Part shown: piece after piece, positions 1-64,000 of the stretch
How positions within the stretch are numbered: position 1 is the first letter of the stretch
Layout of the letters: each line of letters opens with the position of its first letter
DNA from: Alicyclobacillus sp. SO9
GTDB taxonomy: Bacteria > Bacillota > Bacilli > Alicyclobacillales > Alicyclobacillaceae
DNA length: 64,000 nucleotides
NCBI RefSeq assembly: GCF_016406125.1
Contig: NZ_CP066339.1
Location: forward strand, 4,278,001-4,342,000
Reading direction: 5' to 3'
Translations under genes and position numbers: made by a program
Notes under the pieces: model-generated
Databases searched by the model: none
What the model was told of the DNA's origin: nothing
The model's input: the letters and a program-made list of their open reading frames with translations, nothing else

Positions 1-1152
1 AGGAAACCTAGTGTTTCCTCCGACTTGTATTGTAGCCGTGTCAATCACAACAGAAGACATAAAGGGCTGGGAGATGGTGTCAATGGCCAGAATAACAGTC
101 AACAGGTTGATAACGTGGGTACTGTGTGTGTAAAACTGGGCAATCCACGGACTAAATATGCACAAGAGGCCAGTAATCACGGTCATCGAGACAGCAGCTT
201 GTAAGTAGCTCCATCTCCGATAGGTATCAATCAAGCTTTTATGCCCCCTTCCAATCGCGTTTCCGATGGCCGCTGTGGCGGCAATGGAAAATCCTTCTCC
301 TACGGCAGAGGCAAAGGGTGTCAGTGTCCCAGCGATGTTGTGAGTTGCATATACATCCACACCCATGCGCACAATGATTCCAAAATACAAAACTTGACCA
401 AGTCGCTTGGACAACCGCTCTGCAGCCGCGGGCAGTGAAAATCGCATCATTTGTTTCAGTATGTCTAGTTGCAAAGTCAAATCTGCCTTGGACAGGGCAA
501 TGGCTTCCAGGCAGCGGGATTTCCACCACAGCCGTGCCAGAGCATAAATCCGCACCACTAGAAGAGACAGTGCTGCTCCGCGTATACCTAGTGCAGGGAT
601 AGGGCCAAATCCAAATATAAGCAGGTAATCCACGACAACGTGAATTGCGTTCATTTCAAGACCGATGCGCAAGGGAATTTTCGTCATGCCGATTGCACGG
701 AATGCAGCGGACTGCGCTGTGAAGAGTGCAATTAAAGGTGCCATCGCCAAGACGATTTGAAAGTACGGTATTGCCGTTTGCAGTAGTGCCCCACGCGCTC
801 CCATGATGCGTAACAGAGGAACCGAAAACAGCACCGAAGCAACACCCAGGACTGTGCCAACAACAAGAACAATGATAAAAGCATGCCAGATGGCAGCTCT
901 GCCGGTTTTAAATTGTCTTGCACCAACATAGCGAGAGAGAGAGACTGACAAGGCAGTTGAAACGGCGGTGAAAACCGCTGTGTAAGTCAGCTTATAGATA
1001 TTGGTCACACCAACTGCTGCGACTGCTGCCAGACTGATATGAGCAATAAAAATCATATCAACTACGCCTAAAAAGTTTTGCAAGTAAGCTTCTCCAATCG
1101 CCGGCCATGCTATTGCAAAAATTCGCCTAGCAGCTTGCGGGACATGACTCAC
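1..1152 (-). CDS. MATE family efflux transporter, 3' end outside window
   Basis: The minus strand is open from a GTG at 1150-1152 to the window edge, giving 384 residues without a stop. The start is chosen because an AAGGAGG box lies a few bases upstream. The protein is strongly hydrophobic with many membrane segments. Phrases such as NFLGVVDMIFIAHISLAAVAAVG near the N-terminus (read from the reverse strand), GMTKIPLRIGLEMN in the middle, and ATAAIGNAIGRG later are typical of the MATE (DinF/NorM) fold, which exports drugs or metabolites using a Na+ or H+ gradient. Family members are usually about 450 residues, so roughly 70 C-terminal residues are missing beyond position 1. Substrate unknown. 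It is divergent from the LysR gene that follows. Confidence 0.88.
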   Translation of the reverse strand, partial: MSHVPQAARRIFAIAWPAIGEAYLQNFLGVVDMIFIAHISLAAVAAVGVTNIYKLTYTAVFTAVSTALSVSLSRYVGARQFKTGRAAIWHAFIIVLVVGTVLGVASVLFSVPLLRIMGARGALLQTAIPYFQIVLAMAPLIALFTAQSAAFRAIGMTKIPLRIGLEMNAIHVVVDYLLIFGFGPIPALGIRGAALSLLVVRIYALARLWWKSRCLEAIALSKADLTLQLDILKQMMRFSLPAAAERLSKRLGQVLYFGIIVRMGVDVYATHNIAGTLTPFASAVGEGFSIAATAAIGNAIGRGHKSLIDTYRRWSYLQAAVSMTVITGLLCIFSPWIAQFYTHSTHVINLLTVILAIDTISQPFMSSVVIDTATIQVGGNTRFP

Positions 1153-1464
1153 GTAATCCCCCCCCTCCTTCACTACTTCACAGATGCTACTCGTACAAAG
1201 GGAGGCCCAACGGCCCCCCGAATATCTTATCAAAAGCTATAGCTCTCTTACATCTGTAGTGATTCAAAAACCCATCAGTCGATTCTGAAGTTTGACAGTT
1301 CGGTTTCATATAGAGGAACATTGAGCTGTTTACCAGCGTCCTAAAACCTTATGATATTTATACCGGATTTTATCTAAATTTTTCGTTAACTCCGCCTGAT
1401 TTTACCACAACCTGCCCAAAACTCACATGTACTATATCGTATTTGAGAATGAGGAGTGAAAGTA
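1153..1464. other. Divergent intergenic region between MATE and LysR genes
   Basis: About 310 bases with no convincing gene. It must hold both divergent promoters. A GC-rich imperfect hairpin (about 1201-1219, GGGAGGCC pairing with GGCCCCCC around a CAAC loop) lies in the leader of the MATE gene; it lacks a good T-run, so an attenuator role is only a possibility. LysR-type regulators often bind in such divergent gaps, but no clear operator was identified. Confidence 0.4.
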
Positions 1465-2406
1465 GTGGAATTGCGATTATTGGAGTATTTCATGATGGTG
1501 TGTGAAGAACTGCATTTTACAAGAGCTGCTGAGCGATTGGGCATCAGTCAACCGACTTTGAGTCACCAAATTCGGGTTTTAGAGTCCCGCCTTAATACAC
1601 AATTGTTTCATCGCATCGGAAAAAAGGTTTACTTGAGCCAATCCGGCAAAATACTATTTGAACATACAAAACTGGTGTTTTACGAACTAACACAAGCCAC
1701 CTCAGAAATTAAAGAACTGCAGGGCTTACTCAGAGGAACTTTGGCCATTGGCTGTGCTGGCTCACATCTTTTAACCTCTGCAGCCATGTCATTTCACAGC
1801 CGTCATCCTGACATCGAACTCTCCATACTTGACCTCACCAGCAAAGAGACGATTGCCGGCCTTCTAAGTAATAAACTAGACATTGGAGTGATTTTCAAAG
1901 CATTCATTGGCCAACATTTTGAGTTTGTACCGCTGTTCAATGAGGAGCTTTTATTAGTGGTGGACAGACACCATCCGCTAGCCAACACACAGCAGATTGA
2001 ACTGAAAGACTTACAGCGCATACCGCTGTCTCTGCTTCCAACGAAATACCTTATCCGCCAGTTTGTTGACAAATACTGCCACGATGCCGGATTTGAACTT
2101 CATCCCAAGATGGAGTTGTCCAGTCTCGAATCTCTGCATCAGATTGTCAGTCTAAAAACAACTGCCACCATTCTAACGAAGTCTTATCTTGCTACTACTC
2201 AAGATCCAACAATCTCATCCATATCCATCGAGAACCCAACCCCACAGCAGTCCATTGGTGTTGTATACAGAAAGAACTCATTTCTTGATAAGGGAATGCA
2301 TGCATTTGTGACTCATTTAATTCAGTACTACACCGAAAACAAATCAGCAATGCAATCAAATCACAGCATCTCTCCATCAATAAAAAATCATAGACAGCAT
2401 CTATAG
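1465..2406 (+). CDS. LysR family transcriptional regulator
   Basis: A 313-residue DNA-binding regulator, the usual LysR length. Residues 1-60 form the winged helix-turn-helix (LEYFMMVCEELHFTRAAERL, then GISQPTLSHQIRVLE), and the rest is the periplasmic-binding-protein-like effector domain. The GTG at 1465 is preferred over the in-frame GTG at 1456 because GAGGAG at 1451-1456 is then 8 bases upstream and the protein begins VELRLLEYF like other family members. It precedes, in the same direction, a TPP enzyme and a TRAP transporter, so it most likely controls those genes in response to their substrate. That link is inference from position only. Confidence 0.93.
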   Translation: MELRLLEYFMMVCEELHFTRAAERLGISQPTLSHQIRVLESRLNTQLFHRIGKKVYLSQSGKILFEHTKLVFYELTQATSEIKELQGLLRGTLAIGCAGSHLLTSAAMSFHSRHPDIELSILDLTSKETIAGLLSNKLDIGVIFKAFIGQHFEFVPLFNEELLLVVDRHHPLANTQQIELKDLQRIPLSLLPTKYLIRQFVDKYCHDAGFELHPKMELSSLESLHQIVSLKTTATILTKSYLATTQDPTISSISIENPTPQQSIGVVYRKNSFLDKGMHAFVTHLIQYYTENKSAMQSNHSISPSIKNHRQHL

Positions 2407-2426
2407 GTGTCATACGCACATTGATA

Positions 2427-2455
2427 TTGAAGCTGAACGAACGCCTCCCTATAAT
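2427..2455 (+). promoter_or_regulatory. Sigma-A type promoter for the TPP enzyme/TRAP operon
   Basis: TTGAAG at 2427-2432 and a perfect TATAAT at 2450-2455 are separated by 17 bases, just after the LysR stop codon. The transcript would start near 2462, about 125 bases before the ATG of the TPP enzyme. Confidence 0.7.
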
Positions 2456-2586
2456 GTGTACCATAATCTTTTAGGGAGTCTTTAACGCTAGCTTGAGTGC
2501 TTCGTGATACTTCTGAACAGACCCTGATTCACAGCCAGAGAAAGCGCTATCAGAGTGTCGTTACAGAAAGGAGACAGACTTTAAAT

Positions 2587-4329
2587 ATGCAAGCACACTC
2601 AACAAAAAACGAAACCTTTACGGTTTCAGACGGCCTGCTTAAAACACTTAGTGAGATTGGGGTTCAGTTTATTTTCGCGAATTTAGGGAGTGACCACCCT
2701 GCTGTCCTAGAGAGTCTTGCAAAAGCAAATGAAAATCAAGCCTCAAACTTGCCGCGCGTCATTGTCTGCCCTCATGAAATGGTGGCACTGAGTGCAGCCC
2801 ATGGCTTCGCTCAGGCAACAGGCAAAATGCAAGCCGTGTTCGTTCACGTGGATGTGGGTACTCAGAATATGGGAGGCGCACTGCACAATGCGATGCGCGG
2901 CAGAGTTCCCATTTTTATCTTTGCTGGAGCGTCTCCGGCGACACTAGACGGTGAAGCCACAGGGAGCCGAAATGAATTTATTCACTACTTGCAAGATGTA
3001 TTCGACCAACGGGGTATCGTCAGAGGATACACTAAATGGGACTATACACTACACCTTGGTCAGAATGTCAATCTCGTTGTCAAACGCGCAGCGCAAATCG
3101 CCTCGTCCGAACCCAGAGGACCCGTTTACCTCATGGCACCCAGAGACATTCTGGAACAAAGTGCTGATGAGTCTGTTGAGCAGCACAGCCCGCAATTGAA
3201 ACCGCTTCACCCATCTGCCTTGAGCTCAAACCAGGTTTACGAGATTCTTTCTGAACTTACAAACGCAAATCGACCGCTCATCATTACAAGCTACTTAGGA
3301 CGCAATCCGTCAGCAGTCTATGAACTAGAGACACTCAGTAATCGATTGGCCGTTCCGGTTATGGAAGCGGGCCCTTTTTACATGAATTTTCCTGCAGATC
3401 ACCCTTTACATCTTGGATACGAAGACTTTATCAACAAAAACACTTACCTAGAATCGGCCGATGTTGTCTTGGTACTGGACAGTGATATTCCTTGGATGCC
3501 CCAAACATCGAAAATACTGTCATCTCTAAAACTCTATTGGATTGATTCAGACCCGCTCAAAGAAGATATCCCGATGTGGTATTACGCAGGTCAAAAGGCG
3601 ATTAAAGCAGATTCTGGTGTCGCATTAAAACAGTTAAATGAGGCACTGGATGATTTCGAAGTTAATGAGAGCAAGGTTAACCTTCAGAGAACAAATCTGA
3701 TGAAGGAACACCGTAAACGAGCAGATGAGCGGGTTCAGAAAGAGACTACACCTGAAAATGGCGTAATCACACCGGAGTTTCTAACTCGAGTCATCCGCGA
3801 AACGATTGACGATTCGACGATTGTCGTGAATGAGACGATCTCAAACTATGGCGCTACTTGGCGACATCTTCAGCGTACAATTCCGGGCACTTTCTTTGGT
3901 AGCGGCGCAAGCTCCCTGGGGTGGCACGGGGGAGCTGCCATCGGAATGAAACTGGCTTACCCTGACAAAACTGTAGTCGCGCTGACGGGTGACGGCGCCT
4001 TTCTATTCAGTGTGCCTTCCGCTGTTCAATTGGTAGCAAACCAATTTAATGCTCCCTTTCTCACAGTTATCTTTAATAACGGGGGTTGGAAGTCGCCGAA
4101 ATTGTCTACACTTGCAGTTCATCCTGATGGGGCAGCAGCCCGGAACTCCGATTTTCACGTGAGCTTTCTCGAACAATCTAATCTCGAGCAAGTTGCGGGT
4201 TCGATTGGGGACACGTGCGGCTTTAAAGTGTCATCTCCGACGAATCTTCGAGAAACACTCAAAAAAGCACTTGATATCGTTCAGCATGGGAACCCAGCCG
4301 TTGTCAACGTAATACTTCAGAAGCTTTAA
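2587..4329 (+). CDS. Thiamine pyrophosphate-dependent enzyme, acetolactate synthase/decarboxylase superfamily
   Basis: A 580-residue protein with the three-domain layout of the IlvB/benzoylformate decarboxylase superfamily. The N-terminal domain carries the catalytic-type glutamate in VCPHEMVALSAAHGFAQ. The C-terminal domain has the TPP/Mg motif: GDGAFLFSVPSAVQ, then about 20 residues, then FNNGGW. The ATG at 2587 is chosen because AGAAAGGAG lies upstream; a longer frame from 2497 lacks a site. It acts on a 2-oxo acid or a related keto substrate in the cytoplasm; the exact reaction cannot be told from sequence. The downstream dctPQM genes suggest the substrate is an imported carboxylate. Sulfopyruvate, benzoylformate and oxalyl-type substrates are all possible. 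Confidence 0.85.
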   Translation: MQAHSTKNETFTVSDGLLKTLSEIGVQFIFANLGSDHPAVLESLAKANENQASNLPRVIVCPHEMVALSAAHGFAQATGKMQAVFVHVDVGTQNMGGALHNAMRGRVPIFIFAGASPATLDGEATGSRNEFIHYLQDVFDQRGIVRGYTKWDYTLHLGQNVNLVVKRAAQIASSEPRGPVYLMAPRDILEQSADESVEQHSPQLKPLHPSALSSNQVYEILSELTNANRPLIITSYLGRNPSAVYELETLSNRLAVPVMEAGPFYMNFPADHPLHLGYEDFINKNTYLESADVVLVLDSDIPWMPQTSKILSSLKLYWIDSDPLKEDIPMWYYAGQKAIKADSGVALKQLNEALDDFEVNESKVNLQRTNLMKEHRKRADERVQKETTPENGVITPEFLTRVIRETIDDSTIVVNETISNYGATWRHLQRTIPGTFFGSGASSLGWHGGAAIGMKLAYPDKTVVALTGDGAFLFSVPSAVQLVANQFNAPFLTVIFNNGGWKSPKLSTLAVHPDGAAARNSDFHVSFLEQSNLEQVAGSIGDTCGFKVSSPTNLRETLKKALDIVQHGNPAVVNVILQKL

Positions 4330-4370
4330 TTACTGAATTTTTAGAATTAATCAACTTCAGGAGGGGTAAA

Positions 4371-5360
4371 ATGAAGAAGAACTACTACGTTGTATCTATA
4401 AGTACACTTTTGGTTATGTCTACAATCGTTGGTTGTGGAGTGTCTGGAGCAACCAAATCGAATGGAAGCAATGCTGCATCCGCAACGAAGTCCGGGGTGA
4501 TTACATTAAAGGCGGTTTCTGCATGGCCTAAATCCACTCCTGACAACGCGGGTCTGTTTGACCTCATCAAAAAAGTTAATGCGTTGGGTAAAGGAAAAGT
4601 CCACATTGAGTATTTAGGCGGACCTTCAGTAATTCCGACTATGCAACAGCCTGACGCTTTGAAATCAGGAACAATGGACATTGATTGGACATCCGCTGGA
4701 TATACATCCTCTCTTGTACCCGCCGCTAACGCGTTGAAACTTTCAACTTTGACTCCGCAACAGGAACGCAGTCAGGGGGTCACCAAACTGTGGAACACCA
4801 TTTTCAAACAGATGAACGCTCGATTCCTCTGTCGTGGCGCAGGGTCTCCGAAGGTAAGCTTTCATCTGTATACGACAAAACCCGTAAAGTCCTTAAGTGA
4901 CTTTAAGGGACTGCCCATGCGCACATCGCCTGCCTACAAGAACTTCCTCACTGCCCTGGGAGCAGCGCCGGTTTCACTTCCTCCTGGCCAAGTTTATACA
5001 GCCTTGCAGCGAGGAGTAGTAAAAGGATACGGGTGGCCCGGCTATGGGATTCACAATTTCGGATGGGACAAACTAACAAAATATATGATTGATCCGGGAT
5101 TTTATCAAGTGGATGATATTGCCCTAATGAACCTAAAAACCTGGAATAGTCTGCCGAAGAACATTCAAGCAATATTTAACAAAGCCGATGTTCAAGTCGA
5201 ACAGGACATGAAGAAGCATTTTTTGCAGCTTCAGAAGAAAGACGTGGCCAGCATGCAAAAGAAGGGTGTAAAAGTCATTCATTTGAGTTCACAGCAATCC
5301 AAGACCTATACGAAGCTAGCGTACAGTTCAGCGTGGAACTCATCCTTGACAGCACCCTAG
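4371..5360 (+). pseudogene. TRAP transporter solute-binding protein DctP, 5' fragment interrupted by IS1634-family element
   Basis: This is the extracytoplasmic binding subunit of a TRAP carboxylate transporter. The start has a GGAGGGG box upstream. A lipobox (STIVGC) marks it as a lipoprotein, and the DctP fold follows (DLIKKVNALGKGKVHIEYLG; LPMRTSPAYKNFLTALGA). The native frame runs to 5338; the last eight codons and stop to 5360 come from the insertion sequence. The true C-terminus is found at 7443-7503. Rejoining the two parts gives 342 residues, a normal DctP length. The broken product loses only the last helix (about 20 residues) and might still fold, but the insertion separates it from dctQM and probably reduces their expression. 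Confidence 0.9.
5333..5338. repeat. Target site duplication of the IS1634-family element, left copy
   Basis: GTGGAA directly before the left inverted repeat. The same six bases follow the right inverted repeat at 7437-7442. Removing the element and one copy restores the dctP frame. Confidence 0.9.
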
Positions 5361-5406
5361 ACCCCGCAAGGGATTGTAGGGGGGATTTTGCCCTACAGCA
5401 CAAATA

Positions 5407-5425
5407 GCCCCAAACGGATTGGGGC
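5407..5425 (-). terminator. Hairpin terminator after IS transposase
   Basis: A perfect 7-bp stem, GCCCCAA (5407-5413) with TTGGGGC (5419-5425), loop of five. On the minus strand it is followed by ATTTGT, consistent with a weak intrinsic terminator for the transposase transcript. Confidence 0.5.
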
Positions 5426-5444
5426 CGTAAGGATGGGATTCTCG

Positions 5445-7244
5445 TTAAACGAGTGTGCCTGAAGACGTGTTGCGTAGTTGGATTGCCTTGGCAGGAAGCG
5501 GGATACCCAGTGCCTTGAGGACCTCGCTTAGGTTCTGTGGTGGCGGTGGAACGCTGAGGAATTCTTTCCCGAGAAACTCGGCTTTCATCACGTGCCAACG
5601 CGAGAGGTCTTTCATGATTCGCTCGCCTGTGTACCAACGGTCATTCAGTTCCTCCAGCCGTTGCTCGCGCTCGTCTGCGTTGGTCATCTGCTCTGCTTCT
5701 TGCTCTTGCTGCGCCCACCCACGTCGGTACATCACTTGGATCTCTTGCTCGAACAGATAGGCAAGTACGCAGACGAAGATGTGCCCGCGCACACGTTTTT
5801 CATTCCAGTGGTACACCGGCCCTACATCCAGGAAGTTCTTGATCTCTCGAAAAGCCCGCTCTACGTTCATCAACGTTTTGTAGGAAGTAACCACCTGTTC
5901 GGCAGGGAGCAACGTGTTGGTCTTAATCACAAACTTTCCGTCGCGTAAGGCTTCTTTGGCGAGGGCCGCCTCATTCCATGTGTAGGAGAGCTTCTGTTCA
6001 CTGAACTCCACCTCAAGGAACCCCTGTACACCTTTTTTGGTGAGGATGTCACTGACTTTGAGCATGATGGACTGTGTACTTGCTTTTCGCCCGCGATGGG
6101 GCTTGTCCAACCACGTCTGGTAGTCCACCAATGCCTGTTCCGCTTCCTCCAATGCCGATGTGCGGAAGGCTTCATCCGCCTTCGCCTTCAGCGGATTGTA
6201 GCAGAGAATATAGCGCGCATCTTGCCCTTTCTCATCGTCTTCCACTGCAGATGCGGGCACTTCGAGATAGCTGAGATTTCCGCGCAGCTCAGTGTAGAGA
6301 GAGAGGTCACCGTACTGTGCCAATAAGGTGTCGCTAACCACGCGGCCACGTTTGTGGTAGCCCACAATATAGGGATACTCAAGCGCCGCCAACAACTCCG
6401 TGTTCTTTTTCGTGACCATACCGCGGTCTCCGACGAACACACATTGTTCAACGGAGAAGTCTTTCTTCAAACGCTCCAGAACTTCCTTGACGGTCTTTTT
6501 GTCCGGCGTGTTTCCCGCAAAGACTTCATGGGTAATTGGCAACCCATCCGGAGTCACAAGCAGACCCAGCTCGACCTGTTCCAGGTCCGGCCTGTGGGTT
6601 CGTGAATATCCATGCTTGCCAATTGGGCAGTGGTGGCCACTGAGGTGCGTACTGGTCAGGTCATAGAGTACAAGCGATAAACGAAAGTTCAAGAGGTCCG
6701 TGAGTCGTTGATAGATAAATGTCTCCAGTTCGGGCTTCATATCCATCAGGTGATCCAGCGCACGATAGAAATGTTGCAACTGCCAGGATTCACCTTCCTC
6801 CTCCGGAAGATACATGTCCTCAATCGTATGAAACAAATCCAACTTACTAGACGGATTCATCAAACGGTTACAGACCATGGCCTTTACATAGCGAGCTACG
6901 TCAAAGGTGACCTGACGGTCTTTGAGTCCGGTCTCTATCGCCTTGGTCAACCCAAGCTGATCCCACAAAAATTGAACCACGTAGGGAACGCCAAAAGAGA
7001 GGGTCGACTTGGGGTCAAAGTCCTCAATCGAACCAGAGGTACGGTTCTGTAGGAGCGATTCAAGGGTACGAATAAACTGCTCAATCTCTTGCTCAGAGTA
7101 GTTATCGATGTTACCAAGACTGGCAATCCGACGCTTTTTAACGGTTTTTCCCTCGCGATAGGACTCAACAATATGCATATACCTGTAGGTACGACCATCG
7201 GGGCGTTTTGTGGATACAACTTGTGCGAACACTGGGCTCACCAC
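5445..7244 (-). CDS. IS1634-family DDE transposase
   Basis: A 599-residue transposase of the IS4/IS1634 group. The N-terminus has the characteristic ESYREGKTVKKRRIASLG segment. The RNase H-like core shows the first acidic residue in LVLYDLTSTHLSG, the second in CVFVGDRGMVTKKN, and the third in the NVERAFREIKNFLDVGPVYH block, which matches the late Glu motif of the family. Family members are about 500-600 residues, so it looks full-length and probably active. It lies inside dctP on the opposite strand. Confidence 0.92.
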   Translation of the reverse strand: MVSPVFAQVVSTKRPDGRTYRYMHIVESYREGKTVKKRRIASLGNIDNYSEQEIEQFIRTLESLLQNRTSGSIEDFDPKSTLSFGVPYVVQFLWDQLGLTKAIETGLKDRQVTFDVARYVKAMVCNRLMNPSSKLDLFHTIEDMYLPEEEGESWQLQHFYRALDHLMDMKPELETFIYQRLTDLLNFRLSLVLYDLTSTHLSGHHCPIGKHGYSRTHRPDLEQVELGLLVTPDGLPITHEVFAGNTPDKKTVKEVLERLKKDFSVEQCVFVGDRGMVTKKNTELLAALEYPYIVGYHKRGRVVSDTLLAQYGDLSLYTELRGNLSYLEVPASAVEDDEKGQDARYILCYNPLKAKADEAFRTSALEEAEQALVDYQTWLDKPHRGRKASTQSIMLKVSDILTKKGVQGFLEVEFSEQKLSYTWNEAALAKEALRDGKFVIKTNTLLPAEQVVTSYKTLMNVERAFREIKNFLDVGPVYHWNEKRVRGHIFVCVLAYLFEQEIQVMYRRGWAQQEQEAEQMTNADEREQRLEELNDRWYTGERIMKDLSRWHVMKAEFLGKEFLSVPPPPQNLSEVLKALGIPLPAKAIQLRNTSSGTLV

Positions 7245-7369
7245 CGCTCATAATATTACCTACAATTATACAATATAAATACTTTTATAACAAGGAAAAA
7301 GTTATCCACTGTCCAAACACATTTTGACCTACATTTTTGAGCTCAAAACACAACTTATCAACAGAAAAA

Positions 7370-7385
7370 CCGCGCAACGGCGCGG
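7370..7385 (-). terminator. Terminator guarding the upstream end of the IS
   Basis: CCGCGC (7370-7375), loop AACG, GCGCGG (7380-7385). Read on the minus strand the hairpin is followed by TTTTTCTGTT, a proper intrinsic terminator. It would stop transcription entering the element towards the transposase, a known way for insertion sequences to limit activation by outside promoters. Confidence 0.6.
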
Positions 7386-7436
7386 CTTCGGGATACTGAT
7401 AACCTACTTTTCCACAGCTAAACTGTCAAAGATGAG

Positions 7437-7442
7437 GTGGAA
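7437..7442. repeat. Target site duplication of the IS1634-family element, right copy
   Basis: Second GTGGAA copy, adjoining the right inverted repeat and continuing into the displaced 3' end of dctP. Confidence 0.9.
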
Positions 7443-7503
7443 AAGCGTATTAAAGCATGCTCCAGACTATGGACTTAAAATCAAGAAGGCACTAGGACAG
7501 TAG
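7443..7503 (+). pseudogene. Displaced 3' end of dctP
   Basis: After removal of the element the frame continues from the AW of the 5' fragment as KSVLKHAPDYGLKIKKALGQ and stops at TAG 7501-7503. This is a typical DctP C-terminal helix. It has no start or ribosome binding site of its own and is not translated separately. It ends 37 bases before dctQ, which shows that dctP, dctQ and dctM originally formed one operon. Confidence 0.85.
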
Positions 7504-7540
7504 AAGAACCACCAAAATTGGACTTGGATGTGGTGCCAAC

Positions 7541-8047
7541 ATGAAAGTAGTTTTTGAAAAGGTAGTCATGCTAAACGAACGTATTGCGAAATACCTTACT
7601 CTCATTGCAGGAATTATTATCATGGCTCTAATGTTCACAATTACAATTTCCGCCTTATCGAGACACTTTCTCGACAGACCAATGGCGTGGGTCACGGATA
7701 CCAGTACCTATGCATTATTATTCGTGACATTCCTCGGCGCCCCCTTGCTGGCTGTGGAGAATCGACATATTAACGTAGAAATGCTACCAGCTTCCCTTGG
7801 CAGACGGGGGAAGGCCGTCGTCCAGTTCGTTACGAACTTAGTCTCTTTTGCAATGAGCCTAATCATTGCGTGGTTCGCACTGAAGACGACTTTGCAGGCG
7901 TACACAGAACATGAAGTGGATACAAATATCCTAGCAACTCCCATGTACTTACTTTTTGGAATTATTGTTGTCGGGGCACTTTTTATGGCGTTCAGCTTCC
8001 TGATAAATGCTCTGCAGCCGTCGCGAAACAGCAAAGATAAACAATAA
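7541..8047 (+). CDS. TRAP transporter small permease, DctQ
   Basis: A 168-residue membrane protein with about four transmembrane segments and the DctQ-type features SALSRHFLDRPMAWVTDTSTYALLFVTFLGAPLLAVENRHINVE. It forms the small membrane subunit that joins the binding protein to the large channel in a TRAP carboxylate importer. The ATG at 7541 is used, but the ribosome site is weak; ATG 7568, with AAAGG upstream, is an alternative. It now lies just behind the IS, so its transcription may depend on a promoter in or near the element. Confidence 0.9.
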   Translation: MKVVFEKVVMLNERIAKYLTLIAGIIIMALMFTITISALSRHFLDRPMAWVTDTSTYALLFVTFLGAPLLAVENRHINVEMLPASLGRRGKAVVQFVTNLVSFAMSLIIAWFALKTTLQAYTEHEVDTNILATPMYLLFGIIVVGALFMAFSFLINALQPSRNSKDKQ

Positions 8048-8064
8048 CAAGGGAGGTGTGTCCG

Positions 8065-9369
8065 TTGGTATGGTGGTTAATTGCCATATTGTTTTTTGGA
8101 GGACTTCTGCTTGCCATTTTCAGCAGTCTCCCTATTGCAATTGGCTTCTTCCTGGTAGTTACAATTGGGATGCACTTCGTTATGGGACCTCAATTTGGCC
8201 ACGACTTAATCCGAAGTATTTTTGCATCATTAACCAACGTCGAATTGACGCCCATCCCTATGTTTGTGTTAATGGGAGAATTTCTGTTTAACTCAGGGGT
8301 TGCGCTGAAGGCACTTAATACAATTGAGAAATGGCTTGGCAGGTTACCTGGACGGCTCAGTGTATTAAGCATCGTATCCGGAGCACTGTTCGCCAGCTTA
8401 AGCGGATCTACTATTGCAAACACGGCTATGCTAGGTTCGCTTTTAACTCCGGAAATGAGGCGAAAGAAGTATCACAAGAGTATGATTATCGGTCCAATTG
8501 TTGCATCTGGAAGTCTAGCAATGATGATTCCTCCAAGTTCGCTTACCGTTGTCTTCGGAAGTCTTGCAAAAATATCCGTTGGAGACCTGCTTGTAGCAGG
8601 AATTCTTCCCGGTCTTGTAATGGCCGGACTTTACGTTGTCTATACAATTGTACGTTGTCTCACAAACCCCGCTCTTGCTCCGGCTTACAATGTCGAAAAA
8701 CACTCTGTTAAAGACACATGGTTTGATACGCTAAAATACGTTCTTCCACTGGCATCCGTTGTCCTACTCACAGTCGGGGTCATCTTCTGGGGGATTGCCA
8801 CACCTACAGAAGCTGCCTCATTTGGTACACTTGCATCACTCCTTCTGGCTTTCATTATGGGAAACTTCACACTTCAAGGATTGGAGAAGTCGATTTTCGG
8901 ATCAGTTCGTATCACGTCTATGATACTAGTTATTATAGCGGCCTCTACGGCCTTCAGCCAAGTTTTAGCATTTAGTGGTGCGACAACGCACTTACTGCAA
9001 TTAGTGACAAAACTACCGTTTGGCCCTATAGGCTTTCTTGTCGCCATGCTGACAGTCGTATTTATCCTTGGAATGTTTGTCGAAGAAGTGTCCATCATGA
9101 TGATTACTCTACCCATATTTATGCCTGTCGTTTCAGCTGCGCACATAAATCCGATTTGGTTCGGAATCCTGTATCTGCTAATTCTCGAAATTGCAATGCT
9201 GACACCGCCGGTTGGACTGTTGCTCTACACGATTAAGGGAGTCACTCCGGCTGAGATAACAATGAATGACATCTGGAAGGCAGCTTTTCCCTATGTTCTA
9301 TGCGGGTTGGTGGCAGTAATCATCGTATTGAAGTTCCCAGTCATAGCTACACTGGCGGTTCACCCTTAA
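8065..9369 (+). CDS. TRAP transporter large permease, DctM
   Basis: The large channel subunit, 434 residues, with about 12 hydrophobic segments. Diagnostic stretches are SGSTIANTAMLGSLLTPEM, the re-entrant loop GPIVASGSLAMMIPPSS, and IWFGILYLLILEIAMLTPPVGL near the C-terminus. The start is taken as TTG 8065 because GGGAGG at 8051-8056 is 8 bases upstream; the in-frame GTG at 8056 overlaps that site. It couples Na+ or H+ flow to uptake of an organic acid presented by DctP. Its last 23 bases overlap secF tail to tail. Confidence 0.94.
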   Translation: MVWWLIAILFFGGLLLAIFSSLPIAIGFFLVVTIGMHFVMGPQFGHDLIRSIFASLTNVELTPIPMFVLMGEFLFNSGVALKALNTIEKWLGRLPGRLSVLSIVSGALFASLSGSTIANTAMLGSLLTPEMRRKKYHKSMIIGPIVASGSLAMMIPPSSLTVVFGSLAKISVGDLLVAGILPGLVMAGLYVVYTIVRCLTNPALAPAYNVEKHSVKDTWFDTLKYVLPLASVVLLTVGVIFWGIATPTEAASFGTLASLLLAFIMGNFTLQGLEKSIFGSVRITSMILVIIAASTAFSQVLAFSGATTHLLQLVTKLPFGPIGFLVAMLTVVFILGMFVEEVSIMMITLPIFMPVVSAAHINPIWFGILYLLILEIAMLTPPVGLLLYTIKGVTPAEITMNDIWKAAFPYVLCGLVAVIIVLKFPVIATLAVHP

Positions 9370-10222
9370 GAGAATGTCCGCGCCAAGCTACCCACAAAGG
9401 ACTGGCAATGAAAATGGAACTGTAGGTTCCGCTTATAAGTCCCACGATGAGCGCCATGGTAAAGTTGTGTATGGTCGGGCCGCCAAAGAAAAATAAGGCG
9501 AAAGCTGCAATCAAAACAGTACTAACTGTGTTCAGCGAACGTCGCATCGTTTGCCTCAAGCTCACATCAGCTATTTGTTCCAGTTGTTCGGCTGTCTCCG
9601 GTTTTGTCAACTGCAAATTCTCCCGAATTCTATCAAATATCACAATCGTATCATTGATGGAGTAGCCAACAATAGTTAAAATTGCAGTCACAAACAGCAT
9701 GTTAATTTCAATGCGAAATAGTGCAAAGAAGGACATGACAATAAATGCATCGTGAAGAAGTGCGACAATTCCGGAGACGGCAAACCTGAATTCAAAGCGT
9801 ATTCCCACGTACACCATAATAAACACAGAGGCAAATAACACGGCAAGAATCGCTTTATGTGACATGACCTTTGCCTCTAACGGATTCACCGTATCAATTT
9901 GCGTGTTCTTCCAGTGCTGTTTTATTTGCGATACCTGTTGCGTATCCATTACTTCCGGCAGTCTTACAATGGTCAACTGATGTACTGAGGAACCGCCGTA
10001 CGTAATCTCCTGGGGTTTTACGTGGATGCCTGTACCAGCAAACACACGCTGAACTTGGACTGTCGACATGGCACTCTTAAGCTGAATACGAGACCCAGAC
10101 TTGAAGTCCGGTCCAAGATTAAAGCCATGCACTGTAAAGACAACTAGTCCGGCTAACGTAATAATTGAAGACAGTAAAAAAAACCATGCACGTCGCTTCA
10201 CAATATGAAATCTCCCAGTCAT
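9347..10222 (-). CDS. secF: Protein translocase subunit SecF
   Basis: A 291-residue inner-membrane subunit that, with SecD, uses the proton-motive force to help pull secreted proteins out of SecYEG. Six transmembrane segments surround the P1 extracytoplasmic domain. Landmarks are FNLGPDFKSGSRIQLK after the first helix, ALLHDAFIVMSFFALFRIEIN, VGYSINDTIVIFDRIREN and LIVGLISGTYSSIFIASPLW. The ATG overlaps the secD stop in an ATGA, so the two are translationally coupled. Many Bacilli have a fused SecDF; here they are separate. Confidence 0.96.
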   Translation of the reverse strand: MTGRFHIVKRRAWFFLLSSIITLAGLVVFTVHGFNLGPDFKSGSRIQLKSAMSTVQVQRVFAGTGIHVKPQEITYGGSSVHQLTIVRLPEVMDTQQVSQIKQHWKNTQIDTVNPLEAKVMSHKAILAVLFASVFIMVYVGIRFEFRFAVSGIVALLHDAFIVMSFFALFRIEINMLFVTAILTIVGYSINDTIVIFDRIRENLQLTKPETAEQLEQIADVSLRQTMRRSLNTVSTVLIAAFALFFFGGPTIHNFTMALIVGLISGTYSSIFIASPLWVAWRGHSLKGEPPV

Positions 10223-11517
10223 GATTTTGCACCCTCTCCCCCGAACCCAAACCAGTTGGATTTGCGCAAGATCTTGGACTTTGCAAGGTGCAGCAGCATA
10301 GTTCGGCCGAGAAAGACAGCAGTCAGAAGACTCGTGCCAATACTTAGCATCAAAGCGACAGCAAAGCCCTTAATGGCGCCGCTGCCGACTATGTACATGA
10401 CGGCTCCTGCAATAAAGGTGGTGACATTCGAATCCATGATGGGGCGTAATGCTCGCCGGTTTCCAGAAATTATGCTCGATATTAGACTCTTACCAGTGCG
10501 AAGTTCATCACGTATGCGTTCATTTGTAATAATGTTTGCGTCCACAGCCATCCCCAGACCCAGTACCAAAGCCGCGAGACCCGGCAGCGTCAGGACAATG
10601 CCCAGTCCGTCGAACAAAGCCAGAGTAACAAATGCATAGGCTATTAGCCCCACGTTAGCAATCAATCCGGCTGTGCGATAAATGAGCATCATAAACAGAA
10701 AGATAAGAACCACAGCGAGAGTAGCTGCAAAAACCGTCGCGTCCAGCGACGCCTGACCAAGAGATGGTCCAACTGTTGTAGAGCTAATCAGCTTTAATGG
10801 ATACGGCAGGGCTCCCGCATTTAACTCTTTCGCGAGAACAATACACTCCTGCTTGGTCATGCCTGTAATCACGGTCTTACCATTGGGTATAATTTCGTGG
10901 ATAGTAGCGTAGTTGACCATTTTCGAACCGAGAAAAGTATACACAGGATGATGCAAGTAAGTCGTGGTAATGTTCCTCCATTGTATCGGATCTTTAAAAG
11001 TCACAGAGACGACATTCCCCTGTTGGGGGAACTGTTCCCAAGACGCGTTACTCTTCAAGTCGCTGCCTGTCACAAGGAGCTTCCCACTCGGAATAACCTT
11101 GCTTTGAGGCAAAGCAGCATTGAAACTCGTATACGGTACTATAGTGCCGCTCTTTTCCTTGATTTTCGCGTTGGAATAGATTTTCAGCTGAGATGTGTGG
11201 CCAATTATGGCGTTTGCCTGTTGAGCGCTGTACGCTCCCGCAAGTTGTACATTCACCTGATTTCCATTTTCCAACTCAATGTTTGGAGAGCCAATTCCTG
11301 CGGCGTTGACACGCAGTTGAACTGCTTGTAGAACAGCTTGCTTATCCGTCCTACTGAGCAACTTCCCATGTGAATCAATTTGGTACAACAAGTCATATCC
11401 TCCACGCAAGTCTAGACCTAGTTTCGTGTGTTTCCAAAACGCCGGTGCTGTGCTCATAGTGATTCCAAGAACGAACATCACAACAGCAAGAAACGAGAAC
11501 AAATGCCTCCATTTCAT
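10219..11517 (-). CDS. secD: Protein translocase subunit SecD
   Basis: Membrane translocase subunit of 432 residues. It contains the conserved LGLDLRGGYDLLYQ motif after the first helix, a large extracytoplasmic domain, GLGMAVDANIITNERIRDELR and the C-terminal helices. The start is set to ATG 11517 because GGAGG is 6 bases upstream; an open frame extends to 11604 without support. It acts with SecF (ATGA overlap) in protein export. The nearby sigma/anti-sigma pair may sense envelope state, but no regulatory link is visible. Confidence 0.96.
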   Translation of the reverse strand: MKWRHLFSFLAVVMFVLGITMSTAPAFWKHTKLGLDLRGGYDLLYQIDSHGKLLSRTDKQAVLQAVQLRVNAAGIGSPNIELENGNQVNVQLAGAYSAQQANAIIGHTSQLKIYSNAKIKEKSGTIVPYTSFNAALPQSKVIPSGKLLVTGSDLKSNASWEQFPQQGNVVSVTFKDPIQWRNITTTYLHHPVYTFLGSKMVNYATIHEIIPNGKTVITGMTKQECIVLAKELNAGALPYPLKLISSTTVGPSLGQASLDATVFAATLAVVLIFLFMMLIYRTAGLIANVGLIAYAFVTLALFDGLGIVLTLPGLAALVLGLGMAVDANIITNERIRDELRTGKSLISSIISGNRRALRPIMDSNVTTFIAGAVMYIVGSGAIKGFAVALMLSIGTSLLTAVFLGRTMLLHLAKSKILRKSNWFGFGGEGAKS

Positions 11518-11651
11518 AGGACGCCTCCGTGTAAGCGAGTTTTTGGCCATGACAAAGAGCCCTGCAGCGGCACAAACCTCTACAAGCAGCGAGATCTCAG
11601 TCATTCAAGCTTTGAAATATATTCTCAATGCATCACTGTGTTGAAAGGTAT

Positions 11652-12062
11652 TTAGCTGGATGCGCTGTATTGGGTCCTGCGATGATCAATAGGGTAAAGA
11701 CTCATGGTAAGGTTCTTTTGAATGGGATTCGCGCCAGCGGCCAAAACCGCTGTAAGTGCAGCCGCGGGAACAACAGAACTTATAGATACTTCGATAGCTG
11801 TAATTGCCTCACGGTGGTTCTTGGGTGAATGCCCCATCAGCAAAGCGGCGAAAGTCATTATTGTCGCAATTGCAATCGCAACAAAAGCCCATAGATGAGT
11901 TCGCGAACGCACGGGTTGATGAACACTACTGTCCTCTAACTGAATTGCTTCAATAATGCTGTCTTCCAACTGTCGTGACATCTTGATATCCTTCATAACG
12001 GTCATTTCAGCGGCTGGTTTAAGCCTTGTTAAGGACTGTTCGAGGTTGGATTCGTTCTTCAT
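11652..12062 (-). CDS. Small single-pass membrane protein, putative anti-sigma factor
   Basis: A 136-residue protein with a cytoplasmic N-terminal part of about 55 residues, one clear transmembrane helix (LWAFVAIAIATIMTFAALLM) and a short outer part. The gene overlaps the preceding sigma-factor gene by 44 bases and has its own AAAGGAGT site. That arrangement is the classic ECF sigma/anti-sigma layout, so it probably tethers and inhibits that sigma factor. I see no recognisable zinc-binding anti-sigma motif (HxxxCxxC), so the assignment rests on context and topology. Confidence 0.65.
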   Translation of the reverse strand: MKNESNLEQSLTRLKPAAEMTVMKDIKMSRQLEDSIIEAIQLEDSSVHQPVRSRTHLWAFVAIAIATIMTFAALLMGHSPKNHREAITAIEVSISSVVPAAALTAVLAAGANPIQKNLTMSLYPIDHRRTQYSASS

Positions 12063-12561
12063 GTTCCCTGCACTCCTTTCCCTGCTTCAGCGCCTTTCTC
12101 GCTCTGAAGAGCCTCACTTTCACGGTGCTCACAGTGACACCTAAAATCTTCGCAATCTCTGCAGTAGGTCTTTCCTCATAATAATGAAGAACAATGACTT
12201 CTCTCAGCGTAATGGGAAGTTGCAGTACCAGTGTCACGAGTTCTTGGTCGGTTGACCTTTGAATGGCCTCCGTCTCTGCGGAAGGGCTCCAGTCAGTCGT
12301 AGGTACACGATCTACCAATATCTGCGGATGCCGTTTGTTCGTTCGATAGTAGTTTCTGCATACATTCACTGCTATCTGCATTAACCAGGTTTTGGGCTGG
12401 CACTGGTTGCGGAATGTGCTTCGGTTTCGATGAGCACGGAGAAAAACTTCCTGCGTTAGGTCTTCTGCGTCATTGCTGCTCTTCGTATAGAACCTAATGA
12501 ACCTCAGAACATCAGTGCCGTATGTTTTCAGTAATTCCTCCGTTGATTGTTCAAGAGTCAT
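12019..12561 (-). CDS. ECF-type RNA polymerase sigma factor
   Basis: About 180 residues. Region 2 is seen in DVLRFIRFYTKSSNDAEDLTQEVFLRAHRN and the following KTWLMQIAVNVCRNYYR; region 4 in LPITLREVIVLHYYEERPTAEIAKILGVTVSTVKVRLFRARKAL (shown as the family helix-turn-helix). Region 3 is absent, as expected for group 4 sigma factors. ATG 12561 is favoured, with AGGTG upstream; a GTG at 12573 is possible. It directs a dedicated regulon when released from the membrane protein encoded next to it. A TGTAACC element at 12610-12616 (minus strand) could be part of a self-recognised promoter. Confidence 0.93.
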   Translation of the reverse strand: MTLEQSTEELLKTYGTDVLRFIRFYTKSSNDAEDLTQEVFLRAHRNRSTFRNQCQPKTWLMQIAVNVCRNYYRTNKRHPQILVDRVPTTDWSPSAETEAIQRSTDQELVTLVLQLPITLREVIVLHYYEERPTAEIAKILGVTVSTVKVRLFRARKALKQGKECREHEERIQPRTVLNKA

Positions 12562-12777
12562 CAGTTCGTTCACCTGCCTTCACCTATTTAGACACCAGAC
12601 ACGCGTTCCGGTTACATATTAGGAAAGGATTCGTCAAGGTAGACCTTATCACAAGAAATGTCCGGGAGTCGTGTTTGAAAAGAACAACGTTTCTTCTGAA
12701 TTCTCGTCGCATAAAGAAGCAGTATTTACGAAATACCAACTCTAGGTGATGGATAAGAGCGAGAGGGAGGCTTCAGA
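12562..12777. other. Divergent promoter region, sigma factor / oxidoreductase
   Basis: No gene seen. On the minus strand a TGTAACC box (12610-12616) resembles the -35 of ECF promoters and may serve autoregulation of the sigma gene, but a matching -10 is not clear. The remainder shows nothing recognisable. Confidence 0.35.
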
Positions 12778-12806
12778 TTGCTAAGTTTTTCTTAAAGAAC
12801 TACAAT
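12778..12806 (+). promoter_or_regulatory. Promoter of the candidate selenoprotein gene
   Basis: TTGCTA at 12778-12783 and TACAAT at 12801-12806 with 17-base spacing. An 11-base palindrome TTCTTAAAGAA (12789-12799) sits in the spacer and could be an operator. The start codon follows about 60 bases downstream of the expected transcript start. Confidence 0.6.
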
Positions 12807-12874
12807 AATGAGTGAATCTAAATACCCCTATGGGTTTAAAGATTTAACACTGCAGGAGATAAGGAGTTGAGATT

Positions 12875-13528
12875 TTGCCCCAAATTGAGGAAAGTGATAA
12901 GCAAGCAATTAAAAACTTGTTTGCACACAAAATGGAAGGCACTGCACACATTCGCTTCTTCACTTCCAAAGCAAACTGTCAGTATTGTGAAGACACATTG
13001 GATATCTTAAACCAGCTTGCACAGTTGTCAGACAAAATTGACTTGCAGGTATTTGACAAAGATGCGAACGCAGACGAAGCTCGCCAATTTGGAGTCAACA
13101 TGTACCCTGCCATTGTATTTGTAAATGATAATGGCCACGATACTGGCGTACACTTTTATGGGATTCCGTCTGGGTATGAATTTAGCACATTGATTGAGGA
13201 TATTGTCGATGTCGCCAATAATCATACTGACTTGTCTCCAGAAACAATTGACGTTCTAAAACAGATTAATACGGACGTCACTCTCTCCGTTTTTATCACA
13301 CCGACCTGACCTTATTGCCCCCGCGCAGTTCGCGTGGCTCACCACATGGCAATGATTAATCCTCATATTAAAGGAGAAATGATTGAAGCCATGGAATTTC
13401 CAGAACTATCAAACAAACACAACGTAATGGGCGTACCAAAGACCGTTATTAATGACGGTAAGGCGGAACAGGAGGGCGCTGTGCCCGAAGACGTTATTTT
13501 AGCCAAAATTCAAGAATCTCTACAATAA
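12875..13528 (+). CDS. Two-domain thioredoxin-fold oxidoreductase (PDO-like), candidate selenoprotein with in-frame UGA at codon 145
   Basis: The frame starts at TTG 12875 behind AAGGAG and encodes 217 residues if TGA 13307-13309 is read through, the usual size of protein disulfide oxidoreductase/glutaredoxin-like proteins. Domain 1 has ANCQYCED (CxxC). Domain 2 reads VFITPT-[UGA]-PYCPRAVRVAHHM and then the typical MEFPELSNKHNVMGVPKTVI and EGAVPEDVILAKIQ. The UGA falls exactly on the first, reactive Cys of the second CxxC, giving UxxC. No frame change is needed. A GC-rich hairpin follows the UGA (13317-13338). Selenocysteine insertion is the best explanation; a nonsense mutation of a TGC/TGT codon or a sequencing error is the alternative. 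The protein would act as a cytoplasmic thiol reductase or peroxide-defence partner. Confidence 0.8.
13307..13338 (+). promoter_or_regulatory. Recoding site: UGA codon with downstream SECIS-like hairpin
   Basis: UGA at 13307-13309. Seven bases later a stem begins: GCC (13317-13319) pairs with GGC (13336-13338), then CGCG (13322-13325) pairs with CGCG (13331-13334), with a small internal bulge and the loop CAGTT starting 16 bases after the UGA. Position and size fit bacterial SECIS elements, which lie within the coding region just 3' of the UGA and bind SelB. The fold is by eye only. Confidence 0.55.
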
Positions 13529-13542
13529 CTGTAAAACTAAAA

Positions 13543-13572
13543 GCGGGCATTCACCGGACTGGTAATGCTCGC
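13543..13572 (+). terminator. Hairpin after the oxidoreductase gene
   Basis: GCGGGCATT-c-ACC (13543-13555) pairs with GGTAATGCTCGC (13561-13572): 12 pairs with one bulge and a GGACT loop. A T-run occurs only about 15 bases further on, so it is a plausible but not ideal intrinsic terminator. Confidence 0.5.
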
Positions 13573-13574
13573 CC

Positions 13575-13964
13575 TCTGATATTGTGATTTTTTACCACTG
13601 ACATGATGTCAGCGTAAAAGGAGACCCTTAGGCCTCCCCACGGTTACTTTGACAGTATCCTTGTAGAAACCTCAAAACAGAGTACTATCGCAGTACTACA
13701 GCATTCAACGCAACCATCTATCCAAACTGCTGATGCACCATGCAGGCATCGCATTTTCTAGCAAAATCACTGCGATGTACAGTCCCGTGTATCGCAGATT
13801 ACACGCCCCAGTTTTTATAGAGCAGCCCTCTATATGGACTATTCTCGGTGTGCCGGACTTCAGTTTTCTCCTGGCATCCCCTTTTTCAAAGGATTGTCTT
13901 AATCATAGTAAACGACGACTTACTAACAGGAGCTCACATCGTCACACTATTTAATGTCCTAATA
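13575..13964. other. Convergent intergenic region without gene
   Basis: About 390 bases between the oxidoreductase (plus) and the sugar permease (minus). Short open frames here have no ribosome sites or recognisable sequence. No clear terminator for the sugar ABC operon was identified. Confidence 0.4.
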
Positions 13965-14837
13965 CTACCTTCCAAAGCCAGCAAGCATTCCCGCACGAAG
14001 ATATTTCCCTGCAAAAATATACGCAAAAATTAGAGGTAATGCAGAAAAAATGACAGCTGCCATCGTTACAGGCACGTTGATAGAATGTTGCCCCTGAAAC
14101 TGCACAATAGCCAAGGGAAGAACCTGAACAGCCTTACTCTGAGTGAGTACCAATGGAAACAAAAAGTTATTCCACGCCTGAATAAATTCGAAGATACCGA
14201 TGGAAACCAACGCCGGTTTGGACAAGGGAGTTACAAGGTGCCATAGTACTTGAAAATCGGAGGCTCCTTCAAGCCCCATTGATTCGAACAGCTCAGAAGG
14301 TATGTCTCGGACAAAGTTGACAAGAATGAGCAATGTAAGCGGCAAACCAAACGCAACCGTTGGAAGTATCATTCCGATAAGGGTGTTATACAGGCCCAGT
14401 TTTAGTATTAGGAGATAAACTGGTATTATTGCTGCCTGAATTGGCAGCGCTAAACCGACCAAAAAGACATTAAAGATTGTTCGGACTACCTTGTTTGTAG
14501 AACGCACGATAACATACGCCAGTGCGAGTGCAAATGCAACAATCAAGACTACAGAAGTGACGGATACCACCACACTATTGAGAAAGTAGTGGAAAAATCC
14601 GGCCTGCAAAACCTGACTATAGTTACTCAAGGTGGGGTGGAGCGGTGGTAGCCAAGGCTTACCCACAAGGTAGCCATTTTGATGTTTCAAACTTGTCATC
14701 AACATGTACAGCAAGGGATAGCCGGCAATGATAAGCCATATAGTGCCAAAGACCGTAAAAGCTATTCCGTAGCCAGAGACTTTGCTGCGACGCTTGGTAG
14801 ATTTCATCGGCTGTTGCGTAACTCCTGTCGTTCCCAT
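13965..14837 (-). CDS. Carbohydrate ABC transporter permease (MalG/UgpE type)
   Basis: A 290-residue inner-membrane permease with six transmembrane segments. The cytoplasmic EAA loop is EGASDFQVLWHLVTPLSKPALVSIGIFEFIQAWNNFLFPLVL (shown as the family motif), which contacts the ATPase. The C-terminus (AGKYLRAGMLAGFGR) is like that of MalG-type subunits. It is the last gene of a binding protein-permease-permease operon, 5 bases behind the first permease. No ATPase gene is present locally, so the system probably shares an MsmK-type ATPase encoded elsewhere, as is common for sugar importers in Firmicutes. Confidence 0.94.
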   Translation of the reverse strand: MGTTGVTQQPMKSTKRRSKVSGYGIAFTVFGTIWLIIAGYPLLYMLMTSLKHQNGYLVGKPWLPPLHPTLSNYSQVLQAGFFHYFLNSVVVSVTSVVLIVAFALALAYVIVRSTNKVVRTIFNVFLVGLALPIQAAIIPVYLLILKLGLYNTLIGMILPTVAFGLPLTLLILVNFVRDIPSELFESMGLEGASDFQVLWHLVTPLSKPALVSIGIFEFIQAWNNFLFPLVLTQSKAVQVLPLAIVQFQGQHSINVPVTMAAVIFSALPLIFAYIFAGKYLRAGMLAGFGR

Positions 14838-14842
14838 AGCGA

Positions 14843-15736
14843 TTACGAACCCTCCATCTGACTTTCCATCTTAGTGAAGCCAGTAAACTTGAGAATAACA
14901 ATTGACAAAAGTAACCCAAAGACGGCAAGAATGACCGCAATAACGCTGCCGGCGCCAATGTTTAGACTATGAAACGCTTCTTTGTACATATACATCGCTA
15001 GCACATTAGTGGAATCTCCAGGACCACCGTTAGTGACCACGTAGATTAAATCGAAATAAGTAAGCGTACCCGTTAAAATTAGAACGGTCGTCGTAACAAT
15101 CGTATACTTTAATTGAGGTAAAGTAATCCTAAAGAAGGTTTGAATAGGGTTTGCTCCGTCTAACATGGCAGCCTCATAAAGAGAGTCAGGTATCTGTCTT
15201 ACTCCACTCTGATAGAGAAGGGAATTGAATGGAATAAATTGCCAAGCTATAATACAAGCCACAACTAACATAGCTATGTGGGGGTTTCCTATCCAATTTT
15301 CCGCGCCATTGCCAATGCCAATAGATTTTAGCACAGAATCCAGTAATCCGAATTCCGGGTCAAGGATGTATGACCACGTGACACCAATGGCTACAGCAGA
15401 AAATAGGAGCGGGATAAAGAAAATCACTCCGTAAACGACACGGTGTCTCTTCTTACCTGCCATAAATACTCCCAATACAAGACTAAGCGGATTCTGTAGA
15501 ATCCAGCACAATACCATCAATTCAATGGTAAGCCAAAGGGAATGCAAGGCCTGCCCGTCCGAAAACGCGTGTGTCCAGTTTTGAACTCCCACCCATTGAG
15601 CATGGCCAACACCGCTCCAATTTAGCCCGCTGTAATAAACGGCAACGAACATTGGCACCAGCGCAAAGACTCCAAAAAAAATAACGGCCGGCAACATCAT
15701 CAGCCAGCGTTGCCAATTCATGCGTGCCCCCGACAT
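14843..15736 (-). CDS. Sugar ABC transporter permease (MalF/UgpA type)
   Basis: A 297-residue permease with six membrane helices. It has the EAA loop EAAMLDGANPIQTFFRITLPQLK and the downstream TLTYFDLIYVVTNGGPGDSTNVLAMYMYKEAF characteristic of MalF-like subunits. GGAGT precedes the ATG at 15736. It pairs with the next permease to form the translocation pore. The gene is separated from the binding-protein gene by a strong hairpin. Confidence 0.94.
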   Translation of the reverse strand: MSGARMNWQRWLMMLPAVIFFGVFALVPMFVAVYYSGLNWSGVGHAQWVGVQNWTHAFSDGQALHSLWLTIELMVLCWILQNPLSLVLGVFMAGKKRHRVVYGVIFFIPLLFSAVAIGVTWSYILDPEFGLLDSVLKSIGIGNGAENWIGNPHIAMLVVACIIAWQFIPFNSLLYQSGVRQIPDSLYEAAMLDGANPIQTFFRITLPQLKYTIVTTTVLILTGTLTYFDLIYVVTNGGPGDSTNVLAMYMYKEAFHSLNIGAGSVIAVILAVFGLLLSIVILKFTGFTKMESQMEGS

Positions 15737-15760
15737 CTAAGTCACTCCTTACACAAGATA

Positions 15761-15796
15761 AGGTGACCAGGAGGCACCGTGCCTTCCTGGTCACCT
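15761..15796 (-). terminator. Intercistronic hairpin between binding protein and permease genes
   Basis: AGGTGACCAGGA (15761-15772) pairs perfectly with TCCTGGTCACCT (15785-15796), with a further inner GGCA/TGCC. It lies between the binding-protein stop and the permease start. Such hairpins protect the upstream message or partly terminate it, so that more binding protein than permease is made. The trailing sequence on the minus strand (TTATCTTG) is a poor T-run, favouring a partial terminator or mRNA stabiliser. Confidence 0.6.
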
Positions 15797-15800
15797 CCTA

Positions 15801-17159
15801 TCATTTAGATGCTTTCTTCAACTGAGTATTCATATCCGATTCAAATTTACTGATTGTCATTTGGCCAACCATGAGTTTTCCAAGGTCGCTATCCAGCTGA
15901 TTTCCTTCAGCAGCAGACAGGGCCGTGTCCCAGGACTGTTGGAAGTACGGTGCGTTCGATGCCAAATTATAATAGAAAGTTTCATAGGAGGAACTCTTGG
16001 ATTGCTGAAGTTTGGATTTAATTCCCTTTATGCCAGGCACATAGCCGATGTTCAAGTAGTTTTTCACATTCTGCGAGTTCAGGTTGTAGTTTTTCAAGAA
16101 ATTGACCGCAGCCTTAACCTGTGACTTGCTTGCAGAGGTCGGAATAGAATAGTAGTTACTTGGGTTACCAGCAACATCCTTCGGATTACCCTTTCCTCCG
16201 GAAATTGCCGGGAAGGGAAACCATCCTAGTTGAGAAATGAAACTCTTATCGTTGGCTTCTATGGCGCCATATCCCCAACTTCCCATTAACCACATGGCAG
16301 CTTTACCACCATAAAGCAGAGCCGAGTCGGAACCATCGTTGGAGCCGACAGAGCTTAGTCCAGGCTCGAAGGCTCCGGCCTTCTTAAGATTCAGCATCAT
16401 CTGCAGCGCCTTAGTAATCGTCGGATTAGACCAGGCATTGGCTTTTCCTGCCGCGACATTTTTATAGGGTTGTTGACCTCCCAAGCGGTCAACAATGTAC
16501 TCAAAATACATCAAATCCGGCCAGTTATCCTTACCCCCGAGAGAAATAGGAATTACACCGTGGGACTTGAACACCTGCACGTCGGATAGCAATTCCTTCC
16601 ACGTTGTGGGCGGTGTCAAATTATACTTCTTAAACAGCTTCTTGTTGTAAAAGAAGTTCACGGGCTGCATGTTGCCGTAAGGAATACCGTAGACCTTGCC
16701 GTTAAATGTAACCGACTTCATAACGGACGGAAGAAATTTGTTCTTCCAAGACGGGTCTGCATTTAGATAAGGGGTTAAGTCAACCACATCACCCGGAGTA
16801 ATGTAGTTTTCCAAGCGACCCCCTCCCCAGTTACCGAAGATGGTAGCAGCGTTGTGAGCGCCCATGGCGATCTGTAGTTTTTGCAAATACGGATTAGATT
16901 GGAAGAACTGTGCTGTTATCTTGGCTTTAGGATTTTCGCTGTTGTACTGCGCTACCAGCTTTTTATCTACCTTTTCAGCCGCTCCACTATCAACGTTCCA
17001 GAGCGTCAGGGACGTTTTACCCCCGGAAGAGGTCCCACTACTATTACCGCCGCTGTTGCTTGCCGAACCTCCAGACCCACATCCTACAACCAGAGTAGCT
17101 GCCGTAATAGCGCTTACAGCAACCACAGAAATACGGCTAGATTTTTTCACATTTTTCAC
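15801..17159 (-). CDS. Extracellular sugar-binding lipoprotein of ABC transporter
   Basis: A 452-residue substrate-binding protein, family 1. The N-terminus has a signal with the lipobox LVVGC, then a Gly/Ser-rich linker, then the binding fold with the phrases SLTLWNVDSGAAEKVDKKLVA, KVYGIPYGNMQPVNFFYNKKLF and GGKAAMWLMGSWGYGAIEA. These are typical for MalE/oligosaccharide-binding proteins (COG1653). It is anchored on the outer face of the membrane and delivers a sugar to the two permeases that follow. The sugar is not predictable. A good promoter lies just upstream. Confidence 0.94.
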   Translation of the reverse strand: MKNVKKSSRISVVAVSAITAATLVVGCGSGGSASNSGGNSSGTSSGGKTSLTLWNVDSGAAEKVDKKLVAQYNSENPKAKITAQFFQSNPYLQKLQIAMGAHNAATIFGNWGGGRLENYITPGDVVDLTPYLNADPSWKNKFLPSVMKSVTFNGKVYGIPYGNMQPVNFFYNKKLFKKYNLTPPTTWKELLSDVQVFKSHGVIPISLGGKDNWPDLMYFEYIVDRLGGQQPYKNVAAGKANAWSNPTITKALQMMLNLKKAGAFEPGLSSVGSNDGSDSALLYGGKAAMWLMGSWGYGAIEANDKSFISQLGWFPFPAISGGKGNPKDVAGNPSNYYSIPTSASKSQVKAAVNFLKNYNLNSQNVKNYLNIGYVPGIKGIKSKLQQSKSSSYETFYYNLASNAPYFQQSWDTALSAAEGNQLDSDLGKLMVGQMTISKFESDMNTQLKKASK

Positions 17160-17197
17160 CCCTATTAATATGTTGGGCTAACCAATAAACTAATTGC

Positions 17198-17226
17198 ATT
17201 TTATATCTTTCCTATGTGCATGTCAA
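17198..17226 (-). promoter_or_regulatory. Sigma-A promoter of the sugar ABC operon
   Basis: On the minus strand, perfect TTGACA (17221-17226), 17-base spacer, TAAAAT (17198-17203), then a leader of about 30 bases to the ATG at 17159 with a GGGGTGA ribosome site. No cre or regulator palindrome is evident close by. Confidence 0.75.
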
Positions 17227-17561
17227 CGCGATGTCCTAACCACAGCGCGTTTGAATGCAAATCACTCCGAAAAATCGCAAGATTTATATATAATGTCCAA
17301 AAAGTCAATGTAATACAGTCTTTGATGCTCATACAAATGTGCCAACACCAATGTTCGTGTACATGCTCCATGTCGGTTTTCCAAGACTGCTGGAAGGAGC
17401 TATTTCATGAAAGAAAGTCCCTGTTCCCTCACAAGTTCATTCAAGATATACATAATCCCTCAACAAATTAACGCAGTAAAATTGATTTTATGTTGAGATA
17501 GAATAGTGAATCAGTCCAATCTAAAAACGAAAATTCAGCCCTAAAATCCAGTCTTGAAATT
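17227..17561. other. Intergenic DNA between sugar ABC promoter and IS256-family element
   Basis: AT-rich, no supported gene; an 85-codon plus-strand frame at 17214-17471 has no ribosome site and an unconvincing composition. Before the IS entered, this region together with 19076-19238 was one divergent intergenic spacer of about 0.5 kb. Confidence 0.4.
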
Positions 17562-17570
17562 CACTTAATG
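17562..17570. repeat. Target site duplication of IS256-family element, left copy
   Basis: CACTTAATG, repeated exactly at 19067-19075; 9 bp, the expected size for IS256-family elements (8-9 bp). Confidence 0.88.
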
Positions 17571-17623
17571 ATGAAGTAAAATTGTTTGTGTAGGAGAATT
17601 TGGATCCTTCTCAGATAACAAAA

Positions 17624-17673
17624 AGGTAGGGTATCCTCGGGATTGCGACATCACCAGAAAGGAAGCCCTACCT
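17624..17673 (+). promoter_or_regulatory. Inverted repeat abutting the transposase start codon
   Basis: AGGTAGGG (17624-17631) pairs with CCCTACCT (17666-17673), the latter ending at the base before the ATG. The ribosome site GAAAGGAAG lies in the loop. On a read-through transcript from outside, this stem could hinder translation of the transposase; this is inference from position. Confidence 0.45.
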
Positions 17674-18870
17674 ATGGATAGTGTACATGAACAGAGTATT
17701 GGAGATCTAATGGAAAATCTCGTGAAAGGCTTTGTTAAGGAAAAACTCGAGTTTATCATGCGAGAAGAAATTGAGCATTTCCTGAATGTGGAGTATGAGG
17801 GGCGCCGCCCGAGTAGAAATGGTTACTATGGTCGCTCCTTACAAACGCGGTATGGCGAGATAGAGGACCTACAGGTTCCCCGAGACCGTAAGGACGCCTT
17901 TCAGACTCAGTTGTTTGAGCCATACCAACGCCGGGAAGGTTGGCTAGAAGAGGCTGTCATTCACATGTATAAAGGCGGTATGAGTACCCGGGATGTCGCG
18001 AAATTTATCGAAGGGATGTTTGGCACAGAGTACTCGCCAACGACCATCAGTAATATCACAAAGACCGTTTTGGAAGATGTAGAAGAATGGCAGCAGCGTC
18101 CGTTAGAAAAGCGTTATTCGGTCATCTACCTAGATGGCATCTACATCAAGTTAAAACGTACTACGGTGGACAGCGAAGTCGTCTACCTGGCGATGGGTAT
18201 CAACGAAGACGGATACCGACAAATACTCGGCTTCTACGTGGGCGGCAAAGAAAGTGCCAACGGTTGGAAGGACGTGCTCAAGGACCTATACAACCGTGGA
18301 GTACACGAAGTGTTACTGGGTGTATTTGATGGGCTCCCTGGTCTCGAAGAAGCCTTTCGAGAAATCTATTCAAAGGCTGACGTTCAGCACTGCGTCGTAC
18401 ATAAAGTGCGAAGTACCTTCCCAAAAATCCGAGTCGGTGACAAGACGGAATTTCTCAGTGATCTCAAAACGGTGTACACCGCACCAGACAAGGACTTGGC
18501 CGTAGCTGCGTTCGACACCGTCAAAGATAAGTGGGGGAAAAAGTATTCGAAAGAAATTCAGTCCTGGGAAGGCCAACTTTCAACGCTCCTGACGTTTTAC
18601 AAATATCCGAAGCTGATTCGTCACGCAATCTATACTTCAAATGCCATCGAGCGGACGAACAAAGAACTTCGCAAACGTTTTAGACCGATGAACAGCTTAA
18701 CAAATATGGACGCTGCTGAGAAAATTATCTATCTGGAGGTCACAGCGTACAACGAGAAATGGAGTACCAGGGTCATCCGAGGCTTTGGCGATGAGGAAAC
18801 AAAAGCCGGGCTACAGCGAATGTATGAAGAGCGTTACCCAGCTGTCTCCGAGACTCTCGACAAGGAATAA
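17674..18870 (+). CDS. IS256-family transposase
   Basis: A 398-residue mutator-type DDE transposase. Catalytic positions are visible: Asp in YLDGIYIKLKRT, Asp in GVFDGLPGLEEAF and Glu in TSNAIERTNKELRKRFRPM. The N-terminal DNA-binding part has REEIEHFLNVEYEGRRPSRNGYYGR, and PTTISNITKTVLEDVEEW is also family-typical. The length matches the family (about 390-410), so it is probably functional. Confidence 0.95.
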   Translation: MDSVHEQSIGDLMENLVKGFVKEKLEFIMREEIEHFLNVEYEGRRPSRNGYYGRSLQTRYGEIEDLQVPRDRKDAFQTQLFEPYQRREGWLEEAVIHMYKGGMSTRDVAKFIEGMFGTEYSPTTISNITKTVLEDVEEWQQRPLEKRYSVIYLDGIYIKLKRTTVDSEVVYLAMGINEDGYRQILGFYVGGKESANGWKDVLKDLYNRGVHEVLLGVFDGLPGLEEAFREIYSKADVQHCVVHKVRSTFPKIRVGDKTEFLSDLKTVYTAPDKDLAVAAFDTVKDKWGKKYSKEIQSWEGQLSTLLTFYKYPKLIRHAIYTSNAIERTNKELRKRFRPMNSLTNMDAAEKIIYLEVTAYNEKWSTRVIRGFGDEETKAGLQRMYEERYPAVSETLDKE

Positions 18871-18960
18871 TTATCCAAAATAATTCCGAGACAGTCCAGC
18901 AATTCAACAAGGATATTAGTTCTGAATATTCAATCCAAGAGGGATAAAGTTCTAATTTTC

Positions 18961-18980
18961 GGTGGGGGGTACCCCCCACC
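18961..18980. repeat. Perfect 20-bp palindrome near the right end of the IS
   Basis: GGTGGGGGGT joined directly to ACCCCCCACC. It lies about 90 bases after the transposase stop, inside the element. It may end the transposase transcript or be a structural end feature; there is no T-run after it on the plus strand. Confidence 0.5.
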
Positions 18981-19066
18981 TACCAAAACAAACCAAATAA
19001 TGATGTTATCCATCTTCGATGGATAACCCTACTGAAAAGAAATTACACAAACTTCTTGACACTACC

Positions 19067-19075
19067 CACTTAATG
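19067..19075. repeat. Target site duplication of IS256-family element, right copy
   Basis: Second CACTTAATG copy, directly after the right end of the element. Confidence 0.88.
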
Positions 19076-19238
19076 GTAGCCGCTTCTCTTTTTGCTAAGA
19101 GAATCTTTACAACTCCCATATAAAAAATTAACGGTTTATATATTTTCTCTTAACAAACGCTCACTATAGTACGAATCGAAAGATATCCTACACCTGACCC
19201 CCAATTTGTAGGAAATACTTCGAGAGGAATAGACTTAC

Positions 19239-19964
19239 ATGAGGCAGTACAAAGGAATCTTTTTTGATTTAGGTTACACCCTGGTCCGAACAGACAGAGA
19301 ACTCTCAATGCAAAAGCGCATGATGCAACTACAGATTGACTGCTCCCTTCTTGAATTAGAGCATGCCTACCACGCAACAGACAAGTACTATATGCAACAC
19401 CAGCCTGGACTCTTGGCCTTAGACTCTCGTCGCTTTTTCCCAAATTATATCCGTCGTGTAGCAGATTACCTTGGTCTCCAACTCGCGGATAAAGAGTTAG
19501 ACCACCTTGCACGAGTTGACGACGGCCGAGGTGTGTGGTCGTTGATTCCAGGAGTCCAGGACGGACTCAAAACACTTCGAGACTCGGGACTTCATGTGGG
19601 CCTTATTTCAAATTGGGATGAGAGCGCCCGTCCTTTGTTGCAGCGGCTGAAACTGGAGGATCTGTTTGAGAGTATCATCATTTCCTCTGAAATCGGCATG
19701 CAAAAGCCAAATCCAGACATCTTCCTTACTGCTCTGAAACACGCAGGCATTACAGCAGAGTCCGCCTTATACGTCGGAGACAACTACTATGACGATGTCG
19801 TTGGAGCACGTAAGGCTGGTCTAGACGCTGTGCTCATCAATCGCTTTGGAAAGTTAGGAATCGAAGACATTCAAGACTGTCAGATCTATGAATCAGTCAC
19901 GCAGGTGATTGACTCTGTTTTGTCGCATGCAGCGCAACCGGCTCACGGGAGGGCGACACCATGA
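19239..19964 (+). CDS. HAD family hydrolase (subfamily IA)
   Basis: A 241-residue haloacid dehalogenase-like hydrolase. Motif I is FFDLGYTLVRTD, with the nucleophile Asp present but Gly in place of the usual second Asp (DxD), which weakens the case for a plain phosphatase. Motif II is VGLISNWDES; motif III/IV is MQKPNPDIF and ALYVGDNYYDDVVGARKAGLDAVLI. It is the first gene of a seven-gene run with an RpiR regulator and an oligopeptide-type importer; its stop overlaps the regulator start (ATGA). It probably dephosphorylates or otherwise processes the imported compound, but the substrate is unknown. Confidence 0.88.
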   Translation: MRQYKGIFFDLGYTLVRTDRELSMQKRMMQLQIDCSLLELEHAYHATDKYYMQHQPGLLALDSRRFFPNYIRRVADYLGLQLADKELDHLARVDDGRGVWSLIPGVQDGLKTLRDSGLHVGLISNWDESARPLLQRLKLEDLFESIIISSEIGMQKPNPDIFLTALKHAGITAESALYVGDNYYDDVVGARKAGLDAVLINRFGKLGIEDIQDCQIYESVTQVIDSVLSHAAQPAHGRATP

Positions 19965-20845
19965 CTTTGACACGAACTCCCGCAGAGCTCCCAATCACTG
20001 AAGATCCCCTGCGTCTTCTTCTCGATAACGCCAGGTCCAAGTTGACACCCAGTCAGAAGAAACTGGCGGACTTACTGCGACATGACGCAACCATTCTGGC
20101 TTTTGAACCAGCGCTCCATGTGGGCAAACGAGTTGGTGTCAGTGAAGCCACGGTTCACAGATTCGCTTTACAACTTGGTTTTGCTTCTTTCTCCCATCTG
20201 CAAAAGTTCGCGCAAAATGTATTTTCAAAGGGTCGAACGGTATCACGGTTGAGGAGAGTGGCTGATAACCAAGTGCAAGGGAGCAATACCCTCGAACATA
20301 CAATCGAAGTCGATGTATTAAACCTGCAAGATACACTCGCATCTGTCAGTGAGGAAAGCATTGACCAAGGTGCCGCGATGATTGCAAAGGCGAGGCGGAT
20401 TTACGTAGCCGGATGGAGAGCAGGACTGGCAGTCACAGCCAGTTTAAATTATTCCCTGAATCTGATGCTCGGGAATTCCACCCTCTTGCCAATGCACGGA
20501 GGGCTGTACGAATCAATGCTGACCATGAACGCTAGCGATGTGTTCATTGCAATGGGTTTTCCCCGATACTGCGAGACCACTTTAGAAGCCATGGAGCAGG
20601 CAGTCGCCAATGGGGCAAAGACAATAGCGATTACGGATGTTGCCACATCGCCATTTCTTCCTCTCAGCGATGTTGTTTATTTGGTTCCGTCATACTCAGC
20701 AGGATTTCTTGATTCCTATGTTGCACCGCTGTCCCTGACCAGCGCCATTATCACAAAAGTGAGTTTACTGCGAGAAGACGATGTCATGAGCAATTTGAAA
20801 AAACTTGAGAAGTTAATACGATATGTGGGAGATGAGACAGAATGA
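19961..20845 (+). CDS. MurR/RpiR family transcriptional regulator
   Basis: A 294-residue regulator. The N-terminal helix-turn-helix of the RpiR type covers roughly residues 20-95 (TPSQKKLADLLRHDATILAF; VGVSEATVHRFALQLGFASF). A C-terminal SIS domain follows (RRIYVAGWRAGLAVTASLNY; SDVFIAMGFPRYCETTLEAM). SIS domains bind phosphosugars, so the effector may be a sugar phosphate or amino-sugar derivative. ATGA overlaps on both sides tie it into the operon with the HAD gene and the binding protein, and it probably represses or activates this operon. Confidence 0.93.
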   Translation: MTLTRTPAELPITEDPLRLLLDNARSKLTPSQKKLADLLRHDATILAFEPALHVGKRVGVSEATVHRFALQLGFASFSHLQKFAQNVFSKGRTVSRLRRVADNQVQGSNTLEHTIEVDVLNLQDTLASVSEESIDQGAAMIAKARRIYVAGWRAGLAVTASLNYSLNLMLGNSTLLPMHGGLYESMLTMNASDVFIAMGFPRYCETTLEAMEQAVANGAKTIAITDVATSPFLPLSDVVYLVPSYSAGFLDSYVAPLSLTSAIITKVSLLREDDVMSNLKKLEKLIRYVGDETE

Positions 20846-22401
20846 ATCGCAGAAAAAAACACGTTCTGACAGCTTCAACCGCTGTAGCAATGACCCTGCT
20901 CACGGTTGCCGGATGCGGCACTTCAAACGCAACGTCGGGTACACAAAACAACTCAGGAACTTCTTCATCCCAGACGGCATCAAGCACCATTAAAATTGCA
21001 CTTCAAAACGACGTATCTGGGTTCGATCCCGAAAAGACGGCGTCCGCATCTACCTTTAAAGTCACCAACAACATCTTTGATACCCTTGTCGACGTCAAAC
21101 CCAATGGACAGTTGCAACCCGGTCTTGCCACAAAGTGGCACGTTTCCAAGAACGGACTGAACTGGACTTTCGATTTGCGTAAAAACGTACTGTTTCAAAA
21201 CGGCAAAACCCTGACTGCGGCGGACGTGAAATATACTTTTGACCGAATTCTAAACAAGCAAACCGGGGACCCTAATATTAGTGATTTTAGTGAAATTAAA
21301 AGTATCAGTATCGTTTCACCGCAGACCGTCAAATTCACATTGTCAAAACCCTACGCCCCGTTTCTAGCGTCGATGGCATTGCCTTGGGCAGCCGTGATTG
21401 AACAAGGAACCGGTACAAATCTGAAAAACAAGCCTATCGGCACAGGGCCATACAAGTTAGTCAAATGGGTTCCTCAGCAGTCCATCACACTGACAAAATT
21501 TAGTAAGTCGTGGGACGCAAAACAAGCGCACATCAAAACCATCAAATTTGTAGTAGTACCTAATCAATCCACTCGCCTGATGGACCTAAAAACAGGAATT
21601 GTAGACGTCTCAACGGTATCCCCTGCAAATGCATCCAGCGTAAAATCCAATGCAAAGCTCCAACTCCTGTCCAGCCCATCGAACGCCGTTCAAATTATGG
21701 CGATGAACAACAAGAGTAAACCGCTGAACAACATCCTTGTCCGCCAAGCGATTGAATACGCAGTCAACAAACCTGCCATCATTAAGGCCGTCGATTTTGG
21801 TTACGGACAGGAAATCGGGAGTCATATGCCCCCGAACAGCCCGTACTACGTCAACTTAAATAAGACCTATCCATACAATCTCCACAAAGCAAAGCAACTC
21901 TTGAAGAAAGCTGGATATGCTAATGGACTGACATTGAATATGGCACTGCCGCAACCCTACCCCATTCACATAAAGACGGGTCAAATCATTGCTCAAGAAC
22001 TGAAACAAATTGGTATTACTGTTCACACCAAAGTAATTCCATGGTCACAGTGGCTGAAAAACGTTTATTTGGGACGACACTACCAATTGACAGTCATAAC
22101 GCATACCGGCCGGCTTGACCCCGCTCAATTACTGGATCGGTACGAGGCAGGCAATAAAGGGAACTATTTTAACTTTTCGGACCCCAAGGTAACAAAAGAC
22201 CTGAAACAGGCTGTATCCACGACAAATCAAGAGATGCGAAAAAAACTGTATCAACAAGTACAAACACTGCTAGCAAAAGATGCAGCAAATGTGTTTATTC
22301 AAACACCTGACAACTTAATTGGTATGAATAAGCATGTGAGCGGCTGGAGCACCTATCCTGTTGATATATACAACCTTCGCGGTGTACGTCTTTCTCACTA
22401 G
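20842..22401 (+). CDS. Oligopeptide/dipeptide ABC transporter substrate-binding lipoprotein
   Basis: A 519-residue family 5 binding protein. The signal and lipobox (LLTVAGC) are followed by a Ser/Thr-rich linker and the family body with LNWTFDLRKNVLFQNGKTLTAADVKYTFDR (shown as the diagnostic segment), KPIGTGPYKLVKW and RQAIEYAVNKPAI. It captures a peptide, nickel chelate or glycopeptide at the outer membrane face and hands it to the permeases downstream. Translation is coupled to the regulator by an ATGA overlap. Confidence 0.95.
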   Translation: MNRRKKHVLTASTAVAMTLLTVAGCGTSNATSGTQNNSGTSSSQTASSTIKIALQNDVSGFDPEKTASASTFKVTNNIFDTLVDVKPNGQLQPGLATKWHVSKNGLNWTFDLRKNVLFQNGKTLTAADVKYTFDRILNKQTGDPNISDFSEIKSISIVSPQTVKFTLSKPYAPFLASMALPWAAVIEQGTGTNLKNKPIGTGPYKLVKWVPQQSITLTKFSKSWDAKQAHIKTIKFVVVPNQSTRLMDLKTGIVDVSTVSPANASSVKSNAKLQLLSSPSNAVQIMAMNNKSKPLNNILVRQAIEYAVNKPAIIKAVDFGYGQEIGSHMPPNSPYYVNLNKTYPYNLHKAKQLLKKAGYANGLTLNMALPQPYPIHIKTGQIIAQELKQIGITVHTKVIPWSQWLKNVYLGRHYQLTVITHTGRLDPAQLLDRYEAGNKGNYFNFSDPKVTKDLKQAVSTTNQEMRKKLYQQVQTLLAKDAANVFIQTPDNLIGMNKHVSGWSTYPVDIYNLRGVRLSH

Positions 22402-22412
22402 GAGGGGCTCAA

Positions 22413-23351
22413 ATGCTGACATTCTTTGTTCGCCGCAGCGTTGGCGCAGGCTTTGTTCTGGTCGTCGTATCACTCATTACGTTTGCCATTCTGCAATGGT
22501 TGCCTGGCAATCCGGCTGAAATCATTCTTGGGATGCACGCATCACCGGCGCAAGTCGCCAACCTGGAAAATCAACTTGGACTGAATCACCCTTGGTACTT
22601 GCAATACTGGAATTGGCTGACGAAAGCCGTCCATGGAAACCTGGGAACATCATTGGTATACGGTGCGCCTGTATCGACGCTCATCTTGCAACGTTTGCCT
22701 GTAACCCTTTCGCTGACAGGAATGTCACTCCTTTGGGCAGCTTTCATCGGCTTCCCAATTGGAGTCATTGCTGCAGTCAAGAAGAATAAGTGGCCCGATA
22801 GCGTCATTCGCGTTGGGCTCCAAATCTTCCTCGCTGTCCCGTCGTTTTGGATGGGACTGCTTCTAATGTCTCTCTTTGCCATGCACTTTCAGTGGTTCCC
22901 GGTGAGTGGACTAGACAACCAGGGAATCGGCTCATTCATAAAAAGCCTGGTGCTTCCGTCCTTTTCCCTGGGCTTGGTAGAAGTCGCTGTCCTGGGACGG
23001 ATTGTCAGGCGGTCAATGATTGATGCCTTAGAAGCGCCTTACGCTTCCACAGCGCTGAGTAAGGGCCTGCCTGCAACAAAGAGATATGTGCGGCACGGAC
23101 TGCGCACAGCTTTAATTACGCCCATTACGATTGTCGGAATGCAGGTTTCAAGTTTGCTTGGAGGTACCGTCGTCATTGAAAATCTGTTTTCCCTTCCTGG
23201 AATCGGCAGATTGTTGTTTGTAGCAATTCAGCAAAAGGACTACCCGCTCATAGAGGGACTCACTTTATTCATTGTAGTCGCGGTGTTTTTAAGCAGTTTA
23301 ATTGTCGATCAGTTGTACCGTTACCTGGACCCGCGAATTAGGTTACGGTAG
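22413..23351 (+). CDS. Opp/Dpp ABC transporter permease, DppB type
   Basis: A 312-residue membrane permease with the DppB signature: N-terminal RRSVGAGFVLVVVSLITFAIL and LPGNPAEIILG, six helices, and the EAA-type loop ALEAPYASTALSKGLPATKRYVRHGLRTALITPIT. The end VDQLYRYLDPRIRL is typical. GGAGGGG precedes the ATG. It forms half of the peptide channel. Confidence 0.95.
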   Translation: MLTFFVRRSVGAGFVLVVVSLITFAILQWLPGNPAEIILGMHASPAQVANLENQLGLNHPWYLQYWNWLTKAVHGNLGTSLVYGAPVSTLILQRLPVTLSLTGMSLLWAAFIGFPIGVIAAVKKNKWPDSVIRVGLQIFLAVPSFWMGLLLMSLFAMHFQWFPVSGLDNQGIGSFIKSLVLPSFSLGLVEVAVLGRIVRRSMIDALEAPYASTALSKGLPATKRYVRHGLRTALITPITIVGMQVSSLLGGTVVIENLFSLPGIGRLLFVAIQQKDYPLIEGLTLFIVVAVFLSSLIVDQLYRYLDPRIRLR

Positions 23352-23434
23352 CTCATTTTAGAACCCGCGTGTTCGTCTCTCGTCTCCAGTGGCGAAGCAG
23401 ACGGTATCGCAAAACTACACAAGGAGGTGTTCCC

Positions 23435-24265
23435 GTGCTGTTCAGCAACGTACTGAAGTCAAGTAGAAGCAAAAACCCGTCTCTGAATATCGGTGTGACA
23501 ATCTTTTCCGGTATGCTCATCTTGGGTGTTATAGGCCTTGTGCATCCCCCGCAAAACCCGTTTGCAATGTCCATTAATCATCGCTTCGAGCCACCAAATT
23601 TCACGCATTGGATGGGTACAGATCAGTACGGTCGCGACATCTTCAGTCGTCTTTTAGTATCCCTAGCCTCTTCGTTTACGATAGCGTTCTCTTCCCTTGT
23701 TCTAGGAATGTTAGCCGGCGTTACAATTGGCGGTCTCAGTGGTTACATCGAAGGCGTCTTCGGAGAATCGTTGATGCGTTTTGTCGATGCTCTATATGCT
23801 TTCCCGCATATCTTGTTGGCCTTACTTGTTTTGACTGTACTCGGTCCTGGTGAGGTCTCTGTTTCCATTGCCCTTGTTATTTTTAATGCGCCTGTCTTTG
23901 CTCGGATTACCTACGGTGCCGTTTTGGAAGGCAAACACTCTCTTTATGCGCAAACCGCAAAGTGTATGGGAGGCGGAACGTTCTACATTTTACGCAGGCA
24001 TGTTTCACTGTACGTAGCTCCCTCGCTATTAGTTCAGGCTACCTCCAGCTTTAGTCTCGCGATTCTTGTTGAGGCTTCCCTATCCTACCTTGGCTTAGGT
24101 GTTCAGCCTCCTCATCCAAGTTTAGGCGGAATGCTTGCCAGTGCACAGAACTATCTGCAACAGTCCTATTGGACACTCATTTTTCCAGGCCTGTTTCTAA
24201 TCCTTGTTGTTCTTGGCAGCAATTTGTCCGGTGACGGAATCGAAGGGAGGTTTGGCAGATGGTAG
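23435..24265 (+). CDS. Opp/Dpp ABC transporter permease, DppC type
   Basis: About 276 residues with the DppC markers HWMGTDQYGRDIFSRLL near the N-terminus, SLMRFVDALYAFPHILLALLVL, and near the C-terminus EASLSYLGLGVQPPHPSLGGML. The GTG at 23435 is chosen because AAGGAGGT lies 6 bases upstream; the open frame extends back to 23369 without a site. It overlaps the next ATPase gene by 7 bases. Confidence 0.94.
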   Translation: MLFSNVLKSSRSKNPSLNIGVTIFSGMLILGVIGLVHPPQNPFAMSINHRFEPPNFTHWMGTDQYGRDIFSRLLVSLASSFTIAFSSLVLGMLAGVTIGGLSGYIEGVFGESLMRFVDALYAFPHILLALLVLTVLGPGEVSVSIALVIFNAPVFARITYGAVLEGKHSLYAQTAKCMGGGTFYILRRHVSLYVAPSLLVQATSSFSLAILVEASLSYLGLGVQPPHPSLGGMLASAQNYLQQSYWTLIFPGLFLILVVLGSNLSGDGIEGRFGRW

Positions 24266-25056
24266 GCACTGACCCGCTCTTACAACTTGAAAACGTATGT
24301 ATCGCAACGACTCAGTCGCCTTCGCGGTCTCTGGTTCACGACTTGAGTCTGTCTGTTTGCAAACGGTGTGTAACGGGGCTGATTGGAGAATCGGGATCGG
24401 GAAAAACTCTGACAAGCCGTGCCATTGCAGGACTTCTTTCCCCTGGTGTGCAGATTACTTCCGGAACAATTCGGATTGAGGGATTGGATGTGACAGATTG
24501 GGACAAACAGACCAAATTGCGGCGAGGTCGCGACATCGGGTTCATTTTCCAAAACCCGATGTCTATGTTGAATCCGGTGCTCAAAATCAAGGAACAGATG
24601 ATAGAAGGTGTGTTGTTTCATCAAAGACTTGGTAAATCTGCGGCAATCGCTTTGGCCTCCGAGTTTCTAAACAAGGTAGGACTTGGGGAAAAACACAAAC
24701 AAATCCTAAACAGCTACCCGCATACCCTCAGCGGCGGAATGCTTCAACGAGTGATGATTGCCATGACACTCATGCCGGGCCCGAAATTTATTGTGGCCGA
24801 TGAGCCCACCACCGCCCTTGACGTGACGTCTCAACTGAAGGTTCTTAACGTGTTAGCAGCCCTCAAACAGGAGTTCAACCTGACAATCCTGTTTGTCAGC
24901 CATGATTTATCCGTCATTTCCAACTTCTGTGACGATGTCTTTGTCATGCAAGAAGGTTCTATTGTGGAATCCGGCGCGGTAGACAAAGTTTTCAGCCAGC
25001 CAGCAAAGGACTACACGCAGAATCTCCTGAGAGCCCATGAACTTACCACCTACTAA
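24259..25056 (+). CDS. Peptide ABC transporter ATP-binding protein, DppD type
   Basis: A 265-residue ATPase. Walker A is GESGSGKT, the Q-loop is FIFQNPMSMLNPV, the signature is LSGGMLQRVMIA, and Walker B is FIVADEPTTALD, followed by the switch His in LFVSHDLSVI. It is shorter at the C-terminus than many DppD proteins (about 320), and the usual oligopeptide C-terminal Cys-rich motif is not evident. It works with the partner ATPase that follows. Confidence 0.94.
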   Translation: MVGTDPLLQLENVCIATTQSPSRSLVHDLSLSVCKRCVTGLIGESGSGKTLTSRAIAGLLSPGVQITSGTIRIEGLDVTDWDKQTKLRRGRDIGFIFQNPMSMLNPVLKIKEQMIEGVLFHQRLGKSAAIALASEFLNKVGLGEKHKQILNSYPHTLSGGMLQRVMIAMTLMPGPKFIVADEPTTALDVTSQLKVLNVLAALKQEFNLTILFVSHDLSVISNFCDDVFVMQEGSIVESGAVDKVFSQPAKDYTQNLLRAHELTTY

Positions 25057-25078
25057 ACACCGCAAAGGAGGAGCACCT

Positions 25079-25903
25079 GTGGAACCAATTCGACCTCTGA
25101 TGGAAGTGAAGCACCTGACCAAGCGTTACAGGGATAATTCCTATCTGCGCAGAACTTCGGTTCAAGCACTGAACTCAATTTCAGTGACAATTCCTTATTC
25201 CCAAACAATTGGTATCGTGGGTGAAAGCGGATCCGGAAAATCAACCCTCGGCAGAATCATGACGAATTTAGAGCGACCTGATGAAGGAGACATTTTGTAT
25301 CAGGAGGTCTCTCTTAAACGGATGACACAACGAGAAAGAAAAGAATTCAGACGCAATGTTCAAATCATTTTTCAAGACCCAGTGAGTTCCCTGAATCCCC
25401 GCTTCAACGTAGAGCAAATCCTGTCCGAACCATTTTACTTGCAGAACAAACCACTGTTCCGGGACAAAGGTGCTTTAAAACAACGCATACTGGAAATGCT
25501 TCGCGAAGTGGGCTTAGAACCCAGTCTGTTAGACCATCTGCCTCGGAACATGAGCGGCGGGCAGTGTCAAAGAGTAAGTATCTCCAGGGCCTTTGCATTG
25601 AAACCAAAACTTATTGTATGCGATGAATCACTGTCAGCACTAGATATTTCCGTCCAAACCACGATGATTGCATTACTGAAACGACTGCAACGAGACCATG
25701 GGACAAGCTATATGTTTATCACTCACGATTTAAAGGTGGCCCGTGCAATCTGTGACTACATCTACGTGATGAAAGACGGACAGGTCGTAGATGAAGGGTC
25801 GCCCTCTTATCTCATGAACGAATCCATGCAGCCGTATGTCCAGGAACTGCGAAATGCCATTTTGGAGCTTCGCCAAAGTCCCGCCTTAACAGCACGAGGT
25901 TGA
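25079..25903 (+). CDS. Peptide ABC transporter ATP-binding protein, DppF type
   Basis: About 274 residues. Walker A is GESGSGKSTLG, the Q-loop is IIFQDPVSSLNPR, the signature is MSGGQCQRVSISRA, Walker B is LIVCDESLSALDIS. Note Glu-Ser (DES) where DEP is usual; DES is common in DppF. The GTG at 25079 with GGAGG upstream is preferred to ATG 25037, which lies inside the preceding gene. It completes the importer. Confidence 0.94.
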   Translation: MEPIRPLMEVKHLTKRYRDNSYLRRTSVQALNSISVTIPYSQTIGIVGESGSGKSTLGRIMTNLERPDEGDILYQEVSLKRMTQRERKEFRRNVQIIFQDPVSSLNPRFNVEQILSEPFYLQNKPLFRDKGALKQRILEMLREVGLEPSLLDHLPRNMSGGQCQRVSISRAFALKPKLIVCDESLSALDISVQTTMIALLKRLQRDHGTSYMFITHDLKVARAICDYIYVMKDGQVVDEGSPSYLMNESMQPYVQELRNAILELRQSPALTARG

Positions 25904-26042
25904 TCCAAAGCCTGTCTCGAATTTGCTGCTGAGCAGTGTTGCAGCTTTACGACGCTACTGTCACAGGTCCGTCAAACGGCTGTAACTTAGCGAAGCTTTG
26001 GCGTACAATAATACAGTATCAAGACAACTGGGGGGTGAGTAG

Positions 26043-27242
26043 ATGTCCTTGTTTGACCGCTTTCGCAAGACTTTTCAACACGGAGATGAAAAGACGCTGG
26101 AAGAAAAGTTGCACGGATACCAAAGACTAGGGGAGCAGGTCTATGAAGTTGAGGTAGAATTGGCTGAGACAGAGAACCGAAAATCCTTAGCATTTCTCCA
26201 GGCTGCCAAGTGCCTCAAGGAGATGGCTGATGCTCTGGTTCATGAGGACGGTGTCCAGTTGGAAGCTCGACATCTGCCGGAGGCCTCCATCGAGTTAGCT
26301 GAGAGTTGGTATGGACGTATACCCGACGTGATTGTTGCCGCTCGTCGTGAAGCGGCAGTCCCTGACAGCAGCGAAATTGGGCTGCCAATTCGACTGCGAA
26401 GGTCACGAGAAGCGCTGGATACATGGTCCGACGAACATCTGTTGGGGCTTAGACGCGCCGTTCATGCTCTGCAAGACCTATTAGAAAAACGGATTGAACA
26501 CGCAGAGTTTCGTCGCGATGACAATAAGGATGCACTCCTCTACTACCAGGAAGCCAGAACACGGCAGGAGGCCGGCGATTCCATTGCCGGGTTGTTAGTG
26601 CAGGGTGAAGAAGTTTCGGACACCTCGCGTCAAGAGGCACAGAACCAGTACCTGTCAACTTTGTCGAGCTATGTCTTGATTGCCCAGGGGCTTGAAGAAC
26701 CTACGGTCCTTACGTATGAACAAATTAACGTAGACTTTGCGGAGCAAACAGCGACTAGTACTCGGTCTGAACTGCATAACGATAATACGGGAGGATTGCA
26801 TACCATGAACTTTGAGCAAATGCAGCAGCAAAGCAATAACATCCAGCAACATAACACTACGATTGTCAATCAGTTGCAGCAAATCGTTGGTAAAGTGCAA
26901 CAGATAGATGCCAATGCTGAGAGTAAACAGGACATTGCGTTTGCGTTGCGAGAGTTGGCTTTATCTGTACGTGGACTCAATCAGGAAACCATGGGCTTAT
27001 TACAAAACATGGCGCTGTACATACAGCATCTTGAGGACAGCCATCAGCATGCAGAGCACTACCAAAAGCAGTACCCGCCACAATACCAGCAACCTCAGCA
27101 ACCGCAACCTGCAGGTGGAATGTTTGGGGGTCGTCGCGGCGGCGGATTCTGGAATACACTCATTCAATCCGCTGAACTGGGTGCTGGCTTTGAAATTGGT
27201 GCAGATATCGTGAACGACATCTTTGGAGGTAATGGTTTCTAA
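26043..27242 (+). CDS. Uncharacterised Gln-rich, coiled-coil protein next to pspA
   Basis: A 399-residue protein I do not recognise. The N-terminal 220 residues are charged and helical (KTLEEKLHGYQRLGEQVYEV; RRSREALDTWSDEHLLGLRR). The middle has a Gln/Asn-rich coiled coil (MQQQSNNIQQHNTTIVNQLQ). A PQQ-rich linker follows, and the end is Gly-rich and hydrophobic (MFGGRRGGGFWNTLIQ; GFEIGADIVNDIFGGNGF). No signal peptide or clear transmembrane helix is present. GGGGTGAGT precedes the ATG. The neighbouring PspA gene 59 bases downstream suggests a joint role in membrane stress or envelope maintenance, by position only. Confidence 0.75.
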   Translation: MSLFDRFRKTFQHGDEKTLEEKLHGYQRLGEQVYEVEVELAETENRKSLAFLQAAKCLKEMADALVHEDGVQLEARHLPEASIELAESWYGRIPDVIVAARREAAVPDSSEIGLPIRLRRSREALDTWSDEHLLGLRRAVHALQDLLEKRIEHAEFRRDDNKDALLYYQEARTRQEAGDSIAGLLVQGEEVSDTSRQEAQNQYLSTLSSYVLIAQGLEEPTVLTYEQINVDFAEQTATSTRSELHNDNTGGLHTMNFEQMQQQSNNIQQHNTTIVNQLQQIVGKVQQIDANAESKQDIAFALRELALSVRGLNQETMGLLQNMALYIQHLEDSHQHAEHYQKQYPPQYQQPQQPQPAGGMFGGRRGGGFWNTLIQSAELGAGFEIGADIVNDIFGGNGF

Positions 27243-27301
27243 CTCATAGACGTGAATTGCTTCAGCAAATCTTGGGCGCGCATCTGCAAGGAGGATGGTT
27301 C

Positions 27302-27982
27302 GTGAGCCTGTTCAGCCGTTTGAAAAATGTGGTCGGTGCGAAAACAAATGAGAAACCAAGAGAGGCGGAGAACCCGGAACGGACACTCAGTCTCTATATT
27401 GAACAAGCCACAGAGCGCTTACGAGAATTCCACGTTCAGGTGAGCCGCATTGAAGCTCGGTGCATCTCTCTCGAGAAAGACATCAGAGATTCCCAAACGG
27501 CTGCCGCAAAGTGGCATCAGCAGGCGAAAGAAGCCGTTCAGCAAAACAAGGAAGATGAAGCGCGTAAAGCATTGGAACGAGAGCATCAAGAGCAGGAAGA
27601 CGCAAACAGGCTCAGCTCTGAACTGTCGAATACAAAGGCTGCGGCCTTCCAACTCAACGAGCGCTATGAGAAACTCGCACAGAAATTAGAAGAAGCCAAG
27701 GAGCAACGAGATGCCCTCTCCCGCCGCGATAGTCTTGCGCAGGCAGAGTATTCGGCGGCAGAGGCAATGAAAAAACTGTCTCAAGACAATCCATTGGCTG
27801 AATTTGAAACAGTGCAAGACAATGTTGAGCGCCACGAGGCACAAGCACAAGCCGCTTACTCGACCCTAAATTCCGATCTCTCCTACCAACTCGCCGACTT
27901 GGATAAGGGGGAATCGAACAAGAAAGTTGACGACGCGTTAAGTCAGCTAAAGGAAGAAATAAGTAAAGATGGACAAGAGTAG
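27302..27982 (+). CDS. PspA/IM30 family membrane-stress protein
   Basis: A 226-residue, almost wholly alpha-helical coiled-coil protein. The start VSLFSRLKNVVGAKTN and the segment PERTLSLYIEQATERLREFH match the amphipathic N-terminus and helix 1 of PspA/Vipp1, and the following long charged helices (DALSRRDSLAQAEYSAAEAM) agree. GTG 27302 is used because AAGGAGG is upstream; the longer frame from 27257 adds an atypical N-terminus. The family binds stressed membranes as large oligomers. It is probably co-transcribed with the unknown gene before it. Confidence 0.88.
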   Translation: MSLFSRLKNVVGAKTNEKPREAENPERTLSLYIEQATERLREFHVQVSRIEARCISLEKDIRDSQTAAAKWHQQAKEAVQQNKEDEARKALEREHQEQEDANRLSSELSNTKAAAFQLNERYEKLAQKLEEAKEQRDALSRRDSLAQAEYSAAEAMKKLSQDNPLAEFETVQDNVERHEAQAQAAYSTLNSDLSYQLADLDKGESNKKVDDALSQLKEEISKDGQE

Positions 27983-28227
27983 CGAAGTGCTAGAGTGCAC
28001 GTGAAGCCAGAATTCCGGGAGTTGAGATGACGCGCTGGCGGCAGCCCCTGTGAGTCGCAGACCATTGCTAGTACATCCGCCTTAAGACTGAGGCGAGGTT
28101 CAGTTATGGGTCTGATTCAGAATCAGTCGCGAGCCTCAAGACAGAAGAGCGCTTCTGGAATACTCTGACAGTAGTCAGGATGCTGGTTAAAGCCTCTTGC
28201 ATCTCATTTTAGGGTGGAGGTACACTC

Positions 28228-29529
28228 GTGGGTCTACTCAAGAACCGCAACTTTGCTATTCTGCTTTCCGGACAGTTGGTTTCAACCATCGGCAACAACC
28301 TGTTTAGCATCGCTCTTCCTTGGTACGTCTACACCCTTACAAATTCCAAGTCTGCTTTGGCGCTTACCGGCGTCGCACAAACCCTCCCTGCCGTCGTCGG
28401 ATTAGTGGCGGGAGTCTGGGTCGACAGATGGCGAAAGCGAACAACGATGATCTCTTCAGATGTCGTCCGCGGTGCTTTGAGCCTCATTCTCTTCGCGGGC
28501 ATTGTCCTTCACTGGCCATTGTGGACTATCCTTGTCATGGTGCTGGCTCTGCAGGGAGCGGGGCAGTTCTTCAGCCCTGCTGCAGGCGCCTTATTTCCGT
28601 TATTAGTTAAGAAGGAAGATATTCCTTCAGGGAGCGGTCTGCTGCAGTCGTCCAATGCCACGGCTCAGTTGCTTGGCACTGTGTCCGGCGGTGCCTTGAT
28701 GGGAGCTTTCGGCGCACCTGTTCTGTTTCTTTTGGACGCTGTATCGTTCTTTGTGTCTGTCATCAGCCTGTTTTTCATTCGGGTCAAGGAAGCCATTGTT
28801 CCGCGGCCTTCTGAAACGCCCTCCTCTTCCCCTGCGCAAGGGGAACAGCCTCAGCAGGCAGCGAACCCCCTAGTCAATTCGAAGAAGCGGATGCATGCCT
28901 TTCTGCAAGACTGGTTGGATGGCCTTAAGTTCCTTGTATCATCCCACTTCCTCATTCTTGTTGTCTCAGCAGCACTGGTTGTCAATTTCGCACTTGCCCC
29001 AGTCGACATTGCCATCACTGCCTGGGTCAAGGGTCCCATGCATGGAGTCCCTGTCGATCTCGGAATAATCAACGGCGGCTTCTTCATCGGCGTCATCCTC
29101 GGCGGTATCTCCGTTGGGGCTGTCACCAAGCACATCGCTATCCGAAAGTTGCTCTTACTAGGACTCCTGGGTATCGGTATCTGTGTAGGTATTTTCGGTC
29201 TGTTCCGTACCGTCGTTCCAGAAACAACGATAGCTCTAGTAACCGGCTTAGCGATTGGAAGCGTCAACGGATCACTCAATGCTATGTTTATTCAAATGGT
29301 TCCGGAAGCTATGCGCGGACGCGCTTTTGGCATCCTCGGTGCACTGTCCACCTTTGCCATGCCTCTTGGGATGGCACTGTTCGGATGGCTCATTGTACAG
29401 TTGCCTTTACACATTGTCTTTATCCTAATCGGTGCCGTTTGCAGTCTTAGTGGATTGACATTTCTACTACCTGTCAAGGACGCTCCAACTCCGGCGAACC
29501 AGACAACAGCTTCAACAGTCAGTGAGTGA
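28228..29529 (+). CDS. MFS transporter, drug-efflux (enterobactin-exporter-like) type
   Basis: A 433-residue transporter with twelve helices. The N-terminus GLLKNRNFAILLSGQLVSTIGNNLFSIALPWYVY and the loop-2 motif VWVDRWRKRTTM are typical of MFS_3/TetA(P)-like exporters. A cytoplasmic linker rich in Pro/Ser/Gln lies in the middle (about residues 190-215). GGTGGAGG precedes the GTG at 28228. It exports an unknown compound by proton antiport. It is convergent with the HAD gene downstream. Confidence 0.9.
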   Translation: MGLLKNRNFAILLSGQLVSTIGNNLFSIALPWYVYTLTNSKSALALTGVAQTLPAVVGLVAGVWVDRWRKRTTMISSDVVRGALSLILFAGIVLHWPLWTILVMVLALQGAGQFFSPAAGALFPLLVKKEDIPSGSGLLQSSNATAQLLGTVSGGALMGAFGAPVLFLLDAVSFFVSVISLFFIRVKEAIVPRPSETPSSSPAQGEQPQQAANPLVNSKKRMHAFLQDWLDGLKFLVSSHFLILVVSAALVVNFALAPVDIAITAWVKGPMHGVPVDLGIINGGFFIGVILGGISVGAVTKHIAIRKLLLLGLLGIGICVGIFGLFRTVVPETTIALVTGLAIGSVNGSLNAMFIQMVPEAMRGRAFGILGALSTFAMPLGMALFGWLIVQLPLHIVFILIGAVCSLSGLTFLLPVKDAPTPANQTTASTVSE

Positions 29530-29549
29530 AATTCTGTCCTCACTGACTG
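29516..29549. terminator. Inverted repeat at the end of the MFS gene
   Basis: CAGTCAGTGAG (29516-29526) pairs perfectly with CTCACTGACTG (29539-29549), spanning the stop codon at 29527-29529. It lies between convergent genes, so it may end transcription on both sides; T-runs are lacking. Confidence 0.5.
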
Positions 29550-29580
29550 AATGATAGTCTGCCAAATCAATACTGCGGTT

Positions 29581-30237
29581 TCACGAAGAAAGTGTTGTGT
29601 TCTTTTTCAGTTTCGATTGCGTTAGAGTAAACAAGCCTTCCTGCCGAAGAAAGTCCATAAAGGTGTCAGTGGTGGTGAACACGTGGGTATGAAAACCAAG
29701 CTTCTCGGCAACGGAGGTGTTTCGAAGTTTATCGTCAATAAACAGAATCTCGTTTGGTTGTAAATGCAAATGTTCAGCTGTATACCTGTAAATTTCTTCA
29801 TCTGGTTTCGCCATACGCACCCAATGGGAATTCACCACAAGTTCAAACAGCCGGGCAATGTTGAAATGTTCTAGGCGCGCTTCTAGATTGGCACCGGCGT
29901 TAGAAAGGGCTGCAACCCGATAAGATGGCTGCAACTGACCAACGAGAGTCACCAGACTTTCATTTAAAACTACACTCTTTTCGCTGGACTCCAGCAATTC
30001 TACTACGCGGTTCTCAAGAGATGAGGGGAGTTGGCCCGCTATTTCCAACAGCAGTTCTGCTTCAGTTAGTTGGCCGCGTTTATACCTGTCCCACCGAGGA
30101 CCGTAAATGACCTCATGCAATTCGGATCCGCTTAACCCGAATTGCCGAGCCTCTTCATGCAACTGGCCCAGATCTCGATGGAGAAAGACATCACCTATGT
30201 CAAACAACAACAACTTAATGTTCAATCCACTGTTCAA
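29581..30237 (-). CDS. HAD family hydrolase, linked to ECF transporter operon
   Basis: About 219 residues from the TTG at 30237 (a GGGGGG run upstream); TTG 30225 is also possible, and the frame is open back to 30321 without a ribosome site. Motif I is LLLFDIGDVFLHRD, again with a non-Asp at the +2 position (DIGDV type). Motif II is VAALSNAG, and motif III/IV is MAKPDEEIY and ILFIDDKLRNTSVAEKLGFHTHVF. It resembles the HAD-IA proteins of the phosphatase/epoxide-hydrolase N-domain group. It follows the ECF transporter genes on the same strand, so it may act on the imported vitamin or its phosphate. Confidence 0.85.
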   Translation of the reverse strand: MNSGLNIKLLLFDIGDVFLHRDLGQLHEEARQFGLSGSELHEVIYGPRWDRYKRGQLTEAELLLEIAGQLPSSLENRVVELLESSEKSVVLNESLVTLVGQLQPSYRVAALSNAGANLEARLEHFNIARLFELVVNSHWVRMAKPDEEIYRYTAEHLHLQPNEILFIDDKLRNTSVAEKLGFHTHVFTTTDTFMDFLRQEGLFTLTQSKLKKNTTLSS

Positions 30238-30289
30238 AACACGGCCCCCCAGAGTCGAATTTGCTGCACGATTTCTGACGTTCAACGGC

Positions 30290-31273
30290 TTACGCCAATC
30301 CAATAACGTGTCGATTACCAATGTGAAATATCAGCAGCAAAATAATAACGATACAGAGTATTGCTAATGCTGCCCACGCCGACTTATCCGCGGCGGTTAG
30401 CTGATACTGCCGGTAAGTTGTAGGAACCTTAGTGGAACCAAAGGCACGGGCATCTACAACCATAGCCATAACGGCAGTCTCCCGCAGACTCCCGATAAGA
30501 AGCGGGATAGTCACCGTCGGAATGCTGACCAGCATGCGGACAATGTAGTTTGGCCACAGGTAAACCTGGTACCAAGCCGGGGCATCAAAACTGTAGCCGC
30601 GTACCTCCATGGCTTGCAACAGCGTCGTCATTCGCTCAAACATTTTTGGCAGAAATCGGAGAGCCACCGACACCACTAAGCCAACGGTAGCTGGTAAGCG
30701 AAAGCTTTTATAGGCCCAAATGATGTCGGATGGTTTAGTCGTCATGATGAGCAAGAAACTGGATGACGAAGCCACAAGCATTCGACCCGCTTCCTGAAGG
30801 CCATATACGGTACCGCTTCTCTGCAGACCAGGGGTCCCCAGCCAGGAGAGCGTTGGCGGCAGCTTAAACAGTAAATCACTCAAAGGTTCACCTGTGGTGG
30901 TATGATACATGCCCTGTTGCCAAACCATGCCGATTGCAGGGGCTAAGGTCATGGTAAGCAGTACACGTAGCCGCTGCGACGAAGGACGCAGCAAGACCCA
31001 CGGAATGACGGTGACAAAGAGCAATCCGTAAACAAATTTCCAGTTCAGGAACACTGACAGAATACCGACACACAGTGGATAAATAATCTTGATGCGCGGG
31101 TCAAGCCTATGAACAAAAGTCTGGCGGGACTCATAAGATAACAAGTTTCGCAGGCCCTTGAAGCCTACCAACTTGATGAACAGTGCAGGCAGTATGAGAG
31201 GAATCGTGAACAGCAAAAGATAGCCAATGATGGTTCTAACCCACAGAGTATGCAACAGCATGGCAGTACTCAT
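30290..31273 (-). CDS. ECF transporter transmembrane component (EcfT/YkoC type)
   Basis: A 327-residue membrane protein. It has the EcfT fold with HRLDPRIKIIYPLCVGILSVFL near the N-terminus and the coupling-helix region with ALRFLPKMFERMTTLLQAMEVRGYSFDAP (family Ala-Arg-Gly type), then VDARAFGSTKVPTTYR, which contacts the ATPases. It links ATP hydrolysis to toppling of the substrate-binding S component. Its ATG overlaps the ATPase stop (ATGA). Confidence 0.9.
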   Translation of the reverse strand: MSTAMLLHTLWVRTIIGYLLLFTIPLILPALFIKLVGFKGLRNLLSYESRQTFVHRLDPRIKIIYPLCVGILSVFLNWKFVYGLLFVTVIPWVLLRPSSQRLRVLLTMTLAPAIGMVWQQGMYHTTTGEPLSDLLFKLPPTLSWLGTPGLQRSGTVYGLQEAGRMLVASSSSFLLIMTTKPSDIIWAYKSFRLPATVGLVVSVALRFLPKMFERMTTLLQAMEVRGYSFDAPAWYQVYLWPNYIVRMLVSIPTVTIPLLIGSLRETAVMAMVVDARAFGSTKVPTTYRQYQLTAADKSAWAALAILCIVIILLLIFHIGNRHVIGLA

Positions 31274-33036
31274 ATGCGTGCCCCCTCTCGATTCATAGAG
31301 AGAAGAAAATCATCAACACTGGTAGCTACCCAGTTTGCCGACCCGCCAAGCAAACGCAGATGCAGTTCTGCAATCGCTGGAGGAATGACCTTCGCAGCGG
31401 CAAGACTTTCAGATTGAGTAAAGACGTACTCTGGAGCGCCGGTATCAAGGATCTGCCCATCAGCCAGCACAGCAATTCTCGTTGCATAGCGCGAAGCAAC
31501 CCGCATATCATGCGTGATCATAAAAAAACCGGTGGATTTGGTTTCACGCAACCGCTCCAAGTAGTGCAGGAATTCGTTCGCGTGTTTTTCATCCTGGCCC
31601 GTTGTCGGTTCATCAAGAATGATAAGTTGAGGGTGTTTCGTCAACAGAGAAGCCAGCGCTAGACGCTTACGTTGTCCGTGACTGAGTTGGAATGGTTCAC
31701 GGTCCAAATAGGGGGTCAAGTCCATCAATTCGGCGGCTGCCAATGCGGATTGACCCGGCAGACCTAGCACTTCACCCTTACGTTTCACGCGAACATTACC
31801 AAACAACAGTTCCTGCCGTACCGTACGCGAGAACAGCATTTTGTCCGCTGCCTGAAACAGAAAGGAGATTTTTGCAGCCTGCCGCGATATCTTTCCTGCG
31901 CGCACAGGCTGTCCAAAACACTCCACATGTCCTTGTGTCGCCCCTACGAACCCCATTGCGAGAGCTGCCAAGGATGTCTTTCCCGATCCGTTGGCTCCAA
32001 CCAAAGCCACCCATTCTCCTCTTTCCACGTGAAAATCAATATCCCGAAGAACGAGTTTCTCTCGATATGCCAGACCTGCCTGCCGGAACCCCACTGCCGA
32101 GTCCTTTGGCATATCTTTAGCGGCCCCCGCTCGCAATCGTTTTGCGATTTCCGGCGGGATAACGTCCTGTGTCACCCTCAAGCCTTTCACGGCCGGGTGA
32201 CCGACCATAGCTGTATAAGCATCATCCACCGTCAACGGAACCCCATTCGGGAACAGCGCCGGTATTGTGTGGGCCAAGCGTACGATGTCGGGCACCGTCA
32301 CACCAAGATTGTCCCAAAGTTCAATATCCGCAAACGCTTGATTTGAGGGTGCATCAAGGACGATTTGGCCCGCATCCATGAGGATTACACGCTGCACAAA
32401 TCCGATGACCTCTTCAATCTTGTGTTCGATGAGAACGATAGTGATACCCTGCTCCTCATTCAGACGACGCAGAGCCTGTAATACTTCATAGGTGCCAACG
32501 GGATCGAGATCGGATGTCGGCTCATCAAGAATAAGCACCTGCGATTGCATAGCTAAGGTCGCTGCAATCGCAACACGTTGGCGTTGACCTCCGGATAGTT
32601 CCTCGATGTGACGATGCAGAAGTGAGGCTGTGTCCGTAGAACTGACGGCGGCTTGCAGACGACGATGAATGTCGGTTCGAGACACACCAAGATTTTCAGG
32701 ACCGAATACAATTTCTGATTCGACATCCAGATGGACCAACTGGGTGTCAGGATTTTGAAAGACAAAACCTACACGTCTGGCCACATCGTGAATTTCAGCG
32801 CCTTCCACTTTCTCACCACAAACCCGTATGCTTCCTTCCGTCCGTGCAGGAATGCGACTAGGAATAAATCCTGCCAATGCCAGACCGAGCGTCGACTTTC
32901 CACATCCCGACGGGCCAGAAAGAAGCACAAACTGGCCCTTGGGTATGGAGAGGTTAACGCCGTCGATGGCGGGCATCGCTGCACCTGCATAGCGAATCGT
33001 CATGTCTTGAACTTCGATGTCCGCCACAAGCATCAC
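31270..33036 (-). CDS. ECF transporter ATPase, duplicated (YkoD type)
   Basis: 588 residues with two fused ABC domains. Domain 1: Walker A GPSGCGKST, signature LSGGQRQRVAIA, Walker B LILDEPTSDLDP. Domain 2: Walker A GANGSGKTS, signature LSHGQRKRLALA, Walker B LIILDEPTTGQDE. Both sites look intact. Fused ATPases occur in YkoD-type systems, which in Bacillus import the thiamine precursor HMP. The start is GTG 33036 (GTGA overlap with the small protein gene) or ATG 33033. Confidence 0.93.
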   Translation of the reverse strand: MMLVADIEVQDMTIRYAGAAMPAIDGVNLSIPKGQFVLLSGPSGCGKSTLGLALAGFIPSRIPARTEGSIRVCGEKVEGAEIHDVARRVGFVFQNPDTQLVHLDVESEIVFGPENLGVSRTDIHRRLQAAVSSTDTASLLHRHIEELSGGQRQRVAIAATLAMQSQVLILDEPTSDLDPVGTYEVLQALRRLNEEQGITIVLIEHKIEEVIGFVQRVILMDAGQIVLDAPSNQAFADIELWDNLGVTVPDIVRLAHTIPALFPNGVPLTVDDAYTAMVGHPAVKGLRVTQDVIPPEIAKRLRAGAAKDMPKDSAVGFRQAGLAYREKLVLRDIDFHVERGEWVALVGANGSGKTSLAALAMGFVGATQGHVECFGQPVRAGKISRQAAKISFLFQAADKMLFSRTVRQELLFGNVRVKRKGEVLGLPGQSALAAAELMDLTPYLDREPFQLSHGQRKRLALASLLTKHPQLIILDEPTTGQDEKHANEFLHYLERLRETKSTGFFMITHDMRVASRYATRIAVLADGQILDTGAPEYVFTQSESLAAAKVIPPAIAELHLRLLGGSANWVATSVDDFLLSMNREGARI

Positions 33037-33245
33037 TTCCTTTGTGACTGACGACTTTCGATAATGACGGAAACCACTGTGATAATGAACATAAACAGGG
33101 CACCAATCAAAATCGTTGCACCGTCAGACAAACCGAAGTTATTGACAGCCTTGGGCTGATAATGAGTGATTGTCATGTACAGACCGTCTAGAGCAATGAG
33201 GATGGTGACCACTAAAGCAATCCAACTGATTTTGCCTAGCTTCAC
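33033..33245 (-). CDS. Small two-helix membrane protein inside the ECF operon
   Basis: A 70-residue protein from GTG 33245, which overlaps the stop of the S-component gene (GTGA); its own stop overlaps the ATPase start. Two transmembrane helices (IALVVTILIALDGLYMTI and ATILIGALFMFIITVVSVII) flank a short loop of about 15 residues. I know of no such gene in standard ykoEDC operons. In cobalt/nickel ECF systems a small two-helix protein (CbiN/NikN) is an essential extra subunit, so this may be an analogous accessory subunit; the sequences are not visibly related. Confidence 0.75.
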   Translation of the reverse strand: MKLGKISWIALVVTILIALDGLYMTITHYQPKAVNNFGLSDGATILIGALFMFIITVVSVIIESRQSQRK

Positions 33246-34018
33246 AGTGCATCCCTCCCTGCATTCAGTAGGGACCCATCGGACGCCACAGTTCCAGAAT
33301 AGAGGCCCACTGCCCTCGCAACGCGTATCGCCAGCGGTGCGGTGATACCAGCTTCCAGTCCGTTTCCGATGGCATTGAACAAGGAGTACCAAAATACCAA
33401 CGCGACGGTCTCTGTCTGACCGTTCAAAAAGGGTCCCATAAACAGTGACTGAATCGTGACAGCCGGTATAGCGCGAAGAGCGCCCATCACAAGACCGTCC
33501 CAAAAGTTCCTAAATCCGCCGGAAGCGAACACACTTCCTTGACGAGACAGGAAATAGAGGTCAATGAACAAACCTTGAGCAAGACCGTAGGGCCAGTAAA
33601 GCGGTGTAGACTCAGAACCCCCGTACAAGAGTTGCATGATGAGAAAATCTACAAAGACCATTGCAGTAGCTGCTCCCGGCTTACGGACGATAGCAATACC
33701 CACCATTAAGAGGAACATGTAAGGCAAATCATTGGCTGCGAAGATGTGGGCGAAGGGAATATTTCGGATGATAGGGGTGACGAATTGATCGCCAATCATG
33801 TTGTCGTAGACTTCGAGAATAACACCCATGATAGCGACAATTAAGATGTCCTGCGTTGTCCACTTCATGAAGCTGCTGCTGGAACGCGCACCGCGAATCA
33901 CGAAATAGAGAAGTGTAAGGCAAAGCAACCAAATCAAGATGTAAACAAAGAGACCTCCGGCAAACGGCAAATGCAAGGTCGCAGTGCCTTGCCACGACTT
34001 AGGTAACATAGACGACAT
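33242..34018 (-). CDS. ECF transporter substrate-specific component (YkoE-like)
   Basis: 258 residues from ATG 34018, chosen for the GGGAAGAGGTG site upstream; the open frame to 34132 is unsupported. After a first helix (GGLFVYILIWLLCLTLLYFVI) the body starts MKWTTQDILIVAIMGVILEVYD and has several further helices, e.g. LPYMFLLMVGIAIVRKPGAATA and NAIGNGLEAGITAPLAIRVARA. This resembles YkoE, the S component for HMP/thiamine-type substrates, with an additional N-terminal helix. It defines the substrate, which I cannot confirm; no TPP riboswitch precedes it. Confidence 0.75.
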   Translation of the reverse strand: MSSMLPKSWQGTATLHLPFAGGLFVYILIWLLCLTLLYFVIRGARSSSSFMKWTTQDILIVAIMGVILEVYDNMIGDQFVTPIIRNIPFAHIFAANDLPYMFLLMVGIAIVRKPGAATAMVFVDFLIMQLLYGGSESTPLYWPYGLAQGLFIDLYFLSRQGSVFASGGFRNFWDGLVMGALRAIPAVTIQSLFMGPFLNGQTETVALVFWYSLFNAIGNGLEAGITAPLAIRVARAVGLYSGTVASDGSLLNAGRDAL

Positions 34019-34114
34019 TTCCACACCTCTTCCCCTCGTTTTGCGGGTACTGTGCCCACAACCAAGTAGTGTAGAGGAATTCTGTAAATTTAGAATAAAG
34101 TAGCAGTAAAGCTT

Positions 34115-34134
34115 GTGTAACGATGCCGTCACAC
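34115..34134. promoter_or_regulatory. Operator-like palindrome upstream of the ECF operon
   Basis: A dyad GTGT-A-ACG-atgc-CGT-C-ACAC: seven pairs per arm with one mismatch. It lies about 100 bases before the S-component ATG and is a candidate repressor or activator site. No known regulator consensus was matched. Confidence 0.4.
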
Positions 34135-34234
34135 TTTTGCAACATAAATTTTACAATTAGAGGATAATGTTCTTTCTCGCCCTTTACCCTCCGCTCGCTC
34201 TTATTTTGCTAAGCGTGACTCCTGGAAATCAAAA

Positions 34235-34253
34235 GCCCGCCAAAACGGCGGGC
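34235..34253 (-). terminator. Intrinsic terminator after the 63-codon small gene
   Basis: GCCCGCC (34235-34241) pairs with GGCGGGC (34247-34253), 5-base loop. On the minus strand the stem is followed by TTTTGATTT. It lies 46 bases after the stop of the 63-residue gene and insulates the ECF operon from it. Confidence 0.75.
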
Positions 34254-34298
34254 CACTACGTCGCGATGTATCCACAACTCAAACAACTTGTCGGTTTA

Positions 34299-34490
34299 TT
34301 ATGGACTCAGAGACCTGCCTTCTCGTCCTGCTTTTCTCCGAATCAGGCGAATTCCGCGCCCGAACAAAGAGAGGTGATGCTCTCGATGCTTTTGAAGGAC
34401 ATGCTCGAACCTCCAGATTTGCATTGCTTTCTTTGCGACTCTATCCTCCTGGTGCCGACTCAATACTTCCGCTGAATACCAATCGTTCAT
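34299..34490 (-). CDS. Small basic protein, 63 residues, unknown
   Basis: ATG 34490 follows AGGAGAG by 7 bases, a very good site. The product begins MNDWYSAEVLSRHQEDRVAK and is rich in Arg, Lys and His with a hydrophilic helix profile. A clear terminator follows. Short proteins beginning like this (W then a charged amphipathic helix) are common and mostly uncharacterised in Gram-positives; function unknown. Its start overlaps a second small frame in another register. Confidence 0.6.
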   Translation of the reverse strand: MNDWYSAEVLSRHQEDRVAKKAMQIWRFEHVLQKHREHHLSLFGRGIRLIRRKAGREGRSLSP

Positions 34491-34599
34491 TTTGTATCTC
34501 TCCTATTTTTTCAAATTGTCCGTGTAAATCTAAACTTTCTGTTCCAACATTACATTTCGAAAATGACATTGAAGTCGCTGTGCTGACATTGTGACTCAT
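34441..34599 (-). CDS. Putative 52-residue small protein overlapping the next small gene
   Basis: ATG 34599 is preceded by GGAGG at 8 bases. The frame encodes MSHNVSTATSMSFSKCNVGT and continues to TAG 34441-34443, overlapping the 63-residue gene by 50 bases in another frame. It may be a real peptide or a leader whose translation opens the next ribosome site. Low confidence because only the start signal supports it. Confidence 0.4.
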   Translation of the reverse strand: MSHNVSTATSMSFSKCNVGTESLDLHGQFEKIGEIQNERLVFSGSIESAPGG

Positions 34600-34642
34600 T
34601 ACTTCATCCTCCTTTTGTGATTTTGCTTTGAAACAACAAAAG

Positions 34643-34665
34643 GGCCTGCGTACATATCGCAGGCC
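34643..34665 (-). terminator. Hairpin terminator/attenuator between small genes
   Basis: GGCCTGCG (34643-34650) pairs perfectly with CGCAGGCC (34658-34665). On the minus strand it is followed by CTTTTGTTGTTT. It sits just upstream of the 52-codon frame, so it is either a second terminator for the peptide gene before it or an attenuator controlling the genes after it. Confidence 0.7.
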
Positions 34666-34711
34666 ATTAATATCATCTGACTAAGCGTGAAACTTTCCGT
34701 TTAAACACAAA

Positions 34712-34735
34712 AGGCCGCAGTTTACACCGCGGCCT
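34712..34735 (-). terminator. Intrinsic terminator of the 24-codon peptide gene
   Basis: AGGCCGC (34712-34718) pairs with GCGGCCT (34729-34735), 10-base loop, followed on the minus strand by TTTGTGTTT. It starts 18 bases after the peptide stop codon. Confidence 0.7.
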
Positions 34736-34752
34736 GTAACGTAAGTTTCAAC

Positions 34753-34827
34753 TTAACCCAAGTAGCTCCGGCGGTATGTGTGATGCATATTCAATTCGAT
34801 GAATTTGTTCGTATACATCTCGAACAT
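34753..34827 (-). CDS. Putative 24-residue peptide
   Basis: ATG 34827 to TAA 34753-34755. GAAAGGTGG lies 9 bases upstream, a promoter lies before it and an intrinsic terminator directly after it, so this is a complete tiny transcription unit. The peptide starts MFEMYTNKFIELNMHH and ends in a basic RRSYLG. No transmembrane helix or signal. Function unknown; it could equally be the translated part of a regulatory RNA. Confidence 0.55.
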   Translation of the reverse strand: MFEMYTNKFIELNMHHTYRRSYLG

Positions 34828-34867
34828 ACCGAAGAACCACCTTTCATTGAAGTATCAAAGCATGATT

Positions 34868-34896
34868 AGTATAACAGCAAATCACACTTTGGTAAA
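34868..34896 (-). promoter_or_regulatory. Promoter of the 24-codon peptide gene
   Basis: Minus strand TTTACC (34891-34896), 17-base spacer, TATACT (34868-34873) preceded by TGT, an extended -10. The peptide start lies about 35 bases downstream of the expected transcript start. Confidence 0.65.
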
Positions 34897-34970
34897 GATA
34901 TCCTCCAAATTAATTTTTTATTACGCCTTCGCTGCGACAACTCAATGTAACTCACTCTTTCACACTAGAG

Positions 34971-35564
34971 TCACTTGTGGCTCGAAATGGGTTGTCGTTC
35001 TGCATCGTGACTCACAGCGGTTTGTGAGGTCAGTATAATGAGCAATCGCTCCAGTTCGTGCAACTTTCCCTCGACGCGGTGGAGGTGACTCTGCATATCG
35101 TCGATTTCCTGTTCAGCTTTATAGTTAATAGCAAAATCAATTACGGATTCATGTTTATCCCGTGCAGCTTGCCTGTTCTGGCTCATCATGATGATAGGGG
35201 CCTGAAAGGCGGCAATAAAGGACAGGCAGAGATTCAGTAAAATAAAGGGGGGTTTGTCAAAATGCCAATGATTTGTCAGTGCTGTGACATTCCATACAAT
35301 CCACAGACCCAACACAGTGGCGAAAATCAAGATGAAAGACCAACTGCCGCCGAAAGAGGCAATCTTATCGGCCAGCCGATCCGTCCACTTTGTCCGCCGT
35401 GAGTAATCCTCATCCAGATGCATAAGAATGCGGCTTTCATAATTGTCGACCAGTCTGTCAATGCGTTTCTTGTCTGTTTCATTAATTTGAATGTCGAAAC
35501 CTTCAAAAGTAGACCTGTCTCGATACTTATCCTGTGGTTTTACGAAATAGTTTCGCTTGCCCAA
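34971..35564 (-). CDS. DUF1003 domain membrane protein
   Basis: About 197 residues from TTG 35564 (GAGGAG 9 bases upstream); an ATG at 35603 lacks a site. It has an N-terminal charged part, two transmembrane helices (GSWSFILIFATVLGLWIVWN and PPFILLNLCLSFIAAFQAPI), then QNRQAARDKHESVIDFAINYKAEQEI and a C-terminal coiled coil. The SWSFI...FDPxPFILLNLxLS...Q AP pattern is the DUF1003 signature. Function unknown; the family is found in many bacteria as a membrane protein of unknown role. Confidence 0.88.
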   Translation of the reverse strand: MGKRNYFVKPQDKYRDRSTFEGFDIQINETDKKRIDRLVDNYESRILMHLDEDYSRRTKWTDRLADKIASFGGSWSFILIFATVLGLWIVWNVTALTNHWHFDKPPFILLNLCLSFIAAFQAPIIMMSQNRQAARDKHESVIDFAINYKAEQEIDDMQSHLHRVEGKLHELERLLIILTSQTAVSHDAERQPISSHK

Positions 35565-35816
35565 TGTGGCCAACTCCTCTCTATAGGGGAATTGAACACA
35601 CATTGAACACTTACACAGGCTGAAATCTCTGTGTATAAGAATTCAAGATGGTGAACAATTCCCCGTTTGTTAAGTCAGGTTCAGGAGGCATACTGTCCAA
35701 AATCCCATCTCCTTCTGCGCGAGATCCGCATACCTATCGTATGGCGTACGCGCCGATAATGCAATATAAATTTTGCGTATTAGACGACAGCACAGTGAGA
35801 ATTCCTCTGTCGCTCT
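35565..35816. other. Intergenic region upstream of the phosphoesterase gene
   Basis: No convincing gene; a 67-codon plus frame at 35648-35851 has no ribosome site. It must contain the promoter of the DUF1003 gene (minus), which was not located with confidence. Confidence 0.35.
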
Positions 35817-35875
35817 TTTACAAAACCTTTACCCTATTTACAAAATATTAAGTTCAGTTTTGTCCGAATTTTACA
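35817..35875 (+). promoter_or_regulatory. Pho-box-like array of TTTACA repeats
   Basis: TTTACA at 35817, TTTACC at 35828, TTTACA at 35837, TTAAGT at 35848, TTTGTC at 35859 and TTTACA at 35870: mostly 11-base steps, one helical turn each. PhoP of Gram-positive bacteria binds TTAACA/TTTACA-type hexamers repeated at about 11 bp. The array lies 82 bases before the phosphoesterase start, so phosphate-starvation control is a reasonable inference. Confidence 0.5.
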
Positions 35876-35956
35876 AAATGAAGGTAGATTCTATGTCAGG
35901 GGCAAATTCAAGGGGTGATAAATAGAGAGAGACGTATTCATAGGAGGGAACAGCAC

Positions 35957-38404
35957 ATGCACTTCGGAAAGAGACGCACTCGGATTCTTGCGGGCGTCGG
36001 TATGACCGCCATTTTGCTGACGTCAGGGACGGTGTTCGCTGCATCGCGCATCTTCGCGGGACCGCAGGGAAACGGAACGGGTATCACCTCCTACGACTGG
36101 AAACTGACTCCGGCTGGCAAACAGCTCACGCTCGGTGATTTTCCGATGGGGGCCGCCGTCAGTCCCAACCACAAGTACATGGTAGTAAGCAACGACGGGG
36201 ATGGAACCCAATCCTTACAGGTCGTTGACATTGCAACCCGCAAGGTAGTTCAAACCATTCCGTATTACAGCCCGAAAGCCTTGTACTTGGGTGTAGCCTT
36301 CAGCCCCGACGGAAAAAAGCTGTACGCTTCCTCCGGCGGCAACAATGAAATCCGGGTCTACTCCTTCAGAAACGGCAAGATGACTGAACAGTCTCCAATT
36401 AAACTCTCCATCGCATCACGCTACCCTGCTGGTCTCTCCGTATCTCCCGACGGCAAGACACTCTATGTTGCCAACAACCTCAGCGACTCTGTGGCAAGTA
36501 TTAATCTCATCACTGGCAAAGTGGACAAAACAGCCAAAGTGGGCCACAATCCGTACACTGCGTTCTTAAGTAAAGACGGCAATACACTGTATGTAAGTAA
36601 CTGGGGCGAAAGCAGTGTCACAGTGCTCAATGCAGCAAACATGAGCGTAGAAAAGACCATTCATGTAGGTCTTCATCCCAACGCCATCGCTGAAAATCCA
36701 GTGACAGGTATGATTTATGTGTCGAATTCGGACAGCGATACTATCACTGTCATCAATCCGAGAAATGAGACGGTAGTGCACAAGGTTTCACTTAAGCCGT
36801 ACCGCGGGGCACTGCCTGGGAGTACGCCAGATGCGCTGACTGTCAGTCCCGACGGCCGAACTTTGTATGTGGCGAATGCCGACAACAACGATATTGCTGT
36901 CATTGGTCTGAAAGGTGAAGACATGGGCGTACGCGGTCTCATTCCCACCGCCTGGTACCCAACCGGTGTCTTCACTAGCTCCAACGGCAAGGGCCTGATG
37001 GTTCTCAATGCAAAAGGCCTTGGTGCCGGACCTAACACACAGGGACAGTACATCGGAAGCATGATAAAAGGTACGATGTCCTTCATTCCCGTCCCAGATA
37101 ACGGCCAATTGCACAGGTACACAGAGAAGGTGAAGCGCAACAACCACTTCAATACCGGCTTCATTCACGAAGCCGAGGACAAAGTCGGAAACTTTGTGCG
37201 CAGTGTAGAAAGAAGAACCACGCCTATCCCTCGCTTTGTCGGCGAGAAATCCCCGATTAAGCACGTCATTTACATCATCAAGGAGAACCGCACTTACGAC
37301 CAAGTCTTCGGCGACATTAAGAAAGGCAACGGCGACCCCGCGCTCACTCAGTTCGGCGCCAACATCACGCCAAATATCCACAAGCTGGCCAATCAATTTG
37401 TCCTTCTCGACAACACCTACACGGATGCAGAAATCAGTGCCCAGGGCCACAACTGGTCCACCGCAGCTATCTCCAACGACTACACGGAGAAAAACTGGAT
37501 GGCGGATTACAGCGGTCGCGGCCGGGGCTATGACTTTGAGGGCACGAACAAGGCCACATACCCGAAGGACGGCTTCCTCTGGAACGATGCCGCCAGAGCC
37601 CATGTGAACTACAAGGACTATGGTGAATTCATGTCAATGAAGAAGTCTGGAACCTGGGCACCGAACGACCCAACCATCAAGAACTATGACCCTAACTACC
37701 CCGGTTGGAACCTGAACATTTCCGACTTAACGCGCTACAATGAGTGGAACAAGCAGTTCCAGCAGTACGTCAAGAACGGCAAACTGCCGCAACTCGAGAT
37801 TGTGCGGTTGCCAAACGACCACACCAAAGGCACCACACCAGGCGCTCTGACACCTCAAGCCTATGTCGCACAAAACGACAAAGCGCTTGGTAAGATTGTG
37901 GACACAGTCAGTCACTCGAAGTACTGGAAGAGCACCGCTATTTTCGTGATTGAAGATGACTCACAAAACGGGCTCGATCACGTTGACGCCCACCGCACAG
38001 AAGCACTGGTCATCAGTCCCTACACCCAGACGGGTAAAGTAGACAGCACCTTCTATGACACCGCATCTATGCTCAAGACCATGGAAATGATTCTTGGCAT
38101 GAAACCAATGACGCAATTCGACGCAGAAGCTACACCTATGCTTGGTGCCTTTACCAACAGGCCCAAGTTCACACCGTTCAATGCTGTGCCGGAGACCTAT
38201 CCCATCACCAAGACCAACAGTGCCAACGCACCAATGGCCAGCATTGCCAAGAAAATGAACTGGTCCGTAGCAGACATCAATAGCAGCGATGCCATGAACA
38301 AGATGCTGTGGAAGGCTACCAAGGGAAATGTCCCATACCCTCATGTACACCATACGGACGGGTCCCCTGATGTGGTACAGACTACACCAGGGAAAGTTGG
38401 TTGA
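35957..38404 (+). CDS. Exported bifunctional beta-propeller / phosphoesterase family protein
   Basis: 815 residues from ATG 35957 (GGAGGG upstream). A signal peptide (GVGMTAILLTSGTVFAAS) is followed by a YncE/cytochrome d1-type seven-bladed propeller (repeats such as LSVSPDGKTLYVANNLSDSV and ENPVTGMIYVSNSDSDTI) to about residue 400. A phosphoesterase domain of the alkaline phosphatase superfamily follows: KHVIYIIKENRTYDQVFGDI, NITPNIHKLANQFVLLDNTY, AISAQGHNWSTAA-like Thr/His region, and IFVIEDDSQNGLDHVDAHRT with metal-type Asp/His. It probably acts outside the membrane on phosphate esters. The possible Pho box upstream agrees. The gene is richer in C-ending codons than its neighbours, suggesting high expression. 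Confidence 0.88.
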   Translation: MHFGKRRTRILAGVGMTAILLTSGTVFAASRIFAGPQGNGTGITSYDWKLTPAGKQLTLGDFPMGAAVSPNHKYMVVSNDGDGTQSLQVVDIATRKVVQTIPYYSPKALYLGVAFSPDGKKLYASSGGNNEIRVYSFRNGKMTEQSPIKLSIASRYPAGLSVSPDGKTLYVANNLSDSVASINLITGKVDKTAKVGHNPYTAFLSKDGNTLYVSNWGESSVTVLNAANMSVEKTIHVGLHPNAIAENPVTGMIYVSNSDSDTITVINPRNETVVHKVSLKPYRGALPGSTPDALTVSPDGRTLYVANADNNDIAVIGLKGEDMGVRGLIPTAWYPTGVFTSSNGKGLMVLNAKGLGAGPNTQGQYIGSMIKGTMSFIPVPDNGQLHRYTEKVKRNNHFNTGFIHEAEDKVGNFVRSVERRTTPIPRFVGEKSPIKHVIYIIKENRTYDQVFGDIKKGNGDPALTQFGANITPNIHKLANQFVLLDNTYTDAEISAQGHNWSTAAISNDYTEKNWMADYSGRGRGYDFEGTNKATYPKDGFLWNDAARAHVNYKDYGEFMSMKKSGTWAPNDPTIKNYDPNYPGWNLNISDLTRYNEWNKQFQQYVKNGKLPQLEIVRLPNDHTKGTTPGALTPQAYVAQNDKALGKIVDTVSHSKYWKSTAIFVIEDDSQNGLDHVDAHRTEALVISPYTQTGKVDSTFYDTASMLKTMEMILGMKPMTQFDAEATPMLGAFTNRPKFTPFNAVPETYPITKTNSANAPMASIAKKMNWSVADINSSDAMNKMLWKATKGNVPYPHVHHTDGSPDVVQTTPGKVG

Positions 38405-38451
38405 TTAGCAGAGAAGCATGTTGGACGAAAGAAACTGTGTTCACGCTAAAA

Positions 38452-38485
38452 GTGCTGTCCCAGTCGTTAACGACTGGGACAGCAC
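38452..38485. terminator. Bidirectional terminator, perfect 34-base palindrome
   Basis: Perfect dyad centred on TTAA at 38467-38470, arms of 17 bases starting GTGCTGTCCCAG. It sits between the phosphoesterase (plus) and araR (minus) stops. On the minus strand it is followed by TTTTAGC; on the plus strand the T-run is missing, so it mainly ends the araEBR transcript. Confidence 0.75.
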
Positions 38486-38529
38486 CATGGCTGGGTATCG
38501 AGACCTCTACACAACATGAGGACCCTTCT

Positions 38530-39636
38530 TTATCTGTTTGAATTCACTTCGCTCGTGTGCTTCAGTGTTTTTACTGAGTCTCTTATGATAATTTCCGGCT
38601 CATATACCTTTGATGAAACAGCCTGCTTATCTATCATTTTAATCATCATTTTCCCAGCATCCAGGCCCATTCTTTCCTGGGGGTGAGGAATGGTTGTTAA
38701 TGCGGGACTAATAAATTGCGAAAATTGATAGTCGTCAACACCCATGATGGAAATATCCTCAGGAACTTTCAAACCAATTTCCTTCACAAAATTAATAATC
38801 TGAATCGCTAGCTGGTCGTTGTAACAAACAACCGCTGTCGGAACAAACTTAGGCCTAGTCAGGATTGTATAGAATTTCTGAAACAAGTTGATTTTGTTTT
38901 CTTCGGTCTGATACATCATGATTTCACTCAGATTGGAGATTTCAGGATGTGCCTGGTAGGCCTTGATATAGCCATTCATGCGATGAATCCCTTGTTTATC
39001 ATCAACCTTAAAGATCCCCACAATTTGTTTGTGGCCCTGAGCAATTAAATTGCTTGTAGCCATTTCTCCGATTTTTTCATCATCCATAATCAAATAAGGA
39101 ATATCTAAACCATCGTAAATGGCATTAATGAACAGCATGGGGATACCCATTGCTTTAATGTTCTCGTAAATACTTTTGTTCCCGTTATTCAAGGCACTTC
39201 TTGTTGGTTCAATGATTAAACCGGACAACTTGTTTGATAACAAGTTAGCCAAACTCTTCCGCTCTCTATCCGAATTATTCTGTGTACTGGCAATCAAGAC
39301 AGAATAACCGTAATTGGCAATGTAGTTATCAATTCCCGTAATAATATTGGGGAAAATATAATCTGCAATATGGGTTGTAATCAGGCCAATCGTCTTATTT
39401 TCTGCGCTGGGTCCAGGTTTATTTTTCCAGTCGTTCACAAACATTCCACCGCCTTGAATGCGGTAAACAAAGTTCTCCTGTTCCAGTTCCCCAATTGCAT
39501 GGCGCACGGTGAACCGACTCACGTTATAAATCTCCATGAGTTCCGATTCAGTCGGGAGTTTCTGGTTCACCTTATAGACCTCTGAAAAGATTTTCTCGCT
39601 GATATCCTGCTTAACGAGTTCATACTTTTTCGTCAT
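38530..39636 (-). CDS. araR: Arabinose operon repressor AraR (GntR/LacI chimera)
   Basis: 368 residues from ATG 39636 (AAGGGA upstream). The N-terminal GntR winged helix is seen in NQKLPTESELMEIYNVSRFTVRHAIGELEQ, and a LacI-type sugar-binding domain follows (KTIGLITTHIADYIFPNIIT; GVDDYQFSQFISPALTTIPH). This domain pair is diagnostic of AraR, which represses arabinose genes and releases DNA when L-arabinose binds. It is the last gene of araE-araB-araR, and AraR-type palindromes lie in the divergent promoter region, giving autoregulation. Confidence 0.93.
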   Translation of the reverse strand: MTKKYELVKQDISEKIFSEVYKVNQKLPTESELMEIYNVSRFTVRHAIGELEQENFVYRIQGGGMFVNDWKNKPGPSAENKTIGLITTHIADYIFPNIITGIDNYIANYGYSVLIASTQNNSDRERKSLANLLSNKLSGLIIEPTRSALNNGNKSIYENIKAMGIPMLFINAIYDGLDIPYLIMDDEKIGEMATSNLIAQGHKQIVGIFKVDDKQGIHRMNGYIKAYQAHPEISNLSEIMMYQTEENKINLFQKFYTILTRPKFVPTAVVCYNDQLAIQIINFVKEIGLKVPEDISIMGVDDYQFSQFISPALTTIPHPQERMGLDAGKMMIKMIDKQAVSSKVYEPEIIIRDSVKTLKHTSEVNSNR

Positions 39637-39663
39637 AGTATTTTCCCTTACCACAAAGTGAGA

Positions 39664-41262
39664 TTAGATACACTCAATTGCCTGAGACTCAATTGGTAGA
39701 CCTGCTTGGTACTTCTTCATGAACTCTTGGTATCCAGCAACTCCGTCAGGCTCTGGATTTAAAGTGACACTGTCAGGACTCGTGAAGACCTCTTTATCCA
39801 AGAAATCCTCCAGACTGATTCCACCGCTTTTGTGTTTAGTGTAAGCAGCCAGCACAGCCATACCCCAAGCGCCGCCTTCCCCAGCAGTGGCCATTACCGT
39901 AACAGGAGTATTAAGTGCGTTGGATAAGACTTGTTGACCAACACCCTGTGTTTTCAGCAGTCCACCCTGAGCAACCAAAACATCTGCCTTGATTTGTTCT
40001 TCATTTTTCAAGATATCCATTCCCATTTTAAGTGGTGCAAAAGCAGCATACAACTGGGTTTGAATAAAGTTTGCTAATGTGAATGAGCTGCTGGCATCGC
40101 GGACAAACAGCGGACGCCCCGCCGGCATTCTCGTAATATTCTCGCCCGACAAAAAGCTGTAGTTCACTAATCCCCCTGCGTCAGGATCAGACTTGGCAGC
40201 CGCCAGAAACAGAGTTTCGTATAAGCGATCAGATTTCAAATCGACACCGAGACGCTCAGCAAACTCTCTAAACAGGTTAGCCCACGCATTAATATCAGAG
40301 GAACAATTGTTAATATGGACCATGGCAACAGGGGCACCATTTGGCGTCGTGACAATGTCTACATCCCTATAAACTTTCTCCAGTGGCTTTTCAAGCACAA
40401 TCATTGAAAAAGCGGATGTTCCAACTGAGACATTTCCGGTACGTTTACGAACACTGTTGGTACTCACCATTCCAGTTCCAGCATCACCTTCAGGAGGAGC
40501 CATTAAACTCCCTTCCTCCAGATGGCCGCTAACATCCAGCAATTGGGCGCCTTCTCTCGTTAGTGTTCCTGCGGCTTTCCCGGCGTTTAAAACCTTTGGT
40601 AATATGTCCACAGTATTCCAATGATACTGACTAACCTTTTCAAGAGCATCAAATTTCTTGAGAAGTTCTTCAGAATAAGTCCCAGTGTCTTCGTCAATCG
40701 GAAAGACGCCAGACGCATCCCCGACTCCCAACACCTTTGCTCCAGACAATTTCCAATGTACATAACCGGCAAGAGTAGTCATAAAGTAAATCTCATGTAC
40801 ATGAGATTCCCTGTTTAAAATTGCCTGATAGAGGTGAGCGATACTCCAGCGCTCCGGAATGTTAAATTGAAACAGTTGCGTCAGTTGGTCCGCAGCTTGT
40901 TCAGTAGTATTATTACGCCAAGTCCGAAAAGGGGTTAGCAAACGCTCGTTCTTTGCAAAGGCTAAGTACCCATGCATCATAGCGCTTACACCAATTGCCC
41001 CAATTTTTGTTAGCGTAATATGATACTTGCCTTGCACATCTGCCGCAATCTGGGCGTAGCTTCTCTGAATACCTTTCCACACTTCGTCCAGTGGGTAGGT
41101 CCAAAGCCCATGTTCAAATCTGTTCTCCCAAACATAGCTGCCAGAGGCAATCATATTAAAGTCGTCCGATATCAACACTGCTTTAATGCGTGTTGAACCT
41201 AATTCTATGCCCAACGAAACATTTCCTTGCTGAATTGCCTCAGACGTTTCGACTAAGTTCAC
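39664..41262 (-). CDS. araB: FGGY-family sugar kinase, L-ribulokinase of the arabinose pathway
   Basis: A 532-residue FGGY kinase. N-domain: SLGIELGSTRIKAVLISDD and IGAIGVSAMMHGYLAF; C-domain: NVSVGTSAFSMIVLEKPL, DVLVAQGGLLKTQGVGQQVL and VMATAGEGGAWGMAVLAAY. It should phosphorylate L-ribulose made by AraA, ATP-dependent, in the cytoplasm. It differs from E. coli AraB and looks like the alternative kinase type found beside araA in some Firmicutes. The role rests on operon context: araR, araE, araD and araA are all adjacent and no other kinase is present. Confidence 0.85.
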   Translation of the reverse strand: MNLVETSEAIQQGNVSLGIELGSTRIKAVLISDDFNMIASGSYVWENRFEHGLWTYPLDEVWKGIQRSYAQIAADVQGKYHITLTKIGAIGVSAMMHGYLAFAKNERLLTPFRTWRNNTTEQAADQLTQLFQFNIPERWSIAHLYQAILNRESHVHEIYFMTTLAGYVHWKLSGAKVLGVGDASGVFPIDEDTGTYSEELLKKFDALEKVSQYHWNTVDILPKVLNAGKAAGTLTREGAQLLDVSGHLEEGSLMAPPEGDAGTGMVSTNSVRKRTGNVSVGTSAFSMIVLEKPLEKVYRDVDIVTTPNGAPVAMVHINNCSSDINAWANLFREFAERLGVDLKSDRLYETLFLAAAKSDPDAGGLVNYSFLSGENITRMPAGRPLFVRDASSSFTLANFIQTQLYAAFAPLKMGMDILKNEEQIKADVLVAQGGLLKTQGVGQQVLSNALNTPVTVMATAGEGGAWGMAVLAAYTKHKSGGISLEDFLDKEVFTSPDSVTLNPEPDGVAGYQEFMKKYQAGLPIESQAIECI

Positions 41263-41268
41263 TCGTTC

Positions 41269-42669
41269 CTACCTCCCAACTTCATAAGCCAGAACTGCTT
41301 TTTCTTCTCCAACTTTCTCAATTTCCTCCAGAGTATGACCTCGGGTTTCAGGAACATATGTCCGAATAAAGAGCACTCCGAGCAAGCAAACAATGCCAAA
41401 GATGGCGAAAACCGCTTCTTGGGACATGGAAGCAGTCATAATTGGGAACAGCAACCCAACCAAAAACGAACCAATCCAGTTAAACGAAGAAGCCAACCCT
41501 GACGCGCGCCCGCGAATTACTAACGGGAAAATTTCACCAACGATAACCCAAGTCAACGGAGCCCACGTAAACGAATACAGTGCTACGTAGATACTCAAGA
41601 AGACAACAATCATCATTGGATTGGCGTGAGGAATTAATAAATTCAAGACTGCAGGCAAGATAAAGGACAGCGCCATAATGGTTCCGCCCACCGTTAATAA
41701 GGTTCGACGATTAAACTTATCAGCAATCATGAGGAATATCAAGGAACCGACGACGAGAATGACGCCTTGAATAATTGGCCACATCAAGGCTGAACTTGCT
41801 GCATGACCCGTTGCCTTTTGGACAATTAAGGGGATATAGTAGAAAATTGCGTTAGCACCTTGGAATTGTTGAAAAGCTGCCACACCTACACCGGCAATCA
41901 CGAGATACCGGTATTTTCCACTGAACATGGTGCCCAGTGATACTTTTTGATTCCCTTCCCTCTCCTGCTTGACTGTCTCTTGTATCTGCTGTATTTCAGA
42001 ATCAATTTCTTCTTGATTCGACCGAATATAACTCAGCACCCTGCGTGCTTCAACAAGTTGGTTGTTCTTCAACAAAAAACGTGGTGATTCGGGTAATCGT
42101 AATACGCCAGCAAAGAGAATCAGAGCTGGTACTGCTGCCAGACTAAGCATTAACCGCCAAGCTAATGTCTCTGGTAACCCTTTCAACAAGAAATCGACAA
42201 CGTAAGAAAGGAGCATACCAGAAACAATCATAGTTTGATTAATACCTGATAAACGTCCGCGTACACCTGCAGGCGCCATCTCTGACATATATGCGGGAAC
42301 CAATGCAGATGCAGCCCCGACAGCCAACCCCAATAAAATGCGAACAGCAATCAAGTAGTACTGACCATTATGAGGAGATATACCGGACAAAATTGATCCA
42401 AGAACAAACACTAATGCAGATAACAAAATGGTTTTCCGCCGACCTAAGCGATCAGACAGCTGTCCGGCCAAAGCGCCCCCAAAAATAGCACCAAACATGA
42501 CTGCAGATGTTATCCACCCAATCGCACCGGCACTGTTTTGAAGATGCCAGTCATTCTCTAGAAAGGGCAGGGCTCCTGTCATTACTCCGATGTCATAGCC
42601 AAACAGAATGCCGCCGAACGCTCCAAAGAAGTAAATGAATCCACTTGGCACTTTCTTTTCATCAACCAC
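41269..42669 (-). CDS. araE: Sugar:proton symporter, arabinose permease AraE type
   Basis: 466 residues, twelve helices. MFS sugar porter signatures: GGILFGYDIGVMTGALPFL, LSDRLGRRKTILLS, the loop PESPRFLLKNNQLVEARRVL, QQFQGANAIFYYIPLI, and the C-terminal VPETRGHTLEEIE. It imports L-arabinose (possibly xylose or galactose too) with a proton. The GTG start follows GGAGT. First gene of the minus-strand operon; a cre site and AraR boxes lie upstream. Confidence 0.92.
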   Translation of the reverse strand: MVDEKKVPSGFIYFFGAFGGILFGYDIGVMTGALPFLENDWHLQNSAGAIGWITSAVMFGAIFGGALAGQLSDRLGRRKTILLSALVFVLGSILSGISPHNGQYYLIAVRILLGLAVGAASALVPAYMSEMAPAGVRGRLSGINQTMIVSGMLLSYVVDFLLKGLPETLAWRLMLSLAAVPALILFAGVLRLPESPRFLLKNNQLVEARRVLSYIRSNQEEIDSEIQQIQETVKQEREGNQKVSLGTMFSGKYRYLVIAGVGVAAFQQFQGANAIFYYIPLIVQKATGHAASSALMWPIIQGVILVVGSLIFLMIADKFNRRTLLTVGGTIMALSFILPAVLNLLIPHANPMMIVVFLSIYVALYSFTWAPLTWVIVGEIFPLVIRGRASGLASSFNWIGSFLVGLLFPIMTASMSQEAVFAIFGIVCLLGVLFIRTYVPETRGHTLEEIEKVGEEKAVLAYEVGR

Positions 42670-42757
42670 TAAAATTCACTCCTTGCGTAAATTGTAAATC
42701 ATAGAACAACATCTGTTACCGCCCCGCCCATGGGCTGTATCTACAGCACGCAAAATG

Positions 42758-42772
42758 TAAAAGCGTTTTCAA
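42758..42772 (-). promoter_or_regulatory. cre site (CcpA) at the araE promoter
   Basis: On the minus strand TTGAAAACGCTTTTA, a full match to the WTGAAARCGYTTWNN form of the catabolite-responsive element. It covers the expected transcript start of araE, where CcpA binding would block transcription in glucose. Confidence 0.75.
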
Positions 42773-42777
42773 AATGC

Positions 42778-42806
42778 AGAGTAACACTGTTATACGAATA
42801 AATCAA
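42778..42806 (-). promoter_or_regulatory. Promoter of araE-araB-araR
   Basis: TTGATT (42801-42806), 17-base spacer, TACTCT (42778-42783) on the minus strand. The spacer holds an AraR-like half-perfect palindrome (42790-42801), so repressor binding would exclude RNA polymerase. Confidence 0.6.
42790..42801. promoter_or_regulatory. AraR operator, imperfect copy
   Basis: TTATACGAATAA, one base away from the perfect box, within the araE promoter spacer. Confidence 0.6.
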
Positions 42807-42816
42807 CGAAATAATA

Positions 42817-42830
42817 TTTATACGTATAAA
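42817..42830. promoter_or_regulatory. AraR operator, perfect copy
   Basis: TTTATACGTATAAA, a 14-base perfect palindrome, close to the Bacillus AraR box (ATTTGTACGTACAAAT) with TACGTA at the centre. It lies just upstream of the araE -35; centre-to-centre distance to the imperfect copy is 28 bp. Confidence 0.75.
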
Positions 42831-42988
42831 CTTGTCCATTTAGTTTTCAAAGATGACACAACCACTACATCACGGCTTTACCTGAGAACGTTGACGATTT
42901 ACAACACCTCAAATCACAGCTTCGGTATTTGTGACTAAGCTGCTCATGAACTGCTTCGAATCATTCATACGGAATACAACCTGAATCA

Positions 42989-43017
42989 TTGACTTATACG
43001 TATAAAAAATATAGCAT
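42989..43017 (+). promoter_or_regulatory. Promoter and AraR operator of araD-araA
   Basis: TTGACT (42989-42994), 17-base spacer, TAGCAT (43012-43017). A perfect TTATACGTATAA palindrome (42994-43005) begins at the end of the -35 and fills the spacer, so AraR bound here would occlude the promoter directly. Confidence 0.72.
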
Positions 43018-43113
43018 TACCCTCTGTAAGCGATTTATTGATGCTGAAGAGTGGTAGTGTTAACAACATTAACAATGTCCGGAACAACAAATATATAGCA
43101 AAGGAATGATCGG

Positions 43114-43824
43114 GTGATGTTGGAAGAACTAAAGGAAGCAGTCTATCAGGCCAACATGCTGCTGCCGAAATACAATCTGGTCACCTTTACCTGGGGCAAT
43201 GTAAGCGGAATCGACCGCCAAAAGGACCTGCTTGTAATTAAGCCGAGTGGCGTTGACTACGACAAATTGTCACCACAGCAGATGGTCATCGTCGACCTTG
43301 ACGGGAACGTGGTGGAAGGTGATTTAAATCCATCAAGTGATACACCCACACATGCTGTCCTCTATAAAGAGTTCCCAAACATTAAAGGAGTCGTCCATAC
43401 ACATTCGCCTTGGGCTGTTTCGTTTGCTCAAGCAGGAGTTGAGATTCCAGCGGCAGGGACGACACACGCCGACACTTTTTACGGACCGATTCCGGTCACA
43501 CGAGCTATGGAGATGAGCGAAGTTGTCACCGACTACGAAAAACAAACCGGGAACGTGATTGTTGAGACCTTCCGAAAACTGCAGCTTGATTCCAGTCAGG
43601 TTCCAGGTGTGCTCGTCAATGACCACGGGCCTTTTACTTGGGGTGAATCGCCTGCTAAGGCTGCTCATAATGCCGTAGTTCTGGAGGAAGTTGCAAAGAT
43701 GGCCTACCACTCACTACAACTGAATCCTCATCAGATTGGCATGGATCAGTTTCTTCTCGACAAGCACTACCTGAGGAAGCATGGTAAGAACGCGTATTAT
43801 GGTCAAACAAACGATAAAAAATAG
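43114..43824 (+). CDS. araD: L-ribulose-5-phosphate 4-epimerase
   Basis: A 236-residue class II aldolase-like epimerase. The N-terminus [30 protein letters not shown] and the zinc-binding [16 protein letters not shown] plus [14 protein letters not shown] are the AraD signature. It converts L-ribulose 5-phosphate to D-xylulose 5-phosphate, the last step before the pentose phosphate pathway. GTG 43114 is the likely start (AGGA 8 bases upstream), with ATG 43117 next to it. It is first in araD-araA, 27 bases ahead of araA. Confidence 0.96.
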
Positions 43825-43851
43825 GCAGTTATCATTGGGGAGGTTATCTAC

Positions 43852-45276
43852 TTGTTGAAGACAGGAAAATATGAATTCTGGTTTGTCGTTGGCAGTCAGC
43901 ACTTATATGGAAAGGAAGCACTGGACGCAGTAAAGGACAATGCAATTAAAATCATTGATGAATTGAATCAGCGCGGTAACTTGCCTTATCCCATTGTTTT
44001 TAAAACGGTAGCCACGACTGCGGACAGCATTACTCAAGTGATGAAAGAAGTAAACTATAATGATGACGTTGCTGGTGTCCTGACCTGGATGCACACATTT
44101 TCCCCTGCAAAGAACTGGATTAGGGGCACAAAGCTGCTGCAGAAACCGCTCCTTCACCTAGCCACACAGTTTCTTGACCACATTCCGTGGAAAACTATCG
44201 ACATGGATTATATGAACCTGCACCAAAGTGCCCACGGCGACAGGGAGTATGGTTTCATCAACGCAAGATTAAAGAAAAGCAACAAAGTCGTGGTCGGCCA
44301 CTGGAAAGATGACCGCGTCCAACACCAAATCGCGAATTGGATGGATGTCGCGGTTGCGTATAATGAAAGCTTCCACATCAAAGTGGCGCGATTCGGAGAT
44401 AACATGCGCCATGTCGCTGTGACAGATGGAGATAAAATTGAAGCCCAAATTCAATTTGGGTGGACGGTTGATTACTACGGCATCGGCGACCTGGTTGCGG
44501 AAATGAAGGAAGTGTCGGAACAGGAAATTGAAGCAACGTTTGCAGAGTGTCAAGAGAAATACGAATTTGTTGTCGGGGATAATAGTCCGGAGTTTTTTGC
44601 GGCACATGTCAAAGAACAGATAAAAATTGAAATTGCTTTGCGCAAATTCCTGGAACGAGGCGGGTATACTGCGTTTACCACGAACTTTGAAGACCTGTGG
44701 GGGATGAAGCAGCTTCCAGGCATGGCCGTTCAACGTCTAAACGCAGAAGGATATGGTTTCGCCGGAGAAGGCGACTGGAAAACAGCTGCACTCAATCGCT
44801 TGCTGAAAATCATGGCTCATAATCAAAAGACAGGCTTTATGGAAGACTATACGTACCACTTAGTGCAAAACCAAGAAGAGATTTTAGGGGCACATATGCT
44901 TGAGGTTGATCCAACCTTTGCCAGTACCAAAATCCGAGTTGAAGTTCATCCTCTCGGCATCGGCAACCGGGAAGACCCTGCACGCCTGGTCTTTGACGGG
45001 TCCGATGGGGATGCCATTAACGTAACCATGTCTGACTTTGGCAGTCACTTCGAACTGATTATGTATGAAGTCGAAGGGAAGAAGCCAGTCGAGGCAGCTC
45101 CGGAGCTTCCCGTTGCTCGACAAATCTGGACACCCAAGCCAGGGTTCTACGAAGGCGTGCGCAAGTGGATTGAACAAGGCGGTGGACATCACACCGTATT
45201 CTCGTTGGCGCTCACAACAGAACAAATTGAAGACTTTGCAAAAATGGCGGACATCAAGTTGGTTAACATTAAATAG
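43852..45276 (+). CDS. araA: L-arabinose isomerase
   Basis: 474 residues, the family length. The start [22 protein letters not shown] is diagnostic; so are [18 protein letters not shown], the active-site region [20 protein letters not shown] and [20 protein letters not shown]. It converts L-arabinose to L-ribulose with Mn2+ in the cytoplasm. The TTG start at 43852 follows GGGGAGG. Ends in a clear terminator. Confidence 0.98.
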
Positions 45277-45310
45277 CAGCTTGTATTTTGAAGTGCTGAA
45301 CATGTAGATA

Positions 45311-45328
45311 GCCGCGCTGCTGCGCGGC
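45311..45328 (+). terminator. Intrinsic terminator of araD-araA
   Basis: GCCGCGC (45311-45317), loop TGCT, GCGCGGC (45322-45328), followed by TTTTCTAT. It begins 34 bases after the araA stop. Confidence 0.85.
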
Positions 45329-45403
45329 TTTTCTATGAGTACACCGAGCACGCTCCATAAATTGGTTTCCAAGCCCATTCTAACAACCTTTTCTCGTCAA
45401 CAA

Positions 45404-46623
45404 CTACTTCTGAAAACGGCCCAGGTACAGGTTTAGCAATCGCTGTGCCAGTTGCGGCGGCATCTTTCCCTGAAACTTCACCATGTACGTATCAAATGAC
45501 GACTTCATTAAGTGCGACATAGCGCTGTGATAGGAGATATCCATGTTCCCTCCCCACAGTGTATTGGAACGAATCAACATGGCCTTGCGATGGCCCATAT
45601 TCATGATACAAAACACCTCCGGCTCATAGTCGTATGCCTCTCCATGTCCTGTAATACGTTGATGAAGCAGGCTGGCCACCAGGTTCCCTTGTTCTACCGC
45701 AAGGTGTCCCAATTTAGGCACTGTTCGCGATGCGACATCGCCAATGGCGTAAATGTTTTGGTGATCCAAATGTAGGAAATTTTGGTCTGTGGGGACAAAC
45801 CCCACTTCGTCTCCCAGACCAGACTCAGTAATCAGGTCTGGACCGCGATATGTGGGGATCAAAACCGTCAACGCGGAAGACATGGTTGAGCCATCGGTAA
45901 AGGCAACCTGGTCCTTCTCTATTCTTTTAATCACTTTATCGGTCACAACATCTACTTCATGCTCACGGGCCAGGTCTTCAAATGCTTCGTGAACTTTGTC
46001 TCCAACATCTTCAAAGAAGATTTCTGCGGGGCTGTAGCAGATAATGCGAGCTTTGTCGCGCCGCGTCTTTGCAGCTCACTGTCAATCATGAAAGCAACTT
46101 CTCCAACGGGGCCCTCACAAGCTGTTTCCAGATGAGGAACATCTTTGAGTCGTGTCCCCGAAAGCATTGGCGCAGATCCAACCAAAATGTTCCCGTGCTC
46201 GAAATTGCTGATGGCCTCATGCAGTCTCGGAGCTAGAATATCTGTGCATACGGAATAACCGTATTCGCGAAAACCAGGTACTGACTCAAAGTCTTTCTTC
46301 CCCCCAAGTGCAATCACAAGAAAGTCGTATGACACAGTTGCTTCGTCGTCCAAAAACACTTCCTGAGCCTTTGGATCAATCCGATGCACGCGACTGCGGA
46401 TGAACCGGCCGTAAGATTCAATCACGGGTCTCAGAGGAAATGTAATATCACGAATGTCCTTCTCCCCAAGTGCCACCTCCGGAAGCGAGGGTTTAAGCAA
46501 AAACGTTTCCCGCTCGTCAATCACCGTCACATCTACTTCTTCCCAGTCTTTCCAGGCTGAAACATGATGAAAGACGGTAAGCCCTGCAAATCCCGCACCA
46601 ATAATGACAAGTTTTTTTGCCAA
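45404..46623 (-). pseudogene. Sulfide:quinone reductase-like flavoprotein, frameshifted
   Basis: From TTG 46623 (GGAGG upstream) the protein starts with an FAD-binding motif, KKLVIIGAGFAGLTVFHHV, and continues with PSLPEVALGEKDIRDITFPL and PHLETACEGPVGEVAFMID, the SQR/NDH-2 fold with a conserved-type Cys. Near 46056-46066, within CGCGGCGCG, the frame shifts by one missing base (or two added). Downstream the family sequence resumes in the other frame (DKVHEAFEDLAREHEVDVV; IYAIGDVASRTVPKLGHLAVEQG) to 45404. The restored protein has about 407 residues. It would oxidise sulfide or NADH and reduce quinone at the membrane. Neighbours (ArsR, TauE/SafE, SulP) favour sulfide. The shift could be a real mutation or an error in a GC-rich run. 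Confidence 0.8.
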
Positions 46624-46742
46624 GACTAATACCTCCAAAGAGAAATTTAAGTACAGTGTGTGCGTCACGGTGGAAAATCATAACAACAGCAGGGATTTTC
46701 TTCACACAGTTCAAGCGTACTAATAAAAATGGTTCATTTTAC

Positions 46743-46766
46743 AACTATAAAACTAGAAATATAGTT
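46743..46766. promoter_or_regulatory. ArsR-type operator overlapping the divergent promoter
   Basis: AACTATA (46743-46749) and TATAGTT (46760-46766), a perfect inverted repeat with a 10-base AT-rich gap, typical of ArsR/SmtB sites. It overlaps a plausible plus-strand promoter (TTTACA 46738-46743, TATAGT 46760-46765) and lies between the flavoprotein and arsR genes, so it can control both. Confidence 0.65.
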
Positions 46767-46797
46767 ATATAATGATTGATGAGAGGAGGAGACGCGT

Positions 46798-47190
46798 ATC
46801 TCGAACAAACAGTCTCCACAGTGGCAGTTATCTGTCGGAGAAGAAATCAGGAAAGTCGTCGAAGCATCTGAAATGAAGTACCCAATTTTGCAACAGAATT
46901 CTGATTTAGAGCAATTGGCCCTTTTCCACAAGGCGCTGGGCGACGAAACCCGCCTCAGAATTATAGGTATTTTACTCGTCCAAGATGCCTGCCTGTGTGA
47001 AATTGTAGAAGGATTGCACACCCCAACCTCTACCATTAACCACCACCTGAAAATCTTGGAGCGGGGTGGAGTCATTCATGGCCGCCGGGAAGGGAGGTTT
47101 ACCGTCTACGGCATTGATAGGTCCAAACTAAACCGCATTCCACTTCTTCATCATGCAGATAATCAACTCAAAGGAGGAAATGGAGAGTGA
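46798..47190 (+). CDS. ArsR/SmtB family transcriptional repressor
   Basis: A winged-helix regulator: LALFHKALGDETRLRIIGILLVQDACLCEIVEGL, then TPTSTINHHLKILERGGVIHGRREGRFTVYGI. Cys are present in the DACLCEIVE helix, the position of the metal or thiol sensor in ArsR-type proteins, so a sulfide/persulfide or metal signal is possible. The first ATG (46873) has no ribosome site, whereas an AGGAGGA box at 46785-46791 is 7 bases before an in-frame ATC at 46798; the true start may be this non-standard codon. It likely represses the sulfur genes on both sides. Confidence 0.88.
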   Translation: MSNKQSPQWQLSVGEEIRKVVEASEMKYPILQQNSDLEQLALFHKALGDETRLRIIGILLVQDACLCEIVEGLHTPTSTINHHLKILERGGVIHGRREGRFTVYGIDRSKLNRIPLLHHADNQLKGGNGE

Positions 47191-47284
47191 TTTCAGCATC
47201 CGTGGATGCCATGAAACTCGTGACTGAATGAGAGCACAGAGTTCACAGAGCTGGAAACGAACAATATCATAGGGAGTCCTGGTT

Positions 47285-48031
47285 ATGACACAGTGGTTGC
47301 TTGTCATCTTAGTTGCATTCATCGTCGGTTTTGTAACGACCTATCTTAAAATCACTATTGATAGGATTTTTCTAGTTTTGCTGCTCGTACTTTGGATGGG
47401 ATTCGGTATTCAACAAGCGGTTGTAATTAACGCCCTTGTCATGTTGTTGGCGTCCTTACTATTCTTTCGCGGGGCAAAATCACAACTCTCCCAGTTGCCA
47501 AACACAGTGAAGTGGACTGTCCTGGTTCTTTCTTTTGGCGGCGGCGTATTCGGACGCTGGGTTGGACTGCAGTCCTCAAGTCGTGCCTTAATCGTAATTT
47601 TAGGCATCTACGCAATTCTTATCGGACTGCGTCTGCTGTTGATAAAACCTAAAATGGTGCCAGAGGGCAAGATACACTCGGGAGTCGGTATCGTTACATT
47701 CGTATTCAGTATCCTCACTGGTCTCATAAGTGCTGGCGGAAAGCCGCTTCAAATTCCTGTTCTCGTAAAAGGGTTTAAGTTGTCTATGCCTCAAGCCTAC
47801 CTGGTGGCATCACTGGGAACGATTGCCTCGACTATTGGCTTTCTCGTAGGAGAGCTCTGGTTTACAAAAGCAATCCCGCTATCGAACCTTGCCTGGTCCT
47901 GGATATATTTCGTCGCAATAAGTCTCATTATGTTCATCTTTGAACCTATGTGGAGTCAGAAAATGCAAAGATGGGTCACATTGGCAGTGGGTATTTTGTT
48001 ACCCATCGTTGGTATTAAACTCCTTGTATGA
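47285..48031 (+). CDS. TauE/SafE family sulfite/organosulfur exporter
   Basis: 248 residues with seven to eight membrane helices. The paired motifs FGGGVFGRWVGLQSSSRALIVILGIYAI and FVFSILTGLISAGGKPLQIPVLVKGF are the TauE/SafE repeats. It probably exports sulfite or a related anion. It follows arsR in the same direction and is convergent with the SulP gene, with a long hairpin between them. Confidence 0.9.
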   Translation: MTQWLLVILVAFIVGFVTTYLKITIDRIFLVLLLVLWMGFGIQQAVVINALVMLLASLLFFRGAKSQLSQLPNTVKWTVLVLSFGGGVFGRWVGLQSSSRALIVILGIYAILIGLRLLLIKPKMVPEGKIHSGVGIVTFVFSILTGLISAGGKPLQIPVLVKGFKLSMPQAYLVASLGTIASTIGFLVGELWFTKAIPLSNLAWSWIYFVAISLIMFIFEPMWSQKMQRWVTLAVGILLPIVGIKLLV

Positions 48032-48082
48032 TTTATCCTCTATAACCTGTGGAACAACCATTAGAGATTATTATTACAAGAC

Positions 48083-48126
48083 CTTAAGCATTCACCGCTA
48101 TATTGTATATGCGGCGAATGCTTAAG
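48083..48126. terminator. Bidirectional hairpin between TauE/SafE and SulP genes
   Basis: CTTAAGCATTCACCGC (48083-48098) pairs with GCGGCGAATGCTTAAG (48111-48126): 15 of 16 pairs, 12-base loop. It lies between convergent stops and likely ends both transcripts, although T-runs are short. Confidence 0.65.
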
Positions 48127-48164
48127 TTTGTGATACATACATAGACACCTTATATAGCTAGGAT

Positions 48165-49613
48165 TTAAGCAGATATGACCGTTCCTGACTTGCGGACCAG
48201 TTCTGTACTCTCTTCATTTAACCCAACTAAGCTGACCGACTTGTCAACGCTGCAGTATTTGTCGACAACGCTCTGGATACCCGAGACCGAGGCGTGGTCC
48301 CAGACGTGGCTATGGCTGAAGTCGATAACGACTTCACAGGGGTCATTCTCGATGTCAAATAAATCTATAAAATGTGTCACTGTTGCAAAGAACATCGGGC
48401 CTTTAATCGTGTATGTCTTCACACCGTCCAAATTTGTCGTCTTCGTCGCATGAATACGAGCCATTTTCCATCCAATAAAGACCGCGTTCAATATGACTCC
48501 AGCAAATACGCCAACTGCCAAGTCATTTGTGGCAACAACACTGACTACGGTGACGACCATGACAAGTGCTTCAAACGTCGGTACTTTCCATAGAGTTCGA
48601 AGTGATTTCCACTCGAACGTGTAATAGGAAACCATAAACATGACGCCCACCAATGCGGCGACCGGGATTTGGCTCACAATTGGACGAAACACTACAATCA
48701 GCATGATGAGAACCGCTCCGGATATGAACGTGGATAGACGCTTGCGTCCCCCATATCCTACATTCAATGTAGATTGCCCAATCATTGCACACCCAGGCAT
48801 GGCGCCAAAGAAGCCTGTAAAGATGTTTGCAATCCCCTGGCCTCGAATTTCCTTGTTTTTATCACTCTTTGAATTCGTGGAGTCGTCCATAACCGTCGCA
48901 GTCATCAATGTTTCTAGGCTGCCTACCAGAGCAATGGGCAAAGAATAGGGAAAGATAACCGCGAGAGTATGGTAATCGAACGGGACAGTAGGGATGTGGA
49001 AGTAAGGCAGGTGAGCCTGAAGATGCCCAATGTCACCTACGGTTTGAAGCGGCAATCTGAATAGCATACTAGCTGCTGTCATGATTAAAATTGCAATTAA
49101 CGACGATGGGATGGCTTTTGTAACAAAAGGTAACCCCCACACTAGGGCCACCGTCACACCACAGACGACGTATGCTATCATTCCTTGCCCCATGACATGC
49201 GGTAGTTGTGCCATAAAAATGAGAATAGCCAGCGCATTCACGAAACCAATTATGACACTTCGTGATACAAAGGTAATAAAACGACTAATCTTTAAAGCGC
49301 TGATGAAGAGTTGTATCAACCCTGCCAGGATGCCTGCGGCGAACAAATACTGGTCGCCATGATTTTTTACCAAGAGTACCATCAGCAATGCGGTTGATCC
49401 GGTCGCACCTGAAATCATTCCAATCCGACCGCCAAAAATGGAAACCACAATGGCAATAATAAATGATCCGTACAATCCAATCATTGGATTTACGCCAGCA
49501 ATCATGGAAAAGGCAATCGCTTCAGGGATTAACGCAAATGCAACTGCTGTCCCAGCCAAGACATCCTCCTTGACGTTGCCAAACCACTCTACTCTTTGAT
49601 TTTGAAAATCCAC
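48165..49613 (-). CDS. SulP family inorganic anion transporter (sulfate permease) with STAS domain
   Basis: 482 residues. The membrane domain starts [39 protein letters not shown] and has [22 protein letters not shown] and [24 protein letters not shown]. The C-terminal STAS domain covers roughly residues 400-475 ([40 protein letters not shown]). It takes up sulfate or another anion, possibly bicarbonate. The GTG start follows GGAGG. Position next to the sulfide and sulfite genes supports a sulfur role. Confidence 0.93.
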
Positions 49614-49952
49614 AAAAAACCTCCAGATGCGTATTTGTTACCAGACTCTCAAGTCTTCCGAATCCGTTCAATTAGCAGTATTGCGTAGTGTAAAACGGAT
49701 CTCGTTTGAATGCAACACTGAGACATTACCTGTAAGCGCGAACACGCCTGCGGCTCCTGCACAGAAATTATTTTCGATCTCTATTCACAAGTACTATTGA
49801 GTTTCAAATTGGATGCAAACATGTATCAGCCTGTTGAATAAATAGAAACCTAGGTTAAATCAAGGTGATCACAGACCTTAGATTGCAAGAAAAACTAAGC
49901 AAAGAAAGAAAACGCTTCAAGACTGGTTTCTATTAATAATAGGTTTCCTATA
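49614..49952. other. Intergenic region upstream of the GH3 promoter
   Basis: AT-rich, no gene seen. A cre-like sequence AAGAAAACGCTTCAA (49906-49920, two mismatches to consensus) lies about 35 bases before the GH3 -35 element. A GAAAC...GTTTC dyad surrounds it. Confidence 0.35.
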
Positions 49953-49980
49953 TTGACACTATGACGTCAGTTGGTATACA
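49953..49980 (+). promoter_or_regulatory. Promoter of the GH3 glycosidase gene
   Basis: Perfect TTGACA (49953-49958), 16-base spacer, TATACA (49975-49980). It implies a long untranslated leader of about 220 bases before ATG 50205, which could carry post-transcriptional control. Confidence 0.65.
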
Positions 49981-50204
49981 CTCCAAACCAACATAAATAA
50001 TTAACTAATCTTTAATAAGAATGCATGGGTGCGTTCTTGATATCTAACGGAGTATACTCGCTTATCTAATCTGAAAATTCTGCCACATCGTGTGTGTGTC
50101 TTCATGGGCCATAATTGGTACCGCCCTATACCAATTTATATATATCTGTCTATCAACGTGTCTATCAATGCATCTATTAAAATGGCGAAAGAAGGCGCGA
50201 AAGC

Positions 50205-52691
50205 ATGAAGAGACTAGCAATGTCAACTGCTGCTCTCAGCAGCTCTTTTGTAGCTTTGGTTATGTTAGCGTCCCCGGCATCAGCGAATCCAACGCATGCG
50301 TCTACTCGTTCCGCCAAACCTTGGCTTAACCAACACCAATCCATTAGTAGACGGGTTCAGGAACTCATGTCGCAAATGACTCTCGCTGATAAGATTCATA
50401 TGTTACATGGCGTCGGAATGAGTGCTTCACCCTATGTTGGGTACATCCCGGCAATTCCAAAGCTTGGTATCCCCGCACTGAAATTGGAGGACGGACCAGC
50501 TGGTGTCGCTGATGGAATGACACATGTAACACAACTTCCCGCCCCCATTTCAGTTAGTTCCAGTTTCGACCCCTCGATTGCTAACCAATATGGAAAAGTC
50601 ATTGGCGCCGAAGAAAAGGGAAAAGGCGCGAACATTAATTTGGGACCCACGGTCAACATTGTAAGAAACCCTCAGTGGGGCCGGGCCTTTGAATCCTTTG
50701 GAGCAGACCCTTACCTTACCAGCCAAATGGCCGTCTCTGACATCAAAGGGATTCAAAGTCAAGGTGTCATGGCGCAAGTGAAACACTTCGATGCATACAA
50801 CCAAGAGACCAATCGGAATACGACTAAAGACAACACAATCGTCAGTCAAAAGGCTTTGCACGAAATCTACATGCCAGCCTTTCGTGCAGCAGTGAAAAAA
50901 GCCCATGTTGCCTCCATTATGTCCGCATACAGCATGGTAAACGGAAGTTTTTCTTCAGCAAACAAGTACCTTCTCACTGACGTCCTCCGCAAACAATGGA
51001 ACTTTAATGGATTCGTAACCTCAGACTGGTTTGCCGCTCATTCTACTGTGAAGTCCGCCAAAGCCGGACTTGACATGGAGATGCCAAATCCAACCTACTT
51101 TGGACAGAGTCTTGAGACTGCTGTGAAAAATGGGCAGGTTAGCATATCTCTCATTAATAATAAGGTTAGAAGCATTCTCCGTGAAATGTTTCGCTTTGGA
51201 TTATTTAATCGTCCGAGTACAGGCAGCCCGTCGGCCAACGTCTCTACTCCGCAACATAAGCAGGTCGCACTGAAAGCCGCGGAAAGTGGAACAGTGTTAC
51301 TAAAAAACCAAAACAACGTACTGCCTTTGAATTCGCGCCGATTGAAGTCTATTGCCGTCATCGGGTACGATGCTTCAACCGATTTAATGACAGGAGGGGG
51401 CGGCAGCGCACACGTGCTGGCTGACAAAGGAACGGTTGTTACACCGTTAACGGGTATCAGAAACGCGGCAAAAACAAGTAACACGCGAGTGACATACGCA
51501 CAGGGTCTCCCGTCGCCGGGTTCGCTCCCAGCTATACCCTCAAAATACCTTAGTAAGCCCTACAAAGCGGGTTCAAGTTATGAAGCGACTCTAACAGCAC
51601 CAACGACCGGGGACTATGTCTTGGCTGTGTCTGATAAAAACACTCGGTATACGCCGACAACGCTGTCTGTTGATGGCAAGATCCTCACAAGGATTGCTTC
51701 AACCCCAGGTGACACGGTTGCGAGTAAATCTATTCACTTGCAAGCCGGGCACACCTATCAAATCAAAATCCAAGGTCCTAGTACTGGATTCAGTTGGTCT
51801 GACGGCGCTATGACGGCAAGCAGCATAGCCAAAGCCGTTGAACAAGCAAGGCAGAGCAACGTTGCTGTGGTGTTTGCCAGTAGTCCAACTAGTGAAGCCA
51901 TGGATCATCCAAACCTCAGTCTTGGTGGTGGAGAGAACAAACTGGTTTCTGCCGTAGCGAAAGCGAACCCGCATACCGTCGTGGTACTCAACACAGGAAA
52001 TCCAGTTACCATGCCGTGGCAGAGTGAAGTCCAGGGTATCATTGAAGCTTGGTACCCAGGACAGACTGACGGCAAGGCAATTGCCTCCGTGCTCTTCGGC
52101 AAAGTGGATCCGTCCGGACACCTTCCCATGACGTTCCCGACCAGTCTCAGTGGAACACCGACTGCCTCGACAAGTCTGTTTCCCGGGGTTAACGGAAAGG
52201 TGCACTATGCTAATGGTGTAAATGTAGGTTATCGGTGGTATGATAAAAACAATGTCAAGGTGCTGTACCCCTTCGGATACGGTCTCTCTTATACGAGCTT
52301 CAAGTACAGCGACTTGAGAATTGCCCCAGGCCATCCTGAAGACCCTCTACTAGACGGGGGCAGGCACGGGAATGTTCGAGTAACCTTGAACGTGACGAAT
52401 ACCGGATTGGAAACGGGATCGGCTGTTCCACAGCTCTATATTGGAGACCCCCAGAGTGCCAATGAGCCCCCGAAACAGCTCAAGGGCTTCCAAAAAGTAA
52501 CGTTAAAGCAGGGGCAAACCAAGAGAGTCACCTTTATGCTTCGTCCACAAGCGTTTTCAATCTGGGACAGCCAAGCCAACAAGTGGACCATCCAGAGCGG
52601 AACCTATCAAATTATGATTGGAAAGTCTTCAGCCAACATAAAACTCCATGGTCGTGTGCAGATCTTTGGTCCACGAGGTATTGAACGATAA
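50205..52691 (+). CDS. Secreted glycoside hydrolase family 3 beta-glycosidase
   Basis: 828 residues. A signal peptide ends near SPASANP. The GH3 N-domain shows DKIHMLHGVGMSASPYVGYI, the substrate loop QGVMAQVKHFDAYNQETNRN and the catalytic nucleophile Asp274 in GFVTSDWFAAHS. The second domain starts at AAESGTVLLKNQNNVLPLNS; a PA14 domain is inserted at about 440-535 (SSYEATLTAPTTGDYVLAVS), and a fibronectin III-like end follows (VTLNVTNTGLETGSAVPQLY). It would release glucose or another sugar from oligosaccharides outside the cell, feeding importers such as those for sugars in this window. Specificity (glucosidase or xylosidase) is open. Confidence 0.95.
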   Translation: MKRLAMSTAALSSSFVALVMLASPASANPTHASTRSAKPWLNQHQSISRRVQELMSQMTLADKIHMLHGVGMSASPYVGYIPAIPKLGIPALKLEDGPAGVADGMTHVTQLPAPISVSSSFDPSIANQYGKVIGAEEKGKGANINLGPTVNIVRNPQWGRAFESFGADPYLTSQMAVSDIKGIQSQGVMAQVKHFDAYNQETNRNTTKDNTIVSQKALHEIYMPAFRAAVKKAHVASIMSAYSMVNGSFSSANKYLLTDVLRKQWNFNGFVTSDWFAAHSTVKSAKAGLDMEMPNPTYFGQSLETAVKNGQVSISLINNKVRSILREMFRFGLFNRPSTGSPSANVSTPQHKQVALKAAESGTVLLKNQNNVLPLNSRRLKSIAVIGYDASTDLMTGGGGSAHVLADKGTVVTPLTGIRNAAKTSNTRVTYAQGLPSPGSLPAIPSKYLSKPYKAGSSYEATLTAPTTGDYVLAVSDKNTRYTPTTLSVDGKILTRIASTPGDTVASKSIHLQAGHTYQIKIQGPSTGFSWSDGAMTASSIAKAVEQARQSNVAVVFASSPTSEAMDHPNLSLGGGENKLVSAVAKANPHTVVVLNTGNPVTMPWQSEVQGIIEAWYPGQTDGKAIASVLFGKVDPSGHLPMTFPTSLSGTPTASTSLFPGVNGKVHYANGVNVGYRWYDKNNVKVLYPFGYGLSYTSFKYSDLRIAPGHPEDPLLDGGRHGNVRVTLNVTNTGLETGSAVPQLYIGDPQSANEPPKQLKGFQKVTLKQGQTKRVTFMLRPQAFSIWDSQANKWTIQSGTYQIMIGKSSANIKLHGRVQIFGPRGIER

Positions 52692-52748
52692 CTTCATTGA
52701 AGAGAAGATTCATGTGTACGTTCTACATTTCTTACAAGATCACAAGAA

Positions 52749-52775
52749 GGAGGCTTCTCCATTTGAGAAGTCTCC
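52749..52775. terminator. Hairpin between convergent GH3 and giant surface protein genes
   Basis: GGAGGCTTCTC (52749-52759) with GAGAAGTCTCC (52765-52775), loop CATTT, one G-T pair. On the minus strand it is followed by TTCTTG. Likely serves both genes. Confidence 0.6.
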
Positions 52776-52832
52776 CTCTGTCTTTGCGGTTGTAGAATTG
52801 CGGACCTGCACGGCTAGGCTAATGTTGTCGCT

Positions 52833-55800
52833 TCAGTCTTCATGATGCTTTCTTCGCCTTTGCCACCAGAGCAGTAATCCACCCGTCAGTATACTCAGCA
52901 AGCCTCCTGCACCCCATGGCCTCGCCGCAAATCCTGTCACAGGTTTCGTCGCGCCAGGAACCGTCTTTGTCTGCGGTTGAGATTGAGATTGTGTCTGTGG
53001 TTGCGCCTGCAACACAACAAAGTCTGGATCCGTTGTGAACGTGATCACTGCCTTCCCCTGTGTCACCACTGCACTCATAGGAACAAGTTTCCCATTCGCA
53101 ATCTTGTATACCTTGGATTGCGGCGTAATCTCTGCATTTAGCAATGTAAATGTCAGTGGTTTAGATGGGGCATCCTTCGCATCAAAGTTCACTCCATAAG
53201 CCGTAATCACCTTTTGACCCTTTGGAACCAGAGCACTGGGTACCGTTCCGCTAGTGACGTCCATTTGTAACGGCTTCGCAAACGTCCCGGTCGCCACAAC
53301 CAACGTAACATGAGTGTTGCTAGTTCCAGCGCTCAATGTCACGCCGCTGCCTCCTACCACCTGCTTGGTGTCCACCGTTGGGAGAAAACCGGCTGGTGCC
53401 GCAGGTATGACGTACAAGCTCATGTTCTCCGCAACTGTGTCCCCGCTCTTGTCAGTCACTTGCACAGTAAAGCTGTAACTCCCGTTACTTGACGGCGTTC
53501 CGACCAGATTCCCATTGGATTGCAAAATCAGCCCTGTGGGTAAGGAGCCTTTGGTTACAGAGAATGTATAAGGGCTCTCCCCTCCCGCAGCCTGGATGCT
53601 CTGCTCGTAGTCCGTCCCCTGCAAGACACTCGGTAGGGAAGAACCTGTAGTTAGAGAAAGAACAGACAGCGTCTGAACCGTATCTGCAGCAGAAGCCGCA
53701 CTCTCAGCACCCGCACTGACTGTGGTCACGGTCACTTTGTAGCTGGCACCCGCCGTTTCACCCGTCACAGCATAGCTTGTTCCGGTCACCGGGCTGTTGT
53801 TCACTTTTGTCCCATTCACATACACGTTGTATCCGGTCGCTCCGCTCACGGCATTCCATGATTCTGTCCATCCGGATTGCGCTACGCTGCTATGACTCAG
53901 CCCCGTTGGGGCCAAAGCTGCATTCACCGTGACTTTCGCCACACTGCTGGTTGCGGTTGCCGTCTTGTCTCCATCCACACTGCTGTTCGTGTTGGTTGCC
54001 ACTGCGTAGTAGTACGTTGTTCCGACACTCTTCGTAGATGGCGTGTAACTCCCACCAGTCGCTCCCGTGATGGCGGTGCCTCCGCTGTTAGTGTCGGTAG
54101 TGTTGCTATACCACTGGTACGTGACTGTTCCTCCATCACTGACGTTGGCAGCTACCTTCAACGGTGTTGCCATAGGACCTACCGTCACACTCTGCGTCGC
54201 TTGGGGCTGTGTCGTGAAGGTAGGCGTGGCTGCGTTCACCAACGCGTTCACTGTGACTTTCGCCACACTGCTTGTGGCTGTCGCCGTCTTGGCTCCATTC
54301 ACGCTGCTGTTCGTGTTGGTTGCCACTGCGTAGTAATACATCGTACCAGCACCGGTGGTCGGTGGTGTGTAGGTGGCACTGGTTGCTCCGCTAATTGCCG
54401 TACCATCGCTGGTGCTGTTCGTGGTGTTTTTGTACCACTGATACGTCACCGTGCCGCCGTCTGTCACACTTGCTGCGACCGTCAGTGCCGTTGCTGGCGT
54501 GCCTGCCGTCACACTCTGCGTGGCTTGGGGCTCTGTCGTGAAGGTAGGTGTCGCTGCATTCACAAGCGCGTTCACCGTGACCTTCGCCACGCTGCTGGTG
54601 GCTGTCGCCGTCTTCACACCGTTAACGCTGACATTCGTGTTGGTCGCCACTGCGTAGTAGTACGTTGTTCCGGCACTGGCAGTCGCTGGCGTGTAGCTCG
54701 CACTGGTTGCTCCCGTGATAACTGCGCCGCCAGTGGTGCTGTTCGTCGTGTTGCTATACCACTGATACGTTACCGTTCCGCTATCCGTAACTGTCGCTGC
54801 GACCGTCAGTGCCGTTGCTGGCGTGCCTACCGTCACACTCTGTGTGGCTTGCGGTTCCGTCGTGAAGGTCGGTGTCACTGCGTTCACCAGGGCATTCACC
54901 GTGACTTGCGCCACACTACTCGTGGCCACCGCCGTCTTCACTCCAGTCACACCGGTGTTGGTGTTGGTTGCCACAGCATAGTAGTACGTTGTTCCGGCAC
55001 TGGCCGTCGGTGGCGTGTAGCTCGCACTGGTTGCGCCGATAATTGCCGTGCCGCCAGTGTTGCTGTTCTTGGTGTTCTTGTACCACTGATCCGTCACCGT
55101 GCCGCCATCCGTCACACTGGCTGCTACCTTCAAGGCCGTTGCTGACGAACCTGCCGTCACACTCTGTATGGCTTGCGGTTCCGTCGTGAAGGTCGGTGTC
55201 ACTGCGTTCACCAACGCATTGACTATAACTTTCGCTACACTGCTGGTGGCGGTTGCCATCTTGGTACCGTTGACGCTGTTGTTGGTATTTGTCGCAACTG
55301 CGTAGTAATACATAGTCCCCGGACTGGCAGTCGCTGGCGTGTAGCTCGCACTTGTCGCACCCGTAATGGCTGTGCCACCCGTGTTGCTGTTCACGGTGTT
55401 TTTGTACCACTGGTACGTGACTGTGCCGCCATCCGTTACACTGGCCGCTACCTTCAGGGCTGTGGCTGGCGACCCCGCCGTCACACTCTGCGCCGCTTGC
55501 GGTTCCGTCGTGAAGGTCGGTGTCACTGCGTTCACCAGGGCATTCACCGTGACCTTCGCCACGCTGCTGGTTGCGGTAGCTGTCTTGGCTCCGTTGACGC
55601 CATTGTTTGTGTTGGTTGCAACGGCGTAATAATATGTTGTCCCTACACTTGTCGTTGGTGGTGTGTAGCTCGCACTGGTTGCTCCCGTAATGGCTGTGCC
55701 ACCCGTGTTGCTGTTCTTGGTGTTCTTGTACCACTGGTACGTGACTGTGCCGCCATCCGTTACACTGGCCGCTACCTTCAGGGCTGTGGCTGGCGACCCC

Positions 55801-58800
55801 GCCGTCACACTCTGCGTCGCTTGTGGCTCTGTCGTGAAGGTAGGTGTCGCTGCGTTCACCAGCGCGTTCACCGTGACCTTCGCCACGCTGCTGGTTGCGG
55901 TAGCTGTCTTGGCTCCGTTGACGCCATTGTTTGTGTTGGTTGCAACGGCGTAATAATATGTTGTCCCTACACTTGTCGTTGGTGGTGTGTAGCTCGCACT
56001 CGTCGCACCCGTAATGGCTGTGCCACCTGTGTTGCTGTTCACGGTGTTTTTGTACCACTGATACGTGACTGCCCCGCCATCCGTCACACTGGCCGCTACC
56101 GTCAACGCCGTTGAGGCAGAACCTGCCGGCACAGTCTGTGTGGCCTGGGGCTCCGTCGTGAAGGTCGGTGTCACTGCGTTCACCAGGGCATTCACCGTGA
56201 CCTTCGCCACGCTGCTGGTTGCGGTAGCTGTCTTGGCTCCGTTGACGCCATTGTTTGTGTTGGTTGCAACGGCGTAATAATATGTTGTCCCTACACTTGT
56301 CGTTGGTGGTGTGTAGCTCGCACTGGTTGCTCCCGTAATGGCTGTGCCACCCGTGTTGCTGTTCTTGGTGTTCTTGTACCACTGATACGTGACTGTGCCG
56401 CCATCACTGACGCTGGCTGCTACCTTCAACGGTGTTGCAGTAGAACCTGCTGTCACACTCTCTGTCGCTTGTGGCTCTGTCGTGAAGGTAGGTGTCGCTG
56501 CGTTCACCAGCGCGTTCACGGTGACTTTCGCCACGCTACTGGTTGCGGTGGCGGTCTTGGCTCCGTTGACGCCATTGTTTGTGTTGGTTGCCACAGCGTA
56601 GTAATACATCGTACCAGCACTGGCAGTCGCTGGCGTGTAGCTCGCATTGGTTGCTCCCGTGATGGCTGTGCCTCCAGTGGTACTGTTTGTCGTGTTCTTG
56701 TACCACTGGTACGTCACGGCTCCGCCATCACTGACACTGGCTGCTACCTTCAAGGCCGCGGCCGGCGAGCCAGCCGTCACACTCTGCGTCGCTTGGGGCT
56801 CTGTCGTAAAGCTTGGTTTCACTGCGTTCACCAGCGCGTTCACGGTTACGGTAGCCACAGTACTGGTGGCCACCGCCGTCTTTGCTCCATCCACGCTGTT
56901 GTTGGTATTTTTCGCCACCGCGTAGTAGTACGTTGTTCCGACACTAGCCGTCGCTGGCGTGTAGCTCGCACTCGTCGCTCCCGTGATAGCTGTGCCGCCA
57001 GTGGTACTGTTTGTCGTGTTCTTGTACCACTGGTACGTGACTGTGCCGCCATCACTGACGCTGGCTGCTACCTTCAAGGCCGCGGCCGGCGAGCCAGCCG
57101 TCACACTCTGTGCCGCTTGAGGCTCTGTCGTGAAGGTCGGTGTCGCAGCATTCACCAGCGCATTGACTGTGACTGCAGCCACACTACTCGTGGCTGTTGC
57201 TGTCTTGGCTCCATTCACGCTGCTGTTCGTGTTCGTTGCCACTGCGTAATAGTACGTCGTTCCCGCACTCGTCGTCGCTGGCGTGTAGCTCGCACTGGTC
57301 GCTCCCGTGATAGCTGTGCCGCCAGTGGTGCTGTTGCTACCATTGCTATACCACTGATACGTGACTGTGCCGCCATCACTGACGCTGGCTGCTACCTTCA
57401 AGCCTGCGGCCGGCGATCCCGCCGTCACACTCTGCGTCGCTTGTGGCTCTGTGCTAAAGGTCGGCGTGGCTGCGTTCACCAACGCGTTCACTATGACAGT
57501 AGCCACACTACTAATGGCCGTCGCCGTCTTGGCCCCATTCACACTATTATTCGTGTTGGTCGCCACCGCGTAGTAATACGTTGTCCCCGCACTGGCAGTC
57601 GCTGGTGTGTAGCTCGCACTGGTTGCTCCGCTAATAGCTGTGCCGCCAGTGGTACTGTTAGTAGTGTTGCTATACCACTGGTACGTCACGTTTCCACCGT
57701 CCGTCACACTGGCCGCTACCTTCAACACCGTTGCAGCAGAACCTGCCGTCACACTCTGCGTCGCTTGTGGCTCTGTGCTAAAGGTCGGTGTTGCTGCGTT
57801 CACTAGAGGTGCCCATTTGGCGTACAGCGTCACATTCCCGGTAATCGCAGTACTAAACGAAAACTGAGTCTGCAGCGTCGAATCCGTATACCATCCTCCA
57901 AACACCGCTCCTGCTTTCGTCGGATTTGTCGGTGCAATGGCATAACTGTCATAGGCTACTGTTTCTGACGTCACGCTGCTCCCACCGTTGCTATTAAAGG
58001 CGACCGTGTACTGTTGAGGCGTCCATTTGGCATACAGCGTTACGCTTCCGGTAATCGGTGTACTAAAGGAAAATTGATTTTTGAAAGTTGAATCCGTATA
58101 CCATCCTGCGAACACAAACCCTGTTTTCGTCGGATTGGTCGGCTGTGTCGGGGTTTTCTCGTACGCCACCAATTGGTACGAGACTTGGGTGCCTCCGTTA
58201 CTGTTGAAGTTTACCGTGTACTCCTGAGGCGTCCACTTGGCATACAGCGTCACGGCGCCAGTAATTGGTGTACCAAAGGAGAACTGGTTTTGCAGGGTTG
58301 AATCCGTGTACCACCCCTGAAACACCGCTCCGGTTTTCGTTGGAGCTGTCGGATCTGTCGCATAACCATCGTACGCCACCGATTCTGACGTCACACTGCT
58401 ACCCCCGTTGCTATTAAAGGTAACCGTGTATTCTGCGGGCGTCCACTTTGCGTACAGCGTCACGTTCCCGGTAATCGCAGTACTGAACGAGAACGGGGTT
58501 TGCAAAGTTGAATCCGTGTACCATCCTCCGAACACCGATCCCGTTTTCGTCGGATTGGTCGGCGCAGTTGCGTCTGTACCGTAAGGCACCAATTGATACG
58601 AAACTTGGCTACCGCCATTACTATTGAAGTTTACCGTGTACTCCTGAGGCGTCCATTTGGCATACAGCGTCACGTTCCCGGTAATCGCAGTACTAAACGA
58701 AAACTGGTTTTGGAACGTCGAATCCGTATACCATCCTCCGAACACCCATCCGGTTTTCGTCGGGTTTGTCGGTGCTGTGGCATTCCCGTTGTACGCTACA

Positions 58801-61800
58801 GATTCTGACGTCACGCTGCTACCCCCATTGCTATTGAAGCTTACTGTGTAGTGTTGAGGGGTCCACTTTGCATACAGTGTTTCGTTGCCGGTAATCGCAG
58901 TCGTGAACGAGAACGGGGTTTGCAGGGTCGAGTCCGTGTACCAACCTCCGAACACCGATCCCGCTTTCGTCGGATTGGTCGGCGCAGTTGCGGTTCCGTC
59001 GTAGGGCACCAATTGGTACTGAACTTGACTGCCGCCGTTACTGTTGAAGTTTACCGTATACTCTTGCGGTGTCCATTTCGCATATAACGTGATGCTCCCG
59101 GTGACTGGCGTGCCAAAGGAGAACGGGTTTTGTAAAGTCGAATCCGTGTACCACCCCTGAAATACCGCCCCGGTCTTCGTCGGGTTTTTTGGCGCCGTGG
59201 CATAACTATCATAAGCTACCGATTCTGACGTCACACTGCTACCCCCGTTGCTATTAAAGGTAACCGTGTACTGTTGGGGCGTCCACTTTGCATACAGCGT
59301 CACGCTGCTAGTAATCGGAGTCGTGAACGAGAAGGCGTTCTGCAAAGTCGAATCCGTATACCACCCTGCGAACACTGACTCCGCCTTCGTCGGGTTCGTC
59401 GGCGCTGTCGCATCGCTACCGTAGGGCACCAATTGGTACTGGACTTGGCTGCCGCCGTTGCTATTGAAGTTCACCGTGTACTCTTGCGGCGTCCACTTCG
59501 CATACAGCGTGATGTTCCCCGTTATCAGCGTCCCAAACGAAAACTGATTTTGCAGGGTTGAGTCTGTGTACCACCCTGCGAACACTGACCCTGTTTTCGT
59601 TGGATTCGTCGGATTCGTCGCAGTCCCATCGTACGCCACCGATTCTGACGTCACGCTGCTACCCCCGTTGCTGTCGAAAGTGACAGTGTACTGTTGAGGC
59701 GTCCACTTTGCATACAGCGTCAGACTGCTTGTAATCGGAGTCGTGAACGAGAAGGCGTTCTGCAAAGTCGAATCCGTATACCACCCCGCGAACACTGAGC
59801 CCGTTCTCGTCGGATTCGTCGGCACTGTCGCGTCTTGCCCGTACGGCACCAATTGGTACTGGACTTGGCTGCCGCCATTGCTAATAAAATTCACCGTGTG
59901 CTCTTGCGGCGTCCACTTCGCATACAGCGTGATGTTCCCCGTTATCAGCGTCCCAAACGAAAACTGATTTTGCAGGGTTGAGTCTGTGTACCACCCTGTG
60001 AACACGTACCCTGTTTTCGTCGGGTTGGTCGGCTGCGTCGCAGTGCCATCGTACGCCACCGATTCCGACGACACACTGCTACCCCCATTGCTGTTGAAGG
60101 TAACCGTGTACTCTGCGGGCGTCCACTTTGCATACAGAGTCAGACTGCCGGTAATCTGAGTCATGAACGAGAAGGCGTTTTGCAAGGTCGAATCCGTATA
60201 CCACCCGGCGAACACTGACCCTGTTCTCGTGGGATTCGTCGGCGCTGTCGCGTCTTGCCCGTATGGCACCAATTGGTACTGAACCTGGCTGCCGCCATTG
60301 CTGTTGAAGTTCACCGTGTACTCCTGAGGTGTCCACTTCGCATACAGCGTGATGTTCCCCGTAACCGGCGTCCCAAAGGAGAATGGATTTTGCAAACTCG
60401 CGTCCGTATACCACCCTGCGAACACATACCCAGTCTTCGTCGGGTTTGTCGGCTGCGTCGCATAGCTATCGTACGCAACAGATTCTGACGACACGCTGCT
60501 GCCCCCGTTGCTGTCAAAGGTCACCGTGTTTTTAGCCAGCACATATTCTTCAATGGATCCCGAGGGAGAACTAGTGCTAGACGACAAGTTGGTGACAAAT
60601 AGGTCCCCGGCACTATCTATGGCAATACCCACTGGGTTGCTTAGCCCTGCTCCGTTCGTGACGTTGACCCAGGTCGTGCTCCCATTCGGACGTTCATACA
60701 GTGTGTTATTGCTATGATTGACCACGAACACGTTTCCGGCACCATCTACCCGAATTCCGACCGGGTCACTGAACCCCGCACCGTTTGTGATATTGACCCA
60801 GGTCGTGCTTCCACTCGGGAGTTCGTACACTGCACTATCTGCGGGACGGGTCAAAAACACGTCACCCTTACTGTCCACGGCAACACGGCCATTCACATTT
60901 TGTCCGAATGAAGAGCTAAGGGGCGTAATCGTCGCGCTGCCAATATGGTTCTCGATAACAACACCATTGTAACTGGCCCATGTGTAAAAGTTGCCTGAAC
61001 CATCTAAGGCACTCCCTTCTGGAGCAATGTACGATGTTAAATCTAACATGAGCTTCCAAGTGGTACTTCCACTCTTCAGTTCCTCAATCGTGTTGCTATT
61101 ATGGTTCGTGACAAACAGGTCTCCCGCACTATCCACAGCGATGCCCATTGGACCATTGAAGGATCCCCCGTACGTGATGTCATTCCAACTCGTGCTCCCG
61201 CTCTTCAGTTCCTGAATCGTGCTATTCGTGCCGGGGATCGAGTTCGTGACAAACACGTCTCCTGCACTATCCACGGCAATGGCATAGGGATGAGTAAATG
61301 ACCCACCATCGGTGATGTTCACCCACCGTCCAGGCGGTAGTGTGCCTGTGGGGGGCAAGGTATGGACACTGTTGACCGCAGACTGGGCGCTTTCACCAGC
61401 CGCGTTCACCGCGGTCACCGTCATCTGATACACGGTGGATGGTTGCTCGCCCGTCACAGTGTAACTCGTCGTGGTCACTGGGCTGGTGTTCACCTTCGTG
61501 CCGCCCACGTACACGTTGTAGCTTGTCGCCCCAACCACGGCACTCCACGATTCGGTCCAGCCTGTAGCGGTCACACTGCTGTGGCTGAGGCCCGTCGGGG
61601 CACTAGGGGGCACCACATATTCGGAAACCGTATTTGATCCTGAGTTGGTGACAAACAGGTCTCCCGCACTATCCACGACTATGCCGGTAGGCGAACTCAG
61701 CGAGCCTCCATTGGTGATATCCGTCCAGGTCGTGCTCCCATGCGCTCGCTCCTCAAGAGTATTGGTGTTGACATTAGTCACAAACAGGTCTCCTGCACTA

Positions 61801-62540
61801 TCCACGGCTATGCCGGCAGGCTGGCTAGAAGAAACCCCATTCGTGATATCCGTCCAGGTCGTGCTTCCATTTGCTCGCTCTAGAATGGTCTTGTTGGCCA
61901 TGTTGGTCACGAACAGGTCTCCTGCACTATCCACGGCTATGCCGGTCGGAGAAGAAAACGACCCGCCATTCGTGATATTCGTCCACGTCGTGCTCCCACT
62001 CGTCCGCTCCAGAATGGTATTGCTTTGTGCATTGGTTATGAACAGGTCTCCCGCGCTATCCACGGCTATGCCGTCAGGCCAGGAAAACCCCGCTTCACCC
62101 AGGATATCCGTCCAGGTCGTGCTCCCACTCGCTCGCTCCAAAATGATGTTGTTGCCCGCGTTGGTCACAAACAGGTCTCCTGCGCTGTCCACGGCTATGC
62201 CGTCAGGCGAAGAAAACGCCCCACCATTGCTAATATTCATCCAGGTCGTGCTCCCACTCGCTCGCTCCGAAATGGTGCCACTACCCGAGTTGGCCACAAA
62301 CAGGTCTCCCGCACTGTCCATGGCTATCCCTTCAGGCGAAGAAAACGCCCCCCCGTTGGTGACATTCACCCAAGTCCCTGTAGTGGCCGCAAGCGCCCGG
62401 GTATTTTGCATTGGCACCAGTGTCAACCATGAGAGAGGGGTCATGACAATGAAGGCAATCAGTGACTTTCTTAAACGGTTGCGCTCACCTCTGGCTTCCA
62501 GCGGCATCTTCTTTTTTCTTGACCCATGTTTTTTCCCCAC
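52833..62540 (-). CDS. Giant multi-repeat cell-surface protein (3235 residues)
   Basis: GTG 62540 start with AAAAGG upstream. A basic N-terminus and signal helix end near TRALAA (about residue 51). Domains in order: six NHL-type blades (GIAVDSAGDLFVTN repeats, ~55-300); fibronectin III (~305-395); six more blades (~400-665); thirteen 70-residue InlB-B/Listeria-Bacteroides repeats ending LYAKW (~670-1580); twelve 108-residue Ig-like repeats with VTYQWY (~1580-2870); fibronectin III (~2870-2960); a putative-Ig domain (~2965-3050); a Thr/Gln-rich tail; and a C-terminal helix (LLSILTGGLLLWW) with RRRKHHED. KPVTGF before the helix resembles a degenerate sortase motif. It is probably a wall- or membrane-anchored adhesin or sugar/partner-binding protein; ligand unknown. 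Confidence 0.9.
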   Translation of the reverse strand: MGKKHGSRKKKMPLEARGERNRLRKSLIAFIVMTPLSWLTLVPMQNTRALAATTGTWVNVTNGGAFSSPEGIAMDSAGDLFVANSGSGTISERASGSTTWMNISNGGAFSSPDGIAVDSAGDLFVTNAGNNIILERASGSTTWTDILGEAGFSWPDGIAVDSAGDLFITNAQSNTILERTSGSTTWTNITNGGSFSSPTGIAVDSAGDLFVTNMANKTILERANGSTTWTDITNGVSSSQPAGIAVDSAGDLFVTNVNTNTLEERAHGSTTWTDITNGGSLSSPTGIVVDSAGDLFVTNSGSNTVSEYVVPPSAPTGLSHSSVTATGWTESWSAVVGATSYNVYVGGTKVNTSPVTTTSYTVTGEQPSTVYQMTVTAVNAAGESAQSAVNSVHTLPPTGTLPPGRWVNITDGGSFTHPYAIAVDSAGDVFVTNSIPGTNSTIQELKSGSTSWNDITYGGSFNGPMGIAVDSAGDLFVTNHNSNTIEELKSGSTTWKLMLDLTSYIAPEGSALDGSGNFYTWASYNGVVIENHIGSATITPLSSSFGQNVNGRVAVDSKGDVFLTRPADSAVYELPSGSTTWVNITNGAGFSDPVGIRVDGAGNVFVVNHSNNTLYERPNGSTTWVNVTNGAGLSNPVGIAIDSAGDLFVTNLSSSTSSPSGSIEEYVLAKNTVTFDSNGGSSVSSESVAYDSYATQPTNPTKTGYVFAGWYTDASLQNPFSFGTPVTGNITLYAKWTPQEYTVNFNSNGGSQVQYQLVPYGQDATAPTNPTRTGSVFAGWYTDSTLQNAFSFMTQITGSLTLYAKWTPAEYTVTFNSNGGSSVSSESVAYDGTATQPTNPTKTGYVFTGWYTDSTLQNQFSFGTLITGNITLYAKWTPQEHTVNFISNGGSQVQYQLVPYGQDATVPTNPTRTGSVFAGWYTDSTLQNAFSFTTPITSSLTLYAKWTPQQYTVTFDSNGGSSVTSESVAYDGTATNPTNPTKTGSVFAGWYTDSTLQNQFSFGTLITGNITLYAKWTPQEYTVNFNSNGGSQVQYQLVPYGSDATAPTNPTKAESVFAGWYTDSTLQNAFSFTTPITSSVTLYAKWTPQQYTVTFNSNGGSSVTSESVAYDSYATAPKNPTKTGAVFQGWYTDSTLQNPFSFGTPVTGSITLYAKWTPQEYTVNFNSNGGSQVQYQLVPYDGTATAPTNPTKAGSVFGGWYTDSTLQTPFSFTTAITGNETLYAKWTPQHYTVSFNSNGGSSVTSESVAYNGNATAPTNPTKTGWVFGGWYTDSTFQNQFSFSTAITGNVTLYAKWTPQEYTVNFNSNGGSQVSYQLVPYGTDATAPTNPTKTGSVFGGWYTDSTLQTPFSFSTAITGNVTLYAKWTPAEYTVTFNSNGGSSVTSESVAYDGYATDPTAPTKTGAVFQGWYTDSTLQNQFSFGTPITGAVTLYAKWTPQEYTVNFNSNGGTQVSYQLVAYEKTPTQPTNPTKTGFVFAGWYTDSTFKNQFSFSTPITGSVTLYAKWTPQQYTVAFNSNGGSSVTSETVAYDSYAIAPTNPTKAGAVFGGWYTDSTLQTQFSFSTAITGNVTLYAKWAPLVNAATPTFSTEPQATQSVTAGSAATVLKVAASVTDGGNVTYQWYSNTTNSTTGGTAISGATSASYTPATASAGTTYYYAVATNTNNSVNGAKTATAISSVATVIVNALVNAATPTFSTEPQATQSVTAGSPAAGLKVAASVSDGGTVTYQWYSNGSNSTTGGTAITGATSASYTPATTSAGTTYYYAVATNTNSSVNGAKTATATSSVAAVTVNALVNAATPTFTTEPQAAQSVTAGSPAAALKVAASVSDGGTVTYQWYKNTTNSTTGGTAITGATSASYTPATASVGTTYYYAVAKNTNNSVDGAKTAVATSTVATVTVNALVNAVKPSFTTEPQATQSVTAGSPAAALKVAASVSDGGAVTYQWYKNTTNSTTGGTAITGATNASYTPATASAGTMYYYAVATNTNNGVNGAKTATATSSVAKVTVNALVNAATPTFTTEPQATESVTAGSTATPLKVAASVSDGGTVTYQWYKNTKNSNTGGTAITGATSASYTPPTTSVGTTYYYAVATNTNNGVNGAKTATATSSVAKVTVNALVNAVTPTFTTEPQATQTVPAGSASTALTVAASVTDGGAVTYQWYKNTVNSNTGGTAITGATSASYTPPTTSVGTTYYYAVATNTNNGVNGAKTATATSSVAKVTVNALVNAATPTFTTEPQATQSVTAGSPATALKVAASVTDGGTVTYQWYKNTKNSNTGGTAITGATSASYTPPTTSVGTTYYYAVATNTNNGVNGAKTATATSSVAKVTVNALVNAVTPTFTTEPQAAQSVTAGSPATALKVAASVTDGGTVTYQWYKNTVNSNTGGTAITGATSASYTPATASPGTMYYYAVATNTNNSVNGTKMATATSSVAKVIVNALVNAVTPTFTTEPQAIQSVTAGSSATALKVAASVTDGGTVTDQWYKNTKNSNTGGTAIIGATSASYTPPTASAGTTYYYAVATNTNTGVTGVKTAVATSSVAQVTVNALVNAVTPTFTTEPQATQSVTVGTPATALTVAATVTDSGTVTYQWYSNTTNSTTGGAVITGATSASYTPATASAGTTYYYAVATNTNVSVNGVKTATATSSVAKVTVNALVNAATPTFTTEPQATQSVTAGTPATALTVAASVTDGGTVTYQWYKNTTNSTSDGTAISGATSATYTPPTTGAGTMYYYAVATNTNSSVNGAKTATATSSVAKVTVNALVNAATPTFTTQPQATQSVTVGPMATPLKVAANVSDGGTVTYQWYSNTTDTNSGGTAITGATGGSYTPSTKSVGTTYYYAVATNTNSSVDGDKTATATSSVAKVTVNAALAPTGLSHSSVAQSGWTESWNAVSGATGYNVYVNGTKVNNSPVTGTSYAVTGETAGASYKVTVTTVSAGAESAASAADTVQTLSVLSLTTGSSLPSVLQGTDYEQSIQAAGGESPYTFSVTKGSLPTGLILQSNGNLVGTPSSNGSYSFTVQVTDKSGDTVAENMSLYVIPAAPAGFLPTVDTKQVVGGSGVTLSAGTSNTHVTLVVATGTFAKPLQMDVTSGTVPSALVPKGQKVITAYGVNFDAKDAPSKPLTFTLLNAEITPQSKVYKIANGKLVPMSAVVTQGKAVITFTTDPDFVVLQAQPQTQSQSQPQTKTVPGATKPVTGFAARPWGAGGLLSILTGGLLLWWQRRRKHHED
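53930..57815 (-). repeat. Twelve tandem 324-bp units encoding 108-residue Ig-like domains
   Basis: Each unit encodes NAATPTFTTEPQATQSVTAG, a VTYQWY core and YYYAVATNTN. Unit length is constant (12 x 324 = 3888 bp), and neighbouring units are nearly identical at DNA level, e.g. around 55500-55960. This points to recent amplification by unequal crossing over and is a risk for assembly collapse. Confidence 0.88.
57808..60535 (-). repeat. Thirteen tandem 210-bp units in alternating pairs
   Basis: Units of exactly 70 codons ending ITLYAKW. Two types alternate: one with SSVTSESVAYD, the other with SQVQYQLVPYG, so the real period is 420 bp (six pairs plus one). Period markers on the plus strand recur at 58021, 58441, 58861, 59281, 59701 and 60121, exactly 420 apart. 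Confidence 0.88.
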
Positions 62541-62618
62541 GAATACCTTTTCCCCTTTTCCCTACATGCGGCGATAGCCGGTCGAATGCGCACGCACAAT
62601 ACAATCCAAGCAGCGCCC

Positions 62619-62732
62619 TTCTATGCTGACTGCGCTAACTTTCTATGTCTGACTGCGCCAACTTCCTATGTCTGACTGCGCTAACTTTCTATGTCTGAGT
62701 GCACTAATTCTCTATGTCTGCCTGTCCTAAAA
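62619..62732. repeat. Five tandem 23-bp repeats upstream of the giant gene
   Basis: Unit TTCTATGTCTGACTGCGCT followed by AACT; copies start at 62619 (22 bp), 62641, 62664, 62687 and 62710, the last two diverged. They lie about 80 bases upstream of the giant gene start, where its promoter is expected. Spacerless, so not a CRISPR array. Confidence 0.85.
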
Positions 62733-63048
62733 CGCATGCACTCATCCAGACTTCGCCCCATTTGATATACCTGCTAGACTGAACATTTCCGCCGTCAACC
62801 TACATTGTTTACGAAGTCTACCGATTGACCCCGCAGAATCGATGTCATTATACAAAACCGCCTCTAAACAAATTCTCAACAAAAAATCGCCATGTCAGGC
62901 CCGCAATGTTGTGATACAAGCGTTTACCCTGCCAAGACGACAATTGTCTTAGTGAAATTTTCTATTTGAAGACCAATAATGCTGTCATTATTTGCGGCCC
63001 CAGTTGATATCAGAGTTGCGAGTAAAAACAACCGTAAACTCCTAGGTG
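62733..63048. other. Intergenic region between permease and giant gene
   Basis: No gene seen. A weak AT-rich hairpin (AATAATG 62975-62981 with CATTATT 62986-62992) could mark the end of the permease transcript. No confident promoter. Confidence 0.35.
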
Positions 63049-64000
63049 TCAATCGTTTTTTATGCCTGACTTTGGTTCGGTTCCCAAAGAGTTGTGTCTA
63101 TGTGTCCGCCATACTATATACGTCACACAGGTAATACCAACGATTAAAGGGATGGATAATGCCGTTCCTACAAAAGGATACGCAACCAGGCAAAGTCCGA
63201 AAGCAATTCCAGCAGCTGCCTTGCCCACCCTCGATTTCAGTAGTTTAACACCAGCCGCCGTACCGAGAATATAGGTGGCGATTCCAAGCGAGTTCGGCAC
63301 ATAAACCAACTCACTCATACTCAGATTGAAGACATACGTGACGACGAGTCCAGCACCAGCCAACACCCCAACCAATAAGACCGCCCTTTGTGGTGTCGAC
63401 CTCTGCTCATTAACGTGATTTAACCACGCCGGCGCTAACATTTCATGCGACAATGAGTAAGCAAGTCGGCTAATGCTTGCCACAAACGCATTTGTAGTAC
63501 CCAGACAAATCACAAGGGCAATGACCGCCGTGACCGCGGCACTCTTCCCGCCCATAGTGGTTTGCCTAACCTGTGCCAAGGATGCCGTGTTCATCGCTTG
63601 AGCCATCGTTTGCTGACCCACCTCATAGGAATGTGTCCCAACTACGGCTAAGGCGATTCCGAAGTAAAGTGTGCCTACAATCATGACTGCACCCCATGTA
63701 GCTCGCGTTACATCCCGCTTTGGATAGTGAAACTCTGGCGCAAGACTGGCAATGGCCTCCCAACCGAAGAATGACCAGAAGATAAGCATGGCGGCACTGC
63801 CAACGGGCCGAAGATGAAAATTGGAAAACTGAGGAGACAAATCACTGGCGTGCATAGATGGAATCGCAAAGACAATCGTTGTCAATAAAACCACAACAAT
63901 TAATCCGCTTGTCGCTAATTGCAACTTGCCACTTGTCTTTAACCCAAGGTAGTTACTGATAATCGAACCAAGCAATAAGACTGCCGCAATCAGAAAGGCA
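63049..64000 (-). CDS. APC family amino acid permease, N-terminus outside window
   Basis: The frame is open to the window end; 317 codons are present and about 120-150 N-terminal residues are missing, since family members have about 450. Markers: AAMLIFWSFFGWEAIASLAPEFHYPKRDVTRATWG, the typical helix 6 region of the APC superfamily, and CLGTTNAFVASISRLAYSLSHEMLAPAWL before helix 9. It imports an amino acid or amine. The internal TTG at 63975 is not a start. Confidence 0.88.
   Translation of the reverse strand, partial: AFLIAAVLLLGSIISNYLGLKTSGKLQLATSGLIVVVLLTTIVFAIPSMHASDLSPQFSNFHLRPVGSAAMLIFWSFFGWEAIASLAPEFHYPKRDVTRATWGAVMIVGTLYFGIALAVVGTHSYEVGQQTMAQAMNTASLAQVRQTTMGGKSAAVTAVIALVICLGTTNAFVASISRLAYSLSHEMLAPAWLNHVNEQRSTPQRAVLLVGVLAGAGLVVTYVFNLSMSELVYVPNSLGIATYILGTAAGVKLLKSRVGKAAAGIAFGLCLVAYPFVGTALSIPLIVGITCVTYIVWRTHRHNSLGTEPKSGIKND

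Follow-up and report, generated by a model that had tools for sequence, protein, structure and literature searches.

A predicted selenocysteine form of a protein disulfide oxidoreductase in Alicyclobacillus sp. SO9, with a SECIS-like hairpin beside its in-frame UGA codon

Introduction

Among the predicted selenoprotein families named in extracts from two reviews (PMC13188914, 2026; PMC9312934, 2022) is the 'Homolog of AhpF N-terminal domain (Grx-like domain protein)', which corresponds to the model TIGR02187 and bears a UxxC motif. The extract from the more recent review also mentions this selenoprotein family for Asgard archaea (PMC13188914), and a survey from 2006, likewise in extract, gives two selenocysteine (Sec) members, from Carboxydothermus hydrogenoformans and Symbiobacterium thermophilum (PMC1794560).

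Here we describe a gene for a protein disulfide oxidoreductase (PDO) with a predicted Sec residue, located within a 64,000-nucleotide stretch of the Alicyclobacillus sp. SO9 genome (hereafter the window). This Sec-PDO shares with the listed family its model, its UxxC motif and the use of Sec in place of Cys. It differs, as far as the table description allows a comparison without an alignment of the listed members, in that its genome holds one Cys copy and one Sec copy, and its lineage, which belongs to the same family group as Alicyclobacillus ferrooxydans, is not named in those extracts. Since TIGR02187 has previously been placed among the selenoprotein families, the gene is a new member and not a new family. 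Within the open-licence literature searched, the term 'TIGR02187' occurs only in PMC13188914 and PMC9312934, and 'Alicyclobacill' appears in the main text of neither. A search of titles and abstract openings in the same literature for selenocysteine in Alicyclobacillus yielded nothing on a Sec-PDO, and we found no published account there of a Sec-PDO in this lineage, of its two-copy state or of its lateral placement.

Results

An interrupted gene and its surroundings

The Sec-PDO gene (12875..13531, plus strand) would encode 217 residues from a TTG start to a TAA stop (13529-13531), an assignment based on translation, the TIGR02187 match, homologues and fold. The frame 12875-13528 contains a single internal stop, a TGA at 13307-13309 (plus strand) that corresponds to residue 145. 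A probable ribosome-binding site, AAGGAG, can be read directly from the sequence 8 bases 5' of the start (12861..12866, plus strand). The first active site, CQYC, comprises residues 35-38 (12977..12988, plus strand), with C35 and C38 nearly invariant among 13 aligned sequences. From the translation and homologue alignment, the TGA occupies position 1 of the second active site, UPYC, with the predicted Sec in place of the leading Cys of this CxxC. Open reading frame (ORF) calling with translation table 11 splits the gene into a first piece at 12875-13309 (144 aa) and an orphan at 13334-13528 (64 aa). This is the division into a truncated protein and a 64-residue orphan that the first-pass annotation had foreseen, and its claim that the same frame continues past the TGA to 13528 was borne out by the single internal stop and by family matches in both halves.

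On the 3' side of the gene, the inverted repeat GCGGGCATT/AATGCTCGC (13543..13572, plus strand) was noticed by eye as a possible terminator; its loop is 12 nt, and a T-run occurs only farther downstream. A terminator pattern scan found none and did not report this repeat, and a promoter scan gave a count no higher than in shuffled sequences. The gene stands alone in the window, flanked on one side by a divergently oriented gene for an ECF sigma factor (12019-12573, minus strand) and on the other by convergent genes from 13965 onwards (minus strand), which, going by their translations, we take to be an ABC-type sugar transporter set. When ORFs of at least 90 aa in window positions 6001-20000 were compared with 12.6 kb around the gene of L010, nothing matched besides the PDO. 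Elsewhere in the window there are 13 other TGA-interrupted frames with a simple C/U or U/C/S motif. Several of these lie within a repeat region (52833-62540, minus strand) that encodes a probable surface protein of 3235 aa, rich in tandem repeats of 210/420 and 324 bases, and frames of more than 400 aa are open on the opposite strand.

Family membership and fold

Each half of the gene alone matches a thioredoxin-fold Pfam family above that family's cut-off. With the TGA read as Cys, the joined frame scores 270.3 bits against the NCBIfam model TIGR02187, 'PDO_seleno_TRX' (cut-off 185), in a match that spans residues 6-214 and profile positions 2-208 of 209. These matches, together with a TGA at the identical codon in 22 other genomes, indicate that the interrupted frame is more than a chance arrangement.

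The translation, a structural model and its closest structural match agree on two thioredoxin-fold units, with CQYC as the redox site of the first and UPYC as that of the second. The AlphaFold2 model, built from 13 aligned sequences with Cys standing for Sec, has a mean pLDDT of 94.6 and a pTM of 0.92. The Foldseek top match is the Pyrococcus furiosus PDO 1a8l (TM 0.94, rmsd 1.7), which also ranks first in a profile search of PDB sequences (E 1.3e-72), so that the original 'PDO-like' label stands in both sequence and fold. The two proteins share tandem thioredoxin folds and CQYC in the first unit, at 39% identity, but the P. furiosus protein has Cys (CPYC) at its second site, where the window protein has Sec. 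The N-terminal domain of AhpF (PDB 1hyu, 4o5q, 5h29) has a double thioredoxin fold as well (TM 0.79-0.86 by query length), although AhpF carries a flavoprotein part that the window protein lacks. We rejected an identification as AhpF on two counts: the protein has just 217 residues, without a C-terminal flavoprotein disulfide reductase module, and it scores 103.8 bits against TIGR03140, for which the cut-off is 502.9. No signal peptide was seen by eye in the Sec-PDO, and the protein is probably cytosolic.

Selenocysteine machinery in the source genome

The source genome (5.29 Mb, two contigs, completeness 100) contains every component that the first-pass annotation had proposed to look for, each over its curated cut-off: selA (559 bits), selB (349 bits), selD (400 bits) and selC, the gene for tRNA-Sec (63.9 bits, cut-off 47), whose anticodon is TCA according to ARAGORN. 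Only matches over cut-off were counted, since control genomes without the pathway give weak matches to sel families below it. The SelD gene itself (G000:C1:3770106-3771035) has an in-frame TGA within SGUGCK, at what we take to be the usual Sec/Cys site of SelD. One of the four formate dehydrogenase matches over cut-off in this genome, an alpha subunit (G000:C1:3654414-3656426), has an in-frame TGA within CNRTUHAP. From these two TGA codons it appears that the genome probably carries at least two selenoprotein genes besides the Sec-PDO.

Sec and Cys forms among homologues

We searched with the protein against its own genome and 60 relatives. Matches were found in 45 of these 61 genomes, some of them weak and of AhpF type only, and 42 full-length PDO genes could be read. 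Codon 145 is TGA in 23 and TGC or TGT in 19, with no other codon among the 42. Each of the 23 TGA forms comes from a different genome, and the TGA always falls at the same codon within TPT-[U]-PYCP. A set of named loci comprised the best 80 of 589 relatives; 78 of these showed the motif pattern, all with TGA or TGY at this position, and of the 77 counted further here, three have TGA. The alignment check proposed at the outset thus returned Cys or TGA at codon 145 in the homologues examined. The 42 genes and 77 named loci together form a counted set of 119 sequences (26 Sec, 93 Cys). Left out of it were L061 (the gene of L010 again) and two loci in which no motif pattern was found (L079 and L100), and L065 is represented by one of its two PDO copies. 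One of the two peptide patterns behind the best 80 of 589 contains Cys, and the Sec:Cys ratio is therefore biased in favour of Cys and should not be read as a frequency. A plasmid search returned 89 records, all below 60% identity; among the 20 listed, the annotated features were AhpF or one thioredoxin-family protein.

SelB exceeds its cut-off in 31 of the 61 genomes, and 22 of these have a TGA form, three a Cys form only and six no full-length PDO. The 30 genomes without SelB over cut-off comprise one with a TGA form, ten with Cys only and 19 without a full-length PDO. The single exception (G052), the 23rd TGA genome, carries a fragment resembling SelB at the end of a contig. The three Cys-only genomes and the six without a full-length PDO show that SelB can be present without the Sec form. 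Both forms occur together in 6 of the 61 genomes, that of the window included. When 11 named genomes were tested, SelB was over cut-off in nine (Tepidibacillus/Bacillales/Halanaerobiales), with a Sec form at the locus seen in three and Cys forms in six, suggesting that Sec-competent genomes may also keep the Cys form. The other two, both Heimdallarchaeota, fell below a SelB cut-off that was apparently set for bacterial SelB.

Two genomes in this collection have further unusual features. In G055, the first-unit CxxC is lost from both PDO copies (L012/L059 and L045; NAEYG and NQEYG), one of which has Cys and the other Sec at the second site, and the second site would consequently work there without the first. 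In G050, a minus-strand frame (L060) about 2 kb from the Sec-PDO represents a second thioredoxin-like gene with an in-frame TGA at UPYC (VAFFSADWUPYCRR).

A SECIS-like hairpin that accompanies UGA

Scanning, folding and the comparison of UGA and Cys forms identify a bacterial SECIS-like hairpin, CCGCGC-AGUUC-GCGUGG (13321..13337, plus strand), which begins 11 bases 3' of the UGA and has a 6 bp stem and a 5-nt loop, AGUUC, with G at loop position 2. The loop lies 17 nt after the UGA, and the energy is -8.8 kcal/mol by simple scan and -9.5 by folding. The bSECIS model, as given in an extract of PMC13188914, specifies a loop of 3-9 nt, a stem of 4-16 bp, a G within the first two nucleotides of the loop, a spacing of 16-37 nt and an energy of at most -7.5 kcal/mol, and the window hairpin falls within these published values. 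No family in a Rfam search of 12500-13800 matches the hairpin, and nothing else relevant was found in that interval.

In the counted set, which includes loci from the best 80 of 589 relatives, 20 of 26 UGA forms fall within the bSECIS constraints versus 10 of 93 Cys forms, and at a spacing of 17-18 nt the counts are 20 of 26 versus 2 of 93; the remaining six UGA forms miss the -7.5 kcal/mol limit in the simple scan. In the same set, four core pairs (15-27, 16-26, 17-25 and 18-24, numbered from 0 at the U of UGA) all form in 25 of 26 UGA forms and in none of the 93 Cys forms. Two core pairs are seen as both G-C and C-G among UGA forms, although these swaps are confined to seven genes of the window clade and are tied to an Ala/Arg change, and may therefore represent one event. 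The CGCG run of that clade also permits a second pairing register, shifted by two, which the folding program prefers for the window. The sole UGA form with a broken core (L019, from G050) carries Ser (TCA) where the others carry Ala or Arg, and it may rely on a different hairpin.

The same region stands out in codon choice. Across codons +5 to +9 after the UGA, same-residue codon identity reaches 768/1035 (0.742) among the 23 UGA forms and 198/741 (0.267) among the 19 Cys forms, as against 0.399 and 0.446, respectively, over the remaining gene. These codons were picked after the folds had been inspected, so a scan over all five-codon stretches serves as the control; among UGA forms the stretch comes first of 213, and among Cys forms 201st of 202. 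For the window sequence by itself, the hairpin has only weak significance, with a shuffle z of -2.5 for the 50-mer from the UGA and -0.92 for another cut, and synonymous randomisation of the window sequence reaches the four core pairs in 30% of trials. Its strength lies in the comparison of UGA with Cys forms. On the other side of the UGA, the preceding Thr codon (13304-13306) is ACC in 22 of 23 UGA forms versus 5 of 19 Cys forms, a context preference left unexplained by the hairpin.

Selection beyond the UGA

Relative to L010 (81% identical), dN is 0.070 downstream versus 0.135 upstream of the UGA, with dS at 1.44 and 1.49, respectively (downstream pN 0.067, pS 0.640; upstream pN 0.124, pS 0.647). 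Two further comparisons, for which dS is saturated, run in the same direction, with pN at 0.095 downstream versus 0.223 upstream for L011 and 0.208 versus 0.315 for L045. These lower values after the UGA imply that the downstream part is constrained as protein. The decay that the first-pass annotation had named as a sign against Sec is thus replaced by purifying selection, stronger downstream than upstream.

Phylogenetic placement

In the tree of the 119 proteins (26 Sec, 93 Cys, with loci from the best 80 of 589 relatives), each Sec was entered as Cys, which keeps the trait from influencing the topology. At least five Cys/Sec changes are required, gains and losses counted together, with five forced by starred branches, versus a shuffled mean of 23.8. 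The window copy clusters with L010, L064 (an Alkalihalobacillus MAG), L062 (Tepidibacillus decaturensis), L063 and L011, and the nearest Cys relatives of this Sec clade in that set are L065 (a Tepidibacillus MAG) and Halanaerobiales. Its own genome's Cys paralogue (L046) sits in a separate starred clade, composed mainly of genomes of its own family. This placement suggests lateral gain, and we consider that the Sec copy was probably acquired in this way and kept alongside a vertically inherited Cys paralogue. An old duplication followed by losses may offer an alternative origin.

Past the PDO of T. decaturensis come selU (MnmH), at a distance of about 2 kb, and selB, whose near end is about 4.4 kb away. 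Small His-rich proteins, homologous to one another, are encoded ahead of the PDO at 5 of the 10 loci compared (L058, L062, L063, L064 and L065), and in Tepidibacillus and its relatives they stand immediately before Sec and Cys forms alike. The two scanned, from L062 (4460-4867) and L064, contain a Nitro_FeMo-Co domain (PF02579) and resemble NifX/MrpORP.

Discussion

The comparative evidence assembled here makes it almost certain, in our judgement, that the gene encodes a PDO of two thioredoxin units whose second site is UPYC, with Sec predicted to be inserted at the UGA through SelB, tRNA-Sec and the SECIS hairpin. The original proposal that codon 145 specifies Sec is thereby supported by the sel genes, by the alignment of TGA with Cys, by a hairpin conserved in UGA forms and by downstream selection.

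Three other accounts of the interrupted frame deserve consideration. Translation might simply stop at the UGA, as it does by default, to leave a functional 144-residue protein and an unread remainder. We regard this as very improbable given the purifying selection downstream (dN 0.070, dS 1.44), the continuation of family similarity to the C-terminus, where GVPKT and EGA.PE are invariant or nearly so in 13 sequences, and the presence of the sel machinery and two other probable selenoprotein genes. Slightly less credible still is a sequencing error or a recent nonsense mutation in an ordinary Cys PDO. One substitution suffices to convert TGC or TGT into TGA, and the intact Cys paralogue could make up for a pseudogene, but the same TGA recurs in 22 of the related genomes and 3 of 77 further named loci (from the best 80 of 589), the part after it is more conserved than the part before, and the hairpin accompanies TGA and not Cys. 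We give the least credence of all to a reading of the UGA as Trp or Cys through a suppressor tRNA or another genetic code. Nothing was found in favour of such decoding, and against it stand the tRNA-Sec with anticodon TCA, the Cys that aligns with the UGA and nearby genes that are open under table 11 (for example, ORFs of 461, 437 and 398 aa).

If Sec is put in at the UGA by SelB and tRNA-Sec with the aid of the hairpin, then what is known of thioredoxins suggests how the protein might work. The Sec selenolate would be the attacking group of the second site, electrons would pass through a selenenylsulfide between Sec145 and Cys148, and these could be exchanged with the first CxxC and with a partner resembling thioredoxin reductase. 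Protein or peroxiredoxin disulfides might then be reduced faster than by the Cys form, and Sec may in this sense be a catalytic upgrade of the second site. A more specific and rather unlikely possibility is that the window's Sec-PDO clade has a dedicated role in handling selenium, in which it would reduce selenenylsulfides or species derived from selenite on behalf of SelD, instead of being just a faster general oxidoreductase, and that it spread laterally to Alicyclobacillus-like genomes from a selenium-gene island such as that of T. decaturensis, where it follows a His-rich NifX/MrpORP-like protein near selU and selB.

The Sec-PDO offers a clean example of a gene that is split by an ordinary gene caller, and the homologues reported here add many Bacillota genomes to a family for which the extract of the 2006 survey gives two Sec members (PMC1794560). 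With at least five Cys/Sec changes on the tree and both forms present in 6 of 61 genomes, the family constitutes a natural test of the benefit of Sec at one active site.
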